DNA from: Nicotiana tabacum
Taxonomy: Eukaryota; Streptophyta; Magnoliopsida; Solanales; Solanaceae
DNA length: 64,000 nucleotides
Assembly: GCF_000715075.1 (NCBI RefSeq)
Contig: NC_134096.1
Coordinates: 63,249,854-63,313,853 of the forward strand
Reading direction: 5' to 3'
Shown here piece by piece: positions 1 through 64,000 of the stretch. Position 1 is the stretch's first letter, and every line of letters begins with the position of its first letter. Position numbers and translations under genes: made by a program. Below the pieces are notes generated by a model. That model made no database searches and was not told the origin of the DNA. It saw only the letters and a program-made list of their open reading frames with translations.

Positions 1-1380
1 CTTTACTTATTTTTCTAATTTGTACCAAGTTATACCATGTATCCTTAGAACTACGTATAAATTCAATTCTATCCGTTTTTCGGGTAAACACATATTTAAT
101 TAGGAGTTTTATGAATAAGGAGACTCGAACTAGTCAAGAAACACATTAAATGGTTGCTTCGCCGACAGAGTTTGTTCTTGCAATCCGATAGATGGGTAAA
201 TGAAAAAAGATTCACTACCGCTCGATAATTGCAATTGTGATATCATTTATATTAGCAAATGAAGCTGTTAAAATAGTATGATATAATATCATTTAAGTAA
301 ATTAAATTATTAGGGTTAAAACCTTTACTTTTAACTTTAGGGTCAATAAGAAGTAGGGAGTGTTTCCTTTTAGTGGTACTTATTCGACAATGTATCTTTT
401 AAATTATAGCATAGCTAGTAAAGGAGGTCAAAATTGAGAGATCTTTCACACCAACCTTTCGTGCAAAGTTGATGTCCAACCATTCTATCCGTGGTTGTGG
501 CCTAAAATCATAGATGGATATAGAATATAATTTTGATGGGTTCAATTATTAAAATTTTTAATATTGAACTTATAATATTTTTTGAAATTATAAATTTAAA
601 ATTTGATATATATATATATATATATATATTATGCTCTAGAAAATGACGGATTCACCTTAATCATAAACGATAGATGCGGCAACAACTAGGGGTAGCCGAC
701 TAGATGTCGTCGACATCAGTGGCATTGTCAAAATTTAAATCAATGAGTAGTTGAGTACTCACTAGCAAGCATTTGAGCCATAACTTTTAATGATAATATA
801 TAATTGTAAATTTTGTATTACTATATTTTCCTTAAAAAAAAATAACTTATATATATGTACTGTAGTTGGAGCCCAAGGAAATGAATACACCCCTCACCTG
901 CAACCAAAGGCAACATCGCCATCATCTATTCTTTTCTTCTATTAAGCAAAAGAAGAGTTCCAAAATATATACTAGCATAACCATATTGTAAATGAGATAA
1001 CTACGCGTTAAGCTGCTGACATACATCACCGATCCAAAGATTCTTGCTCTAGCTGTAGATCAATAATTTTTAATTAAATGAGGAGAGGTTTACTTAGTTA
1101 TTTAAGTACGTACTTCAATCTAACTAGTCATAGTATGGTTTATATTTTTCGTTTAACCAAAAGAGAAAGGAAAAATCAAGAGGGAGCTCGTGAGTGACTC
1201 GAAAAGTCAATTCTGTACTCTTATCAGCTGCTCTGGTCCACATTAATTTTTCGATGTTTCAGAGAATTGTTGTCTTTGCCATCTAGTGTATATTAATTAC
1301 TACTCCACTATAGGCAATAGACAGAGGCATTTTGAAATCATGCTTGTCCACATCACAGGGAGACATGGCATGTTGGATAG
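1..1380. other. AT-rich intergenic DNA, no gene seen
   Basis: No reading frame of note and no RNA gene can be supported here on either strand. The stretch is AT-rich and contains an (AT)n run at 606-629. The part around 500-665 (a GGGTTCAATTATT-like word, later a GGATTCACC-like word) weakly resembles the hAT-type MITE at 30136-30331 and may be a decayed relative. No clean ends could be found for it. Confidence 0.6.
606..629. repeat. (AT)n microsatellite
   Basis: Uninterrupted AT dinucleotide run of about 24 bp, read directly from the sequence. Confidence 0.95.
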
Positions 1381-1385
1381 TTTAT

Positions 1386-1605
1386 TGTTGTGATTTATCG
1401 AGAGATTACAGAGAAGATTTTAGGAAGAAGAGGACATAGTCATTGAGAGAGAGGAAGACAAAAAGAATATGTATTTTTTTTATAATTAGTGGAGGCTAAG
1501 TAAATATATTTATACACTACTCGTAAATGTGTAATCTTAACTAACTAATTAACATCTAATAAACCTTTAGATACAAAGACTAAACTGCCCTCACTTTATT
1601 TAACA
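1386..1605 (-). repeat. Copia 3' LTR
   Basis: 220 bp, starting TGTTGTGATTT and ending TTTAACA on the plus strand. It aligns along its length with 6250-6503 but is 34 bp shorter, with differences after the GAAGACAAAAAGAA word and in the TAACTAACTAA stretch. The flank is the target duplication TTTAT. Confidence 0.93.
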
Positions 1606-1613
1606 CTCTCCTC
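1606..1613 (-). promoter_or_regulatory. Copia polypurine tract
   Basis: The minus strand reads GAGGAGAG directly next to the 3' LTR, the expected place for the plus-strand primer of reverse transcription. The assignment rests on position and composition. Confidence 0.7.
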
Positions 1614-4600
1614 AAGCTAGATGGTGGGAAAATATTGATCACACCTAGCTTGAATTTTAAATATTCATGTTGCACTTTGGTTAATCCCTTTATAAGAATA
1701 TCAGCAGGTTGATCTATAGTTGCAACATATTTGGTGATGACAAGTCCCTGTTGAATTCTTTCTCTCACAAAGTGACAATCAATTTCAATGTGCTTGGTTC
1801 TTTCATGGTAGACTGGGTTTGCAGCTATTTGTATAGCTGCTTTGTTGTCACTGTAGATATTGATAGGTAACTGAATCTGTGTATCAACTTCTGTTAGTAA
1901 ATCATACATCCATATGAGTTCAGTTACTGTTGTTGCTAAGCTTCTGTATTCAGCTTCTGCAGAGCTTCGAGATACAATAGTTTGTTTCTTAGATTTTCAT
2001 GAAACTAAGGAGTCACCAACTTTAACTAGGAACCCTGTAACTGATTTTCTAGTCAAAGAGCATGCAGCCCAATCTGCATCACAGAACGCAGTGATTGTAT
2101 TGTTCTGTATACTTGATAGCAAAATCCCTTGCCCTGGTTGACTTTTAACATATTTTACTATCCATGTGTGGTCTTTTGGGCTGTTGAAGGAATTGGCTAA
2201 GAGTTTGAACTCCAAATGCTATGTCTGGTATGGTTACTGTTAATTATAGAAGTTTTCCTATTAGTATTTGATAGGAAGTTTGATTACCTAATATATCTTC
2301 TTCTTCTGAACCTTTTGTCTTACCAATGCAGTCATCATATTGCTTAGAGGTTAATTTGATATTAACATCAATAGGAGTTACTCCTGGTTTGGCTGCAGCT
2401 AGACCAACTTCTGAGATTAGTTCCAAAGCATATTTTCTTTGATGCATAGTTATTCCTTGATTAGATCTAGCAAACTCAATCCCTAAGAAGTATTTGAGCT
2501 CCCCCAGATCTTTCATTTTGAATGCATTCTGCAGTAGGTTTTAGTCTCCTCAATCAATTGTAGACTGTCACCTGTGATTAACATATCATCTACATATACT
2601 AGAATTATAGTAGTACCTTCAGTTGTTTTTCTGATGAATAGGGAATGGTCATACTGACTTTGTTTGAAGTTGAACCTCAGCAAGGCTTCACACAGTTTTG
2701 CATTCCATTGTCTAGGGGCTTGTTTGAGCCCATACAAGGATTTAATAAGTCTACACACAGTGTTATCTCCCTGACTTTTAAATCCCTATGGTAATTCCAT
2801 GTAAATTTCATCAAATAGGCCACCTTAAATAAAGGCATTATATACATCGATTTGATATATATGCCACTTTCTTGTAGATGCTAAGGCAAGAATGGTTCTT
2901 ACTGTGACCATTTTCACCACTAGTAAAAATATTTCTTGATAATCAATGCCCTTTTTTGGCTGTAGCCTTTGGCTACTAATATAACTTTGAACCTTTCAAT
3001 TTCACCCGAGGCTTTGTAATTAATTTTGTAAATTCACTTGCATCCTATAGGTTTCTTGCCTACTGGTAGTGTTACAATGTCCCAGGTATGGTTATTCTCA
3101 AATACTCTTATCTCTTCATCCATTGCTTGTATCCATCTTGGATCTAGGATTGCTTCAGAGTAGTTAGTTGGTTCAGTAACTGATGAGGTTGCAGCTACAT
3201 AGGACTAATATTTAGAGGAGAGATGATCATAGCTGATATATTTGTTTAGAGCATAAGGTACATTTTGATGAATATTGAGAGATACAAAATCTCTCATCCA
3301 GAGTGGAGGATGTTTGTCTCTGCAGGATTTTCTAGCTTCAGTTTGTGGTTGATTATGTATCTTAGTAGTAGTAGATGGTATTTCTTGTGAATTGTGATCA
3401 GTAGTAGTAGATGGTATGTCATGTGTAGGTTATGTATAGAATTCCATTTCTGTATGTGTTGTATGTATGTCTGTATAACGTTCTTCTGTGTTGTACTGAT
3501 TATCTGTTTCACCTCTTTTATTATTGTCACCCTCATTAGTGGTTGTAGATTCTGTTTTGTTCTCAATTAGTATTGTAGGATTATCTAGTTGCATTCTTGA
3601 GTCTGGTATTGTATCAACAAATATTGGTTGAGAGGTGTACTCTTTCTTGATAAAGGGAAATATATCTTCTCTAAATACTACATCTCTACTTATGAAAAAT
3701 GACTTATTTGAAGGATCATACAAGATATACCCATTTTCGACTTCTCAGTATCTCATATGTATGAATATTTTTGCTCTTGGCATTAGCTTGTCATGCTCTT
3801 GTATAGTTTTAGCAATGCAGAGACAGTCCAATATTCTAAGATTCATTAGAGAAGGCTTTCTTTTATATAACCTTTCAAAGGGAGATATGTCGCCAATAAC
3901 TAAGATGGGCATTCTGTTTATTAAGTAGACATAAACTAATATGCAGTGACCCCAAAACTTAATAGGTATTTGTGCTTGAAATCTGATAGCCCTTGTGACT
4001 TTGATGTATGACTCCCAATTCTTTGAATAATTATTCACACACAAAGTTCACAAACTATGTACCATTATCAGTTCTAATTGCCTTTATTATTTTATCAAAC
4101 TGAGTTCTCACATAATTGAAGAAATATTGTATTGAGATACATGCATCAGACTTTTGCTTTAGTAGAAACACCCAAGTCATTATTGAAAAATCATCTACAA
4201 TAGTAACAACATACTTGTTTCCATCCAATGTAGCAATTCTATAAGGCCCTCACATGTCTACATGTATTAGATCAAAAGACATACTACTTTGAATACTGCT
4301 TGTAGGAAATGACAATCTAGCTTGTTTGGCACAAGGACATACCGTACACTTATTTATTCTATTCTTGATAGTCTCAATATCTACTACTAGAAGTAGTAAT
4401 TTTCTAAGTATCTGTGTGGACACATGACCACATATTATATGCCAGAGAATTACATCTGATTTGTCAACTTCAATTATATCATTTTCTATTGTAGTTAAAG
4501 CAACCATTCTGTTCCTTTCAGCTGTGTTAGTATATAGTAGGTATAGGCCACCATCCTCTTTACCAATCCCCTTCACCTTCCCAGTGAAGAGCTCCTGAAA

Positions 4601-4921
4601 CACACAAAAATCAGGGAAGAATGTTGCTGAGCATTGCAACTCTTTGGTTAGCTTAGAAATTGACAGTAGATTATACTTGAATTGAGGAACATAAAACACA
4701 TTTGTTATTGTGTTATTCTCTAATATAGAACTTGATCTTGTATGAGTAACAATTGTAATATCACCATTTGGTAATAATACTTTCTTTGGATTGCTTGTTT
4801 CAGTTACTGTTCTCTTATTCAATAAATTTTTGTTAGACACCATATGGTTTGTTGCTCCTGTATCTATAATCCACTGAACAAGACAATCAGAAACTAATAA
4901 AGCTATATCAATACCTGCCAC
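1614..4921 (-). pseudogene. Copia pol (protease, integrase, RT, RNase H), broken
   Basis: Remains of the polyprotein that processes Gag, integrates the DNA copy and makes cDNA. From its N-terminal (right) side: aspartic protease core IIDTGATNHM near 4850; the GAG-pre-integrase and integrase zinc finger with LWHIICGH and CTVCPCAKQ near 4320-4450; integrase fragments to about 3745; a connector down to about 3000; RT with SLYGLKQAPRQW and catalytic YVDDM near 2575-2750; and the RNase H end with SDNKAAIQIAANP and KHIEIDCHFVRE near 1740-1860. Multiple stops and frame changes separate these parts. The last frame reads through the purine tract into the 3' LTR. The closest named lineage was not resolved. 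Confidence 0.9.
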
Positions 4922-5115
4922 ATTAGTAGCTGAAGTGAATTCGACACATTGGTTTTGTTCAACATTTGAAAAATCTGTTCATACTGTGTTTTTGTGAGAA
5001 CATAGTTCTCAAGGCCTGAGTTCTCTATGTTCAGATTAGAACTTTAAGAACTACCTCCAGTTTTGACATGATCTTGCACATTTGTATTTTGTTCATAATT
5101 GAACATAGGCAGTTG

Positions 5116-6126
5116 TTAATGATCTTGAGTAGTATAGTGATCATTTTCTGGCAGTAGATTAACATTGTATGATGCATTTGTGCCAGCATTTCCTCTTCTT
5201 TTGTTCTTGAAATCTACAGGATATCCCACAATCTTATAACAGTTTTCTTTGATATGCCCCTTCATCTTGCAAAATTCACAGTACAAATTGTAATTTCTTC
5301 TGAACCTTTGGTTCTGATTCTGATCCTTTAACTTTCGAGTACATAGCAACTTCATAATTTCCCATTTACTTGTAGGATTAGAACCCAAGATTTCTGAGGT
5401 TGCAGTAATAAATTTTTGCTCCTCATCACTTACAATTAATGCATATGCCTGATTTATTGTGGGAATATGACTTCTCATCAAAATCTGGCTTCTATCTTGA
5501 GAGTATGAATCGTTTAAGTCCATCAAGAATTGCTATAACATTAACTTCTGCAAGTACACCACAAATTCTCACCCAGATGCAAGTACTAATGACTCAAATT
5601 CTTCCCATAAGTACTTCAGCCTTGAGAAGTAAACTAATACAGAAGTTGTTCCTTGTGATATGGTTGCTATTTCCTTATGCAAATTATAGGTTTTTAATCC
5701 ATCAACCTTGTTGAATCTCTCTGAAAGGTCTTCCCAAACCACCTGAGCACTCGATGCATACATAATTCCTCCAAGAAGTCTTTTTGCCACTGAGTTCATA
5801 ATCCAAGAAAACACAATTGCATTGACTCTTTCCCAGTGATTCCACATCGATTCTGGAAATTTCTCCTTCTTGCATGTACCATCAACCATACCCAACTTAT
5901 TTCTTCATAGCAAGGCCACTCGCATAGATCTAAACCAGATGGAATAGTTCTCAATTCCAGTCAATTGAAACGAAATGATTTGAATATCACTTACATCAGT
6001 AGGGGATAAGAAGAGTGGATGATTATAGTCAATGGTAATTGCTTGATTTCCAACATTTTGATTCACTTGGTCACCAGTGATTTGAATTCCTGGTGTTTGC
6101 CCCAATTTTTCATCAAAAATCGCCAT
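5116..6126 (-). pseudogene. Copia gag, interrupted by stop codons
   Basis: Encodes the capsid-like Gag of the copia element. The start ATG at 6124-6126 begins MAIFDEKLGQTPG. Three open pieces (6126-5905, 5895-5569, 5526-5116) share one frame, so the breaks are in-frame stop codons (at least three), not frameshifts. The middle piece resembles the UBN2-type gag domain of copia elements (a VWEDLSERFNKVDG-type stretch). The last piece holds a CCHC zinc knuckle, CEFCKMKGHIKENC, for RNA binding. Protease follows in another frame, so a frameshift separates the two. It is non-functional as a protein. Confidence 0.9.
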
Positions 6127-6237
6127 TTTTTTGTTGATTCAAGATTTCACGAATCTGGTAATTGCAGTTTTTGACAGAACACAGAAATGAACAAATAAAG
6201 AAGTAGAATCTATAATTTGGATCGAGAAGTAAGCTAA

Positions 6238-6249
6238 GCTATGATACCA
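6238..6249 (-). promoter_or_regulatory. Copia primer-binding site
   Basis: The minus strand reads TGGTATCATAGC immediately inside the 5' LTR. This matches the initiator-methionine tRNA primer site common in plant copia elements (TGGTATCAGAGC) at all but one base. It would prime minus-strand DNA synthesis. Confidence 0.85.
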
Positions 6250-6503
6250 TATTGTGATTTACCGAGAGATTACAGAGAAGATTTTAGGAAGAAGAAGACA
6301 TAGTCATTGAGAGAGAGAGGAAGACAAAAAGAAGCTAAAATTCTGTATTTTTTTAATAATTAGTGGAGGCTAAGTACATATATTTATACACTACTCTTAA
6401 TTTTGCAGTCTTAACTAACTAACTAACTAACCCCCTAATAACTATTAACGACTAATAACAACCTGTAGATACAAAGACTAAACTACCCTCACATTATTTA
6501 ACA
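6250..6503 (-). repeat. Copia 5' LTR
   Basis: 254 bp, the partner of 1386-1605. It directly adjoins the primer-binding site on its left and the TTTAT target duplication on its right. It contains extra bases relative to the other LTR, including a repeated TAAC tract near 6411-6430. Confidence 0.93.
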
Positions 6504-6508
6504 TTTAT

Positions 6509-7141
6509 AACTCAAAATACTTACTTAAATTTTAGTGTTTACACTTATAATTAGACCAAAAATAATTTAACCTTTAAAGTTACGCTCTAAAATGAGAGAT
6601 GAGTCTATATATTATTTAACCTTTTGGTTAAGTGATAAAAATGTATATACAAGATACATGTTTGAATATACGTTCATCGATCGTCAATCAATCATTTATC
6701 GTTGCAGTTCCAAATATGTGAAGTGACTCTTGGTAAATAAAGAAAAAGCAACCCAAAATACAAAAAAAAAGAAGCTTAAGGTGTTCACCCGGAGCGAGGC
6801 AAGCCCGTCTATCCTGATCGGAATAATAAAGACTTGTCCCTTACTTGAATTATTAACTTTGGCATCCTTCCTTTGCTTCGTACTGCATTTTATACACTTA
6901 AACAAATGGAGTGTACTTGTTAAAAAAAATTAAGAAAAATGAAAAGGACAAAGAACCCTACTAAGCAAAAGCCATTGAAAGCTCTAGACAGGCTAGTTGC
7001 CCAAACAAAACTAAAATTTCCTTAAGTTTAAGCATAAACGAAATGGGACAAGTTAGATGTTTATCAATACCCAGAGCTCATTAAATATCAATAAGAAGGA
7101 TAATTCGTCGGTTTGCGGGTATCGTATCGGCTCAACCAACC
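6509..7141. other. Intergenic DNA between two retrotransposons
   Basis: The stretch is AT-rich with no supported gene. Short open frames near 6700-6930 have low-complexity, lysine-rich translations and no recognisable motif. The right edge CAACC is the target duplication of the next element. Confidence 0.6.
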
Positions 7142-7784
7142 TGTTTACCCTTAAAATTGGATAACAATTAAACTTATAATGAGATTCTAAGGACATGTGA
7201 TTTCACGTAATACCAATTGATAAATAAGAAGATTAATAACATAAATGAACTATAAAGTAAAGCAAACCAGTGTTAGAATGAAATTCAGCCCTCGAGTTTG
7301 GATACCCTCGAACTGGTTGATGCAAGAACAATTAGAATATAACAAGCTGATGAACAATATTATAAACGAGAAAGAGAATTATATTGCTTTTATATCTGTG
7401 AACAATAAGTCTTACAAATGATTAGAATCCTCCTTAAAATAGTAGAGGAATTCCACTTATGGTATAATTCTAATTACAGAAGAAAATCCCATGATTAGCT
7501 AATTAACCATTCCTGATTTGATCCGTTCTGAGATTTACGCCATGATCCTCGACCAGTCACAGATATCTCACCTTTCTGTTATTGTGCAATCTTCGTTCTT
7601 TTTCGATGTCTGTCTCATATGGTTTCGATCTCTACTGGCCTCGATCTCGACAAGTATCTCGATTCTGAACTCGGTACCTTATCCTCGTGATATAGTCTGT
7701 TCCATTACGAGGCCTTCCTTAGATGCAACCTCTCGGTCTCGGTCAAGTAGTAAAATTGGGTGGCCCCATTTTTAATCGTATATA
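7142..7784 (-). repeat. Tat-type element 1, 3' LTR
   Basis: 643 bp. The plus strand begins TGTTTACCCTTAAAA and ends CGTATATA, so the terminal CA has mutated. It is the same length as 17809-18451 and differs from it at scattered positions. It belongs to the same family as the LTRs at 21271-21914 and 28862-29506, which lie in the other orientation. Confidence 0.95.
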
Positions 7785-7805
7785 GATAGTCCCCTCATTT
7801 TTTGG
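7785..7805 (-). promoter_or_regulatory. Tat-type element 1 polypurine tract
   Basis: The minus strand reads AAAAAATGAGGGGACTATC up to the 3' LTR. The second copy has the matching word at 28843-28861, also abutting its 3' LTR. Confidence 0.75.
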
Positions 7806-8155
7806 AGTAAAATGACAAGAAACGAATTGAGCCTTCGATTTTCTACCTCGACCTGTCATGACATCATCTTTATGATGTAAGCGACAGGAGTGACCGAACG
7901 TCCCTTTGGTATAATTTCCCAAGTCATTAATGAGTATCAGTTGGTGGTCGGCCACTAGTGCGTTTGAACCATCGCCGTGAATCCAATAAATAGACCCCTT
8001 CCTCATTGATTTAAACTTTACTTTTACTTCCTTCTAATCTCCAAAGCTTTTACATCACTTAAGTTCTTCCCTTTTACAAATATTCAGGTTTTGCTGTTAA
8101 TCCTTTCTCAAACGCCAAGTCCTATTATCTTTCTCTCCTTGAAACTTGCACAAAA

Positions 8156-10704
8156 ATGGCAAAAATATCGAAAACGGTACCACAAAAGAAGGTGTTTCAT
8201 CTTCTTAACTGGCCGGCGGGAAAACACCGATGGAACCCCGTCTTGAAGAATGCATTCCTGGGGGTGCGCACTAAACTCCGATTTCAAGACCGATAAAGCC
8301 TCGTCGATTCCTGGTTGATGCGAGCCAATGTCGAGGTATATATGCTCGATAACTGAGGGATACCTTAAGCAGGTAAAGAAAGACTGCAACTGGGAGGGCA
8401 AAGAGGTGGTGATCCTGACCCTCGAAGAAGAGATCACCACCCATGTGGAAGGGTTTCTAAGTGTATACACTTACCCTTTCACACTGGGCCCCCTCGACCC
8501 AATCATTGTTGATTTCTGCCGTCAATATCGAATAAACCTAGGCCAAATCCATCCTTCCTTTTGGCAAATTGTTATTTTACTCCGATTCTTCGTGAGCAAA
8601 ATCTAGAGGCTCCCTTTCACCCTCGAGCACCTTATGAGATTGTATATCCCCCGCCTCTATCGAGGCGGGTTATTAAAACTCCAACATCGGACTACCAAAG
8701 TGTTTTTCTCGAGGATAGACGAGAGCAAGGATCAAGGCTGTATGGGCTGGTTCGTTCGAGTGAGGACTTCTGACCTAATCCCAGTCGAGAAGATGCCATT
8801 TCCTGAGAAATGGAACATGAATCGTAAGTATCGTCTCACTGTTAGCTTCCATGTATTATTTGTTCCTTTGTCTTTTCTCATCGATGTCTTTTTCCATGAT
8901 GTAGCAGTCGCTTGGATGTCCCATGCAATTCCCGACCTCGAGCTGGGTTTAAAACATGTCCTTGACCTCTACATACACCGAGCGCTCATGGCACGATTTA
9001 TCAGAGGGCCGATGGGAGGCCAAGACTCATGGTAAGCCCCTTTTCCATGTCTTTGATGATTTTGTTAAAGTATTTCTTACTTAATTTCCTTTCATACAGG
9101 CCTTGGCAAAGATGCTTTCATGAGGCCCCTATCTGGTGAGGAGGAGACTTCGATCCTGACACCAAAACCAACGAAGGACAAAAAGAGGAAAAAGACCTCA
9201 ACCTCCGAGGATCCAGAACCTAAGAAGAAGAAGGCTCGTAAGCCGAAGAAGAACATCATCCTTCTGACCGAAGACTTTGTTCGGCGTCTAAGGGAGGAAG
9301 ACGAAGAAGACGACTCTGGGCTGGTGGCCCGAGTGGGAATAAGCACCAAGGCCCCAAAGGCCACTGAATCGGTGAAGGCTGCAGAGACTCCATCTCGAGA
9401 TGAGGGGGTCTTAGGAAGAGACTTTGGCGAAATCCCCGAGTCATCGAGGATTGAAGATGCCTCCCACCATAATGAGCCAACGGTGGGTACGACTGTAGGG
9501 GCTGGTATCGAGGCCCCTCGAGATAGAGAGAACACCCCAAGTGATCCACTTGGGGCAATAGAAATTGGAGGCTCCCCGCTGCTCCCCACATTTTCTAAGG
9601 AGATGATTTAAGAGGCTCGGGCCTTGAATACCCCCTCCATCGAAGGAACCCACGGAAGGGAGGACCCTTTCAGTGATTACGTTACTGGGGTCGAAGATGC
9701 TACTGGCCTGAGCGACTTGGAGGTCTCGAGGAAGGACTCGGGCGAGGCATCAAGCCTTTTCAACGAAGCGCAGCAAGCTCTGAATCGGGTAAGCCTTAAC
9801 TCCCTTTGTTGGTATTACCCTTGTGTTCATTTTTCTCTTCATGTCTAACTTCTTTTCTTCTTTCTGCGTAGGCCTCAGCGCTTCATCGGGAAGCATTTTA
9901 TCAGTCTCGAGCTGAGCTGAGTCGGTACGAGGCCGACATTCAAAGGCTTACCGAGGAGAGGAATGCCCTCAACCTTATCGGTGGGCAAAAAGAAGAAAAG
10001 ACCAAAGACCTTTGAGCCGAGTTGGCCACGACTCACAAAGATCAGACCGACCTGATTGAGCAGGTAATGAAAATCTTAAAAGCTCATGGACTCGATTCGG
10101 GAACGGTGGCTAACATTTCAATCTCACAACTGCAGCAGAAGGTCGAGAGGATAGAGCAGTTTTGCGAGGAGGTCAACATGATGAAGGCGGAGACCCTAGG
10201 GTGGAAAGAAGGTATGGACCGCTTTGCTACAGAAAAAGAGACTACTCGAGCCCAATTGCCATTGGTCAAAAGTCAGCTTCGAGACATGAAGGAGAAAGCT
10301 CGGCTCACGCAAAGAAAATAGAGAAGCTCGAGGCTCGGTTGGCTTCCGAATTTGCAAAGGTCAAATCTGAAACCAAAAAGGCAAAGGCCGAGGAAGATGC
10401 GATCGTGGCCGTCTATCGGGCCGATGCTGAAGCCGCTCAAGTCCAAGCGAGAGAGGCAGCCGAGACTGCTCAAACTCAAACACATTGGATTGCTGAACTC
10501 GCCAAATGCCAATCTCGGAGGGAGACCCTCGAGGAGATCCATGCTCGAGGTTTCGGTCTTACCGATGAGATAATAAAGGCTAGAGAGCATGAAGCTGATG
10601 CTGGAGCGCTGACCTCTTTCGATGATGATGATGACGATGATGATGGTAGCAAGAGCGGGTTCGAGAATGAAGAGGATCTCGATGAAGAAGAAGCTGCGCC
10701 TTAG
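8156..10704 (+). pseudogene. Antisense spliced gene of Tat-type element 1
   Basis: A gene on the strand opposite gag-pol, between integrase and the 3' LTR. The start ATG is at 8156. Three introns can be read from splice signals and reading frame: 8824-8904 (81 bp), 9032-9099 (68 bp) and 9789-9871 (83 bp). The exons encode a GFLSVYTYPFTLGPLDP and RINLGQIHPSFWQIVILL region, as in the plant putative gypsy-type transposon family (Pfam PF04195-like, from memory). A lysine/glutamate-rich linker (PKKKKARKPKKN) and a long coiled coil follow, and it ends in a run of eight aspartates and DEEEAAP. It is broken by a shift in exon 1 (about 8180-8330), a TAA at 9609 and a TGA near 10014. Antisense ORFs of Tat elements are known; their function is not. 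Confidence 0.82.
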
Positions 10705-12069
10705 GAAAATTAGGAATCTTAGGCTTTTTCTTTTTTGATTTTTTGTGTGGACCCTGATCGGTCCTTGTAAATATCTTCGTATATATAAAAGATCTTTTTT
10801 CTGTTTCATTCATACTTTATGAAAATTTTGCTCATAAGTTCGAGGCTTAGGCAACTTGATCGAAGCCGGACTAGTGTAGTCTTAATCGAGTGAGTACTTG
10901 CTCGAACTTGGAGTAGGGTGACCCTTAGGTTTTAATTGAGTGAGGATGATTTCTCCTCCTTTTCGGCTTGAAAATTTTATTGTTTAATCATATAAAATCT
11001 GTTGTACCTTGCATGAAATAAGGGATTTTCTCAAGAGTTAGAACGATTCCGTACCCATTAGGGTTTTCAAGGGTCGATATTATCGAGACCCTTTGTTTCG
11101 TAATGCCTTAGCATAAAATAAAGAATTTGTTCGAGAGTTCGAACGTCTTTGTACCTATTAGGATTTTCAAGGGTCGATATTATCGAGACCCTTAGTAATT
11201 CAGCCGAGGGTAGCCTTTTTAACCTATTTATGAAAATATTCGAAGGCATATTTTATAACGAAAATAGGATGTCTCCGAACCGTGTTAATTTGGCCGTAGC
11301 CTTTAGCTTGGGATTCGCCTTTTGGGCTTGTTCCCCTATTATACTTCACACTTGTTCGAAGTATCAGTCCCCTAGTGGGGTGACCGTAACCTATAAAATT
11401 GAGGGTTGCCTTTTTAAGGTCTTACGATCTCGAGGTTTTAGTAATTCGATCATGTCAATTTTTTGGATGGCAGTCCCCGAGTGCGGGGTTAATTGTTCGA
11501 ACTTTAGTTGTGACTGGCCCTTAAGCCAGTTTCCACAATAAATCACAAGCACGACATTGTAAAGTAAAAAAATTTCTAAGGCATGAAATATTTGGCAAGG
11601 AATAATACGTTTTTCAATAGATTAACATGCGTACATGTTTGTCATTAGGGCTCGAGTAATCTACATAGGCATGGTTCGTTAGACCATTTGACCTTTACAA
11701 AATTTATCTATCGAGACCCTGTCGGCACAAAGTATTTCCTTTGTAACTATCCGGGGGTGATGCCCCCCAGTATTCGAGGTTGATTGTAATGGAGCCTCGG
11801 ATACTATTGAATTGCTCTAAGTTAGCACGAATAATGGTTGCCTCGTTAAAAGCCTCGCCGGAAAAACCTATTTGGGACAAAAAACGGTCTAAGGGAAAAA
11901 GAGTGCAATGCGTGCTTTTAGACCTAAGGACTTTGTGTTTGAAGAATCCTTTAATGTCTTCGATTAAACACCTACAAAATGGTTAGTATAAATTATAAAC
12001 TAAAGTGGAGAAGGTCGTACCTTAGCAGTAATATCGTTTGAGGAGTGATATGTTCCAATTATTTGGTAA
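10705..12069. other. Spacer between antisense gene and integrase in Tat-type element 1
   Basis: No supported gene. The spacer lies at the convergent 3' ends of the antisense gene (plus) and pol (minus), so it probably holds both transcript ends. It contains a two-copy 100-bp tandem repeat (11011-11199) with a hairpin in each unit. AT-rich words after 10730 could serve in 3' end formation, but no signal was proven. Confidence 0.6.
11011..11199. repeat. 100-bp tandem repeat with hairpin
   Basis: Two units begin at 11011 and 11111 (GCATGAAATA and GCATAAAATA). Each contains the identical dyad word AAGGGTCGATA followed closely by TATCGAGACCCTT, at 11069-11093 and 11169-11193, exactly 100 bp apart. 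Flanking bases differ, but the dyad is unchanged. Confidence 0.85.
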
Positions 12070-13162
12070 TTATTCATCGTTCTTCGTGCCAAGTTTGTAG
12101 GATCCCTTTCCGATAATATCGAGGGCCCGATACGGTCCCTCCCAGTTCGGGCCAAGTTTTCCTTCGTTTGGGTCTCGAGTATTGATGGTGACCTTCCTCA
12201 GAACCAAGTCCCTGATTTTAAAGTGTCGAAGATTGGCTCTTCGATTGTAGTACCTTTCGATCCATTGTTTCTGTGCGACCATTCGAATGCGGGCGGCTTC
12301 CCATTTTTCATCTAGCAATTCGAGGCTTGTATTCATATCCTTATGATTTGACTCTTTCGTTTCATATAGAAACCTGACGCTGGGTTCCCCGACTTTAACC
12401 GGGATCAGAGCTTCGGCGCCATATACTTAAGAGAACGGTGTTTCCCCCGTACTGGATTTTGATGTTGTTCGATATGCCCAAAGGAATTCGGGCAATATGT
12501 CTCTCCATTTTCCCTTAGCGTCGTTCAATCATTTTTTTAGATTTTGAATGATGGTCTTGTTTGTCGATTCGGCCTGTCTGTTCCCACTAGGATGATATGG
12601 CGTTGACAAGATCTTTTTTATTTTTTTATCTTCGAGAAACTTTGTCACTTTATTGCCGATGAATTGCTTTCCATTGTCGCATACAATCTCGGCAGGCATC
12701 CCGAATCGCATATAATGTGGTCCAGATGAAGTTTATGACTTCTTTCTCTCTAATTTTCTCGAAAGCCTGTGCTTCAACCCACTTAGAGAAATAGTTAGTC
12801 ATAAATAAAATAAATTTAGCTTTACCTGGGGTCGATGGTAGAGGGCCAACGATATCCATTCTCCATTTCATGAATGGCCATGGGGATAAGACTGAGTGGA
12901 GTTGCTCTCCGGGTTGGTGAATTATCGGCGCATACCTTTGACATTTGTCGCACTTTCTAACAAACTCTTTTGTATCCTTTTCCATATCAGCCCAATAGTA
13001 TCCAGCTCTGATGACTTTGTGAACCAATGATTCGGCACCAGATTGATTTCCACAAGTGCCCTCGTGGATTTCTCGTAGGACGTAGTTGGCATCTCCTGGT
13101 CCCAAACATATTGCCAATGGTCCATGGAACATCCTTCTATATAGTGTTCCATTTTCGGCCAA
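12070..13162 (-). pseudogene. Tat-type element 1 integrase
   Basis: N-terminal zinc-finger region HEGTCGNQSG then CDKCQ near 12950-13070, where the second metal-binding His appears replaced by Gln. In the catalytic core, RMDIVGPLPSTPGKAKF gives the first Asp and IVCDNGKQFIG (near 12660-12690) the second. The Glu lies in GNRQAESTNK near 12560. The C-terminal piece (12336-12070) has the usual RDLVLRKV and GPNWEGPYRALDIIGKGSY segments that bind DNA. At least three frame or stop breaks occur (near 12720, 12530 and 12340). Confidence 0.87.
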
Positions 13163-13297
13163 TGTGAATCATGCAACCTTTGTACGTAGAGTCCTCGATT
13201 TCTTAGGATCCGATGGAAGCTTCCCGTTCTTTAGGTACTCGATATATTTGTTCCTCCAATCCCAGGTCAGACTTGTGGATTTGATTTCAGCGTGGCC

Positions 13298-15217
13298 TTA
13301 TTCGATTACTGACCTTGAAAGTGGTACGATAGTCCCTGAGCTAATCTCATCGTCTTTGACTGATGACCCTAAATTTGCAAGTGCATCATCCTCGCTATTT
13401 TGTTCTCGAGGCACATGCTGTAGGGTCCATTCTTTAAACCGATGTAGAGTCACCTGTAATTTGTCCAAGTACCTCTGCATTCGATCTTCTCGAACCTCGA
13501 AAGTTATGTTTACTTGGTTTACCACAAGTAGGGAGTCACAGTTGGCCTCGATGACCTCTGCTCCCAAACGTTTAGCTATCTCTAGACCTGCAATCATGGC
13601 CTCATACTCGGCCTCATTGTTAGTTAACTTAGAAGTTTTGATAGCTTGTCTAATTGTATTACCCATGGGCGGCTTCAAAACAATGCCTAGCCCGGACCTC
13701 TTCACATTCAAAGCGTCGTTTGTGAAGAGGGTCCACACCCCCGATGATGTACCCGACTTTAATAATAATTCCTTTTCGACCTCGGGTACGAGGGCTGGCG
13801 TAAAGTCGGCCACGATGTCTGCTAAGATTTGGGACTTGATGGCCGTTCGGGGTCGATACTCAATATCGTACCCACTAATCTCGACGGCCCATTTGGCTAA
13901 TCGGCCCGAAAGTTCAGGCTTATGCAAAATATTGCGAAGGGGATAAGTAGTCACCACACAGATCGGGTGACACTGAAAATATGATTTTAATTTTCTAGAG
14001 GCGCTTATTAGGGCAAGCGCTAATTTTTCTAAGTTTGGGTATTGGGTCTCGGTGTTACCTAAAGTTCGACTAACATAGTAAACAGGGAATTGCGTACCTT
14101 GCTCTTCTCGAATTAGGACCCCACTTACCGCGATTTCTGAGACTGCTAAGTACAAGTAGAGTCACTCATCCGCTTTCGGAGTATGAAGCAGTGGCAGGTT
14201 CGAGAGGTACCGCTTTAATTCTTCCAATGCTTGTTGGCATTCCTGGGTCCATGCAAAACTTTTCTTCTTTTTGAGCAATGGGAAGAACCTGTGACTTCTA
14301 TCTGAAGACCTCGTGATGAATCGACCTAGGGCAGCTATGTGCCCTGTTAATCTTTGTACGACCTTAACATTGTCCATGACTGTGATGTCTTCGATTGCCT
14401 TGATCTTATCGGGGTTGATTTTGATTCCCCTATTAGATACCATAAAGCCGAGGAACTTACCCGAGCCGACCCCGAATGCACATTTCTCCGGGATGAGCTT
14501 CATGTTGTTTTTCTTTAGTATATGAAAGGTCTCCTACAAATGTGTCAAATGATCCTTTACTCGCACTGCTCGCAGGGACTTAACTAGCATATCGTCAATA
14601 TAAATCTCCATTGATTTACCTATTTATTCTTTGAACGTTCGATTTACTAAGCATTGATAAGTACCACCAGCATTTTATAGTCCAAACGACATTACATTAT
14701 AACAATATGTGTCGTACTTAGTGATGAATGAAGTCTTTTCCCGATCCTCCGGATTCATTTGTATTTGATTGTACCCGGAGTAGGCATCGAGAAAACTAAG
14801 GATCTCGTGGTCGGCCGTGGCATCAATCATGCGATCGATATTTGACAGAGGAAAAGAGTCTTTAGGGCATGCTTTGTTTAAATCTTTATAGTCTACGCAT
14901 ATTCTAAGTTTATTTCCCTTTTTAGGGACTACGACTACGTTTGCTAACCATTCAGGATATTTTACCTCTCGAATGGATCCTATTTTATTAAGTTTGGCTA
15001 TCTCGTCCTTGATGAATGCATGTTTTACCTCGGATTGGGGCCTTCTCTTTTGTTTTACTGGGCGAAACTTTGGGTCCAAGCTCAGTCGATGTGTAGTGAT
15101 CTCTGGCGGGATCCCTGTCATATCTAGGTGGGACCAAGCAAAACAATCCATATTATTGATATGAAATTTAATGAGTTTTTTCCTGAGCTCTAGGGTTAAC
15201 CCCATACCCAGGTACAC
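13298..15217 (-). pseudogene. Tat-type element 1 RT and double RNase H
   Basis: RT fingers and palm are visible as VDYKDLNKACPKDSFPL and SFLDAYSGYNQIQM in the first piece (15217-14675). A frame break follows, in which YIDDMLVK lies near 14575-14605. The thumb and connection resume at 14503-14162 (EKCAFGVGSGKFLGFMVS). The RT-linked RNase H is at 14155-13800 (IREEQGTQFPVYYVSRTL). A second RNase H of cellular type follows at 13760-13340, with TNDALNVKRSGLGIVL, NNEAEYEAMIAGL and NCDSLLVVNQ. The paired RNase H domains point to the Tat lineage. The catalytic first aspartate context of the second domain reads FTNDA, where FTDGA-like words are usual, so it may be altered. Confidence 0.87.
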
Positions 15218-15472
15218 CTTTTGATCGGGTAGATGCTCGATTAGTATGACTTGCTCCAGTTCTTCGACTGTCGATTTGGTAGCATCAGAATCCTCTGGGA
15301 TTATGAAGGATCAAGGGATCCAGTAGTTATCGTCCTCATCCGTTCCCTGCTTCTCCGACTAAGACGAGGCCGGTGGCCGTGGTTGCTATTTAGCTTCCTA
15401 TTTTCCTTTAGACTCCGATACCTTTGTTGACAAAAGCGCTGATACCGGTATTACTTCGTCGACCGCGAATAT

Positions 15473-15925
15473 CTATTTGACAGCATGCTGTTCCCCATAC
15501 AGCATTTTTACTCCATCCAGTGTTAGGAACTTCAGCATTTGGTGAAGGGTTGAGGGGACCGCCCTTATGTTGTGGATCCATGGTTTTCCGAGCTGTGCGT
15601 TGTATCTCATATCGCCCTCGATCACATGGAACTTTGTTTCTTGAATAGTTCCGACTATATTTACTAGTAGGATGATTTCACTTTTAGTTGTTTCACTCGC
15701 TATGTTGAAACCATTGAGAATCCGAGCTGCGGGTACGATCTGATCTTGTAGGCCGAGTTGCTCTATGCCCCTTGATCGAATAATGTTGGCCAAGCTTCCT
15801 AGATCAATTAAAACACGTTTAACCTGAATTTTATTCATAAGGATAGAGATTACCAAAGCATTATTGTGGGGTTGTGAGATCCCTTCTGCTTCCTCATCTT
15901 TGAATGATAAAGTGCCTTCTGGCAC
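15473..15925 (-). pseudogene. Tat-type element 1 protease region
   Basis: About 150 residues beginning after an in-frame stop that now separates it from gag. The aspartic protease core is seen as RVLIDLGSLANII (family form D-x-G-S). It is followed by a QLGLQDQI-type strand and a conserved region with LGKPWIHNIRAVPSTLHQMLKF, as in retropepsins of this lineage. The protease would cut the Gag-Pol precursor. The open stretch ends before RT, and about 250 bp between 15218 and 15472 contains further stops. Confidence 0.8.
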
Positions 15926-15937
15926 ATAATATCGAGT

Positions 15938-17697
15938 TCATTTTTCCCTGGTGATTGATACTTTAGTGCGTTTGAACACGGGTCCTTGTAGAATATCGAC
16001 CCCACCAATGATCATATGAATCACGTGATGTGGTACTTCCTGCTCGTTTTTCCTGTTCGCATCCCTGTCTTTAAAATGGTTTTTAGCCCGGTCTCTCAAG
16101 AATTCTCGAAGGTGACCCTCTTTGAATAGACGGGCCACCTCCTCCCTTAGTTGTCTGCAGTATTCGGTTCTATGACTATGTGTACCATGGTATTTGCATA
16201 TTTGATTGGGGTTTCTTTGGGATGGATCAGTTTGTAGGGGTCTAGGCCATCTAGTATTTTTGATTCTCCCAATAGCTGACACAATACCTGATGCGTCGAT
16301 GCTGAAGTTGTATTCTGATAATCGTGGTGCTTTTGTGGGATCAGCATGTTTATCGAAGCCACTTTTGCTCATGAGCCCTCAAGAGCTCTGTCCTCGATCG
16401 TTCCTTCGATTGTTTCGGATGGGATTGCATCCTGGGCCGCTGTTTCTACCATCTGCGTTGTATGGTTGATACCGATCTCTGTTCGACCGGGGTTCTCTGT
16501 CGATATCCCTTTGAGTTCTGCCGACGAGCCTGATTGGATAAACAGAACCAGAAGGGGTCCCCAATTGATCATAATCGACCCTGATCTTTGACTGGTACCG
16601 ATTATGTACATCGGCCCAGGTTACCATTGGATATTCAATTAAATTCTGCTTTAGCTGTCGTGATGCCACCGAACTTCGTTCGTTCAAACCCTGAGTAAAG
16701 GCTTGAACAGCCCAATCGTCTATTACCGGTGGTAGTTCCATGCGTTCCATCTGGAACCGAGATATGAATTCTCTCAACATTTCGTTGTCTTTTTGTTTCA
16801 CCTTGAAGAGGTCCGACTTCCTAGTTGCAACCTTTATTGCTCCTGCATGTGCCTTTGCGAAGTAGTCTGCAAGCATAGCGAAGGAATCTATGGAATTAGG
16901 CGGCAAATTATGGTACCATATCATTTCTCCTTTCGACAAGGTTTCTCCAAATTTCTTCAGTAAAATAGATTCAATCTTATCGTCTTCCAAGTCATTCCCT
17001 TTTATTGCGCATGTATAAGAAGTGACATGCTCATTAGGGTCGATGGTCCCATTATACTTAGGAATTTCTGGCATTCGGAATTTCTTCGGAATGAGTTTCG
17101 GAGCCGCACTTGGAGGGAAAGGCTTCTGTACGAATTTCTTTGAATCCATACCTTTTAGAATCGGCGGCACCCCCGGTTTTGGTCAACCCGGGAGTTGTAT
17201 GTCTCCACTTTCTTGTCATTTGCCTCAATTTTCTTTTGTACTGATTCAATCCGTTTAGTGAGCTTCTCGAGAATTTTCATAACGGCGGGGTCAGTCCCCG
17301 ATTCGTTGGCGTTTGACCTTTCCGGCATAGGTTCGATCCTGTGGACGACTTCTGGTTCGATCTTACTCGGTGTTCGGTGCTGATTTTGTAGTTGTGCTAT
17401 AGCGGCTTGTTGAGCGTGTAATATTTCGAATATCAATTGGAGGCTTACTCCACCATCTTCTCTGCCCTGCATACTTCGACTACCTGATCGAACTTCCCTG
17501 CGTACGCTACCTTCGGGATCAACGTCCAAATTTGCATTTAGGGCGACATATGAACTGACATCAACGGGATTTGCAATTGGTGCTCCCTCGAGGTCAGCCT
17601 GAGGCATCTCGATTCCTGGGGCGGCTATATTATCATTTTTCCTATGAAATTCGAGTCCGTTGTCACCATGTGTAGGCGTTACTTGTGAGTTTGACAT
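15938..17697 (-). pseudogene. Tat-type element 1 gag, frameshifted
   Basis: Gag capsid protein of the element. The start is taken at 17695-17697 (MSNSQVTPTHGDN), because the second copy has the matching start at 22026. Three overlapping or adjacent open pieces in different frames (to 17155, 16379 and 15938) show frameshifts. The middle piece matches the retrotransposon gag domain (MIWYHNLPPNSIDSFAMLAD and SRFQMERMELPP stretches). The last piece carries a zinc-knuckle-like CKYHGTHSHRTEYC, that is C-x2-H-x4-H-x4-C. The leader region has a predicted coiled-coil, glutamate- and lysine-rich part just before the gag domain. Confidence 0.88.
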
Positions 17698-17788
17698 GTT
17701 TATCCTAAAAATAAAGATTCTTACGAGAACAAGTGTAAAGCAGTGTGTGTTATCACAATCAGTATTAAGCAATCACTATTATCCTTAG

Positions 17789-17807
17789 CCCCACGGTAGG
17801 CGCCAAA
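17789..17807 (-). promoter_or_regulatory. Tat-type element 1 primer-binding site
   Basis: The minus strand reads TTGGCGCCTACCGTGGGG two bases inside the 5' LTR. The same word recurs just after the 5' LTRs at 21914 and 36499, which supports its role. The tRNA species was not assigned. Confidence 0.8.
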
Positions 17808-17808
17808 C

Positions 17809-18451
17809 TGTTTACCCTTAAAATTAGATAACAATTTAACTTATAATGAGGTTCTAAGGACATATGATTTCACTTAATACCAATTGATAAATATGAAGAT
17901 TAATAACAGAAATGAACTATAAAGTAAAGCAAACCAGTTCTAGAATGGAACTCAGCCCTCGAGTTTGGATACCCTCGAACTGGTTGATGCAAGAACAATT
18001 AAAATATAACAAGCTGATGAATAATAGTATAAATGAGAAAGAGAATTATATTGCTTTTATATCTGTGAACAATATGTCTTACAAATGATTAGAACCCTTC
18101 TTTAAATAGTAGAAGAATTCCACTTATGGTATAATTCTAATTACATAAGGAAATCCCATGATTAGCTAATTAACCGTTCCTGATTTGATCCGTTTCGAGA
18201 TTTACGCCATGATCCTCGACCAGTCACGGATATCTCGCCTTTCTGTTATTATGCAATCTTCGATCTTGCTCGATGTCTGTCTCATTTAGCTTCGATCGCT
18301 ACTAGCCTCGATCTCGACATGTACTTCGATTATGAACTCGGTACCTTATCCTCGTGATTTAGTCTGGTCCATTACGAGACCATCCTTCGATGCAACCTAC
18401 CGGTCTCGATCAAATAGTAAAATCGGATGGCCCCAGTTTTAACCGTATACA
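17809..18451 (-). repeat. Tat-type element 1, 5' LTR
   Basis: 643 bp, TGTTTACCC to GTATACA on the plus strand, adjoining the primer-binding site on its left and the CAACC duplication on its right. Minus-strand transcription of the element would start inside it. Confidence 0.95.
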
Positions 18452-18456
18452 CAACC

Positions 18457-19172
18457 TAGAGCGTGTTATACTTTTTTTATAACGCCTAGAGCGTGTTATA
18501 CTATCCAAAGCTTCCCCAAATAGTCTTGATCGTAATCATAATTGTTGTTGCTATCATAATGCGATCGATACCCACTATATCGGTTTACTGAAACACTAGG
18601 TCGGGGAACTGGAACTTGTGTGTGTGAGTTTGGCGCTCTAAAAACTAGCATGACGTTGAGAATGTCACAAAATTTGGTGAAATTCCGTTATCATCTTCTG
18701 TTTGTATCCGTATAGAATAAGAGAAGCAAATCAATGTGATGATATCAAATGTCAAAATAAAAATTCAACAAGTGTCAAGTTTTAGGACAAAACTAATTAG
18801 GTTAGTTAATAATTAGTTACTCTTTTTGAATTTGCATTTAAAACAATTAAATATCTATATATTTTTAAGGAAACTATTATAAAAAGAAAAATATATATAA
18901 ATATATAACTTCAATGTAGAGATATATAAAATAATAAGACTAATTTATTTTTTGAGATGACAAAGTTTTTGAATAATAATTCATACGGTCATGCTATATG
19001 CTACATGGATAAGATAAAACTAAAGACAATAACATAAACAATAATTTCAAGAAATAAATAAAATATATAAAGATATAATTTTACTTCTTATGTAGAATCT
19101 TAATAAAAAAAATTAAACTTTCATATTACATACAAATGGAAAGAAGAATTAAATTTAATTTCTTATTAAAAA

Positions 19173-19225
<53 letters not shown>

Positions 19226-20549
19226 GTAGTAGATTTATGACATATATTAAAAGAACTTTTCTATTTAACCTTTGAACTAATTCAACACCATCCATTTAAA
19301 AATATTATAATAATTATATTCGTATTATAGATAAATACTAAATGAAAAAATCAAAATGTTGTAGAACAAAAACTAATGTATAAAGAAAAGAATAGATACA
19401 ATGTGATTCTATTCACACTTTAAATTTATTTGATAAAATTTAGTAAATCAATAATACTAGAAAATATTATTGATAAATTTAAATATAAAAATAATTATGA
19501 GAAAGTCATACAGGATAAAGTCAAGTTAAATTTCAAAAGTAATACAAAATTATACTCATTGTATTATATTAAACTAGTAATTTATTAAAATTCATATGAT
19601 TATTTAATAATATTAAGTAATGGATAATACAATTAGATAAGCAAGGAATAAAAAAGAAATAAACTATTAATTTGTCGAAAAATATAAGAATATAAGACTT
19701 ATAATTAGAATTATGATGAGAAAAGTATTACATATGCACATAACTAAAAATAGTTATAAAGGAAGAATATTATAAATAAATAAAAAGAATTTCAAGCGAT
19801 TGCGTAAAAATGTATATACTAATTAAATTTCTCATGTAGGAAATTTTAGTCAATAATAGAACTCATAATTACATAATGAAAAATACAAAATATAAAGATA
19901 CTATTAGGATATTATGCATAAGATAAGCATAGTATATATATACAGAAATTAATAATTATTAAAAATATTGGTAGTTTTTTTATAAAAATAATAAAAAGTC
20001 TTATATCTTTATACTTTTGATGAATTTAAAATTATAGTTTAGTAAATAAATATTACATTATTTAAATTTTTAGTAAAATACAAATGAAAAAACTAATCAA
20101 ATATTACAGTAGAAAAGAATGTACGAAAAGAGGAGGATATAGATAATTTTATGATATTTATATTTTGAATTAATTAAAAAATAAAATAAAAACAAATAAC
20201 ACTCAAAAGATTATTGATAAATTTAGACCATTGAAGAATTTTGAATAGTATAACATAAGTTTAAAAAAATAAAAATATTTTCAGAGTAAGAAAACATATA
20301 TCTATGTTATATTAAAAGAGAAGTAGTATGAAAATAAGCAAATTGTCAAGTTAATAAAAAGTCACATTAGTAAATGTATAGTACTAAGTACTTGCTAATT
20401 TAATAAAGAATAAATAAGGATCAAATAATTTATTTGATTACTATATGATATGTATCCTTTGATATTGTATAGATTTTGTTATATTTCTGCATACTATGAT
20501 GATATATTAGATCATAATTTTATAAGATTAATATTTATTTATAAACTAG
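18457..20549. other. AT-rich intergenic DNA
   Basis: Over 2 kb of very AT-rich sequence with no supported gene. An 18-bp word CCTAGAGCGTGTTATACT occurs twice 30 bp apart (18455-18472 and 18485-18502) next to the element boundary. A trinucleotide microsatellite lies at 19177-19225. Confidence 0.65.
19177..19225. repeat. (ATA)n microsatellite
   Basis: About 16 uninterrupted AAT/ATA trinucleotide units read directly. Confidence 0.95.
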
Positions 20550-20909
20550 TTATAAGGTATAGGATGAGGCCTTGGTCTGGGGTCTTGGGGGGGGGGGATA
20601 TATATTTAAGGTAGGCTGTGTCGCAATTGGCGAGTTATTAGAGGGCTTGTGTTGCCCAGAAACCGCAAATTTTAGTGTTGTACTGTAGAGTGTCACTAGA
20701 CTAGACAAAAGCTTCACAACATAGGTTGCAATCTCCTCCGTCTCATATTTAACGAAGGCAAAACCTTTAGGATTGTCAGTTTCCTTGTCACGAGGAATGT
20801 ACAAGTCAACAACACGCCCTGCTTGAATTAGAATGCCATATAATACACGATCGGTTACTCTCTCATCCAAATTTCTAATATAAACAGTGCAATTAGGGTT
20901 CTTAGTCAT
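20550..20909 (-). CDS. Short RNA-recognition-motif protein, SF3B4-like
   Basis: A single uninterrupted frame of 119 residues on the minus strand, start ATG at 20907-20909. One RRM covers roughly residues 7-88: the RNP2 strand is CTVYIRNLDE and the RNP1 strand KGFAFVKYET, with the usual aromatic residues kept. The wording resembles the first RRM of splicing factor 3B subunit 4 (SAP49-type), which binds pre-mRNA near the branch site as part of the U2 snRNP. The tail is short and proline-rich (YPPPPRPQ), and the second RRM and long proline tail of true SF3B4 are absent. It could be a small stand-alone RRM gene, a first exon, or a truncated retrocopy. A TATATATAG-like word lies near 21017-21026, about 110 bp upstream, but no promoter was proven. 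Confidence 0.7.
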   Translation of the reverse strand: MTKNPNCTVYIRNLDERVTDRVLYGILIQAGRVVDLYIPRDKETDNPKGFAFVKYETEEIATYVVKLLSSLVTLYSTTLKFAVSGQHKPSNNSPIATQPTLNIYPPPPRPQTKASSYTL

Positions 20910-21270
20910 GGGTGGGATTTAGCTTTATTGGCGTAGAGGAGTAAATTAAATACTCAATAGATTCAAGAAGTACCAGAATTGTGGGGTCACAAGTTTTAAA
21001 TAAAAAAAACAGAGATGTATATATAGGGTTTTAATTTCATTACCGACTTCTACATGGTTTAAGTTTCAATTACAAATCGCTACTATATTGACCATAGTCA
21101 AATGAGATTTTACAAAGTGTATTGCAGAGGCAGAAAAAGCTTGGGATCTCTTTTCTCCCATTTTCATGAGGTTTAGAATGTAAGTTTTTATTTTCAATTG
21201 CATTACCGTCATAAATAAATACTAAATTCTCTTATAGAACCTCCAAAATATACCGATCTATATGTAATTC
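20910..21270. other. Intergenic flank of the second Tat-type element
   Basis: No gene seen. The last 80 bp before the LTR (words CATAAATAAATACTAAATTCTC, partly, and TATAGAACC) resemble 32345-32400, and the sequence right of the element (29560-29690) resembles 32480-32600. The pre-insertion locus therefore looks paralogous to the segment near 32.3-32.6 kb. Confidence 0.55.
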
Positions 21271-21914
21271 TGTATACGGTTAAAATCGAGCCTACCCAAT
21301 TTTTCTATCTGACTGGGACCAGGGAACTGCATCGAAGGTCGGCCCCGTAGTGGATCAGACCAAGGTACGAGGACAAAGTACCAAGTTTGGGATTCGAGGT
21401 ACCTGTCGAGATCGAGGCTACCAACGATCGAGACCGAATAAGACATGCATCGAGCAAGATCGAAGATAACATAATAACAGAGAGGCGAAATATCCGTGAC
21501 TGGTCGAAGATCATAGCGGAATTCTCGGAACTGATCAAATTAGGAACGGTTAATTAGTTAATCATAAGATTTCCTTCTGTAATTAGAGTTATACCATAAG
21601 TAGAATTCTTCTACTATATAAATGGGAGTATTAACCATTTGTAAGGACACATTGTTCACAAATATCAAAGTTATATATTTCTCTTTCTCGTTTATACTAT
21701 TGTGCATAAGTTTGTTATATTTTGATTGTTCTTACATCAACCAGTTCGAGGACATCCAAACTTGAGGGCTGAGTTCCTTCTAACACTGGTTTGCTTTACT
21801 TTATAATTTATTTCTGTTATTAATCTTCATATTTATCAATTGGTATTAAGTGAAATCACGTGTCCTTAGAACCACATTATAAGTTTAATTGTTATTAAAT
21901 TTTAAGGGTAAACA
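21271..21914 (+). repeat. Tat-type element 2, 5' LTR
   Basis: Starts TGTATACGGTTAAAA and ends GGGTAAACA. A TATA box TATATAAA lies at 21615-21622, giving an expected transcription start some 30 bp downstream. The sequence is the reverse complement family partner of 7142-7784. Confidence 0.94.
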
Positions 21915-21916
21915 AT

Positions 21917-21934
21917 TTGGCGCCCACCATAGGG
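21917..21934 (+). promoter_or_regulatory. Tat-type element 2 primer-binding site
   Basis: TTGGCGCCCACCATAGGG starts two bases after the 5' LTR. It is the same site as in elements 1 and 3 with one or two changes. Confidence 0.8.
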
Positions 21935-22025
21935 CTAAGGATAATAGTGATTGCTTAATACTAATTCTGATAACACACACTTATTTACACTTGTTTTCGT
22001 AAGAATCTTTATTTTCAGGATAAAT

Positions 22026-23170
22026 ATGTCAAACTCACAAGCAGCGCCTACACACGGTGACAACGACCACGGATTTCACGGGGAAAATGACAATATAGTT
22101 GCCCCATGGATCGAGGCGCCTCGGGCTGACCTCGAGGGAGCACCAATTGCAAATCCTATCGATGTCAGTTCACATGTTGCCTTAAATGCAAATTTGAGCG
22201 TTGATCCCAAAGGTAGCATACGCAGGGAAGTTCGATCAAGTGGTCGAGGTACTCCGAGCGAAGAAGATGGTGGAGTTAGCCTCCAATTGATATTCGAAAT
22301 GTTACAGGCTCAACAAGCCGCTATAGCACAACTACAAAATCAGCACCGAACACCGAGTAGGATCGAACCAAAAGTCATCCACAGGACCGAGCCTGTGCCG
22401 GAAAGGTCGAACACCAACGAATCGGGAACTGACCCCGCCATTATGAAAATGCTCGAGGAGCTCACTAAACGGATTGAATCGGGAGAAAAGAAAATCGAGG
22501 CAAATGACAAGAAAATAGAGACATACAACTCTTGGGTTGACCAAATATCGAAAAAACCGTCGATTCTAAAGGGTATGAATTCAAAGAAATTCATACAGAA
22601 GCCTTTCCCTCCAAGTGCGGTTCCGAAACCCATTCCGAAAAAATTTCGAATGCCAAAAATTCCTAAGCATAATGGGACCACCGACCCTAATGAGCATGCC
22701 ATTTCTTATATATGCGCAATAAAAGGGAATGACTTGGAAGACGATGAGATTGAATTTGTTTTACTGAAGAAATTTGGAGAAACCTTGTCGAAAGGAGCAA
22801 TGATATGGTACCACAATTTGTCGCCAAATTCTATCGATTCCTTCGCCATGCTTGCAGACCTTTTCATAAAGGTACATGCCGGAGCAATAAAGGTTGCAAC
22901 TAGGAAGTCAGAACTCTTCAAGGTGAAACAAAAAGACAACAAAATGTTGAGGGAATTTGTATCTCGGTTCCAGATGGAACACATGGAACTACCATCGGTC
23001 ACAGACGATTGGGCTGTTCAAGCCTTTACTTAGGGTTTGAACGAATGAAGTTCGGTGGCATCACGACAACTAAAGCAGAATTTAATTGAATATCCAGCGG
23101 TAACGTGGGCCGATGTACAGAATCGGTACCAGTCAAAGATCAGGGTCGAGGATGATCAATTGAGGACCTC
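22026..23170 (+). pseudogene. Tat-type element 2 gag, 3'-truncated
   Basis: Start ATG at 22026 (MSNSQAAPTHGD). The frame stays open for 336 codons to a TAG at 23031-23033, where the relatives read glutamine. A second stop follows within ten codons, and the gag-like reading then continues to the deletion junction near 23170. The coiled-coil leader (EELTKRIESGEKKIEANDK) and the retrotransposon gag domain (MIWYHNLSPNSIDSFAMLAD, MLREFVSRFQMEHMELP) are present. The zinc-knuckle part is lost in the deletion. The long open stretch makes it the best preserved gag of this family in the window, but it still lacks its RNA-binding end. Confidence 0.9.
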
Positions 23171-23786
23171 TTACGAGGGCATCTTCTTCTCCATCGAGGT
23201 CCTCCCCATTCTCGGACCCGCTTTTGCTTCCATCATCATCATCATCGGAAAAGGCCAATGCTCTAGCATCAGCTTCATGCTCTCTAGCCTTTATTATCTC
23301 GTCGGTAAGATCAAAACCTCGAGCGTGGATCTCCTCAAAGGTTTCCCTCCGAGATTGGCATTTGGCGAGTTCAGCAATCCAATGTGCTCGAGTTTAAGCG
23401 GCCTCGGCTGCCTTTATCGCTTGGACTTGAGAGGCTTCAGTATCAGTCTGGTAGGCGGCCACGATCGCCGCTGCCTCGGCCTTTGCCTTTTCGGCTTCAA
23501 ATTTGGCCTTTGTAAGTTCGGAAGCCAACCGAGCCTCGAGCTCCTCTATTTTCTTTGCCTGAGGTGAGCTCTTCTCCTTCGTGCCTCGAAGCTTACTTTC
23601 GAGCGATGACCATTGGGCTTGAGCAACCTTTTTTTTTAGCAAGAAAGCGGTCTATAATTTCTTTCCACCCTAAGGTCGCTGTCTTCATCATGTCGACCTC
23701 CTCGCGGAATTTCTCGATCCGCTCAACCTTCTACTGCAATTGTGAGATTGAAATGTTAGCCACCGTTCTCGAATCGAGCCCATGAG

Positions 23787-26575
23787 TGTAACGACCCGGC
23801 CGGTCATTTTGAGTATTATAACCCTGTTTCCCTATTTACTGCTCAATATATGCTTTGTAGTTGTTTTATGACTTACCGGGTTAGTTGGTTCGGGTCCAGA
23901 AGGAATTCAGAGTGAAACAAAATATTTAGTCTCATAATTGAAAATTTAAGTTAGAAAAGTTTATCGGATGTGGACTTATGTGTAAACGACCTCTGATTCA
24001 AATTTTGATAATTCAATAGCTTTGTATGGTGATTTTGGATTTAAGAGCGTGTCAGAAAAATTATTTGGAGGTCCGTAGTGGAATTAGGCTTAAAATGGCG
24101 AAAGTCGAAATTTTGGAAAGTTTGACCGGGAGGTTGACTTCTTGATATCGGGGTCGAAATCTGATTCTGAAAATTTTAATAGGTCCATTATGTCATTTAT
24201 GACTTGTGTGCAAAATTTGAAGTCAATCGAACGTGATTTGATAGGTTTCGGCGTTGTTTGTGAAAATTTGAAATTTCAAAGTTTATTAGGTTTGAATTGG
24301 GGTATAATTCATGGTTTTAGCGTTGTTTGAGGTGATTTGAGGGTTCGACTAAGTTCGTATGATGTTTTAGGACTTGTTGGTATATTTGGTTGAAGTTCCG
24401 AGGGGCTCCGGCGTGTTTCAGATGGTATTCAGATTATTTTCCTTCATTTTTGCACTGCTGGTAACTGCTAATTTCTGGTGTTTCAAGCCTTCTTCGCGAT
24501 TGTGAAGATTGGTACGCGATCGCGTAGGCTTAATTGGGCAGTGGAGTTTTGTTCTATACGACCGCGTGGGGATATTCGCGATCGCGTAAGGTTAACTGGG
24601 GGGTTGCTGAATTTGTTTTACGCGATCGCGTGAATAGGGATGCGATCGCGTAGCTCTAGGAGCCTGTGCTTCGCGATCGCGTGAATGTGTTTGTGATCGC
24701 GTAGGTCTGTGAAGTTGTGCATCGCGATCGCGTGGCATTGTTTTCGATCACTTGGGGTTAAATCTGAGCAGTGGAAAATTGTTCTTCGCGATTGCGTGGG
24801 GATGTTCGCGATCGCGTAGAGCAAATGACTGGGTAGAGAGTTTAAGTTCTGAAAATGGGACTTCATCCCATTTTTCATTTTTGACGGATTGGAGCTCGGG
24901 AAGAAGCGATTTTTGGGAGTTTTTCAAGAAAAACAACGGGGTAAGTGTTCTTAACTCTATATTGATTAAATTACTTGAATCCATGATTGTTTTCAACATT
25001 TAATTGGTGAATTAAGTTGGAAATTGTGAAAACCCTCCTGGTTTAATTTGGAGATTTGAGGGTCAAGTTGATGTCGGATTTGAGTAAAATTTGTATGGTT
25101 GGACTCGTGGTTGAATGAGCATTCATATTTTGTAACTTTTGCCGGGTTCTGAGATGTGGGCCCCACATGTGATTTTTGAGCTATATTTTGGATTCTTAAG
25201 GAATTAATTCCAATAAATTTTATTGACTGAATCGAATTATTTATGGCTAGATTCGAGGCGTTTGGAGGCCAATTCATGAGGAAAAGACATTTCAGAATAA
25301 GAATCTTGAGGTAAGTAAGAGTTATAAATCTGGTCCTGAGGGTATGAAACCCCACATTTGTATCATGTGATTATTTTGGAAGTGGTGCACATGCTAGGTG
25401 ATGGGCATGTGGGCGTGCACTGAGGGGATTATAACTTGGTCCGTCATGTGAAACTGTAAAGTTGAATAACTTGTTGTTAGTTATATGCTCTCTATGTGTT
25501 GAAGAAATTTGAGTATAAATCATATTAGAAATCATGCTTAGTCTATGTGATAGTACTGTTGGGACCCACATAGGTCGCGTACTTGTTGAATTATTTGCTA
25601 ATTGTTGTCTTGTACTCAGTCATGATGTTACTTGCGTATCATACCTCAGTATTTCTTGATATTTGTTGATACACTATGTTATCTTTGTTTGGGTTGATCT
25701 TTGTGATTTTCGAGAGCCCGAGAGACAAGAGAGGTTGAGGATTGAGTAAGGCCGAGGGCCTGTCGGTGAGGTAAGGATACTATAGCACATGAGTTATCCA
25801 TGAAACACGTGAGTTGTCCGTACAGAATATGGCGTTTGGGCTGTAGGAGCCCCTTCGGAGTCTATACACCCATAGTGAGCGCGGGTACCCATTGAGTGTG
25901 AGTGCTGAGGACTGGGAGCCCAGTGAGTGATGGTTGTCCTGGGAGGCTATACTTGTTTTTCATTTGTTGTTTCACTTAGTTGCTATTTTTCATTATTGTG
26001 AATTTTTTTGAAATATTTTATCTCCGAAATACATGAACTTGAACTGTATAGAATTGATTTGACTTAAACTGCTGGAATTGAAAGCATGTCTATTCTTTGT
26101 TGGAATTACTGAAAGTGAACTATAACTGTGTATCTCGTCACTATCTTCAGTTCCTCATTTATTATTGTTACTTGCTGAGTTGGTTGTACTCATAATACAC
26201 CCTGCACTCCGTGTGCATATTCAGGTGTTCCCAAATATAGCGGGTGTTGATTCTTTCACACAGTTGGGTTTTCGGAGATTCTGAGATAGCTCCCGTGTTT
26301 CGCAGATCTTGTCTCTCCTTCCCTATCTCCTTGTTTACTGTAATGGGTCTCAGACAATTATAGACTGTATTTTCCAGACTTGTATTCATAATAGATGCTC
26401 ATGTACTCAGTGACACCGGGTTTTGGGGAGTGTTCGTATCAGTATTTGTGGGGTTTTGTATTGTATCTAAATATTATGTTTTCAAACTTAAGGAAAATCG
26501 GGAGTTATTGATATTATCGGCTTGCCTATAATAGAGATAAGCGCCATCACGACAGGTCAAATTTGGGTCGTGACA
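23787..26575 (+). mobile_element. Solo LTR A of a long-LTR gypsy-like family
   Basis: 2789 bp beginning TGTAACGACCC and ending GGGTCGTGACA (near-mirrored ends, TG...CA), with a perfect 5-bp target duplication ATGAG (23782-23786, 26576-26580). No coding domain is present, so it looks like a solo LTR left by LTR-LTR recombination. It is related to 48693-51569: the words TATATTTGGTT and CCGAGGGGCTC occur at equal offsets. The long LTR suggests a Tekay/Del-type chromovirus (inference). Orientation is taken by matching the other copy and is arbitrary with respect to a missing body. Confidence 0.85.
24490..24830. repeat. Array of CGCGATCGCG palindromes in solo LTR A
   Basis: About 12 copies of the palindrome CGCGATCGCG or near variants (GCGATTGCG, GTGATCGCG) at irregular 25-40-bp spacing. 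They tend to come in pairs followed by GTGGG/GTGAA and then GTAGG/GTAGC. The surrounding sequence is ordinary AT-rich LTR. The array begins shortly after the TTTCTGGTGTTTC word, the same place where the other solo LTR has a different palindrome array. Confidence 0.9.
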
Positions 26576-28842
26576 ATGAGCTTTTAAGATTTTCATTACC
26601 TGCTCGATCTGGTCGATTTGATCTTTGAGAGTCGTGGCCAACTCGGATCGGAGGTCCTTGATCTTTTATTCTTTTTGCCCACTGAGAAGGTTGAGGGCAT
26701 TCCTCTCCTTGGTAAGCCTTTGAATGTCGGCCTCGTACCGACTCAGCTCAGCTCGAGACCGAGAAAATGCTTCCTGATGAAGTGCTGAGGCCTACGCAGA
26801 AAGAAGAAAAGAAGTTAGACATGAAGAGAAAAATGAACACAAGGCTAATACCAACAAAGGAAGTTAAGGCTTACCCGATTCATAGCTTGCTGCGCTTCGT
26901 TGAAAAGGCTCGATGCCTCGCCCGAGTCCTTCCTCAAGACCTCCAAGTCGCTCAGGCCGGTAGTATCTTCGACCCCAGTAAAGTAATCATGGAAGGGGTC
27001 CTCCCTTCCGTGGTCTCCTTCGATAGAGAGGGTCTTCAAGGCCCGAGTCTCTTGAATCATCTCCTCACTAAACGAGGGGAACAACGGGGAGTCTCCAATT
27101 TCTATTTTCCCAAGTGGATCACTTGGGGCGTTCTCTCCATCTCGAGGGGCCTTGAGACCAGCCTCTACAGCCGTACCCACCTTTGGCTAATTACGGTGGG
27201 AGGCATCTTCAATCCTCGTTGACTCGGGGACTTCCCCCAAATCTCTTCCCGAGACCCACTCATCTCGAGATAGAGTCTCTGCAGCCTTCACCGATTCAGT
27301 GGTCTTTGGGGTCTCGGTGCTCATTCCCACTCGGGCCACTAGCCCGGAGTCGTCTTCTTCCTCTTCATCCTTTAGACGCCGAACAGAGTCTTCGGTCAGA
27401 AGGATGATGTTCTTCTTAGGCTTACGAGCCACCTTCTTATTAAATTCTGGATCCTTGGAGGTTGACGTCTTTTTCCTCTTTTTGTCCTTCGCGGGTTTCG
27501 GTGCCAGGATCGAAGTCTCCTCCTCACCAGACAGGGGCCTCATGACCGCATCCTTGACCAAGCCCGTACACGAGAAAATTGAATAAGTAGAAGAAGGGCA
27601 TCTTAATCGAATCATCAAATACACAAAAATTGGGCTTACCATGAGTCTCGGCCTCCCATCGGCCGTTTGATAAATCACGCCATGAGCGCTCGACGTATGT
27701 AGAGGTCGAGGCCAGGTTCCGAACCTAGCTCTCGAGGTTGGGAATTTCATGGGGCATCTAAGCGACTGCTATATCATGGAAAAAGACATCGATGAGAAAA
27801 GACAAAGGAACAAATAATACATGGAAGCTAACAGTGAGACAGTACTTACGATTCATGTTCCATTTCTCAGGAAATGGCGTTTTCTCGGCTGGGATTAGGT
27901 TGGAAGTCCTCAGTCGAACGAACCGGCCCATATATCCTCGATCCTTGTCCTCGTCTATGCTCTAGAACATAACTTTAGTCGTCCGACGTTGAAGTTTTAT
28001 TAACACGCCTCGATAGAGGCGGGGGCTATACAATCTGATAAGGTGATCGAGGGTAAAAGAGACCCCTCAATTTTGCTCACGAAGAATCGAAACAGAATAA
28101 TAATTTGCCAAAAAGGAAGGATGGATTTGGCCTAGGGTTATTCGATATTGACGGTAAAAATCAACGATGATGGGGTCGAGGGGCCCCAGTGTGAAAGAGT
28201 AAGTGTAAAAACTTAGAAACCCTTCCACATGGGTGGTGATGTCTTCTTCGGGGGTCGGGATCATCACCTCTTTGCCCTTGGTATCCCTTAGTTATCGAGC
28301 ATATATACCTCGACACTGGCTCACATCGACTAGGAATCGACGAGGCTTTATCGATCTTGAAGTCGGAGTTTAGCGCGCACCACCCAGGAATGCATTCCTC
28401 AAGACGGGGTTCCACCGATGTTTTCCCGTCGGCCGGTTGAGAAGATGAAGCAGCTTCTTTTTGTGGTACCGTTTTCGATGTTTTTGCCATTTTTGTGTAA
28501 GTTTAAAGGAGAGGAATATAATAGGACTTGGTGTTTGAGAAAGGATTAACAACAAAACCTGAAGATTTGTAAAAGGGAAGAACTTAAGAGATGTAAAAGC
28601 TTTGGAGATAAGAAGGAAGTGAAAGTAAAGTTTGAATCAATGAGGAAGGGGTCTATTTATTGGATTCACGACGACGGTTCAAAGGCACTAGTGGCCGACC
28701 ACCAACTAACACTCATTAATGACTGGGAAAACTGTACCGACAGGACGTTTTGGTCACTCCTGTCGCTTACGTCACGACGGTGACGTCATGGCAGGTCGAG
28801 GTAAATATTGAAGGCTCAATTCGTTTCTTGTCATTACACACC

Positions 28843-28861
28843 AAAAAACGAGGGGACTATC
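28843..28861 (+). promoter_or_regulatory. Tat-type element 2 polypurine tract
   Basis: AAAAAACGAGGGGACTATC directly before the 3' LTR, matching the tract of element 1. Confidence 0.75.
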
Positions 28862-29506
28862 AGTATACGGTTAAAATCGAGCCCACCCAATTTTTCTATC
28901 TGACCGGGACCAGGGAGCTGCATCGAAGGTCAGCCCCGTAGTGGATCAGACCAAGGTACGAGGACAAAGTACCAAGTTCGGGATTTGAGGTACCTGTTGA
29001 GATCGAGACCAACAACGATCGAGACCGAATAAGACATGCATCGAGCACGATCGAAAATAACATAATAACGGAAAGGCGAAATATCCGTGACTGGTCGAAG
29101 ATCATGGCGAAAATCTCGGAACGGATCCAATTAGGAACGGTTAATTAGCTAATCATGGGATATCCTTCTGTAATTAGAGTTATACCATAAGTAGAATTCC
29201 TCTACTATATAAAGGGGAGTATTAACCATTTGTAAGGACACATTGTTTACATATATCAAAGTTATATAATTCTCTTTCTCGTTTATACTATTGTTCATTA
29301 GTTTGTTATATTTTGATTGTTCTTACATCAACCAGTTCGAGGGCATCCAAACTTGAGGGCTGAGTTCCATTCTAACACTGGTTTGCTTTACTTTATAGTT
29401 TATTTCTGTTATTAATCTTCATATTTATCAATTGGTATTAAGTGAAATCATGTGTCCTTAGAACCGCATTATAAGTTTAATTGTTATCCAATTTTAAGGG
29501 TAAACA
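28862..29506 (+). repeat. Tat-type element 2, 3' LTR
   Basis: 645 bp. It starts AGTATACGG, where TGTATACGG is expected, and ends TAAACA. TATATAAA is at 29206-29213. The purine tract abuts it on the left. Confidence 0.94.
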
Positions 29507-29730
29507 AATTTTCATATCTTAATCAACTAACTCAAATTAATTTTTACTAAAATGGATTTATTCGAAAAACTCCATGACCTAAAATTTCTTGACTGGCTTG
29601 TGATATTTGAGAAAGATCGACGATTTGTGCAGTTGCTCATGCGTTAAACTCTCTATCTATAGGTCGAGACATTTGACTGGGGCAGAGCGTAAATACCCTA
29701 TTTCGGATCACGTTAGCATTATAATTTAAG

Positions 29731-29767
<37 letters not shown>

Positions 29768-30135
29768 AAACTCAAAAAGAAATTTATATGTGCCTGATTG
29801 AAGTAGCACAATCTACATATGAAGTTACAAATTTTGGCTAAAGTTGATGACTTTATAGAAAAAGTATCTTAAGTACATACAAAAAATTGATCGCACTTCA
29901 TACGCATACGTTTTAAGTGCACCTTAAGTGCAATTAAGAGTATGCATGCAAAAACTTGACAAAAACTGCATTTAAGACGTATGTGTCTAAAATGTACGTA
30001 GTTAATATTTTACATATATTTAAGACGTTTTCATCTGAAGCTGAATTTTCATTTTTTTTTTTGCCCATAAATAGAAACTTGAAACAATGGATGTGAGTGG
30101 TCGTGGTTATTGGAGGAGGCTAATGATGGTGGACA
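29507..30135. other. Intergenic DNA
   Basis: No gene supported. The first 180 bp resemble 32430-32600 (shared AAACTCCAT...AAAATTTCTTGA and CTCTCTATCTA words). A (TA)n microsatellite lies at 29732-29764. The first copy of a 56-bp tandem duplication starts at 30086. Confidence 0.6.
29732..29764. repeat. (TA)n microsatellite
   Basis: About 16 uninterrupted TA units read directly. Confidence 0.95.
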
Positions 30136-30401
30136 CAGAGGCGGATGTAGCGTATAAGCTACGGGTTCAACTGAACCCATAATTTTTGACGCGGAGTAAA
30201 AATTTGTGTGTAAAAATTCATTAAAATTACAAAATAGTAGATATGAACCCATAACTTTAAAAATATAATGGGTTCAATGTTAAAAATCTTAAAATTGAAC
30301 CCATAGGATTTAAATCATGAATCCGCCTCTGGGTGGACAGAAGTGAATGGATGTGAGTGGTCGTGGTTATTAGAGGAGGCTAATGATGGTGGACAGAAGT
30401 G
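30086..30401. repeat. 56-bp tandem duplication, one copy split by a MITE
   Basis: The unit starts AATGGATGTGAGTGGTCG and ends GGTGGACAGAAGTG. Copy 1 is 30086-30135 plus 30340-30345 once the MITE and its target duplication are removed. Copy 2 is 30346-30401. They differ at one visible position (TTGGAGG versus TTAGAGG). Only copy 1 contains the MITE. Confidence 0.85.
30136..30331. mobile_element. hAT-type MITE
   Basis: 196 bp with terminal inverted repeats CAGAGGCGGAT and ATCCGCCTCTG and a perfect 8-bp target duplication GGTGGACA (30128-30135, 30332-30339), both diagnostic of the hAT superfamily. The interior carries GGGTTCAACTGAACCC and TTGAACCCATAGG words and has no coding capacity. It would depend on a hAT transposase elsewhere. 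Confidence 0.93.
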
Positions 30402-31514
30402 ATGGGTGTGCGGTGGTGACTAGTGGTGGAGGTGATTAGATGGTAATTGGTGGTGGTTAAGTGACAACTATTTTATTTACTCGCTTTAATCCTTCATATA
30501 AGTCGGGTTTCTTATTAATTATCTCCTAGTCTCATCTCTATCCCATTTACACACATGTCTATTACTTAGGGTGTTCAAAACCGAATCGAAATCGAAACCG
30601 AAACCGAATCGAAATCGAAACTTAATGGTTTATTGGTATCGGGTTAACGGTTTAACGGTTTAACGGATGGGGAAAAAATTGAATTTTTTTTATTAACGAC
30701 TTATCGGTTTGGGGGCGGGTTATTCAATTTTCTTAACGGATAATCTATTAACCCGCTAAGAATATATATATATATATATATATAAATTTATTTTATCCAT
30801 ATTACTGCTCTGGACAATTGTACGAAGTGCAAAGTGAATTGTAGTGATTGCTTGGAAGTATCTAATTGGCCATTGAGTCTCTTCCCCACCGGAGACCAAT
30901 AATCAGTATTAAACTATTAACATTTACACTTTAGAAACCCTAGCATCTAAACCCAGCAGCCAACCTTCTCGCCTCTCCTCTCCCTCTCGCCGTCTCACCT
31001 CTCCCTCTTGGCTCACCAACTCGCCTGCCTTTTCAATACTTAAACTGGTTCTAATTGGTACAAGTTTGAATTGGAAACATAAGGTCTTGAACTAATTTTC
31101 AAAATAAGGGTGGCCAACCGGGCCTGCCTTTTCAAATTTCAATGAATAACTTCATTAGTGACGTTACCTTACTATGTCAAGAAATTCTCAAACAACAACC
31201 ACACACGCATAGCCAGCAGAGCAAGGAGGAAGAAAAGAGAAAGTCAAAATATGTATGGCCATGTTCTGAAAATACACTTATGAAATAAATTAAGAACTAT
31301 TCCATTCAACTTACAATAATCAAATGAAGCTACTCAAACATTAAGATGCATTAATAATTAAGAAAATTTTACGGGGCGCAATAGAGCTAACGTAGCCGTC
31401 TCAAGATGGATAAAACCCTCAACTTAATTTGCACTTATTTTAAACAGTGGTTAACACACTACACTAGAGAATTTGTCAACTCTTTTGAAAATAAAGGGAC
31501 ATGTCATTAACAAC
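30402..31514. other. Intergenic DNA with low-complexity repeats
   Basis: No gene supported. It contains a GTGG-rich patch (30400-30465), a degenerate ACCGAAATCG/GGTTTAACGG self-complementary tract (30580-30715) of a type common in plant introns and MITE remnants, an (AT)n run at 30762-30784, and a CT-rich patch near 30970-31020. Confidence 0.55.
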
Positions 31515-32016
31515 CAGGGGCGGCTCTAAGGCTTTGGGCAGTGAGGCCATTGCCTTAGGCCCCCAAATTTTGAAGGCCCCCAAATTTATTTTAAATTCTT
31601 ATTATTATTGTTACTATTATATATTATATAATTTATATAAATAATCAGAATAAAAACAATATTACAGTATATTTTTTGTTACCTGATCGAGGTTATTTTA
31701 TAAAATAAATTTATAAATTATGATAATTTTCTTCCTCAATTAATTAGTATATTTGACAAGAGTGGGTTGCTCTAGTGGTGAGCACCCTCCACTTCCAACC
31801 AAGAGGTTGTGAGTTCGAGTCACCTCAAGAGCAAGGTGGAGAGTTCTTTGAGGGAGGAAGTCGAGGGTCTATCGGAAACAGCTTCTCTACTCCAGGGTAA
31901 GAGTAAGGTCTGCGTACAAACTACCCTCCCCAGATCCACTAGTGAGATTATACAGGGATTAAGGGCCTCCGAATATGATTTCGCCTTATGTCCCGAGATC
32001 TGTTGAGCCGCCGCTG
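31515..32016. mobile_element. hAT-like MITE carrying a SINE insertion
   Basis: Ends CAGGGGCGGCTC and GAGCCGCCGCTG form 12-bp terminal inverted repeats with one mismatch. The flanking 8-mers TTAACAAC and TCAATCAC agree at only five positions, so the target duplication is decayed or uncertain. GCCTTAGGCCCC lies near the left end and a matching CGCCTTATGTCCC near the right. A tRNA-derived SINE occupies about 31755-31957. Confidence 0.65.
31755..31957 (+). mobile_element. tRNA-derived SINE (TS/SolS-like)
   Basis: Internal pol III promoter parts are visible: an A-box-like TTGCTCTAGTGGTGAGC at about 31768-31784 and a B-box-like AGTTCGAGTCA at about 31812. The body continues with the solanaceous SINE word AAGGTCTGCGTACA and CTACCCTCCCCAGA, ending near GATTATACAGGG. 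It is non-coding and relies on LINE RT. No clear target duplication or TTG tail was found, so the 3' end is approximate. Confidence 0.85.
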
Positions 32017-33222
32017 TCAATCACCTCCAATAATTTCATGTTAAATACTTTTCAATTTATTACTAGAACAAAGCCACATGTATAATGGGAATTTAGAGGT
32101 TTTGGTTCATTTAATATCAGCACTCTCATATATTTTTGAGCTATTTTTGTTTATTTATACACTAAATCTTTAATAAAAATAACAAAAAGTTGCAGAACGA
32201 TGCAAATTATTCGACCTCTTTTTCCATTTTGGTGATGAAGCCAATGCTATTACAATTTACATATACGTACTGTCTTTCCCTTACCTTGCATTTTCTCAAG
32301 CACTGATCATGTAACATAGCAATATTTTCCAATTTCATATCATCACAAACAAATACTGATTTCGTTTATAGAATCGCCAAATATACCTATATTTTTATGT
32401 AACGTGTATATCTAAAATTTGGGAAGTCAACTCATTCTAGTCAGATCTTAGAAGAAACAAGACGGGCTCGATCTGGAAACTCCATTGAACTAAAATTTCT
32501 TGAATGCCTTGTGAAAACATAGAAAAATGGGCAATTTATGTGGAGTGCACACGCAGCAGATTCTCTAATCTCTATCTAGATAGAGAGAGATATTGGACTT
32601 GAGAAGACCCAACTTCTTATTTTTCTAGGCTCAGTATTTGGAGTTATCATGTATAATATGATTAGTACATCGTGCATCAAATAAATTGTGTGGACACCAT
32701 AGTGGAAATCCGCAGAATGTATATCAAAGAAGCAGGGAAGAGGTAGAAGCCTGAATACGAGTTCAATTAAATTCAGTAGCTTTTGCTCAAAAACTCTGTA
32801 TTTATATATGTTAAGAAATTAATTCATTAAATATGTAGATTCAATAGGTAGACGTATTAAATTTAAAACTCAATTATTAATACTTAAAAAATTAAATTAC
32901 CGTTCTATAATCAAGAACTCATAGTTAAAATTATGGTTCCGCCTTTTACAAATAAATTTGACCGAAACCATATTGATTGGATATTCGGATAAGAGCAAAT
33001 CGTGCATTGATATAAAAGTTAGTTACTTTCTCTTTATTAAGGAGTCATGATAAGGGAGGCTGCAAACCAAAAGATGAAGTTGTAAAAAATATTGGAGCAC
33101 TTCATAATTAGAAGCATAAATCTTGATTACAATTGTAGTCATCAAGATAGCATATCTTTTCTAGTTTGTTTTCACTACTATGCAATTAGCTAAACAAGTA
33201 GAGCATAAGACTGCATGCCTTT
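32017..33222. other. Intergenic DNA downstream of the cysteine-rich peptide gene
   Basis: No gene supported. About 32340-32600 is paralogous to the two flanks of the second Tat-type element. About 32740-32945 (GAGTTCAATTAAATTCAGTAG early, ATGGTTCCGCC at the end) looks like a decayed relative of the hAT-type MITE at 30136, with no clean target duplication. Confidence 0.55.
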
Positions 33223-33611
33223 CTAGGTGCAATATTTTGTTGAACATTCATTCAAGCAGCTTCCCATTAGCTTCGAATCTAGCAAGAATTTGTTAAAAAT
33301 GTAAATCATAGATTAAGTTACATTAACGAAACAAACATAAGCAATTATTGAATAAAGAAAGATATAGGACGAATTATACCTTTTCTAAATTTATAGCAAC
33401 GTTCAGTTGAACAAGTAAGTTTGCAATTAAGTGCTTTAGGAGAAATAGAATGATGGCATTGCTTCAAGCAATCTTCCATGAAAAAAGGATTGATGATACA
33501 TAGAAGTTTACATTTTGCTTTACAAGACATTTTCATCTCACCAACAGCTTCAACATTTGCTACAAAAATTATTGTAAGGAAAACTGCCACTAGAACCTTT
33601 ACGAAATTCAT
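33223..33611 (-). CDS. Cysteine-rich secreted peptide, thionin-like, two exons
   Basis: Exon 1 is 33380-33611 and exon 2 is 33223-33278. The 101-bp intron has GTATAA at the donor and TTCTTGCTAG at the acceptor, and splicing preserves frame (phase 1) to a TAG at 33223-33225. The product would be 95 residues. A signal peptide of about 22 residues (VLVAVFLTIIFVANVEA) leads to a mature part with 11 cysteines in C-x3-C and C-x3-C-x4-C groups. The NCKLTCSTERC block of exon 1 is echoed by SCLNECSTKYC in exon 2. This agrees with small secreted thionin-like or helical-hairpin plant peptides, often defensive or reproductive; its own role is unknown. If the intron were retained the frame would end 11 codons later. 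It is one of only two host-type genes seen. Confidence 0.78.
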
Positions 33612-33685
33612 TATTTGTAATATAATGTACTTAATTCCTCTTCTCGATTGAATAGAAAATATGTTAGATGAAAGTAAAATAAAGC

Positions 33686-33694
33686 TATTTATAA
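33686..33694 (-). promoter_or_regulatory. TATA box of the cysteine-rich peptide gene
   Basis: The minus strand reads TTATAAATA, 75-83 bp upstream of the ATG at 33611. This would put transcription start near 33655-33660 and give a leader of about 45-50 nt. The assignment is from motif and spacing only. Confidence 0.65.
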
Positions 33695-34369
33695 CAAAAA
33701 TTTTCAGGTGAATTTAAGACAAGTTACAATACAATTTGGTGTTGAAAATTAGATTACAACCAAATAAATAAATATAGTACAATCTGCAATTTGTATAAAC
33801 CATTTTAATTATCATATATATTATGCAAATCTAACTTCTACAGACGCAAATTAATGTTGGACTGGTCTACAACAATTTATGAAAAACATAAGTTATTTAC
33901 AATGATTTTAATTTATCTGAGAGTTGCTGAAGTTATTTAATTTAGAATAGTTCTGAAATTTTATCGTAGGTCTTACTTGCTGATTTCTATTTATAAGCTA
34001 AATAAACCGTATAAACAGACTTGAAAGCTTTGAAAAAATTAATATAAACGGTGTTCTGAGCCACATAGGAACTAGATTTAAATACAATCAGAAGTAATTA
34101 CTCATGTTTAATAACTTAAATTGGCCAACATAAAATTAAATTGATTGTAACGGAAGAAGTTTAATTAAATATACTCTCTAATTCTCAAGCAGGAGAGAGT
34201 TAAGAATTGCTAGCAGTTACATACTTTCATTTAATCACATTCTAAAGGAGACTCTTTATATTTCTTTCCTATATCTATATTTTTAACACAAATTATTCCT
34301 CAAACCTACTCCTATTTTGATGCTCCAGTCTCTTACAATTATATATATATATTTAAAATAAAACAAATA
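33695..34369. other. Upstream region of the cysteine-rich peptide gene
   Basis: AT-rich, no gene seen. It presumably holds the promoter of the minus-strand peptide gene; no specific element was identified. Confidence 0.5.
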
Positions 34370-34587
34370 CTCCATCCATTTCAATTTATGTGAACCCATT
34401 TGACTGGGCACGGAGTTTAAGAAAAGAGAGAAGACTTTTGAACTTGTGGTGTAAAATGATGCACATATATTTTGTGTGGCTATAAATCATTGTATAAAGG
34501 TAAGTTGTTTCCAAATAAGGAAAGGGGTCATTCTTTTTTGCACGGACTAAAAATGAAATAGATTCACATAAATTAAAATGGAGGGAG
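34370..34587. mobile_element. Stowaway-type MITE
   Basis: 218 bp with ends CTCCATCCATTTCAATTTAT and ATAAATTAAAATGGAGGGAG, flanked by TA on both sides (34368-34369, 34588-34589), the Tc1/mariner target. The CTCC(A/C)TCC end and the GTGAACC subterminal word are typical of the abundant solanaceous Stowaway families. It is non-coding. Confidence 0.92.
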
Positions 34588-34605
34588 TAGTTATTTTAGA
34601 TTATA

Positions 34606-34989
34606 GGGCAAAGGTCCAAATATACCCTTGTACTATACGAAATTGAGTACATTTGCCATTCGTTAATACTTTAGCTCAAATATGCCCTTACCGTCACATA
34701 GTTGGTCCATATATGCCCTTAGAGTTTCACAGTTGGCCCATATATGCCCTTTTCGAAACGGAATTCACTCAAACTAATTAACTCTTTCGTTAATTGTATT
34801 AAAGTGTATTACAAACACTATTTCCTTTTTATTAGTACGTTTTTTTCTTTACCTTTCTCTTTTCTTTCTTCTTTTTTCTTTTCTTCTCTTTTTTTTCCCC
34901 TTTTTTCTTTCTCCCTTATCCGTTTCTTCCATTACTGATGTCTTCTCCATTTTCATCACCAATTTCACTTGACAAAACTCATGAATTCC
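34606..34989 (+). repeat. Left arm of the foldback element
   Basis: Inverted copy of 35372-35764. The two arms share a pyrimidine-rich block and the CTTTTCGAAACGGA word and differ by scattered substitutions and small indels. Confidence 0.9.
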
Positions 34990-35371
34990 AATACTCAAAA
35001 GACCAAAATATTTAAATTGTTTATAGAAAGATAATTTAATGATTAAAAGCCTAGAGTTCAAGTTGTAGTGTTATAAATTTGAGTTGTTAGTCTTTATTCA
35101 GCTGGATATTTTCTATTTTTTTATTAACTATGTAAATTGGGGGTGTACATGGAATGGGTTGGTTCGATTTTTATCAAAATCAAACCAAACCAATTATATC
35201 ATTTTGGATTGTTCGGTTTTGTTGGATTTTCGGATTTTTTGTTACATAAATATTATTTCAATCTTACTTTGTTAAATTTTTTAGAACTAAATATATGTTC
35301 AGTAAAAATTTAAAAAATAAAAACATATGATCTATAAAAATATTCTTATGGGAGAATTTTCTTAGTAATTA

Positions 35372-35764
35372 GAATTTATGAGTTTTGTCAAGTGAAATTG
35401 GTGATGAAAATGGAGAAGACAGCAGTAATGGAGAAAATCGGATAAAGGAGAAAGAAAAAGGAAAGAAAAAGGGAAAAAAAGAGAAGAAAATAAAAAATAA
35501 GAAAGAAAAGAGAAAGGTAAAGAAAAAAAAGTACTAATAAAAAGGAAATAGTGTTTGCAATACACTTTAATACAATTAACGAAAGAGCTAATTGGTTTGG
35601 GTGGATTCCGTTTCGAAAAGGGCATATATGGGCCAACTGTGTAACTTTAAGGGCATATATGGACCAACTATGTGACGGTAAGGGCATATTTGAGCTAAAG
35701 TATTAACGAAGGGTAAATGTGCTCAATTTTGTATAGTATAAGGGCATATTTGGACATTTTTCGC
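35372..35764 (-). repeat. Right arm of the foldback element
   Basis: Inverted copy of 34606-34989. Its outer end reads GTCCAAATATGCCC on the minus strand against GTCCAAATATACCC at the left end. Confidence 0.9.
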
Positions 35765-35876
35765 AGATTATATTACATGAGTTGGTTAAAAATCTGTAAT
35801 TGGATTTACAATTAATTAATTCACATTAAAGTTTTTACTTTTGGAAGATACCATTTGCTCTTTTTATCAGTTACTT

Positions 35877-36499
35877 TATAGGGTAAAATCGGTCCATATT
35901 AAATGCTCGAATGACAGAGTGACACGTAGAATCCGGGAGGGGGAGGGGGGGGGGAGGGCAGACAGAAGATGAAGCAAGTGACAACCAAGACCGACAACAG
36001 CTTTGGTTGGCACCGGGTAGATCCCGAAAGGAAAACTATCGACATGAGCAAACGAATACTTGTCACCAGTTGTTATTCAATGAAGAATATTCCTCTGTAT
36101 TAAGTAAGCAGCCGTTACAGAGAATTTTGACACTTGCCATTACATGTCCATCAATGACCCCCATTATTGTCATTTAAGAGGGGTTTGATCCTAGGACCTT
36201 GTTCCCTAGGTATAGCTATAAATAGTGGCTTCAACAGCCATTGTAACACAGAAAATTCTCTGACAAACTTATGCTACACACTATTCCAAGCTAAATAACA
36301 CTTTATTTTCTGTCTAACACTATTCTTAATTCTTCCTAAGGAAACCTTGCTCCCGAAATCAAGTTATATGCTATTTTATCTCAATTTCAACGCTAAGCCT
36401 TGTATTTTATTTAATTCATTTATCATTTTTGGGATTAAATCGATTTGCTTGTTTATAAACCACGATATAATTTCAACTGTACCATTTTATGGGTAAACA
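35877..36499 (+). repeat. Tat-type element 3, 5' LTR
   Basis: Ends GGGTAAACA directly before the primer site. The start is set at TATAGGGTAAAATCGG, by analogy with the TGTATACGGTTAAAATCG start of the other Tat elements, and cannot be confirmed without the 3' LTR. The TATA box TATAAATA lies at 36217-36224. A G-rich run is at 35937-35956. Confidence 0.75.
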
Positions 36500-36501
36500 G
36501 T

Positions 36502-36519
36502 TTGGCGCCCACCGTGGGG
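36502..36519 (+). promoter_or_regulatory. Tat-type element 3 primer-binding site
   Basis: TTGGCGCCCACCGTGGGG starts two bases after the LTR end, identical in placement to elements 1 and 2. Confidence 0.8.
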
Positions 36520-36603
36520 TTAGACAGATGTGTAATTGAGTTGATTCTTGCATCTATTACTAACGTGTTTGATTCTTTGTTTCATAGAAAAAATAAAAAA
36601 AAA

Positions 36604-36833
36604 ATGGCAGCTAATGATGTCAACATCACACACAACATTGAGGCGCAAGAGAATCTGCCTCAATATGAGGATTCGATCAGCGACTCCCGCAATGAGGAGG
36701 ACGTAGCAACTCCGAAACATGGGGGTGTTATCCCCGACATGTGCGGGAGACAACTCCTGATGACGCTGAGGACGAGTACGTTGCAAAAACCGTAAGAATC
36801 TTGAGGGAGCAACAAAAGATCATCATGGGCCAT
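36604..36833 (+). pseudogene. Tat-type element 3 gag, first part
   Basis: The start MAANDVNITHNIEAQENLPQ (ATG at 36604) follows the LTR by about 100 bp. A frame shift after about 40 codons leads to VRILREQQKIIMGH in another frame. The reading is then cut by the Athila-like element at its duplicated GCCAT and resumes at 48417. This is the leader or coiled-coil part of gag; the capsid domain lies beyond the insertions. Confidence 0.75.
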
Positions 36834-38369
36834 TGATAAGTGGGGATTTTGGCTACTTATTAGCGCCCTTTAGCTTTCGTTTTAGTTCAACAATGCTTAA
36901 TTTTGTTCCCGAAAACTGATAAAATATGCTTAATTACAGTAATATTGGAAGATGCGCTCCCGAGATGAAATCCAACTCAAGAAGGAGTAATCTAAACTCA
37001 AGGACAAAAACAGGCACAAAAGCTGAGAAGTGCGGACCACAGAATATCATATGCGACCGCAGGTTGTGAAGAATCTTCCATCAGATAATGTTGCAAAGTG
37101 CGGTCCGCACATGAAGTGTGCGGCCACAGAAGCTGGGTCAGAGCAAAAGTTCAGATAACCTGCATCTCAAGTCTACCAAAAGTGCGGACCTTACAATTAT
37201 TGTGCGGCCGCCGAAGAAGAGCAACGCGGCCGCAGTCACATTTGTGCGAACCGTAGAAGAACAGGGTACGACCGCACTTGCAATTGTGCGAACCGAAGAA
37301 AGAGTTCAGTGCGGCCGCAGATCAGAATTATGCGGCCGCAGATTTCCAATCCTGTCAAGCTGAAGAAAAGTGCGAACTACACATAGAATTGTGCGGCCGC
37401 AAAATCTCTGAAGGGCATTTTTGTCCGAAAATTTCAGCCATGTATAAATAGAAGAGTTTCACTTTTTAGGTTAACTTTTGACATCAGCTGCTACAATAGA
37501 CGGTTCCTTTTTACTCTTTTAAATAGTTTTTGCTATTTTGAGCTTTTTGAACATAAAGTTTATCAATTTAATTAGCAATATGGGTTTAATTATCATTTTT
37601 TCTTTATTTTCTTCCAATATAAGCATGAGTAGCAAGATTTTTACTAGGGCTGTGACCCAACCCTAGTGTATAAACTTAATGGGTGTTTGATTTATTGCTT
37701 GTTTATGGTTGTGTGTTTAATATTTAGCCTTGGTTTTGCTTTTGTTTGAAGAATTAATGGTTGCAAACATTAGTTGATGCCTATTTGACTTGGTCTCTAC
37801 TTGAGAAAGAGAGACTTAGTTTAGAAAAACTTGGCTAACAAGAAATTGGGTCAATCGAGAGATTGATAAGCCCAATTAAAGGGTCGAACCTAGAGATAGT
37901 AAAATCCGACTTGAGCTTTTATTCAACCGTTTTGTTCAATACCCATTTGGACTTGAAAAAGCTAAATTGGGAAAAATCACTCTCTGACCGAGAGGTATTG
38001 AGTGGTAATTGAGTGTTGATAGCTATAATACACCCCGACCAATAAAATAAGCTTTAAAGTTTACAACCCATTAAGCAACACACCTAGGTAAAGGTCATAG
38101 CCCTAGGCCGTTTATCTCATTTGAAAAATAACAAAAATAATTTCCTAGTTTCAGTCTTTAAATTACAATCGTAGTAAAATTTAGGTTTTTAAACAACCAA
38201 ACTTTGCGAAAGTGAAAATTTAGATATACAAACTCACACACTAAGATATATACTACTAACTCCCATTAATATAGCTCCCTACGGAATTCGACCCCGACTC
38301 TTGTTGGATATTACTATTTCATCGACCGTTTTCATAACCTCGAATAGAGGAGTGAACTTGTCGAGATCA
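36834..38369 (+). repeat. Athila-like 5' LTR
   Basis: 1536 bp, TGATAAGTGGGG to CGAGATCA. The TATA box TATAAATA is at 37443-37450, preceded by an array of TGCGGNCCGCA-type dyads (about 37028-37420). It is visibly diverged from the 3' LTR, more in the first third than in the rest. Confidence 0.94.
37028..37420. repeat. TGCGGNCCGCA dyad array, Athila-like 5' LTR
   Basis: About 13 words such as TGCGGTCCGCA, TGCGGCCGCA, TGCGACCGCA and decayed relatives, in pairs joined by (A/T)-rich ATTGTG or CATGAAGTG linkers. They lie just upstream of the TATA box at 37443. The matching array in the 3' LTR is at 47068-47455. Confidence 0.88.
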
Positions 38370-38374
38370 ATTTT

Positions 38375-38392
38375 TGGCGCCATTGCCGAGGA
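38375..38392 (+). promoter_or_regulatory. Athila-like primer-binding site
   Basis: TGGCGCCATTGCCGAGGA, five bases after the 5' LTR, close to the tRNA-Asp-type site TGGCGCCGTTGCCGGGGA used by Athila elements (from memory). Confidence 0.8.
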
Positions 38393-38412
38393 GCTAAAAA
38401 CAGGGTGCAATC

Positions 38413-39838
38413 ATGGCAAACAATGATCTTAGAAACATAGTCATGGGGATATGGATGTTGAGGATGATCAAATGGATGAGGTCCCTCTTGAACCTCAGGC
38501 CAATAGACGAGGCCGACCACCTCAAGACAATGTACCTGCTCTACTCCCACCTCCACCCCGAGCAGATCCACACCGGGTGTTGCCGAATGAAGGGTATGCA
38601 AGTGCTATAGTCCCTCCCCGTATTAGGGCGGGCAACTTACAAATAACCAACGTGATGCTCACTTTGATTGAGCAACGAGGGTTCTTTACCGGAGCACCGA
38701 GTCAAAATGCAGATAAACATTTGAAGGGGTTCGTAGATACGTGTTGGGGGAGCAAACAAACAAATATTTCTGATGATGCTTTGAGGCTAAGGCGTTTTCC
38801 CTTCTCTCTACGGGGGAAAGCTTTAGATTGGTTGAAACGTTTTCCAAATCATTCCATTCATACTTGGGATGAACTAGAGGAGAAATTTATCTCTAAGTAC
38901 TTCTCTCCCGGGCACATGGCTATTCTTCGGGATGAAATTCTAGCATTCAAGCAAGAGCCCAATGAACCACTACACGAGATATGGGAAAGATATAGAACAA
39001 TGGTGAAAGAGTGCCAAAACAATGATATGACGGAGAACATGATTCAATAAACTTTCTATCGGGGGATCAATACAACCAACCAATGTGTAGTGAATCAACT
39101 TGCCGGTGGGAACTTCATGACTACGCCTTATGCGGAGGCATGTGATATCTTGGATGAGATGGCGGATACTTCTTCGGCGTGGAAATCTCGAGCTAATGTT
39201 CCACAAGGTGACACCAATGTGATTCACCTTCACAAAGAGTTGCATGATCATGGACAAGCCATAGCCGAGTTGACTACCACCATGAACCAATTGACAAAGG
39301 CTCAACTTCAACAAGTGCAAAACCCGAGGTAATTCAATGCAATGGAGTGAGTAAATATAATGGTGAACAAGCGAAGAACAAGAAGTCCACAAGTGCAACA
39401 AAGAGTGGATAATTTTGTGCAAGATGATAGTGGATTTGCTCAAGATGAATCTTACAATGACCAAGAAGAGGAGGTCCAATATGTGAACAATTTTCAAGGA
39501 AAAAGAAACAACTTCCAAGGCCCTAGTCAACAACAATGGAGAACTTCAAACAATCAAGGCAATTGGAATTCTCAAAATCAAGGTAATTGGAATGGTGGAA
39601 ACAATTAAGGTAATTGGAGTGGAATCAATAACCAAGGAAATTGGCATAACAATAATAACCAAGGCAATTGGGGAGGCAACAACCAAGGCGGGTGGAACAA
39701 CAATCAAGGAAATCAGGGGTCGGATTTTCAAAGGCCCCCAATATCTCAACAACCGAGCAACCCACCCCTTATCCTTCCCATGGTCCTAGTTCTTCCAACA
39801 ATGAAATGGTCCGTATTGAGAACATGTTCAAATAAATT
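38413..39838 (+). pseudogene. Athila-like gag
   Basis: The start MANNDLRNIVMG (38413) shifts frame within about 15 codons into a long open piece to 39050. This piece carries the retrotransposon gag domain: DDALRLRRFPFSLRGKALDW, WDELEEKFISKYFSP and LHEIWERYRTMVKECQNNDM. A TAA at 39048-39050 and further stops (39330-39332, 39606-39608) break it. The region after the gag domain has a coiled-coil stretch (ELTTTMNQLTKAQLQQVQNP) and, at about 39540-39720, an asparagine/glycine-rich block of NQGNW repeats in place of an evident zinc knuckle. Confidence 0.85.
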
Positions 39839-41332
39839 ATGGAGAAGAATGCCAATTCCGATTCCCAACTTGCTTCACACAATACATCGATCCGCAATCT
39901 AGAGGTGCAAATGGGTCAAATCTCTCAAGCTCTAAATTATCGTCCTAAGGGGGCACTACCAAGTGACACGGTGGTGAACCCGAATGGTGGGAACAATACG
40001 GGGAATGCCATGGCCGTTACTACAAGAAATGGAAGAGGTGGGAATGTACCCACCTCAAGTCAAAGGCAACTTATGGATGATGAGCAAGTGGTAGAAAAAG
40101 AGAAGATCCTAACCAATGTAGTGCAAGCTAATAATGAAGTGCGAATTGATATTGATGACACATCGAACGAGACTCAAGAGAAAGTGAACCTATCTAGGGA
40201 GCATGCGATTGACATACCGGAACCGGTAGTGCAAAAGGCTAAGGCATCATTGCCTAAGCCACCTCCTCCATATCCTCAAAGGCTTGCCAAGAAAAATGGC
40301 GAGAATCAATTTAAAAATTTCATTGATATGATGAAGAGTCTCTCGATAAATATGCCATTACTTGAAGACTTGGAGCAAATGCCCGGATATGCAAAGTTTA
40401 TGAAGAACTTGGTGACAAAGAAGCGATTGATGAATTTTGAAACTATCAAAGTCACTCACCAAGTGAGTGCAATTGTGCATTTGATTTCTCCTAAATTGGA
40501 AGATCCCGATACTTTCACAATCTCTTGCACCATTGGAAGTGCCGAGTTTGCCAAAGCTCTTTGTGATCTTGGGGCAAGTATCAATTTGATGCCCTATTCG
40601 GTTTTTAAGAAATTAGGAATTGGGAAACCAAGACCCACATCTATGATATTATAAATGGCCGATCGTACAATGAAAAGACTGTTGGGGGTGATTGAGGATG
40701 TATTGGTTCGAGTTGACAAGTTCATTCTCCCGGCGGATTTTATTATTCTTGATTGTGGAATGGACTATGAGGTCCCGATTATTCTTGATAGACCTTTCCT
40801 TGCTACAGGGAAGGCGCTTGTTGATGTGGAATCCGGAGAACTCACTTTTCGGGTGGGTGATGAAAAGGTAGTGTTCCACGTGTGCAAAACTATGAGGCTA
40901 CCGAATAGTAATGAAGTGTGTTCGTTCGTAGACTTGGTGAGCGGTGTGCTTATTGATGATACAAGTGCCACGATTAATGTGGGTGACATGTTGGAGACCG
41001 TCTTGCTAAATTTTGATGATTATGAGATGGATGGCTTCATGGAATGTGTTAATTCTTTGCAAGGAATGAGGTCGTACAACTATGCACCCCGGAAGCTTTC
41101 CTTGGATCTTGAGAATAGGAAAACTCCTCCTACTAAGCCTTCAATTAAAGAGCCTCTTATCTTGGAGTTGAATCCATTGCCTCTACATCTCAGGTATGAA
41201 TTCCTTTGCCCTTGTTCTACTTTACCGGTTGTTCTTTCCTCTAGTTTAACTAACGTGCAGGTTAACTCTACATTGGCTGTGCTCCACAAGAGGAAGAAAG
41301 CTATTGGGTGGACTTTGGTGGATATTCGGTGA
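39839..41332 (+). pseudogene. Athila-like protease region
   Basis: Two long open pieces (39839-40654 and 40655-41332) lie in the same frame, separated by one TAA at 40652-40654. The first holds PPPPYPQRLAKKNGENQFKN and the protease core FAKALCDLGASINLMPYSVF. The second holds the flap and downstream strands (LPADFIILDCGMDYEVPII, LDRPFLATGKALVDVESGEL). Asp, Gly and Ala of the active-site word are kept as D-L-G-A, the form usual in this lineage. The last part leads into RT (LHKRKKAIGWTLVDIR). Confidence 0.83.
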
Positions 41333-41389
41333 ATAATCCCCTCATTTTGCATGCACAAGATTAACTTGGAGGAAGATTCCTAACCCTCC

Positions 41390-42923
41390 ATAGAACATCA
41401 AAGGATACTCAATGAAGCCATGCAAGACGTGGTCAAAAAGGAGATCATCAATTGGTTAGATGTCGGGGTGGTATACCCCATTTCCGACAGTTCGTGGCCT
41501 TCTCTGGTGCAATGTGTCCCTAAGAAGGGAGGCATAACTGTGGTCACCAATGATAAGAATGAGTTGATTCCAACACGAACAATGACCGGGTGGAGAGTGT
41601 GTATGGACTATCGGAAGCTAAACAAAGTGACAAGGAAAGACCATTTCCCACTCCCCTTTCTTAACCAAATTCTTGATAGGTTGGCTGGCCGTGCTTTCTA
41701 TTACTTTCTAGATGGATCTTCGGGCTACAACCAAATCCTTATTGCCCCGGAAGATCAAGAGAAAATAACTTTCACTTGTCCCTATAGCACTTTTGCTTTC
41801 AAGCGGATGCCATTTGGCTTATGCAATGCATCGACAACTTTTCAACGGTGTATGATGGTGATCTTTACGGATATGGCCGAGGACTACCTTGAAGTCTTCA
41901 TGGATGACTTTTCGGTAGTCGGGGATTCCTTTGATGATTACTTGACAAATTTGGATAAAGTATTGGCAAGGTGTGAAGAAACGAACTTGGTGTTGAATTG
42001 GGAGAAATGTCATTTCATGGTCGAGGAGGGAATTTTGCTTGGCCACATAATTTCAAAGAAGGGCATTGAGGTTGACAAGGTGAAGATAGAGGTGATTTCT
42101 AAACTTCCACCTCTAACATCAGTGAAAGGCGTGAGAAGTTTCTTGGGTCACGCGGGTTTCTACCGGCGCTTCATAAAGGATTTTTCCAAAGTGGTGAACC
42201 CCTTGTGCAAGATTTTTGAGAAAGATGCTAAGTTTCACTTCAATGATGATTGCATAAGATCCTTTGAATTGCTAAAGTTTAAATGGACAATAACTCCCAT
42301 TATCATCCGCTCCTAATTGGAGTATTCATTTTGAGCTCATGTGCGATGCTAGTGATGTAGTGGTTGGAGCAGTTTTGGGGCAACGTATCAACAAGATTTT
42401 TCATCTGATCTACTATGATAGTAAGACCAGGAATGATGCCCAAGTAAATTACACCGTTACTGAAAAAGAGCTCTTTGCCATTGTGTTTGCAATTGAGAAG
42501 TTCTGCCCATACTTGATGGGTGCAAAGGTTATTGTTCATACGGATCATGCGGCACTTCGCTATCTTATGAGCAAGAGAGATTCAAAAGCTAGGTTGATAA
42601 GATGGGTGCTATTGTTGCAAGAGTTTGATATTGACATTCAATATCGGAAAGGGAGTAAAAATCAAGTGACAGACCACTTGTCTCGTTTGGAGGAGGAGGG
42701 GAGGCCGCATGATGGCCTTCAAATCAATGACTCCTTCCCCGATGAGAAACTCTTGGCCATTTCAATAAAGGAGGTGCCATGGTTCGCCGGTCTAGAAAAC
42801 TTCCTTGTATGTGGAATCATCCCGGATGAGTTCTCTTCAAATCAAGGAAGAAGCTCAAATGGGATTGTCAAGATTATTATTGGGACGAGCCTTACGTCTT
42901 TCAGATTTGCATGGATGGGGTAA
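41390..42923 (+). pseudogene. Athila-like RT and RNase H
   Basis: RT is nearly intact over 41420-42316: WRVCMDYRKLNKVTRKDHFP, FYYFLDGSSGYNQILIAPED, FAFKRMPFGLCNASTTFQRC, catalytic FMDDFSVVG (near 41895-41925) and GHIISKKGIEVDKVK. A frame change near 42316 leads to RNase H at 42339-42700 ([55 protein letters not shown]). The tail [17 protein letters not shown] and [11 protein letters not shown] is conserved. The domain would copy the element RNA into DNA and remove the RNA strand. There is no second RNase H, in contrast to the Tat elements. Confidence 0.88.
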
Positions 42924-44104
42924 TTAGAATATGTGTACCGGATAAAGAGCAAAATATTATTCTTGAGGCTTGCCATTATTCGCCTTATGGTGGTCACCAT
43001 GGCGGAGCAAGAATGACGGCTAAAGTGCTAAGTTGTGATTTGTATTGGACCACTCTCTACAAAGATGCAAGTGATATGGTGAAAAGATGTGATGAATGCA
43101 AACGGGCTGGTGGAATCTCGAAGAAGAATAAAATGCCTCTCACTACCATTTTGAAGATCTATATCTTTGACGTGTGGGGTATTGACTTCATAGGTTCTTT
43201 TGTGAGTTCTTGTGGAAACACCTACATCTTGATCGTGGTTGATTATGTGTCTAATTAGTTTGAGGTCGTTGCTCTACCCAACAATTAAGTGATGAGTGTG
43301 GTGGCATTCTTGAAGAAGAATATTTTCACAAGATTTGGTACTCCGCGAGCTATCATAAGCGATGTGGAGTCATATTTTTGCAACAAGGTGTTTGACATTT
43401 TGCTTATTAAGTATGGAGTCACTCATAAAGTTACGACTCCCTACCATCCTCAAGCTAGCGGTCACGTGGAAGTCTCCAACCGGGAGATAAAGAGTATCTT
43501 GTCAAAAACTGTGAATGCTAACCGAACGGATTGGTCAAAGAAGCTTGATAATGCACTATGGGCCTATCAGACTGCTTTCAAAACTCCTATTGGGATGTCT
43601 CCATACTAGTTGGTATTTGGCAAAGCTTGTCATTTTTCGATGGAACTTGAGCACAAAGCCATGTGGGCTTTAAAGAAGCTGAATCTTGATTGGGATGCAG
43701 CCGCTAACTTGCGGGTTGCACATCTGAATGAATTGGGTGAATTCCGGTATCATACATATGAAAGTTCATCCTTGTACAAAGAGATAATGAAGTAACTTCA
43801 TGACAAATATATCCGAAATAAGGAGTTCAAGGTGGGCGATCTTGTTTTGCTGTTCAACTCACGATTGAAGATATTTCCCGGAAAGCTGACACCTTTGAAA
43901 TTGTGGGTGTGACACCTTTGAAAGTTCACCTTTGAAATCCCGATATGAAAGTTCACCTTTGAAATTGTGGGTGTGACACCTTTTGGTGCATTGGACTTGA
44001 AGAACAAAAATGATTAGGTATTCCGAGTCAATGGTCACCGAGTGAAGCATTATTTGGGACAAGATGATGATGGACACGTGGTGGCAGTTATTCATTTGAA
44101 GTGA
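42900..44104 (+). pseudogene. Athila-like integrase
   Basis: A zinc-finger region with ACHYSPYGGHHGGARM and KRCDECKRAG is followed by the catalytic core IFDVWGIDFIGSFVSS (first Asp), a second Asp region near 43340-43380 ([10 protein letters not shown], where DxGSHF-like words are usual) and [16 protein letters not shown] with the Glu. The core continues through [20 protein letters not shown], then after a TAG at 43607-43609 LVFGKACHFSMELEHKAMWA and NELGEFRYHTYESS. The C-terminal part near 43830-44104 ends with QDDDGHVVAVIHLK. It is disrupted by an in-frame TAG at 43256-43258, a TAA at about 43286, and a small tandem duplication at 43887-43985. Confidence 0.85.
43887..43985 (+). repeat. Local duplication in Athila-like integrase C-terminus
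   Basis: The words ACACCTTTGAAATTGTGGGTG and AAAGTTCACCTTTGAAA (each partly) recur so that GTTCACC and GTGTGACACCTTT each appear twice within 100 bp. The duplication is not found in an ordinary integrase end and shifts the reading. Confidence 0.75.
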
Positions 44105-44289
44105 TGGTAATCTGCGTCATGCCGCGACGTTAAATCAGGCGCTTCTTGTGAGGCAACCCATGTTTTCTTTTTCTTTTTCTTTTCTTCTTTTGTAGATAGG
44201 TCTTATTTTGTGCTAACTGGATTTGAAGTGTGTTGCAAGAATGAGTGTGCTTTACACGAACTGTGCTTAGAAAATTGGCTAAGTGTGGA

Positions 44290-44510
44290 AAAAAGTGCGG
44301 ACCGCACAATTTTGAATGCTACAACAGAAGGCAACTACAACCACACAATTCTTGTGCGAACCGCACAAATTGAGATGAAAATTGCAAACTCTCTGAAGTT
44401 TGGTCTGTCACAGATATGGCCAATCTGCGGCCGCACATTGAATTATGCGGTCCGCAGTCAAAATCTACGGTTGCACCATAAATTGTGCGGACCGCAGGTC
44501 AACAAAAACT
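44290..44510. repeat. TGCGGNCCGCA dyad array, Athila-like 3' region, first
   Basis: Words TGCGGACCGCAC, TGCGAACCGCAC, TGCGGCCGCAC, TGCGGTCCGCAG and TGCGGACCGCAG in 220 bp, the same motif as in the LTR though this is not LTR sequence. Confidence 0.85.
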
Positions 44511-44984
44511 ATTGAGCCTCGAGGTAACACAGTGCTGACCACAGAAGGAAGTTTGCATCCGTACTCCTCCTTTGTTTCCCAAGTCTGCCTGCAAGTATAA
44601 ATAGTAGCCTAAGGCTACTATACTAAGTTTTTTACCTCTCTAAGCACTCTAAATTCTAAAACTTGGAAATCATTTGTTCAATCATCCACCACACTCCATA
44701 CACATTTGTGTTCACTTAGTTGCAGTCCTTCATATCTGGTATGTCTAATTTCTCATAGAATTTTTCAACTTTTAGTTAAATTTATAATTTGTTAGATAGT
44801 TTTAGGCCATTTGTCAATAGATTTCAATTTTACTACCATGTGGGGTTTAATCTGTGTTGAGTCAACTGCTAATTTCTTTATGGGTACTGGGTAAATTGAT
44901 TTGCATGCTTAATTGTTAATATCATGTCAATTGTTGAAGAATTTTGTAAATCCTAGGAGTCTGATCGACTTTGGTTTGAAACCT

Positions 44985-45335
44985 GCGGTCGCACTTGAAA
45001 TTGTGTAGACCGCAAAAATTCCACCGCGGCTGCACAAGAAATTGTGCGGTCCGCAAAAGTAGAGAATATGGTTCTTTGATCAAGCATGATTCTGCGGCTG
45101 CACTTGAAATTGTGCAGACCGTAGAAATTTCACCGCGGCTACAGAAAAGTGTGTGCGGCCGCAGATCAGACCGATCTCTGTCATCAGAGAGTTGGAACTT
45201 TTTGGAAATCTAATGTGCAGCCGCAATGAGAAATGTACGGACCGCATTTCTATTCTGCTGTCACGCACAAATTTATATGGACCATAGTTCCATTTCTGCG
45301 ACCGTACTTGTAATTGTGCGGACCACACTTCCCTA
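44985..45335. repeat. TGCGGNCCGCA dyad array, Athila-like 3' region, second
   Basis: Pairs such as GCGGTCGCAC and GTAGACCGCAA, GCGGCTGCAC and GTGCGGTCCGCAA alternate with CTTGAAATTGTG or AAGAAATTGTG linkers, up to CGGACCACA near 45325. Confidence 0.85.
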
Positions 45336-45416
45336 CCCTGCACTCATGTTCTACACTGTGATATACTGTATGTGTGCAATTGAATTACAACTGACTTCTG
45401 CTTTTGCTTGTTATGG

Positions 45417-45990
45417 AAAATGGTTAGATCTCGTAGCCGCGGTGACACTTCAAAGGGAAGGGGTGAACCTTCCAGAGGTCGAGAAAAAAGAACTTTACCC
45501 CTCACCCTCCAAATGATAATCACCAAGAAAGCTACAGTCGGCCAAGGAAGACAGCCCGAGACCTCCAAATCTAGTTCATATGCCCCATATCGGGAAGCAT
45601 CGGAGGGCGACTCAGTGCAAGAGCAGCCTGCAGTCCAATCATAGCCACATCAGCCACAGGGAAGGTATTAACTCCGGGTCGAGCCTTCTTCCTCACATAG
45701 CACTTCCGAGGGTTCGGAGAGTGCAAGTCAGGCTTTAGAGTCCTCTTCGACACTTGTCCCTGAGTCACCAGTAGCTACAGTTGACGATATTCTGGACGAT
45801 GGCCGAGGGGGTGATACTACAATTGCCGACCTTGAGAGGTCGGAGAATAAAGAGGTCTGGAAGGACCATTTTGTGAGTCTAGCTACCTTCACCAGCTTCC
45901 TTCGCTGGTGGCCGGTGAGATCGCTCACTCTTGAGCGATAGTTCCAGCTTTAAGATCTTGACAAGTACAATCCAGAAACAAGCCTTTATC
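45417..45990 (+). pseudogene. Athila-like second ORF remnant
   Basis: A serine/arginine/glycine-rich N-terminus (MVRSRSRGDTSKGRGEPSRG) runs to a stop at 45642-45644 (frame open from 45408). The later VPESPVATVDDILDDG and SENKEVWKDHFVSLATF stretches lie in other frames. Its position between integrase and the 3' LTR suits the extra ORF of Athila elements. No signal peptide, fusion region or transmembrane segment is visible, so an envelope function is not supported. Confidence 0.5.
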
Positions 45991-46859
45991 CATTTTGTCG
46001 TGACCCTCTCTTGGCACCCGAACTTTCCTTAACACTCTTGTGAAACAATTGGCTAAAAACGTAAGTTTGGGGGAGAGATGAGGAGTTTGAAAAAGGTATC
46101 AAGGCACAAAATATAAAAGAAATAATGATAAGAAAAGGCAAGAAAAAGAAATAAAAAAAAGAAAAATGTAAAAAGAAAGTGAATAAGTTGAAGAGTTGAA
46201 GGGATTCAAAGAAAAGTAATGATGCAAAGCATGGAGAAATCAAAGAAGGAGAAAATGAATATCATGACCAAGAAAGAGTAATGTTAAGTCTCTCTAGTTC
46301 TCCTAAGGAAAAGAAAATGCCTCAAAGAGTTGGCAAAGCATGAGCCTAGAAAAGAAAATGGAGTGCTTAAGGAAAGATGAACCCGTTCTATCATAGCATT
46401 TCCAACCTTAGTCCAAAAGCCTTCATTGCATTCCAAAAAAGTCCTACGTGATTTCAAGCCGAGTGAGCTTACATTAGTGGTGATTTAAATAAGGGGTAAG
46501 CCTATTGTACTTAAAGCCGTACTTGCGACATTCTTTTGAGAGAGATGAGTGAACCTTTCACAAATCTTTAGATTGAGTGCTATATGTTTGAGTGAGATAG
46601 GAAAACGGAAAGTAGAGGAGGAGGAGTTTGGGATCCACAATGACCTACATGAAAGAGAGAGCTTCCTTGATAAACAAAGTCACCTCTTGATGCTCAAGTG
46701 CTAACTTGTTTAACTTGTTGCCTTGTTAATAATTCATAAGTGGTGTGGATAATTATTGGTCCCAATTGATGTGTGATTGATTCACTGTAGATTAGCTGGA
46801 ATGGCTTCTAGCTTGTGGAGGTGGGAACTACTTTATTTGCTTGAGGACAAGCAAAAGCT

Positions 46860-46874
46860 TAAGTTTGGAGGAGT
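46860..46874 (+). promoter_or_regulatory. Athila-like polypurine tract
   Basis: Purine-rich AAGTTTGGAGGAGT immediately before the 3' LTR. A similar AAGTTTGGGGGAGAGATG lies earlier at 46063-46080 and might be a second, internal tract. Confidence 0.65.
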
Positions 46875-48411
46875 TGATAAGTGGGTATTTTGGCTACTTA
46901 TTAGCGCCCTTTAGATTTCGTTTTAGTCCAAAAGCGCTTAATTGTATTCCCGATAACTGATGAAATGTGCTTAATTGCAAGAATATTGGAAGATGAGCTC
47001 CCAAGATGAAATCCAACTCAAGAAGTAGTAATCTGAACTCAAGAACAAAAACAGGTACAAAAGCTTAGAAGTGTGGTCCGCATAATATCATCTGCGGCCG
47101 CAGGTTGTGAAAAATCTTCTATCAGAGAATGTTGCAAAGTGCGGTCCACACATGAAGTGTGCAGCCGGAGAAGCTCGGTTAGAGTAAAAGTTCAGAGAAC
47201 CTGCATCTCAAGTCCACCAAAAGTGCGGACCGCATAATTATTGTGCGGCCTCCGAAGAAGAGTTGTGCTGCTACAGTCACATTTGTGCGGACCACAGAAG
47301 AACAAGGTGCGACCGCACTTACAATTGTGCAGACCGCAGAAAGCGTGCAGTGTGGTTGCAGATCAAAATTATGCGGCCTTAGATTTCCAATCCTGTCAAG
47401 CTGAAGAAAAGTGAGGACCGCACATGGAATTGTGTGGCCGCAGAACCTCCGAAAGGGCATTTTTGTTCAAAAATTCCAGCCCTGTATAAATAGAAGAGTT
47501 TAACTTTTTTAGGTTAATTTTTGACATCAGCTGCTACAGTAGACGGTTCCTTTTACTCTTTTTAGTAGATTTGCTATTTTGAGCATTTTGAACATAGAGT
47601 TTGTCAATTTAATTAGCAATATGGATTTAATTATCATTTCTTCTTCTTTTTCTTCCAATTTAAGCATGAGTAGCTAGATTTTTACTAGGTTTGTGACCCA
47701 ACCCTAGTGTGTAAAATTAATGGGTGTTTGATTTATTGCTTGTTTATGGTTGGGTGTTTAATATTTAGCCTTGTTCTTGCTTTTATTTGAAGAATTAATG
47801 GTTGCAAAGATTAGTTGATGCCTAATTAACTTGGTCTCTACTTTAGAAAGAGAGACTTAGTCTAGGAAATCTTGGCTAACATGAAATTGGGTCAAACGAG
47901 AGATTGATAAGCCCAATTAAAGGGTTGAACCTAGAGATAGTAAAACCCGACTTTAGCTTTTATTCAACCATTTTGTTCAATACCCATTTGGACTTGAGAA
48001 AGCTAAATTGGGAAAAATCACTCTTTGACCGAGAGGTATTGAGTGGTAACTGAGTGTTGATAGCTATAATACACCCCGACCAATAAAATAAGCTTTAAAG
48101 TTTACAACCCATTAGGCAACACACCTAGGTAAAGGTCATAGCCCTAGGCCGTTTATCTCATTTGAAAAACAACAAAAATAATTTCCTAGTTTCAATCTTT
48201 AAATTGCAATCGTAGTGAAATTTAGGTTTTTAAACAACCAAACTTTGCGGAAGTGAAACTTTAGATATACAAACTCACACACTAAGATATATACTACTAA
48301 CTCCTATTCATATAGCTCCCTGTGGAATTCGACCCCGACTCTTGTTGGGTATTACTATTGCATCGACTGTTTTCATAACCTCGAATCGAGGAGTGAACTT
48401 GGACGAGATCA
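46875..48411 (+). repeat. Athila-like 3' LTR
   Basis: 1537 bp, TGATAAGTGGG to CGAGATCA, with TATAAATA at 47485-47492 and the dyad array at about 47068-47455. It is preceded by a purine tract (AAGTTTGGAGGAGT). Confidence 0.94.
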
Positions 48412-48416
48412 GCCAT

Positions 48417-48692
48417 ATTTCAAGGCAAGACCAGGCCATGACAGAACTAAAGCAGGCATTGTCAGGTGCCTCTAACAATGCGAATGGAAGAGGCCCTGTT
48501 CCTACTGGCGCTCCCAAAAATTAAATAGCTCAAAGGGTTGATAACAACACCCCGAGGGGAGAAGTTGGATTCAACAGAACCGGGAGGATCGGCAATGGAT
48601 CCGGTAACGACAACGACAATGATCCCTTCCGGACCGAACTCATGATATTCACGAGGGAAATGAACAAATGGATCAGAACGCGAAAGCGTTAC
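48417..48692 (+). pseudogene. Tat-type element 3 gag, second part
   Basis: Continues the gag leader after the Athila-like insertion: SRQDQAMTELKQALSG then GRGPVPTGAPKN, a TAA at 48522-48524, and RVDNNTPRGEVGFN with a glycine/asparagine/aspartate-rich part. It is cut by solo LTR B at the (imperfectly) duplicated GTTAC. Confidence 0.75.
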
Positions 48693-49424
48693 TGTGATGA
48701 CCCGATAGATCATTTATAGTTCTACCCTTTATTTATATATTTCAAGACCTCACATAGATCCGTTTAGCCTTTCTCGATTTGCGTGCATAGTTCGTGTCCT
48801 TTTTCCAGAAGAGTTTTAAGAGAAAATTGATAAAAATGTGAAATCGTGCCTTAAAACTTATTTGAGTTGACTTCGGTCAATGTTTTGAGAAAATAGACTC
48901 GGATTAGTATTTTGATGGTCTCGGTAGGTCTGTATCGTGATTTGGGACTCAAGCGTATGCCCAGAATCAAATTTGGAAGTCCCTAGCTTAAATTAACGAA
49001 ATTTGTTGAATACTAGAAATTTAAAGGATTAAAGAATTCCTAAGTATGATCGTAAGTTGACTTTGTTGCTACCGGATTTGGATTTTGGTTCCGGAACTTG
49101 ATATAAGTTCATTACAGTATTTATGACTTATCTGCAAGATTTGGTGCAAAACGGAGTTGATTTGACGTGATTCGGACGTCCGGTTGAAAAATTGCATGTT
49201 CTTAAGTTTCATTAAAAATTTCATTCGTTTTGGTGTCCGATTCATAGTTCTAGGTGTTACTTTTGTATTTTGATCATGCGGGAGAGATCGTATGACGTTA
49301 TTACACTTGTGTGTATATTTGGTTTGGAGCCCGAGGGGCTCGGGTGAGTTTCGGATAGGCTACGGAGTGGTTTTGAACTTAGAAGAATAGCTGATGCATT
49401 TTTGTTTCTGGTGTTACCTGCAGA

Positions 49425-49765
49425 TCTCGCAATTGCGAGGTCTCTCTCGCAAATGCGAGCCTTGATTTTGCGAAAAATGAATCGCATTTGTGAGAATGGG
49501 CTAGGTTGGGAAGAGTTCACATTTGCAGAAGTATCTTCGCATTTGCGAAGGGTTTGGTCGCAATTGCGACCACTGATTGACTTGGTACTACTTCGCTTTT
49601 GTGAAGTATTGCTCGCATTTGCGGACAACCTTGGTTCGCATTTGCAATAAATTTTTTTGCATTTGCGACGACAACAAGCTCAGTGACGTTTTCGCATTTG
49701 CGAAGGGTTGATTGCTTTTGCGATTATTGCAATTGCGGACAATGTGTCGGAATTGCGATAACTGT
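49425..49765. repeat. Array of CGCA(A/T)TTGCG palindromes in solo LTR B
   Basis: About 14 words of the type TCGCAATTGCGA, CTCGCAAATGCGAG, TTCGCATTTGCGAA and GGTCGCAATTGCGACC in 340 bp. Bases just outside the common core also pair (C/G, T/A, GG/CC). The place corresponds to the CGCGATCGCG array of solo LTR A. Confidence 0.9.
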
Positions 49766-50650
49766 AGCTAGGTAAAAGAGGGGGAAAACGAGATTTAGCT
49801 CATTTCTTTCAAAATCTCAACCCTAAACACCCTAGAGGTGATTTTCCCAATAGATTTCTTCCAAAATGCATTGGTACGTGACTTTAATCTATTTCTTTTC
49901 AATTACCCATTTTCATAAGTTTTCAAAATCAAATCTAGGATTTTCATGGTAGAAATTAGGGATTTGGGTAGAATTAGGAATTTTTGTAAATTTGGGATTT
50001 AGACCTCGAATAAAGGTTGGATTTTAAAACTAATTACATAATCGGGCTCGGAGATTAATGGGTGATTGGGGTTTGGTCCGAATTTTGTGTTTTGACCAAG
50101 CGGGCATGGAGGTGATATTTGTTGACTTTTTCCGAAATCATTAAAGATTGAACCTTTTTCACTCATGGGTAGTTTCTAAAGCTTATTTTGAATTGTTTGA
50201 ACAATATTCGGTTAAATTCGATTGGTTTGGTGGCAGATTTTAGAGGAAAGGCACCGGTTGAGCTTTGAGTTGATTGCGAAGCAAGGTAAGTGTTGTGGTT
50301 AACCTTGACTTGAGGGATTAGGACATGTTTTCCTATTTGCTACATGATTAACGTGTGGGTAAAACATATATATGAGGTGAAGAGCATTTATGCATTGTTG
50401 TGGGATAAAGCATGCGAGTGGAATTTGTTTCCTTGTGATTTTTTTCCTTTTATTTATGATATCCATGCTTAGATTAGGTTATTACTTATTTGATCATTCC
50501 TTCCGTAATTATTGCTTAATTAGTAATGGTTGAGTATTTTTGGAAGTTGATGTTTGGTATCTTGGAATCATATTAGATGTAAAGCACATTCTCCGTGCCA
50601 TTTTATTATCTTATTTATTGATTAATACATAGCGAGGAAGTGAATTAAAG

Positions 50651-50890
50651 CATGAAGGGTGATACCGTGCCATCTGTATCATTTATTCATTGATACATGG
50701 TGAGATTGAGAGTAAGAGCACGAAAGGTAATGCCATGCCATCTATATCAATTATTCATTATTACATGGGAAAATCGAGAGTAAAAGCACGAAGGGTGATG
50801 CCGCGCCATTTTATTTTACTTATGTCATCATTTCATGGTATAGATGCGAGGAAAAGAACGAAGGGTGGTGCAGTGCCATATTTATACCGT
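50651..50890. repeat. 68-bp tandem repeat in solo LTR B
   Basis: Units start at about 50651, 50719, 50787 and 50858 (CATGAAGGGTGAT, CACGAAAGGTAAT, CACGAAGGGTGAT, AACGAAGGGTGGT), spacing 68, 68 and 71 bp. Each carries a GTGCCAT-like word and a TTATTCATT-like word. Confidence 0.85.
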
Positions 50891-51569
50891 ATGTTTATCT
50901 GTCTTCATTTGTTGATGAGTTATTTGGCTATCTTGTGATGTTATACCTGTCGTAGTTATCATATCGTTTCCCCTTTCGCATGTCCCCTCCCAATTGTACA
51001 TTGTTAAATATCTGTTTTGTTGCTGTTGTACATATATACATATTTGTACAGGTTGAATTATGCGAGTGTCCTGTCATAGCCTCGTCACTACCTTGTCGAG
51101 GTTAGGCTCAACACTTACGAAGTACATTGGGTTGGTTGTACTCATACTACACTTCTTTACTTCTTGTGCATATTTTAGTATTGGTCCCAGCGGTGCGTGA
51201 GGTACGTCAGCTTGGATCATTGCATACGGAGACTTGAGGTAGATCTGCTGGCGTCCGTAGACCATGGAGTCCCCTTCTTCTTCCCTCTTTTACTGTTCAT
51301 TTCATTCAAAACTATTGTATTTATTTCAAGACTCTATTTGTAGAACTTCTAGTAGCTTGTGCATTCGTGACACCGGACCCTTGGGAGTAGATGTTATTAC
51401 ATGACTTATGCTGGTGTTGTATTAGATTGAGTTCCTATCTCTCGTTACTTATCATCACCTTGTTTTAAACTGTTAAAATTTGGCTAATTAACTATCTTAT
51501 GTCAGCTTGCTTATTAAGTGGATGTTAGGCGCCATCACGACCCCGAGGTTGGGATTCCGGGTCGTGATA

Positions 51570-52850
51570 GTTCCACGCCCGAATGGACCAAATTTTGGGC
51601 GCACCACCAGTATTGAAGGGCCCATACTCGAATAAGTACACAAAATTGTTGTTCAAACCGAGTGCAACACCAAAATTAATTCCGAAGCGGTTCAAAATAC
51701 CGGACATACCAAAGTATGATGCGACTTCGGACCCTTAGGAGCGCCTCACAACTTATACAACGGTGGTGAAAGGAAACGACTTGGGTCAATATGAAATTGT
51801 GTTTGCCCTGTTGAAGAAATTCTAAAAAACCCTCACGAGGGGGACCTTGATATGGTATTCACTCCTACCTCAGCATTCGATCGATTCCTTTGAAATGCTC
51901 GCAGGTTCTTTCATCAAGGACCATGCTGAGGCCAGGAAGGTCCAAGCCCGGAAGGAAGACATATTCAGAATTTCGCAAGGAGAGTTCGAATTACTGCGCT
52001 AATTAGTAATCAGGTTCCAGAAAGAAAGGATGTTGTTACAGGTCGTGCCAGATGAATGGGCAGTTGAGGTATCTACTAAGGAGTTGAACCCGAGGAGCTC
52101 AAACGCTTCCCAGAAGTTGAAGGAAAGCTTGCTTGTGTTCCAGGCAACCACATGGCGGATGTCCATAACTGCTACGAATCAAAGATAAGGATAGAAGATG
52201 ATCAGCTCGGGTTCCCGACATCAACCAAAAGTTGGGATCGAGAAAAGAATAGGGATAAATCAAAATAAGCCTTTAATGCAAATCAACGGTCTTCTAAGGG
52301 TCGTTTCTTGCCTTAAGAGAGGGTCGAAGGATGCAACAGTAAGGGATTCCAGTCAGTGGATAAGTTCTCTCCCGGTAGAAGGGTTGACCACCGCCGGAAC
52401 AACAGGTCGTTGCAAGACAAAGAGGTACCAAGCTCCCGAGATTCCACTTATCCGAGGTTGTCCGAATGTAATTTCAATTTCAGCGTAGTGAACTAGTATC
52501 GGCAATGAGGAACATCAAGGAAGCGCAATTCTCGAGGCCGATGAGATCCAATCCCAGCCAGAGGGATCTTAATTTATGGTGCGAATATCATGGGACTAAT
52601 GGCCACCGAACTTGGGACTGTTGACATCTGCGCAAGGAGGTGGCAACACTGTTAAATAACGGCCATCTTAGGGAATTCATAGGCAACTGGGCTAAGAACA
52701 ATTATGGCCGTAGCCGAGACAACGCAGAGACCTTGAAGATAGGGGAAGACCCTCCTCGACTTATCAACATGATTTTCGGGGGAAATGAGATCAACGGTGT
52801 AACCTTCTTGGCAGCAAAAAAAAACAAAGGTATCAGTGACTCATAGTAAG
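51570..52850 (+). pseudogene. Tat-type element 3 gag, third part
   Basis: The capsid region is recognisable: LFKPSATPKLIPKRFKIPDI, SLLPQHSIDSFEMLAGSF and RFQKERMLLQVVPDEWAV in changing frames. The zinc-knuckle-like CEYHGTNGHRTWDC (C-x2-H-x4-H-x4-C) lies near 52580-52620, followed by LRKEVATLLNNGHLREFIGN. There are many stops (for example TAG at 51736 and TAA near 51823) and frame changes near 52200-52640. Confidence 0.83.
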
Positions 52851-52852
52851 AG

Positions 52853-53361
52853 ACTCCGGGACCGAGGACGATATCACCTTCACAGAAGAAGACGCCGATG
52901 GACTTCTACTACTGCACAACGATGCCCTGGCAATTTCTCTTAATGTTTTAGATTTCACAATTAAACGTGTTTAGGTGGACCCAGGAAGTTCATCCAACAT
53001 CATTCAATACAGAGTGCTGGAACAAGCCAGGCTAATCGGAAGCATCATTCCAGTAACAAAACTCCTCGCCGGATTCAACTTAGCAAGTGTGACAACCCGA
53101 AAAGAGATCTTGCTGCCCACAAATGCCGAAAGGGTCATGAAGACTACCCTATTTGAAGTAGTGGACAATGACATGGGCCATAACATAATTCTCGGTAGAC
53201 CATGGCTACATGAGATGAAAGTCGTGCCATCAACATACCACCAAATGCTGAAATTCTCGACCCTAGAGGGAATCAAACAAATAGGAGGAGGTCAACCAGT
53301 GGCAAGGGAAATGAACGCGGTATATGTTTCCAGCAGTAAAGAGAAGGAGCTCAATGCATAG
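52853..53361 (+). pseudogene. Tat-type element 3 protease region
   Basis: Aspartic protease core VDPGSSSNIIQYRVLEQARL near 52975-53030 (D-P-G-S as in this lineage), then LAGFNLASVTTRKEI, GHNIILGRPWLHEMKVVPST and YHQMLKFSTLEGIKQIGG. The stretch 52975-53361 is open. A TAG just before the core (52972-52974) breaks the link to gag. The protease would mature the Gag-Pol precursor. Confidence 0.83.
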
Positions 53362-53589
53362 CAATTACAGGAACCGATGCCTGCTCCCGTGCCAAGTGAA
53401 GATGACAAGGGGGAGGAGGAGTCAGAACCCCACCAGGTACCAAGATATTTTCAGGTACCGGAAGAGACATATGCTACCAAATCCACAACGGAAGAACTCG
53501 AACATGTGTCCTTGTTTGAAAAAATCCTGGAGAGAAAATTCCACTTGGGGGACAGGCCTCAACCCCGAGCTCAGGTCAGGAGTTATTGA

Positions 53590-54470
53590 TTTTCTTAAAA
53601 TTAATGTTAATTTTTTCGCATGGCCACACGCAGATATGACAAGTATCTTGATAGAGGTGGTCGTGTACAAGCTAAGCTTGGACCCAAGTATCCCACTGGT
53701 AAGGCAAAAAAAATGACCGATAGCCGAGGTCAGAAACAAGATTTTTTAAAGAAGAGGTAACTCGACTACTTGACATCGGTTTAATCCGGGAGGTAAAGTA
53801 TCCCGAGTGGCTAGAAAATGTAGTTATTATTTCAAAAAATAATAATAAATTCCTAATGTACGTAGATGATAAGGATTTGAATAAGGGGTACCCAAAAGAC
53901 TCGTTCCCACTCCCAAACATTGATCAAATGATCGACGCCACGGCCGGGCATGAGTTAATGAGTTTACTTGATGCATATTATGGGTATAATCAATTTAGGA
54001 TGAACCTGGAGGATCATGAAAAAACTTCGTTCATCACGAACTTCAGCACATATTGTTATAATGTGATGCCCTTCGGGCTCAAAAATGTCGGAGCCACTTA
54101 TCAGAGGCTCGTGAATAAGATGTTTGAAAAGAAAATAGGTAAAACAATGGAAGTGTACATAGATGATATGCTGGTCAAGTCTTTGAATGCAGGTGACCAT
54201 TTAAAACATCTCTAGGAAACATTCGACATCCTAAGGAAGCACAACATGAAGCTCAACCTCGAAAAATGTGCGTTCGGAGTTAGCTTCGGTAAATACTTGG
54301 GTTTCCTGGTGTCACAAAGGGGGATCGAAGTAAATCCCGAAAAGATCAAAGCCATATAGGACATCCCAGACCAGCTGAAAAGCATAAAAGAAGTCCAAAG
54401 GCTAACCGGAAGATTGGCCGCTCTAAGTAGGTTCATTCCTGGTGTTCGGAAAAATGTCATCACTTCTTCT
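53590..54470 (+). pseudogene. Tat-type element 3 reverse transcriptase
   Basis: The N-terminal part FLKINVNFFAWPHADMTSI leads through stops near 53710-53840 into an open segment 53856-54215. This segment carries DDKDLNKGYPKDSFPLPNID, MSLLDAYYGYNQFRMNLED, CYNVMPFGLKNVGATYQRLV and catalytic YIDDMLVKS (near 54160). The thumb part KLNLEKCAFGVSFGKYLGFL follows in another frame to about 54460. Confidence 0.86.
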
Positions 54471-54539
54471 TACTTCTAAAGTAGAAGAACAACTTCGAAT
54501 GGATGCCGACAAGCTCTAAAAGACCTGAAACGGTATCTA

Positions 54540-55450
54540 TCGAGTCCTCCGCTACTGTCAAAACTAGAGGAAAACGAACAATTGCTAATATATTTAGTGG
54601 TCTCGGAGGTAGCGGTAAGTGTTGTTCTAATCCGGAAGTACGAAGGTACACAATCTCCTATTTATTATGTTAGGAAAATCTTGACGGGGCGGAAACTTGT
54701 TATCCGCACTTCAAAAAGTTGGCCTTAGCTCTCGTAGTCGCCTCTCGAAAGCTTAGGCCTTATTTTCAATGTCACCCTATAGCCGTGGTGACAACCTTTC
54801 CGCTACAAAATGTCCTTCACAAACCTGAGTTGTAAAGTAGGCTGGCCAAATGGGCAGTTGAAATCAATGAATTTGATATTGAATATAAGCCTAGGACTGC
54901 GACCAAATCACAAGTTTTGGCCGATTTTAGTCCCGGGCTTACTATCTTTGGCCACAAAAGAAGCGGTGATGGTGTCAAAAATGACATCAGGAGTATGAAC
55001 CTTGTTCACGGACGAAGCTTACAATGTGAAAGGGTCCGGGCTCGGGAGGGTCTTAATCACGCCCTCGGGAGAAATCCTGACTAACTATGAAGCCGAGTAT
55101 GAGGCTTTGATTGCAGAACTTGAACTGGCCTGGGGGCTAAATTATGAGGTCATTGAAATCAAATACGATTCAAACTAGAGGTAAATCATGTATATGGAAT
55201 CTTTGACACCAAAGAGGAACGCATGCAGCAATATCTTGGTTAAAGTTCAATCTTTGCTTGCGGAATTCAAGGAATGGTCGATCACCCATATCCCGAGAAA
55301 AGAAAATGCAGAAGTGGATGCATTGGCCAGTTTGGGATTGTCTACAGAAATAAAAAGATCAGATTCTAGTACTGTCGTTCAACTCATGCATTCGATACTG
55401 GATGTGGACGGTTATTATGAAGTGAAAACAACCAACCTAGTCTAGGACTG
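54540..55450 (+). pseudogene. Tat-type element 3 RNase H region
   Basis: RT-linked RNase H with YLVVSEVAVSVVLIRKYEG and PIYYVRKILTG near 54590-54680, then a decayed segment. A second RNase H is suggested by NYEAEYEALIAEL near 55080-55130 and by the tail ITHIPRKENAEVDALASLGL at about 55280-55340, the usual end of the cellular-type domain in Tat elements. It is heavily frameshifted. Confidence 0.78.
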
Positions 55451-55479
55451 GAGGAATGATATCATTGACTACCTTGAGC

Positions 55480-56690
55480 ACGGCAAGCTACCCGAAGACC
55501 CGAAGGCATCACGGGCACTCCGCGCCAAATTAGATCATTAAAGCTTCTAGGGAGGACAGTTATACAGAAGGTCGTTCCAAGGCCCGTTGGCCCGATGTTT
55601 AGGAGCCTCCGAGGCCAATTACGTCATGAGAGAGGTTCATGAAGGAATTTGCAGGAATCATTCAAGTGCAAATTCATTGGTCCTACAATTAGTTAGGGCC
55701 GGATACTATTGTCCTCAGATGGAACAAGACGCGAACGCATTCGTTTAGAAATGTGACAAGTGTCAACATTATGCATCGCTAATACACCAACTGGCAGAAT
55801 TACTGCATTCGATACTATTCCCATGGCCAATCATGAAATGAGGGATGGATATAGTTGGACCATTGCTGCCGACTCCCAGGAAGGTAAGATGTTTTTTCAT
55901 TCTAACCGATTACTTCACTAAATGGGTTGAAACAAGTCCTTACCAGAAGATCGGTGAGCGAGAAGTGGTCGATTTCCTGTGGAAAAATATAATTTGCCGG
56001 TTAGGGATACCAAAAGAGATTGCCTGTGACAACGGGCCACAATTCATAGGCACCAAGGTCATGAAATTCTTGAAGACCTGGAAATTAAAAGAATCACATC
56101 TTCACCATACCATCTGAGCACAAATGGACAGGTGGAATCAACCAATAAGGTGATTATTCAAAACTTTAAAAAGAGGTTGGAAGTAGCCAAAGGCGAGTGG
56201 CCCGAAGAGTTACCGAGAGTGTTATGGGCGTACCGGATGAAGGCCAAGTTGAGCACATAAGAGACACCTTTCTCTCTCATATACGGTGCAGAAGCTCTTA
56301 TCCCTGTGGAAGTAGGAGAACCGACCTTGTGGTACTTCCGGGCGAACGAAGAAACAAACAAAGCATTGTTGGTCAATTTGGAGTTTCTTGACGAATGCAG
56401 GACTTGGCACATATAAAGATGGTGGCCCAGAAACAAAGAATGGAAAGATACTATAACCAGAGGGCCAATATCCGTTATTTCAAAATGGGAGACTTGGTTT
56501 TGAGAAAGGTGACCCAAAACACCCGGGAACTCAATGCAGGAAAGCTGAGACCAACGTGAGAAGGCCCCTATTAGGTTTCAACTATCACCAGGAAAGGATC
56601 ATATGAACTAGAAAACCAAGACAGAGTCAAATTGCCAAGCAACTGGAATGTGACTCACCTCAAAAGGTATTATTGTTGATGAGCACCGCT
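55480..56690 (+). pseudogene. Tat-type element 3 integrase
   Basis: Zinc-finger part HEGICRNHSSANSLVLQL and CDKCQHYA near 55640-55780, where Arg replaces the usual Gly after the Cys. The catalytic core is MDIVGPLLPTPRKVR (first Asp, 55845) and IACDNGPQFIGTK (second Asp, near 56020), with the Glu region GQVESTNKVI near 56130 in another frame. The C-terminal part has GDLVLRKVTQNTRELNAGKL-like and KGSYELE-like segments to about 56680. There are several stops and frame changes. Confidence 0.83.
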
Positions 56691-59600
56691 TGTATTGATA
56701 GTATTGTCGCACCCCTTTTTCTCTCAAAATCGGGTTTCGACATGTGACAACTCTTTTAAAGGGGTGTTAAAAGAGAAGAGTCTCCACCTAACGAGTTGAG
56801 GTGCGTTAGGGAACCTAATTGCGAATAACTCTGTTTTGACTAGTCTATGTCACCAAAGATCGGGTAAGGGCTCAAATTACCTCAAAGAGAAGGTGTTAGA
56901 CACTCTTCGAGGTCCACAACTATGGGTCCCGGCCAAAGTTTACACTATGTGGGATTATCGGATTACAATTATCCTATGTGATCATATAAGTGAGGGAAAC
57001 AAGGAAAATAAAGGCTCTAGTATGGAATAAGTAAGTGTAAAGAAATTTGTATAAGAATTAAACTATATAAATAATCAATACAAGTCTTTGAAGGTTACAG
57101 GATACAACTTGATTGTTCTAAGTTCAAAAGATGGAATACTAACAATAAACATATGAAGAAGGGGGGGGGGGGTCCTAAGTTTTTTAACCTAAAGGATCAC
57201 CCCGTGAAACATAAATAATACTTTGTAACTACTTCAAGATGGGGTGTTACTCATATTATTTAGCGGGCACAGACTATCATCTCCTGCTATCCTATTACTA
57301 TGTTAAAGTTGTTTACCTAAAAGCGCTCTAATTCAATTCTAGGTCGTGTCCTATGTGTGCTTTACCTGTCCCATGCCTATGGTCCAGGAGGATTTGGACC
57401 TACTATTTGGGTGGTTCTAGACCTTACTTAGGGTGCTCAAAATGATAAAACTAGGCGTACATTCGTAACATGTAGGACTTCATATAAAGATAATAAATGG
57501 CTCAAGTTGGCCTCCTTCCAGGCTGAAATACAGACTAAGGCAATTACAAGCCCAATACAAAGTAACCTAGGGATATCCCCAAGCCTTCAATAGCCTTACT
57601 CACAGGACAAACAACAAGCCCAAACCACAGGCTCACAAAACAACTACAGTGCCCCTGAATCCAGTTTCCAAGTCCAGCAACACATATGGCCCCCTTCCAG
57701 CCCCAACTAGATGATTTACTTACCCAAATAGATGCCGAATTTAACCACATGGGTAACTAGCGACCCGTAGAATTAATTAACAACTTAAACACTTGGTTTT
57801 TAAAAAAATCTGTAACTAGCAGCAACTCTAATCAAGGCATATAAGCAAGATCATGCTAAATTGGGAGATATGCAAGACACATATGAAGCAAGTTTATGCT
57901 TATCATCCCAGAAACAGAGTTCAAGAGCAAGATGATTATTTCAATTAAAGTTTCAAAACAAAGCATGGTCCAGAACTGTCCTAAAGAGCTTTGGGCAGGG
58001 CATTTGAACATGAAAATCTAGTAGTGTCATAGACAATAACAAGTGAGATACAGTCTTAACATGAAGGCTTTAACATGAGAGCCTAATGAGAATGTGACAG
58101 CATAACAACATGCTAGTGAGTAGTTTGACAGACATATCACTTAGTTGTACATGAGACCTAGCATGGTGAGCATTGGTCATAGTATAAAGACCCTAAGGAG
58201 CTCATGGTAGGTTAAAGCATATACAGAGCAAGTAGACATCAGGATTCATGCCAGTTGACTATCCATAAAAGAAGAAGCTAAACATTGAAATCTATCCTAG
58301 AAGTCTTAGGCAATGCTAAAGAGCACAAGATTAACAAGTCGAGGAGTACATTCATCAGAACTATAAATAACAGAAAACCATGTTTGGCTGTATATTAAGA
58401 AAAATATTATAACATGGGATTCACATGATTATGGTCAGTCTTTAAAGAAACAATAGATTACACATAAAAGATTCAGCATGAAAAAGTTCATTCAAGCAAG
58501 TTCTGGGAAGGAGATGATCTCATAAGAGTTTCAATATAAGAACCCAGGTCAAAGTATGAGAAGGGTCTCATAACAAACAATAGGTGATCAGAATAGTCAA
58601 AATCATTAAAATTGCACACATATAATGGTCATGCCTCGAAGCTTAGAGTTCAAACAGGTTCAGATGCTAGAAAAACACAAAGGCATAGAATAATTCCATA
58701 GCAAATAAGAATACCTGCAGAGGCAAACAATAACATATTGATTCACAAAGGCCTAAATGACATGAGCACACAAAGCATAAACACCAGCAAGAGAAAAAAA
58801 TGAAATTGCGAGAGTCTCAATACTTACCAATTTGCAGAACTAAAGAGCAAATAAGGTAGAAAACTAAATGTCAGCAATAGCTTGCTTATCAGTAGCAATG
58901 AGAGAACGACAGAAACCCCAAAAATTCTCAGTGTGTCAGAGTTCTCAATGGTGTCAAGTGAACCTCGGGCAATGCTCACACCGAGAGAGGTTAAACAGTC
59001 GAATTTTGGTGGCCTTGGCTTTCAGCCAGCCAAAATCAAAGTCTCAGAATAATAGAGAATGAGTGAGAGTGAGAGGATAGTGGTAGCAACAATAATCAAG
59101 TGATAGTCGTTAAAACCTAGAAGGGTAACAAGGAAGGGGAGTTTATATAGTAGTAGAAATTGAACGAACAAACATAGAAAAGAATCAATTATGCACAAAT
59201 AAGGAAATAAAATACCACATGCAATCAATAATGGTGCCGATAAAGATAGAAATCGATAATCAAACCCTAATTAGGGTTCAATATTTGAAAATCGGTCTGC
59301 TGGTGTGAGAAATCAACCCTTTTTCGTGTATATGGACGAGATATTATCCAAGTCTTAGAGATTGAGGTTGAACGAGCTCGATTATGAGAGATGGTACTTG
59401 CAAAGTTTAGGTAAGTACTAAGTAACACTATTGTTGCATAGGTACTGATGCAGTAATACAAATAAGAAAAGTGAATCATAGAGAGATTCCACAGTCTAGC
59501 CGGAATGGGAGGATGATTAGAGATCAGGCAGCTAGGGTTTAGTGTGAGTGTGAAGAGATAAGAGTAACAGAGGCGGTTGGGCAGGGGGATTAGTCTCTAG

Positions 59601-60689
59601 GGTTTGGGGAGAAGGTTATAAAGAAAGGGGAAGGTTTATTATGGGTCGTTGATCATTTAAGATAAACGGGCACGATCGAATAGAAAACGGGGCGGGTTAA
59701 GTGTAACGGGTCGCGGCCGAATTTTAAAAGGGGTCGTTTGGTTGGCCTGCCGAAGGGTAAAATGGAATGGGCCAGGTGCCTTGGGCCTGATTTTGGTCCG
59801 AAATTAGCCTTGTAATGGCTATAAATTAAATATGTAAAATTTATTTAAAATAATTTACAAAAAGTGATTAATAAATAATAAAAATATTACTTATGCAGTA
59901 AAATGATTGAAAATAATAGCTTAACATTATAAAAATATAAAAATGCTATTTTTGCATAGTTAATTTAATAAATGTAATTATGTATAGAATATAAGTTATT
60001 ATTGCAAAACTTAAATAACTCAAAAATACAAATGTAATTATATGAAATGAATTAAAAATGTTATAAAACATAAAATATGGGTTTAAATAATAAATTTGGA
60101 TGATTAAATCATCACGAAATAATTTTAAAGGATAATTAATAAATATTTGAACAATTTAAATGCAAGAATGAGGATGCAATAGTTGTCGGGTAAAGAAAAT
60201 GATGACCAATTTTGTCCGAAATGAATGAGGATGATGTGTTTTTGCATCGTAGAACCCTAGTCCTTGAGTGTCCTGTATATCTCGGGATTTATGAGAATCA
60301 GGTCGTGTGTAGTTCTAGATCCAACACCGAACGAAACCGATGGAGTTGTTATAAGAGGTTATATGTTTCGAGGAAAGATCTTTTGTATATGATGTTGTCA
60401 TGGGTAACAGATAATTTGGGTGGATCTATAAATGCAAATTTGAATGTTATGGATATTCAAGATAAACGTTTGGGCAGTTACGGGACGAAGAGTAAACAAT
60501 TGCTGATTATTGGTTACGTTTGAGATAATCAAAGGATGTAAACATTGTGAACGGAAACCAGAGCGAGAATTGCTCCCGTTTGTAGAACGGTTACTTCCCG
60601 AGTTACCATCAAAACTTAAAACACGATGCACGCGAATACATATAGGTATTGCAGAAATTTAGACTTGATGCGAATTCCCTTCAAACCAT

Positions 60690-60930
60690 GAGAGTTGTCT
60701 TTGGACGATGAGGATGATGTCCTTAGACAATGACGTCCTGGGCCATGAAGCATGTGACAAGGGATACGCAGGCCATGAAATGGTGTCCTCGGTCCATAAG
60801 GATGGTGCCTATGGATTATGATGCCTTTGAATACTGATATACAGTTTCGAGAGATCTTTAGGCCATGGCATGATATCTTCGGGCTATGAGGATGATGTCT
60901 TCAGACTATGACGCCTTCAAACAATGTAGC
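60690..60930. repeat. Degenerate tandem repeat before the hairpin array
   Basis: About eight poorly conserved units of the type ATGAGGATGATGTC(C/T)T(C/T)(A/G)G(A/G)C, with ATGACG(T/C)C(T)T variants, spaced roughly 25-35 bp. It leads into the well-kept array at 61017. Confidence 0.65.
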
Positions 60931-61016
60931 GATGTTCAACCTAAGAAATTCAAAGATGTAGCGATATCGATCGTTTGATAGAGGGAACATGTGATGCTTA
61001 GTCATATGTGAGAGCG

Positions 61017-61705
61017 AAACAAGGCAACGCTTAACCTTGTATATGATGAGGGTAATGCTTAGACCTATGTAGAGGAAGGCAACGTTTAGCCCTATGGAGG
61101 CAATGCTTAGCCTCATGCAAAGGAATGTAGTGCTTAGCCTTACGCGATAATGGAGGCAATGCTTAGCCTCATGCAAAGTAATTGAGACAGTTCTTAGTCT
61201 CATGCTAGAAAAGACATCGTTTAGTCTTATGCAGTAATGGAGGCAATTCTTAGCCTCATACAATGTAATGGAGACAGTGCTTAGTCTCATACAAAAGAAG
61301 GCAGCGTTTAGCCTTATGCAGTAATGGAGGCAATGCTTAGCCTCATGTAATGTAATGGAGATAGTGCTTAGTCTCATGCAAGGAAAGGCAATATTTAGCC
61401 TTATGCAGTATGGAGGCAATGCTTAGCCTCATGCAATGTAATGGAGACAGTGCTTAGTCTCATACACAGGAAGGCAACGTTTAGCCTTATGCAGTGATGG
61501 AGGCAATGCTTAGCCTCATGCAATGTAATGGAGACAATGCTTAGTCTCATGCAAGGGAAGGCAGCGTTTAGCCTTATGCAGTAATGGAGGTAATTCTTAG
61601 CCTCATGCAAAGTAATGAGGGCAGTGCTTAGCCCTATGCAGAGAAATGAGGGCAATGCTTAGCTCTGTGTAGTAATGAGGGCAATGCTTAACCCGATGCA
61701 AATAA
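61017..61705. repeat. 29-bp hairpin monomers in an 87-bp higher-order repeat
   Basis: About 24 monomers. Those starting GGAGG at 61152, 61239, 61326, 61412, 61499 and 61586 are 87, 87, 86, 87 and 87 bp apart, that is three 29-bp monomers per higher-order unit. Each monomer has a stem, the loop (A/G)(A/G)(T/C)(G/T)(C/T)TTA and the opposite stem: GAGGC/GCCTC, GAGAC/GTCTC, AAGGC/GCCTT, and also AAGAC/GTCTT and AGGGC/GCCCT. The tail is usually ATGCA plus a short spacer. Because 87 is a multiple of three, minus-strand frames stay open through it (60901-61419, 61401-61655), giving repetitive translations. Confidence 0.93.
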
Positions 61706-62157
61706 AAGCGACGATCAAATATGAAGAAGCAAAGTGGTTCTTAGCTTGACGCTTTTGTGCTCGACGACTTCTGTCAGTGTGAAGATAGTGGTCTAGTTGC
61801 ATATATTTGTGGACATGCTTGCTATGTCTATCATGCCTGCATCGAAAGAAAAATCGTGAGTTTTTGGGGAAGGTTGGTTCATACCTTTGATTCCTTATTT
61901 CGCCTTTGCTCCTTGTCTAGACACCTTGTTTGAGTCACCCTAGGTAACATCCGGCTACAACTGAAATAATTTTTTTGAAAATATGCATTTGCGATAAATT
62001 ATTTGTAAGAAATACAGTTGTTCAAAATATGTGATGATTCATAAAACAAATAATTTTGTTAAATCGGAGATTGTGACACGTTTCGAGACACTACAATCTT
62101 CTAAACTCGGAATTTTGAGGACCCTCTTCAAAATTCTACTCCAGTTTAAATACGTAC

Positions 62158-62960
62158 CACTACAAAAAAAAGTGGCTATTTGTGGGGGTTAAATTTGCAA
62201 ATTGCGGGAGTCAGCAACCCCCGCAAAGTATTGTTGCGGCATTTTTCAAAATCCCTGCAATATCGGTCACCACAATCAATTTGCGGGGGGTTTTTTCATG
62301 ACCACTGGTAACATTAGCGGCAGCTGATTTAGCGGAAATTTAACCCCCATATTTTCAATATTTAATCAACTTAAAACTTCTTTGAAAAAAATATTGCGGC
62401 GGTTAGAACCCCCATAAATTAAGCAATTTGCAGGGGTTTAAACCTATGCAATTTGCATAGCATATTCTCTTTACTTAATTAAAGAAAGTTATAATAACCT
62501 ATTATTTTTTTCAAAATAATATGATTTTTTGGTGTAATTGTGGCTCCCAAAATTTTCTATAGAATATTTTAAATATATTAAAATTATGAAGCATGAACAT
62601 AATATTGAAATTGCGTATCAAAATTAGTAATATAAAAATAACATTATATCATAAATAACGTTAACATGAAGTATTATCTTTAGTCTCAAAACTAGCTTTA
62701 AACACCACATCTACTTCACCTATTAAGCGCAAAACATCTGCTCCAGCCATTAAGTGAAAAACATCTACTCCAATCATTACACCCAAAATATTTACTTCAA
62801 CCATTCAATTGTTGTCACTAGAATCAATACCATAAGATGATCTTCTAAAGCCCGTGGGTGAAATGGATCTTCTAGCTGTATCATTTGCCTACAAAAAAAA
62901 TATAATTAATAGAAGATTATAATGAATTTACAATACATTGATTAATAATAATACTAAATG
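62158..62960. mobile_element. CACTA-type transposon terminus
   Basis: CACTACAAAAAAAAGTGG at 62158 is the hallmark end of CACTA (En/Spm) elements. Subterminal repeats follow to about 62460, in both orientations: TTGTGGGGGTT, TTGCGGGAG, AACCCCCGCAA, TTGCGGGGGG, TTGCGGCGGTT, GAACCCCCAT and TTTGCAGGGGTT. These are of the kind bound by the TNPA-type protein. A possible last exon on the minus strand (62889 to the stop at 62818, after a TTTTTTTTGTAG acceptor) would encode ANDTARRSISPTGF and more. The other end was not found, so the right limit is arbitrary. Confidence 0.7.
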
Positions 62961-63601
62961 TCATTGATGTTTAAGCAGGAACTTCAAGCATAGAGCAAAA
63001 ACCAAAACAAGAAGGATGAAGTAAAATGGAGAATATTGGTGAGAAAGTGAGATCCAAGGGCACTTCTAGGTAAGTTATATACACACAAAAAGATTCAATT
63101 TTTAATGCATATACACTATAGGTAGCGGCATTGCTTAATATGAAAAGCCTATGACTCTGTCTAAATATTACTCTAGTCTATGAAGCGTCTAATGAAGTAC
63201 TGAAAACACTGACTGTCTGAAAATACTGAAGATTGTAAGGTAATGATAATTGCCCGAAAGAACTGAGGATCACCAAATAGCTGGTATGAGAATCCTAGTG
63301 CTCTGAATCGTCAACCTGAAAATCATTACCACCATCGTGAGATGCAGGCCCCGAGCAAAAGAGACGTCAGTACATTTGAATTGTACTGGTATGTAAAGCA
63401 TTTTAAAGAAAGAATTATAAATGCTGAAATTGAAACTAAGCTGATAACTGAGAATTGATACTTGATAACTGAAATGATAACTAATGAAACTAAAACTAAA
63501 ATAATAACTGATAACTGGAATGATAACTGATAACTGAAACAAAGGAAGTAAGGACATGAATACTTCCTCTTCTGAATGATGAACAACCTGCTTATCTGAA
63601 C
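62961..63601. other. Repeat-derived DNA, no gene seen
   Basis: From about 63240 the sequence is of a type common in solanaceous LTRs (GACGTCAGTACATTTGAAT, GTACTGGTATGTAAAGCA), followed by irregular GATAACTGA repeats (63430-63540). No coding capacity can be supported. Confidence 0.5.
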
Positions 63602-63800
63602 TATGGCCTCGGGCCCAATATATATGTGCACAAGCTACGGCCTCAGGCCCAAGTATACGTATACATAACTACGGCCTCAGGCCCAAAAATGCATAGAGAA
63701 TCAACTACAGCCTCAGGCCCAGACATGCATAAAGTACAAACTACGGCCTCAGGCCCACATATGCATAAAGCATATAAACTACGGCCTCAGGCCCAAATAC
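63602..63800. repeat. Tandem array with GGCCTCAGGCC palindrome
   Basis: Six units start at about 63602, 63635, 63669, 63705, 63741 and 63779, spacing 33-38 bp. Each has CTACGGCCTCAGGCCCA or a close variant (GGCCTCGGGCC in the first, CAGCCTCAGGCC in the fourth), then a variable ATGCATA-like spacer. The core GGCCT-C-AGGCC is an interrupted palindrome. Confidence 0.93.
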
Positions 63801-64000
63801 AGGTGTTCAACATTCAGGGATTTAAATTCTGGAACTGAAAATCATACTGCAATATGTAATGCTGAAATACTGAATCATATCGAGTTACATGATACTGGAA
63901 TATTGAATAGGACTAGACTGAGACATGTATTCTTGAACTGATTATGAAAACTGAAACTTCAAATGTTTATGACATTCTGAGTAATCTAGACTGAGACTCA
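63801..64000. other. Repeat-derived DNA at the right edge
   Basis: TACTGAA/CTGAGAC-rich sequence without a gene, of the same LTR-like character as 63240-63600. It runs off the window. Confidence 0.45.

Follow-up and report, generated by a model that had tools for sequence, protein, structure and literature searches.

Does a tandem array of hairpin-shaped monomers, whose two arms change in step from one monomer to the next, record pressure on a folded structure, or the shape of the few monomers from which it grew? The question is raised by an array near the right end of the window (the whole stretch of 64,000 nucleotides of Nicotiana tabacum DNA analysed here), for which an earlier note, made from the sequence alone, had suggested either selection for RNA or DNA hairpins or a copying mechanism that rewrites one arm from the other.

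Architecture of the array

The sense strand of the element that hosts the array is the minus strand, as judged from the pol and LTR features of related copies. The parts of the array and a second repeat block nearby are:

61017 to 61705, minus strand: hairpin tandem array of 24 monomers, with 5-bp arms around an 8-nt loop ending in CTTA or TTTA
61094 to 61645, minus strand: portion built of the 87-bp A-B-C unit (arms GAGGC/GCCTC, GAGAC/GTCTC and AAGGC/GCCTT), delimited by Tandem Repeats Finder and slot spacing
61019 to 61040, minus strand: edge monomer E, placed by alignment of the large loci; the window copy deviates at a single arm base
61211 to 61228, minus strand: the sole AAGAC/GTCTT stem, which belongs to a C-type monomer with two changes in the window copy
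61618 to 61695, minus strand: terminal D-type monomers (AGGGC/GCCCT)
60698 to 60913, minus strand: second, degenerate repeat block of the same element, with repeats of about 22 and 88 bp

The hairpin array with matching arms is confirmed as first observed: the centres of its 24 monomers span 61030 to 61687, 16 of the 24 stems have perfect 5-bp arms and 19 are free of mismatches, and 109 of the 120 arm pairs are Watson-Crick and 5 are G-T. The five mismatched stems are those of four of the first five monomers and of the last. When the 3' arms were shuffled among the 24 window monomers (20,000 trials), perfect stems averaged 4.1 with a maximum of 12, a comparison that is blind to ancestry and alone is no proof of constraint.

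Some details of the original description need amending. The 87-bp period holds, and is reported by Tandem Repeats Finder at 61094 to 61645, but the monomers are not uniformly 29 bp long: their spacing cycles through 31, 27 and 29 bp, which together give the unit. The fixed order of three types is strictly A-B-C in the middle of the array and not elsewhere. The G-T wobbles that had been noted are present on the plus strand only; on the sense strand the same positions are A-C mismatches. AAGAC/GTCTT, which had been listed among the stem types, is present but occurs once in the window and once among 1014 monomers from 40 arrays. At the array edges, 35 of the 40 arrays end, as far as monomers were assigned, with a D, and the E stem, ACAAGGC/GCCTTGT, is a perfect 7-bp stem in four large loci (L015, L016, L023 and L024). 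Consistent arm matching was not found by eye in the second repeat block at 60698 to 60913. Pair 5, adjacent to the loop, has in its 5'-arm C a hot spot for C-to-T and C-to-A changes in the four monomer types.

The host element

Relatives were gathered with the array as query, and the best 40 of 3828 first-look candidates, the window included, were used; these are the nearest to the query rather than a random selection. For each of the 20 large loci, matches from the remaining 19 cover the array region, and the right flank of the window array is matched in 37 of 39 fetched copies (L042 is doubtful, and L043 and L044 did not align). Between 18 and 38 monomers were scored per locus across the 40 arrays, a range that includes a few stray hits in the large loci, and copies repeatedly show the arrangement D C (A B C)n ... 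D, spaced 31/27/29.

On the pol side of these copies, Pfam domains were identified in six of eight open reading frames, all opposite to the plus strand of the window: a reverse transcriptase (RVT_1) in L011, RVT_3 in L011 and L022, and integrase domains (Integrase_H2C2, rve) in L012, L013 and L028; scores below the curated cut-offs are those of RT_RNaseH_2 in L011 and of rve in L012 and L028. The remaining two of the eight, one from L021 and one from L022, had no Pfam match. Toward the array, the order of domains in the frames of L011, L012, L013, L022 and L028 is reverse transcriptase, RNase H, integrase. Among solved structures, the L011 frame is similar to RNases HI, several from archaea (3hst, 4e19, 2ehg and 3aly among six sequences), and we take a second, archaeal-type RNase H before the integrase to be a marker of the Tat lineage. 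On the other side of the array, a polypurine tract followed by the LTR start TGTTGATACC lies to the left on the minus strand in 15 of the 20 large loci. With pol on the minus strand to its right and the polypurine tract and LTR start to its left, the array is, by its sequence context, the tandem-repeat block between the integrase and the 3' LTR of a Tat-type Ty3/gypsy element in minus orientation; it is not a stand-alone minisatellite. The window copy is incomplete around the array, as the following features indicate:

61706 to 62157, minus strand: family sequence from the array toward the integrase side; homology to relatives ends at 62157
60168 to 60173, minus strand: deletion junction, where relatives are about 120-170 bp longer and hold the polypurine tract and the LTR start TGTTGATACC
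57534 to 60168, minus strand: LTR-side sequence patchily common to relatives; the extent of the LTR is approximate

The window copy thus lacks the tract and the LTR start, at 60168/60173. In L009, the LTR start occurs once, at 9088, without the tract and at the outer end of a second LTR-side copy, which fits a 5' LTR. This second copy is a 703-bp direct repeat (89.9%), the sole one among seven loci compared with themselves; no LTR-side direct repeat was found in the six others, nor in L048 and L049, and the fetched copies did not yield a complete element with two LTRs. Two other placements were considered and rejected: that the array belongs to the plus-strand Ty3 pol at 53-56.7 kb of the window, since other copies have an opposite-strand pol adjoining the array, and that it lies inside an LTR, since L048 and L049 contain no second copy. 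A single 20-base pattern found no relatives in IMG/VR or GTDB contigs (0 and 0).

The array belongs to a known kind, the 3' repeats of Tat-type elements: Tat, Ogre and Retand elements are described as carrying tandem arrays at the corresponding place (PMC7004042, PMC11963269, PMC3305785). A description of this particular array was not found in the titles or abstract openings of the open-licence papers searched.

Covariation across copies and its explanation

The many copies allow the arms to be compared beyond one locus. A monomer profile scored on the non-arm columns only gave 1014 monomers from the 40 arrays, a set in which a few stray hits outside arrays (in the large loci) were left; the same profile gave 2 hits in 198 kb of shuffled sequence. 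Perfect stems are found in 487 of the 1014 monomers, and 480 of these 487 fall into four arm types: GAGGC (143), GAGAC (143), AAGGC (139) and AGGGC (55). Mutual information, with average-product correction, is highest at pairs 4, 1 and 2, which are exactly the pairs that separate the types. Shuffling the 3' arms within loci lowers the number of perfect stems to 146, whereas 508.8 +- 7.5 are obtained when the shuffling is confined to types; the types thus explain all 487 perfect stems observed. Within the four types there is no residual covariation (of 4475 pairs, 3979 are Watson-Crick, where shuffling gives 3981.1 +- 6.2), and compensated doubles make up 6 of the 106 monomers with two changes, where single-change rates predict 7.1. 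Covariation stronger than duplication of ancestral monomers would leave, on which the earlier note had rested its case, is therefore not seen, the four founder types holding nearly all perfect stems.

As the type assignment used the arms themselves, and a paired change can convert one type into another, the monomers were also sorted by spacing alone. Over all slots, 81 compensated pairs were then counted where 18.7 were expected, most of them in A and B slots at pairs 1, 2 and 4. We read this excess as D monomers and slot errors at the array edges; the C slots had no excess at pairs 1-4. Trimming every array by three monomers at its start and four at its end left 647: 329 with the founder arms of their slot, 307 imperfect and 11 otherwise perfect, five of the 11 being D monomers. 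The expectation that arms stay paired in other copies fails on these 307. In slot-sorted monomers, the arms are about as conserved as the loop and flanks. A hold-out set, obtained with a different query and comprising 379 monomers of 19 further arrays (the nearest matches among 3437 first-look candidates, again not a random sample), gave 5 compensated doubles among 49 against 3.6 expected, and 1500 paired positions within types against 1500.1 +- 4.4 after shuffling. With both sets combined, pair 5 has 13 compensated changes against 9.1 expected (p 0.11) and pair 3 has 0 against 1.65. The plus-strand wobbles were rejected as evidence for selection on RNA: among single transitions, pairs 1-4 contribute 58 G-T and 75 A-C pairs; pair 5, the hot C-to-T site that is also prone to C-to-A, contributes 71 and 12.

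We consider it highly probable (about 0.86), from comparison of sequences, that the array is the 3' tandem-repeat block of an old, abundant, dispersed and now dead Tat-type Ty3/gypsy retrotransposon, in which arm covariation was inherited from founder monomers and then lost through unpaired decay. In this reading the ancestral element had a few hairpin-shaped founders, namely A, B, C and D and the edge monomer E, as the types common to copies show. Three of them were amplified as the 87-bp A-B-C unit, flanked by D monomers, probably by slippage or strand transfer during reverse transcription, a route taken from the literature. The block dispersed along with the element, and each copy then decayed base by base irrespective of pairing, as the within-type tests show; the arm covariation of the single window is the inherited difference among founders. 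Little points to a working structure today. A covarying hairpin array at one locus can be inherited founder structure and not functional RNA, and many genome copies are what separates the two.

Three other accounts of the present-day arrays have to be weighed against this. One holds that the hairpins are now selected, as structured element RNA or as DNA cruciforms, with stems kept by compensatory changes; we regard it as highly improbable and largely refuted. In its favour are the 16 of 24 perfect stems in the window and the folding results: the whole window array has a z of -3.77 on the sense strand and -1.62 on the plus strand (20 shuffles each), and the sense strand is the more stable one in 31 of the 40 arrays. 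Over 400-nt pieces of the 40 arrays, mean fold z is -1.00 for the sense strand and -0.21 for the other; flanks of 20 loci, folded as controls, range from -0.56 to +0.30. The sense strand of the arrays is thus slightly better than shuffled, and on that strand the window copy has the lowest value of all 40 (-3.2). Against selection stand the compensated doubles, which are not in excess in the main set or the hold-out, the equality of within-type pairing with its shuffled value, the counts at pairs 3 and 5, the even conservation of arms, loop and flanks, and the lack of any Rfam match in the window at gathering scores. The same counts oppose the proposal that template switching at quasi-palindromes rewrites an arm from its partner in present copies, which we find very unlikely, although the mechanism is published (PMC8794818, PMC3820800) and one case resembles it. 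Contig C14 carries a recent duplication of 9.3 kb, L015 and L018, whose two copies agree at 99.04% over 9.28 kb. Of the 17 sites in 1 kb at which they differ, two pair with each other in the E stem, ACAAGGC/GCCTTGT versus ACAAGGA/TCCTTGT, a double transversion. Coincidence would produce this in about 1% for one locus pair, by a rough estimate for a case noticed after looking. It is a single, post hoc case at the hot pair 5, compensated changes overall are without excess in the main, hold-out and combined sets, and AAGAC/GTCTT with a C-type loop matches the whole genome 23 times against 44 for the reversed control. As a rule, then, there is no sign of the selection or arm rewriting in present copies that had been suggested.

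That the block is instead a coding repeat, read on the sense strand of the element, is barely credible. An open frame of 408 codons does run through the array in L011, and one of 173 codons covers part of the window array, but the stop-free 87-bp unit yields long open frames unaided, the whole-array frame occurs only in L011 among eight large loci inspected, a Pfam domain is absent and no relative at E 0.001 or better was found among 7993 proteins scored.

Founders, related elements and neighbouring sequence

Inheritance from founders leaves the question of why the founders themselves are paired. Every arm difference among them is a paired change: A and B are separated by pair 4, A and C by pair 1, and C and D by pair 2 (alternatively, D is separated from A by pairs 1 and 2). 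If the changes were placed at random, such a pattern would have a probability of 0.0006 on a star tree and 0.0014 on a chain, in simple, post hoc models. For this founder question only, we think chance possible but somewhat doubtful: the signal is carried by only three to four paired events and the models were chosen after seeing the data, yet both probabilities are low, and in four large loci the edge monomer E, too, forms a longer stem with matching arms. Since chance explains the paired differences poorly, a structural or copying cause may have acted when the array arose, so that this part of the earlier suggestion survives for the birth of the array and falls for an ongoing process. Founder pairing perhaps stems from hairpin constraint or template switching during element activity, and we treat the founder-level pattern as a modest point. 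A fuller scenario, which we consider unlikely, is that in the active element the 3' hairpin stems mattered (e.g. for pausing, strand transfer or packaging), or that template switching at the reverse-transcription step rewrote the arms; in either case founders would have diverged by paired changes only, and the hairpins would then have driven their own amplification into the array. Template switching has been proposed as a source of paired stem changes (PMC8794818), and its one-step paired changes would resemble both the founder differences and the change in L018; unlike hairpin maintenance of that kind, the copies studied here have no excess of paired changes.

Comparison with known elements places these founders among their relatives. 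Lathyrus Ogre/Tat elements have 3' tandem repeats (PMC7004042; Macas et al. 2009 as cited there), for which the passages of PMC7004042 that describe them leave hairpin-shaped monomers unmentioned, whereas here each founder is a short dyad. In soybean Gmr9/GmOgre, five interleaved minisatellite families lie between the coding region and the LTR, so that this abundant element, like the present array, interleaves several minisatellite types; the text contains no words beginning hairpin, palindrom, stem or inverted (PMC3305785). Retand elements share with this element a long region from pol to the 3' LTR, and roughly half of them carry tandem arrays; an antisense TRP28 open reading frame is common in them, and the text lacks the words hairpin, Solanaceae, Solanum and Nicotiana (PMC11963269). 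How the tandem repeats of Tat elements originate is, according to PMC7004042, yet to be determined. If the founder signal is real, arrays such as this one could test hairpins or template switching as creators of Tat tandem repeats.

The right side of the window copy is cut by a further sequence:

62158 to 64000, strand not assigned: putative CACTA-type insertion, starting CACTACAAAAA, which cuts the element

This sequence, which begins CACTACAAAAAAAAGTGGC at 62158, interrupts the retrotransposon exactly where the homology of relatives stops (62157). It is probably a CACTA-type insertion, its start being what we take for a CACTA transposon end; the other end was not found by two motif searches covering 7.8 kb past the window. 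Within the inserted sequence lies a further tandem array (63599-63801) with a 36-bp period and GGCC-TCA-GGCC dyads. Elsewhere in the window, an LTR pair (7136-7782 and 17803-18449, 91.7%) surrounds a minus-strand pol with RVT_3, i.e. what appears from its sequence to be a second Tat-like element at 7136-18449. On its 3' side it has a 100-bp repeat of 1.9 copies with a hairpin (11007-11193), and the RNA fold of 10990-11210 has a z of -3.1. An inverted relative of this 7-18 kb element, 87-88% over long matches and with LTR-like ends of its own (94%), occupies 21268-29510. A nested LTR element with LTRs of about 1.5 kb (90.9%) and a plus-strand reverse transcriptase at 41.4-42.3 kb lies at 36833-48411, and an inverted repeat with arms of about 390 bp (91%) lies at 34610-35759.
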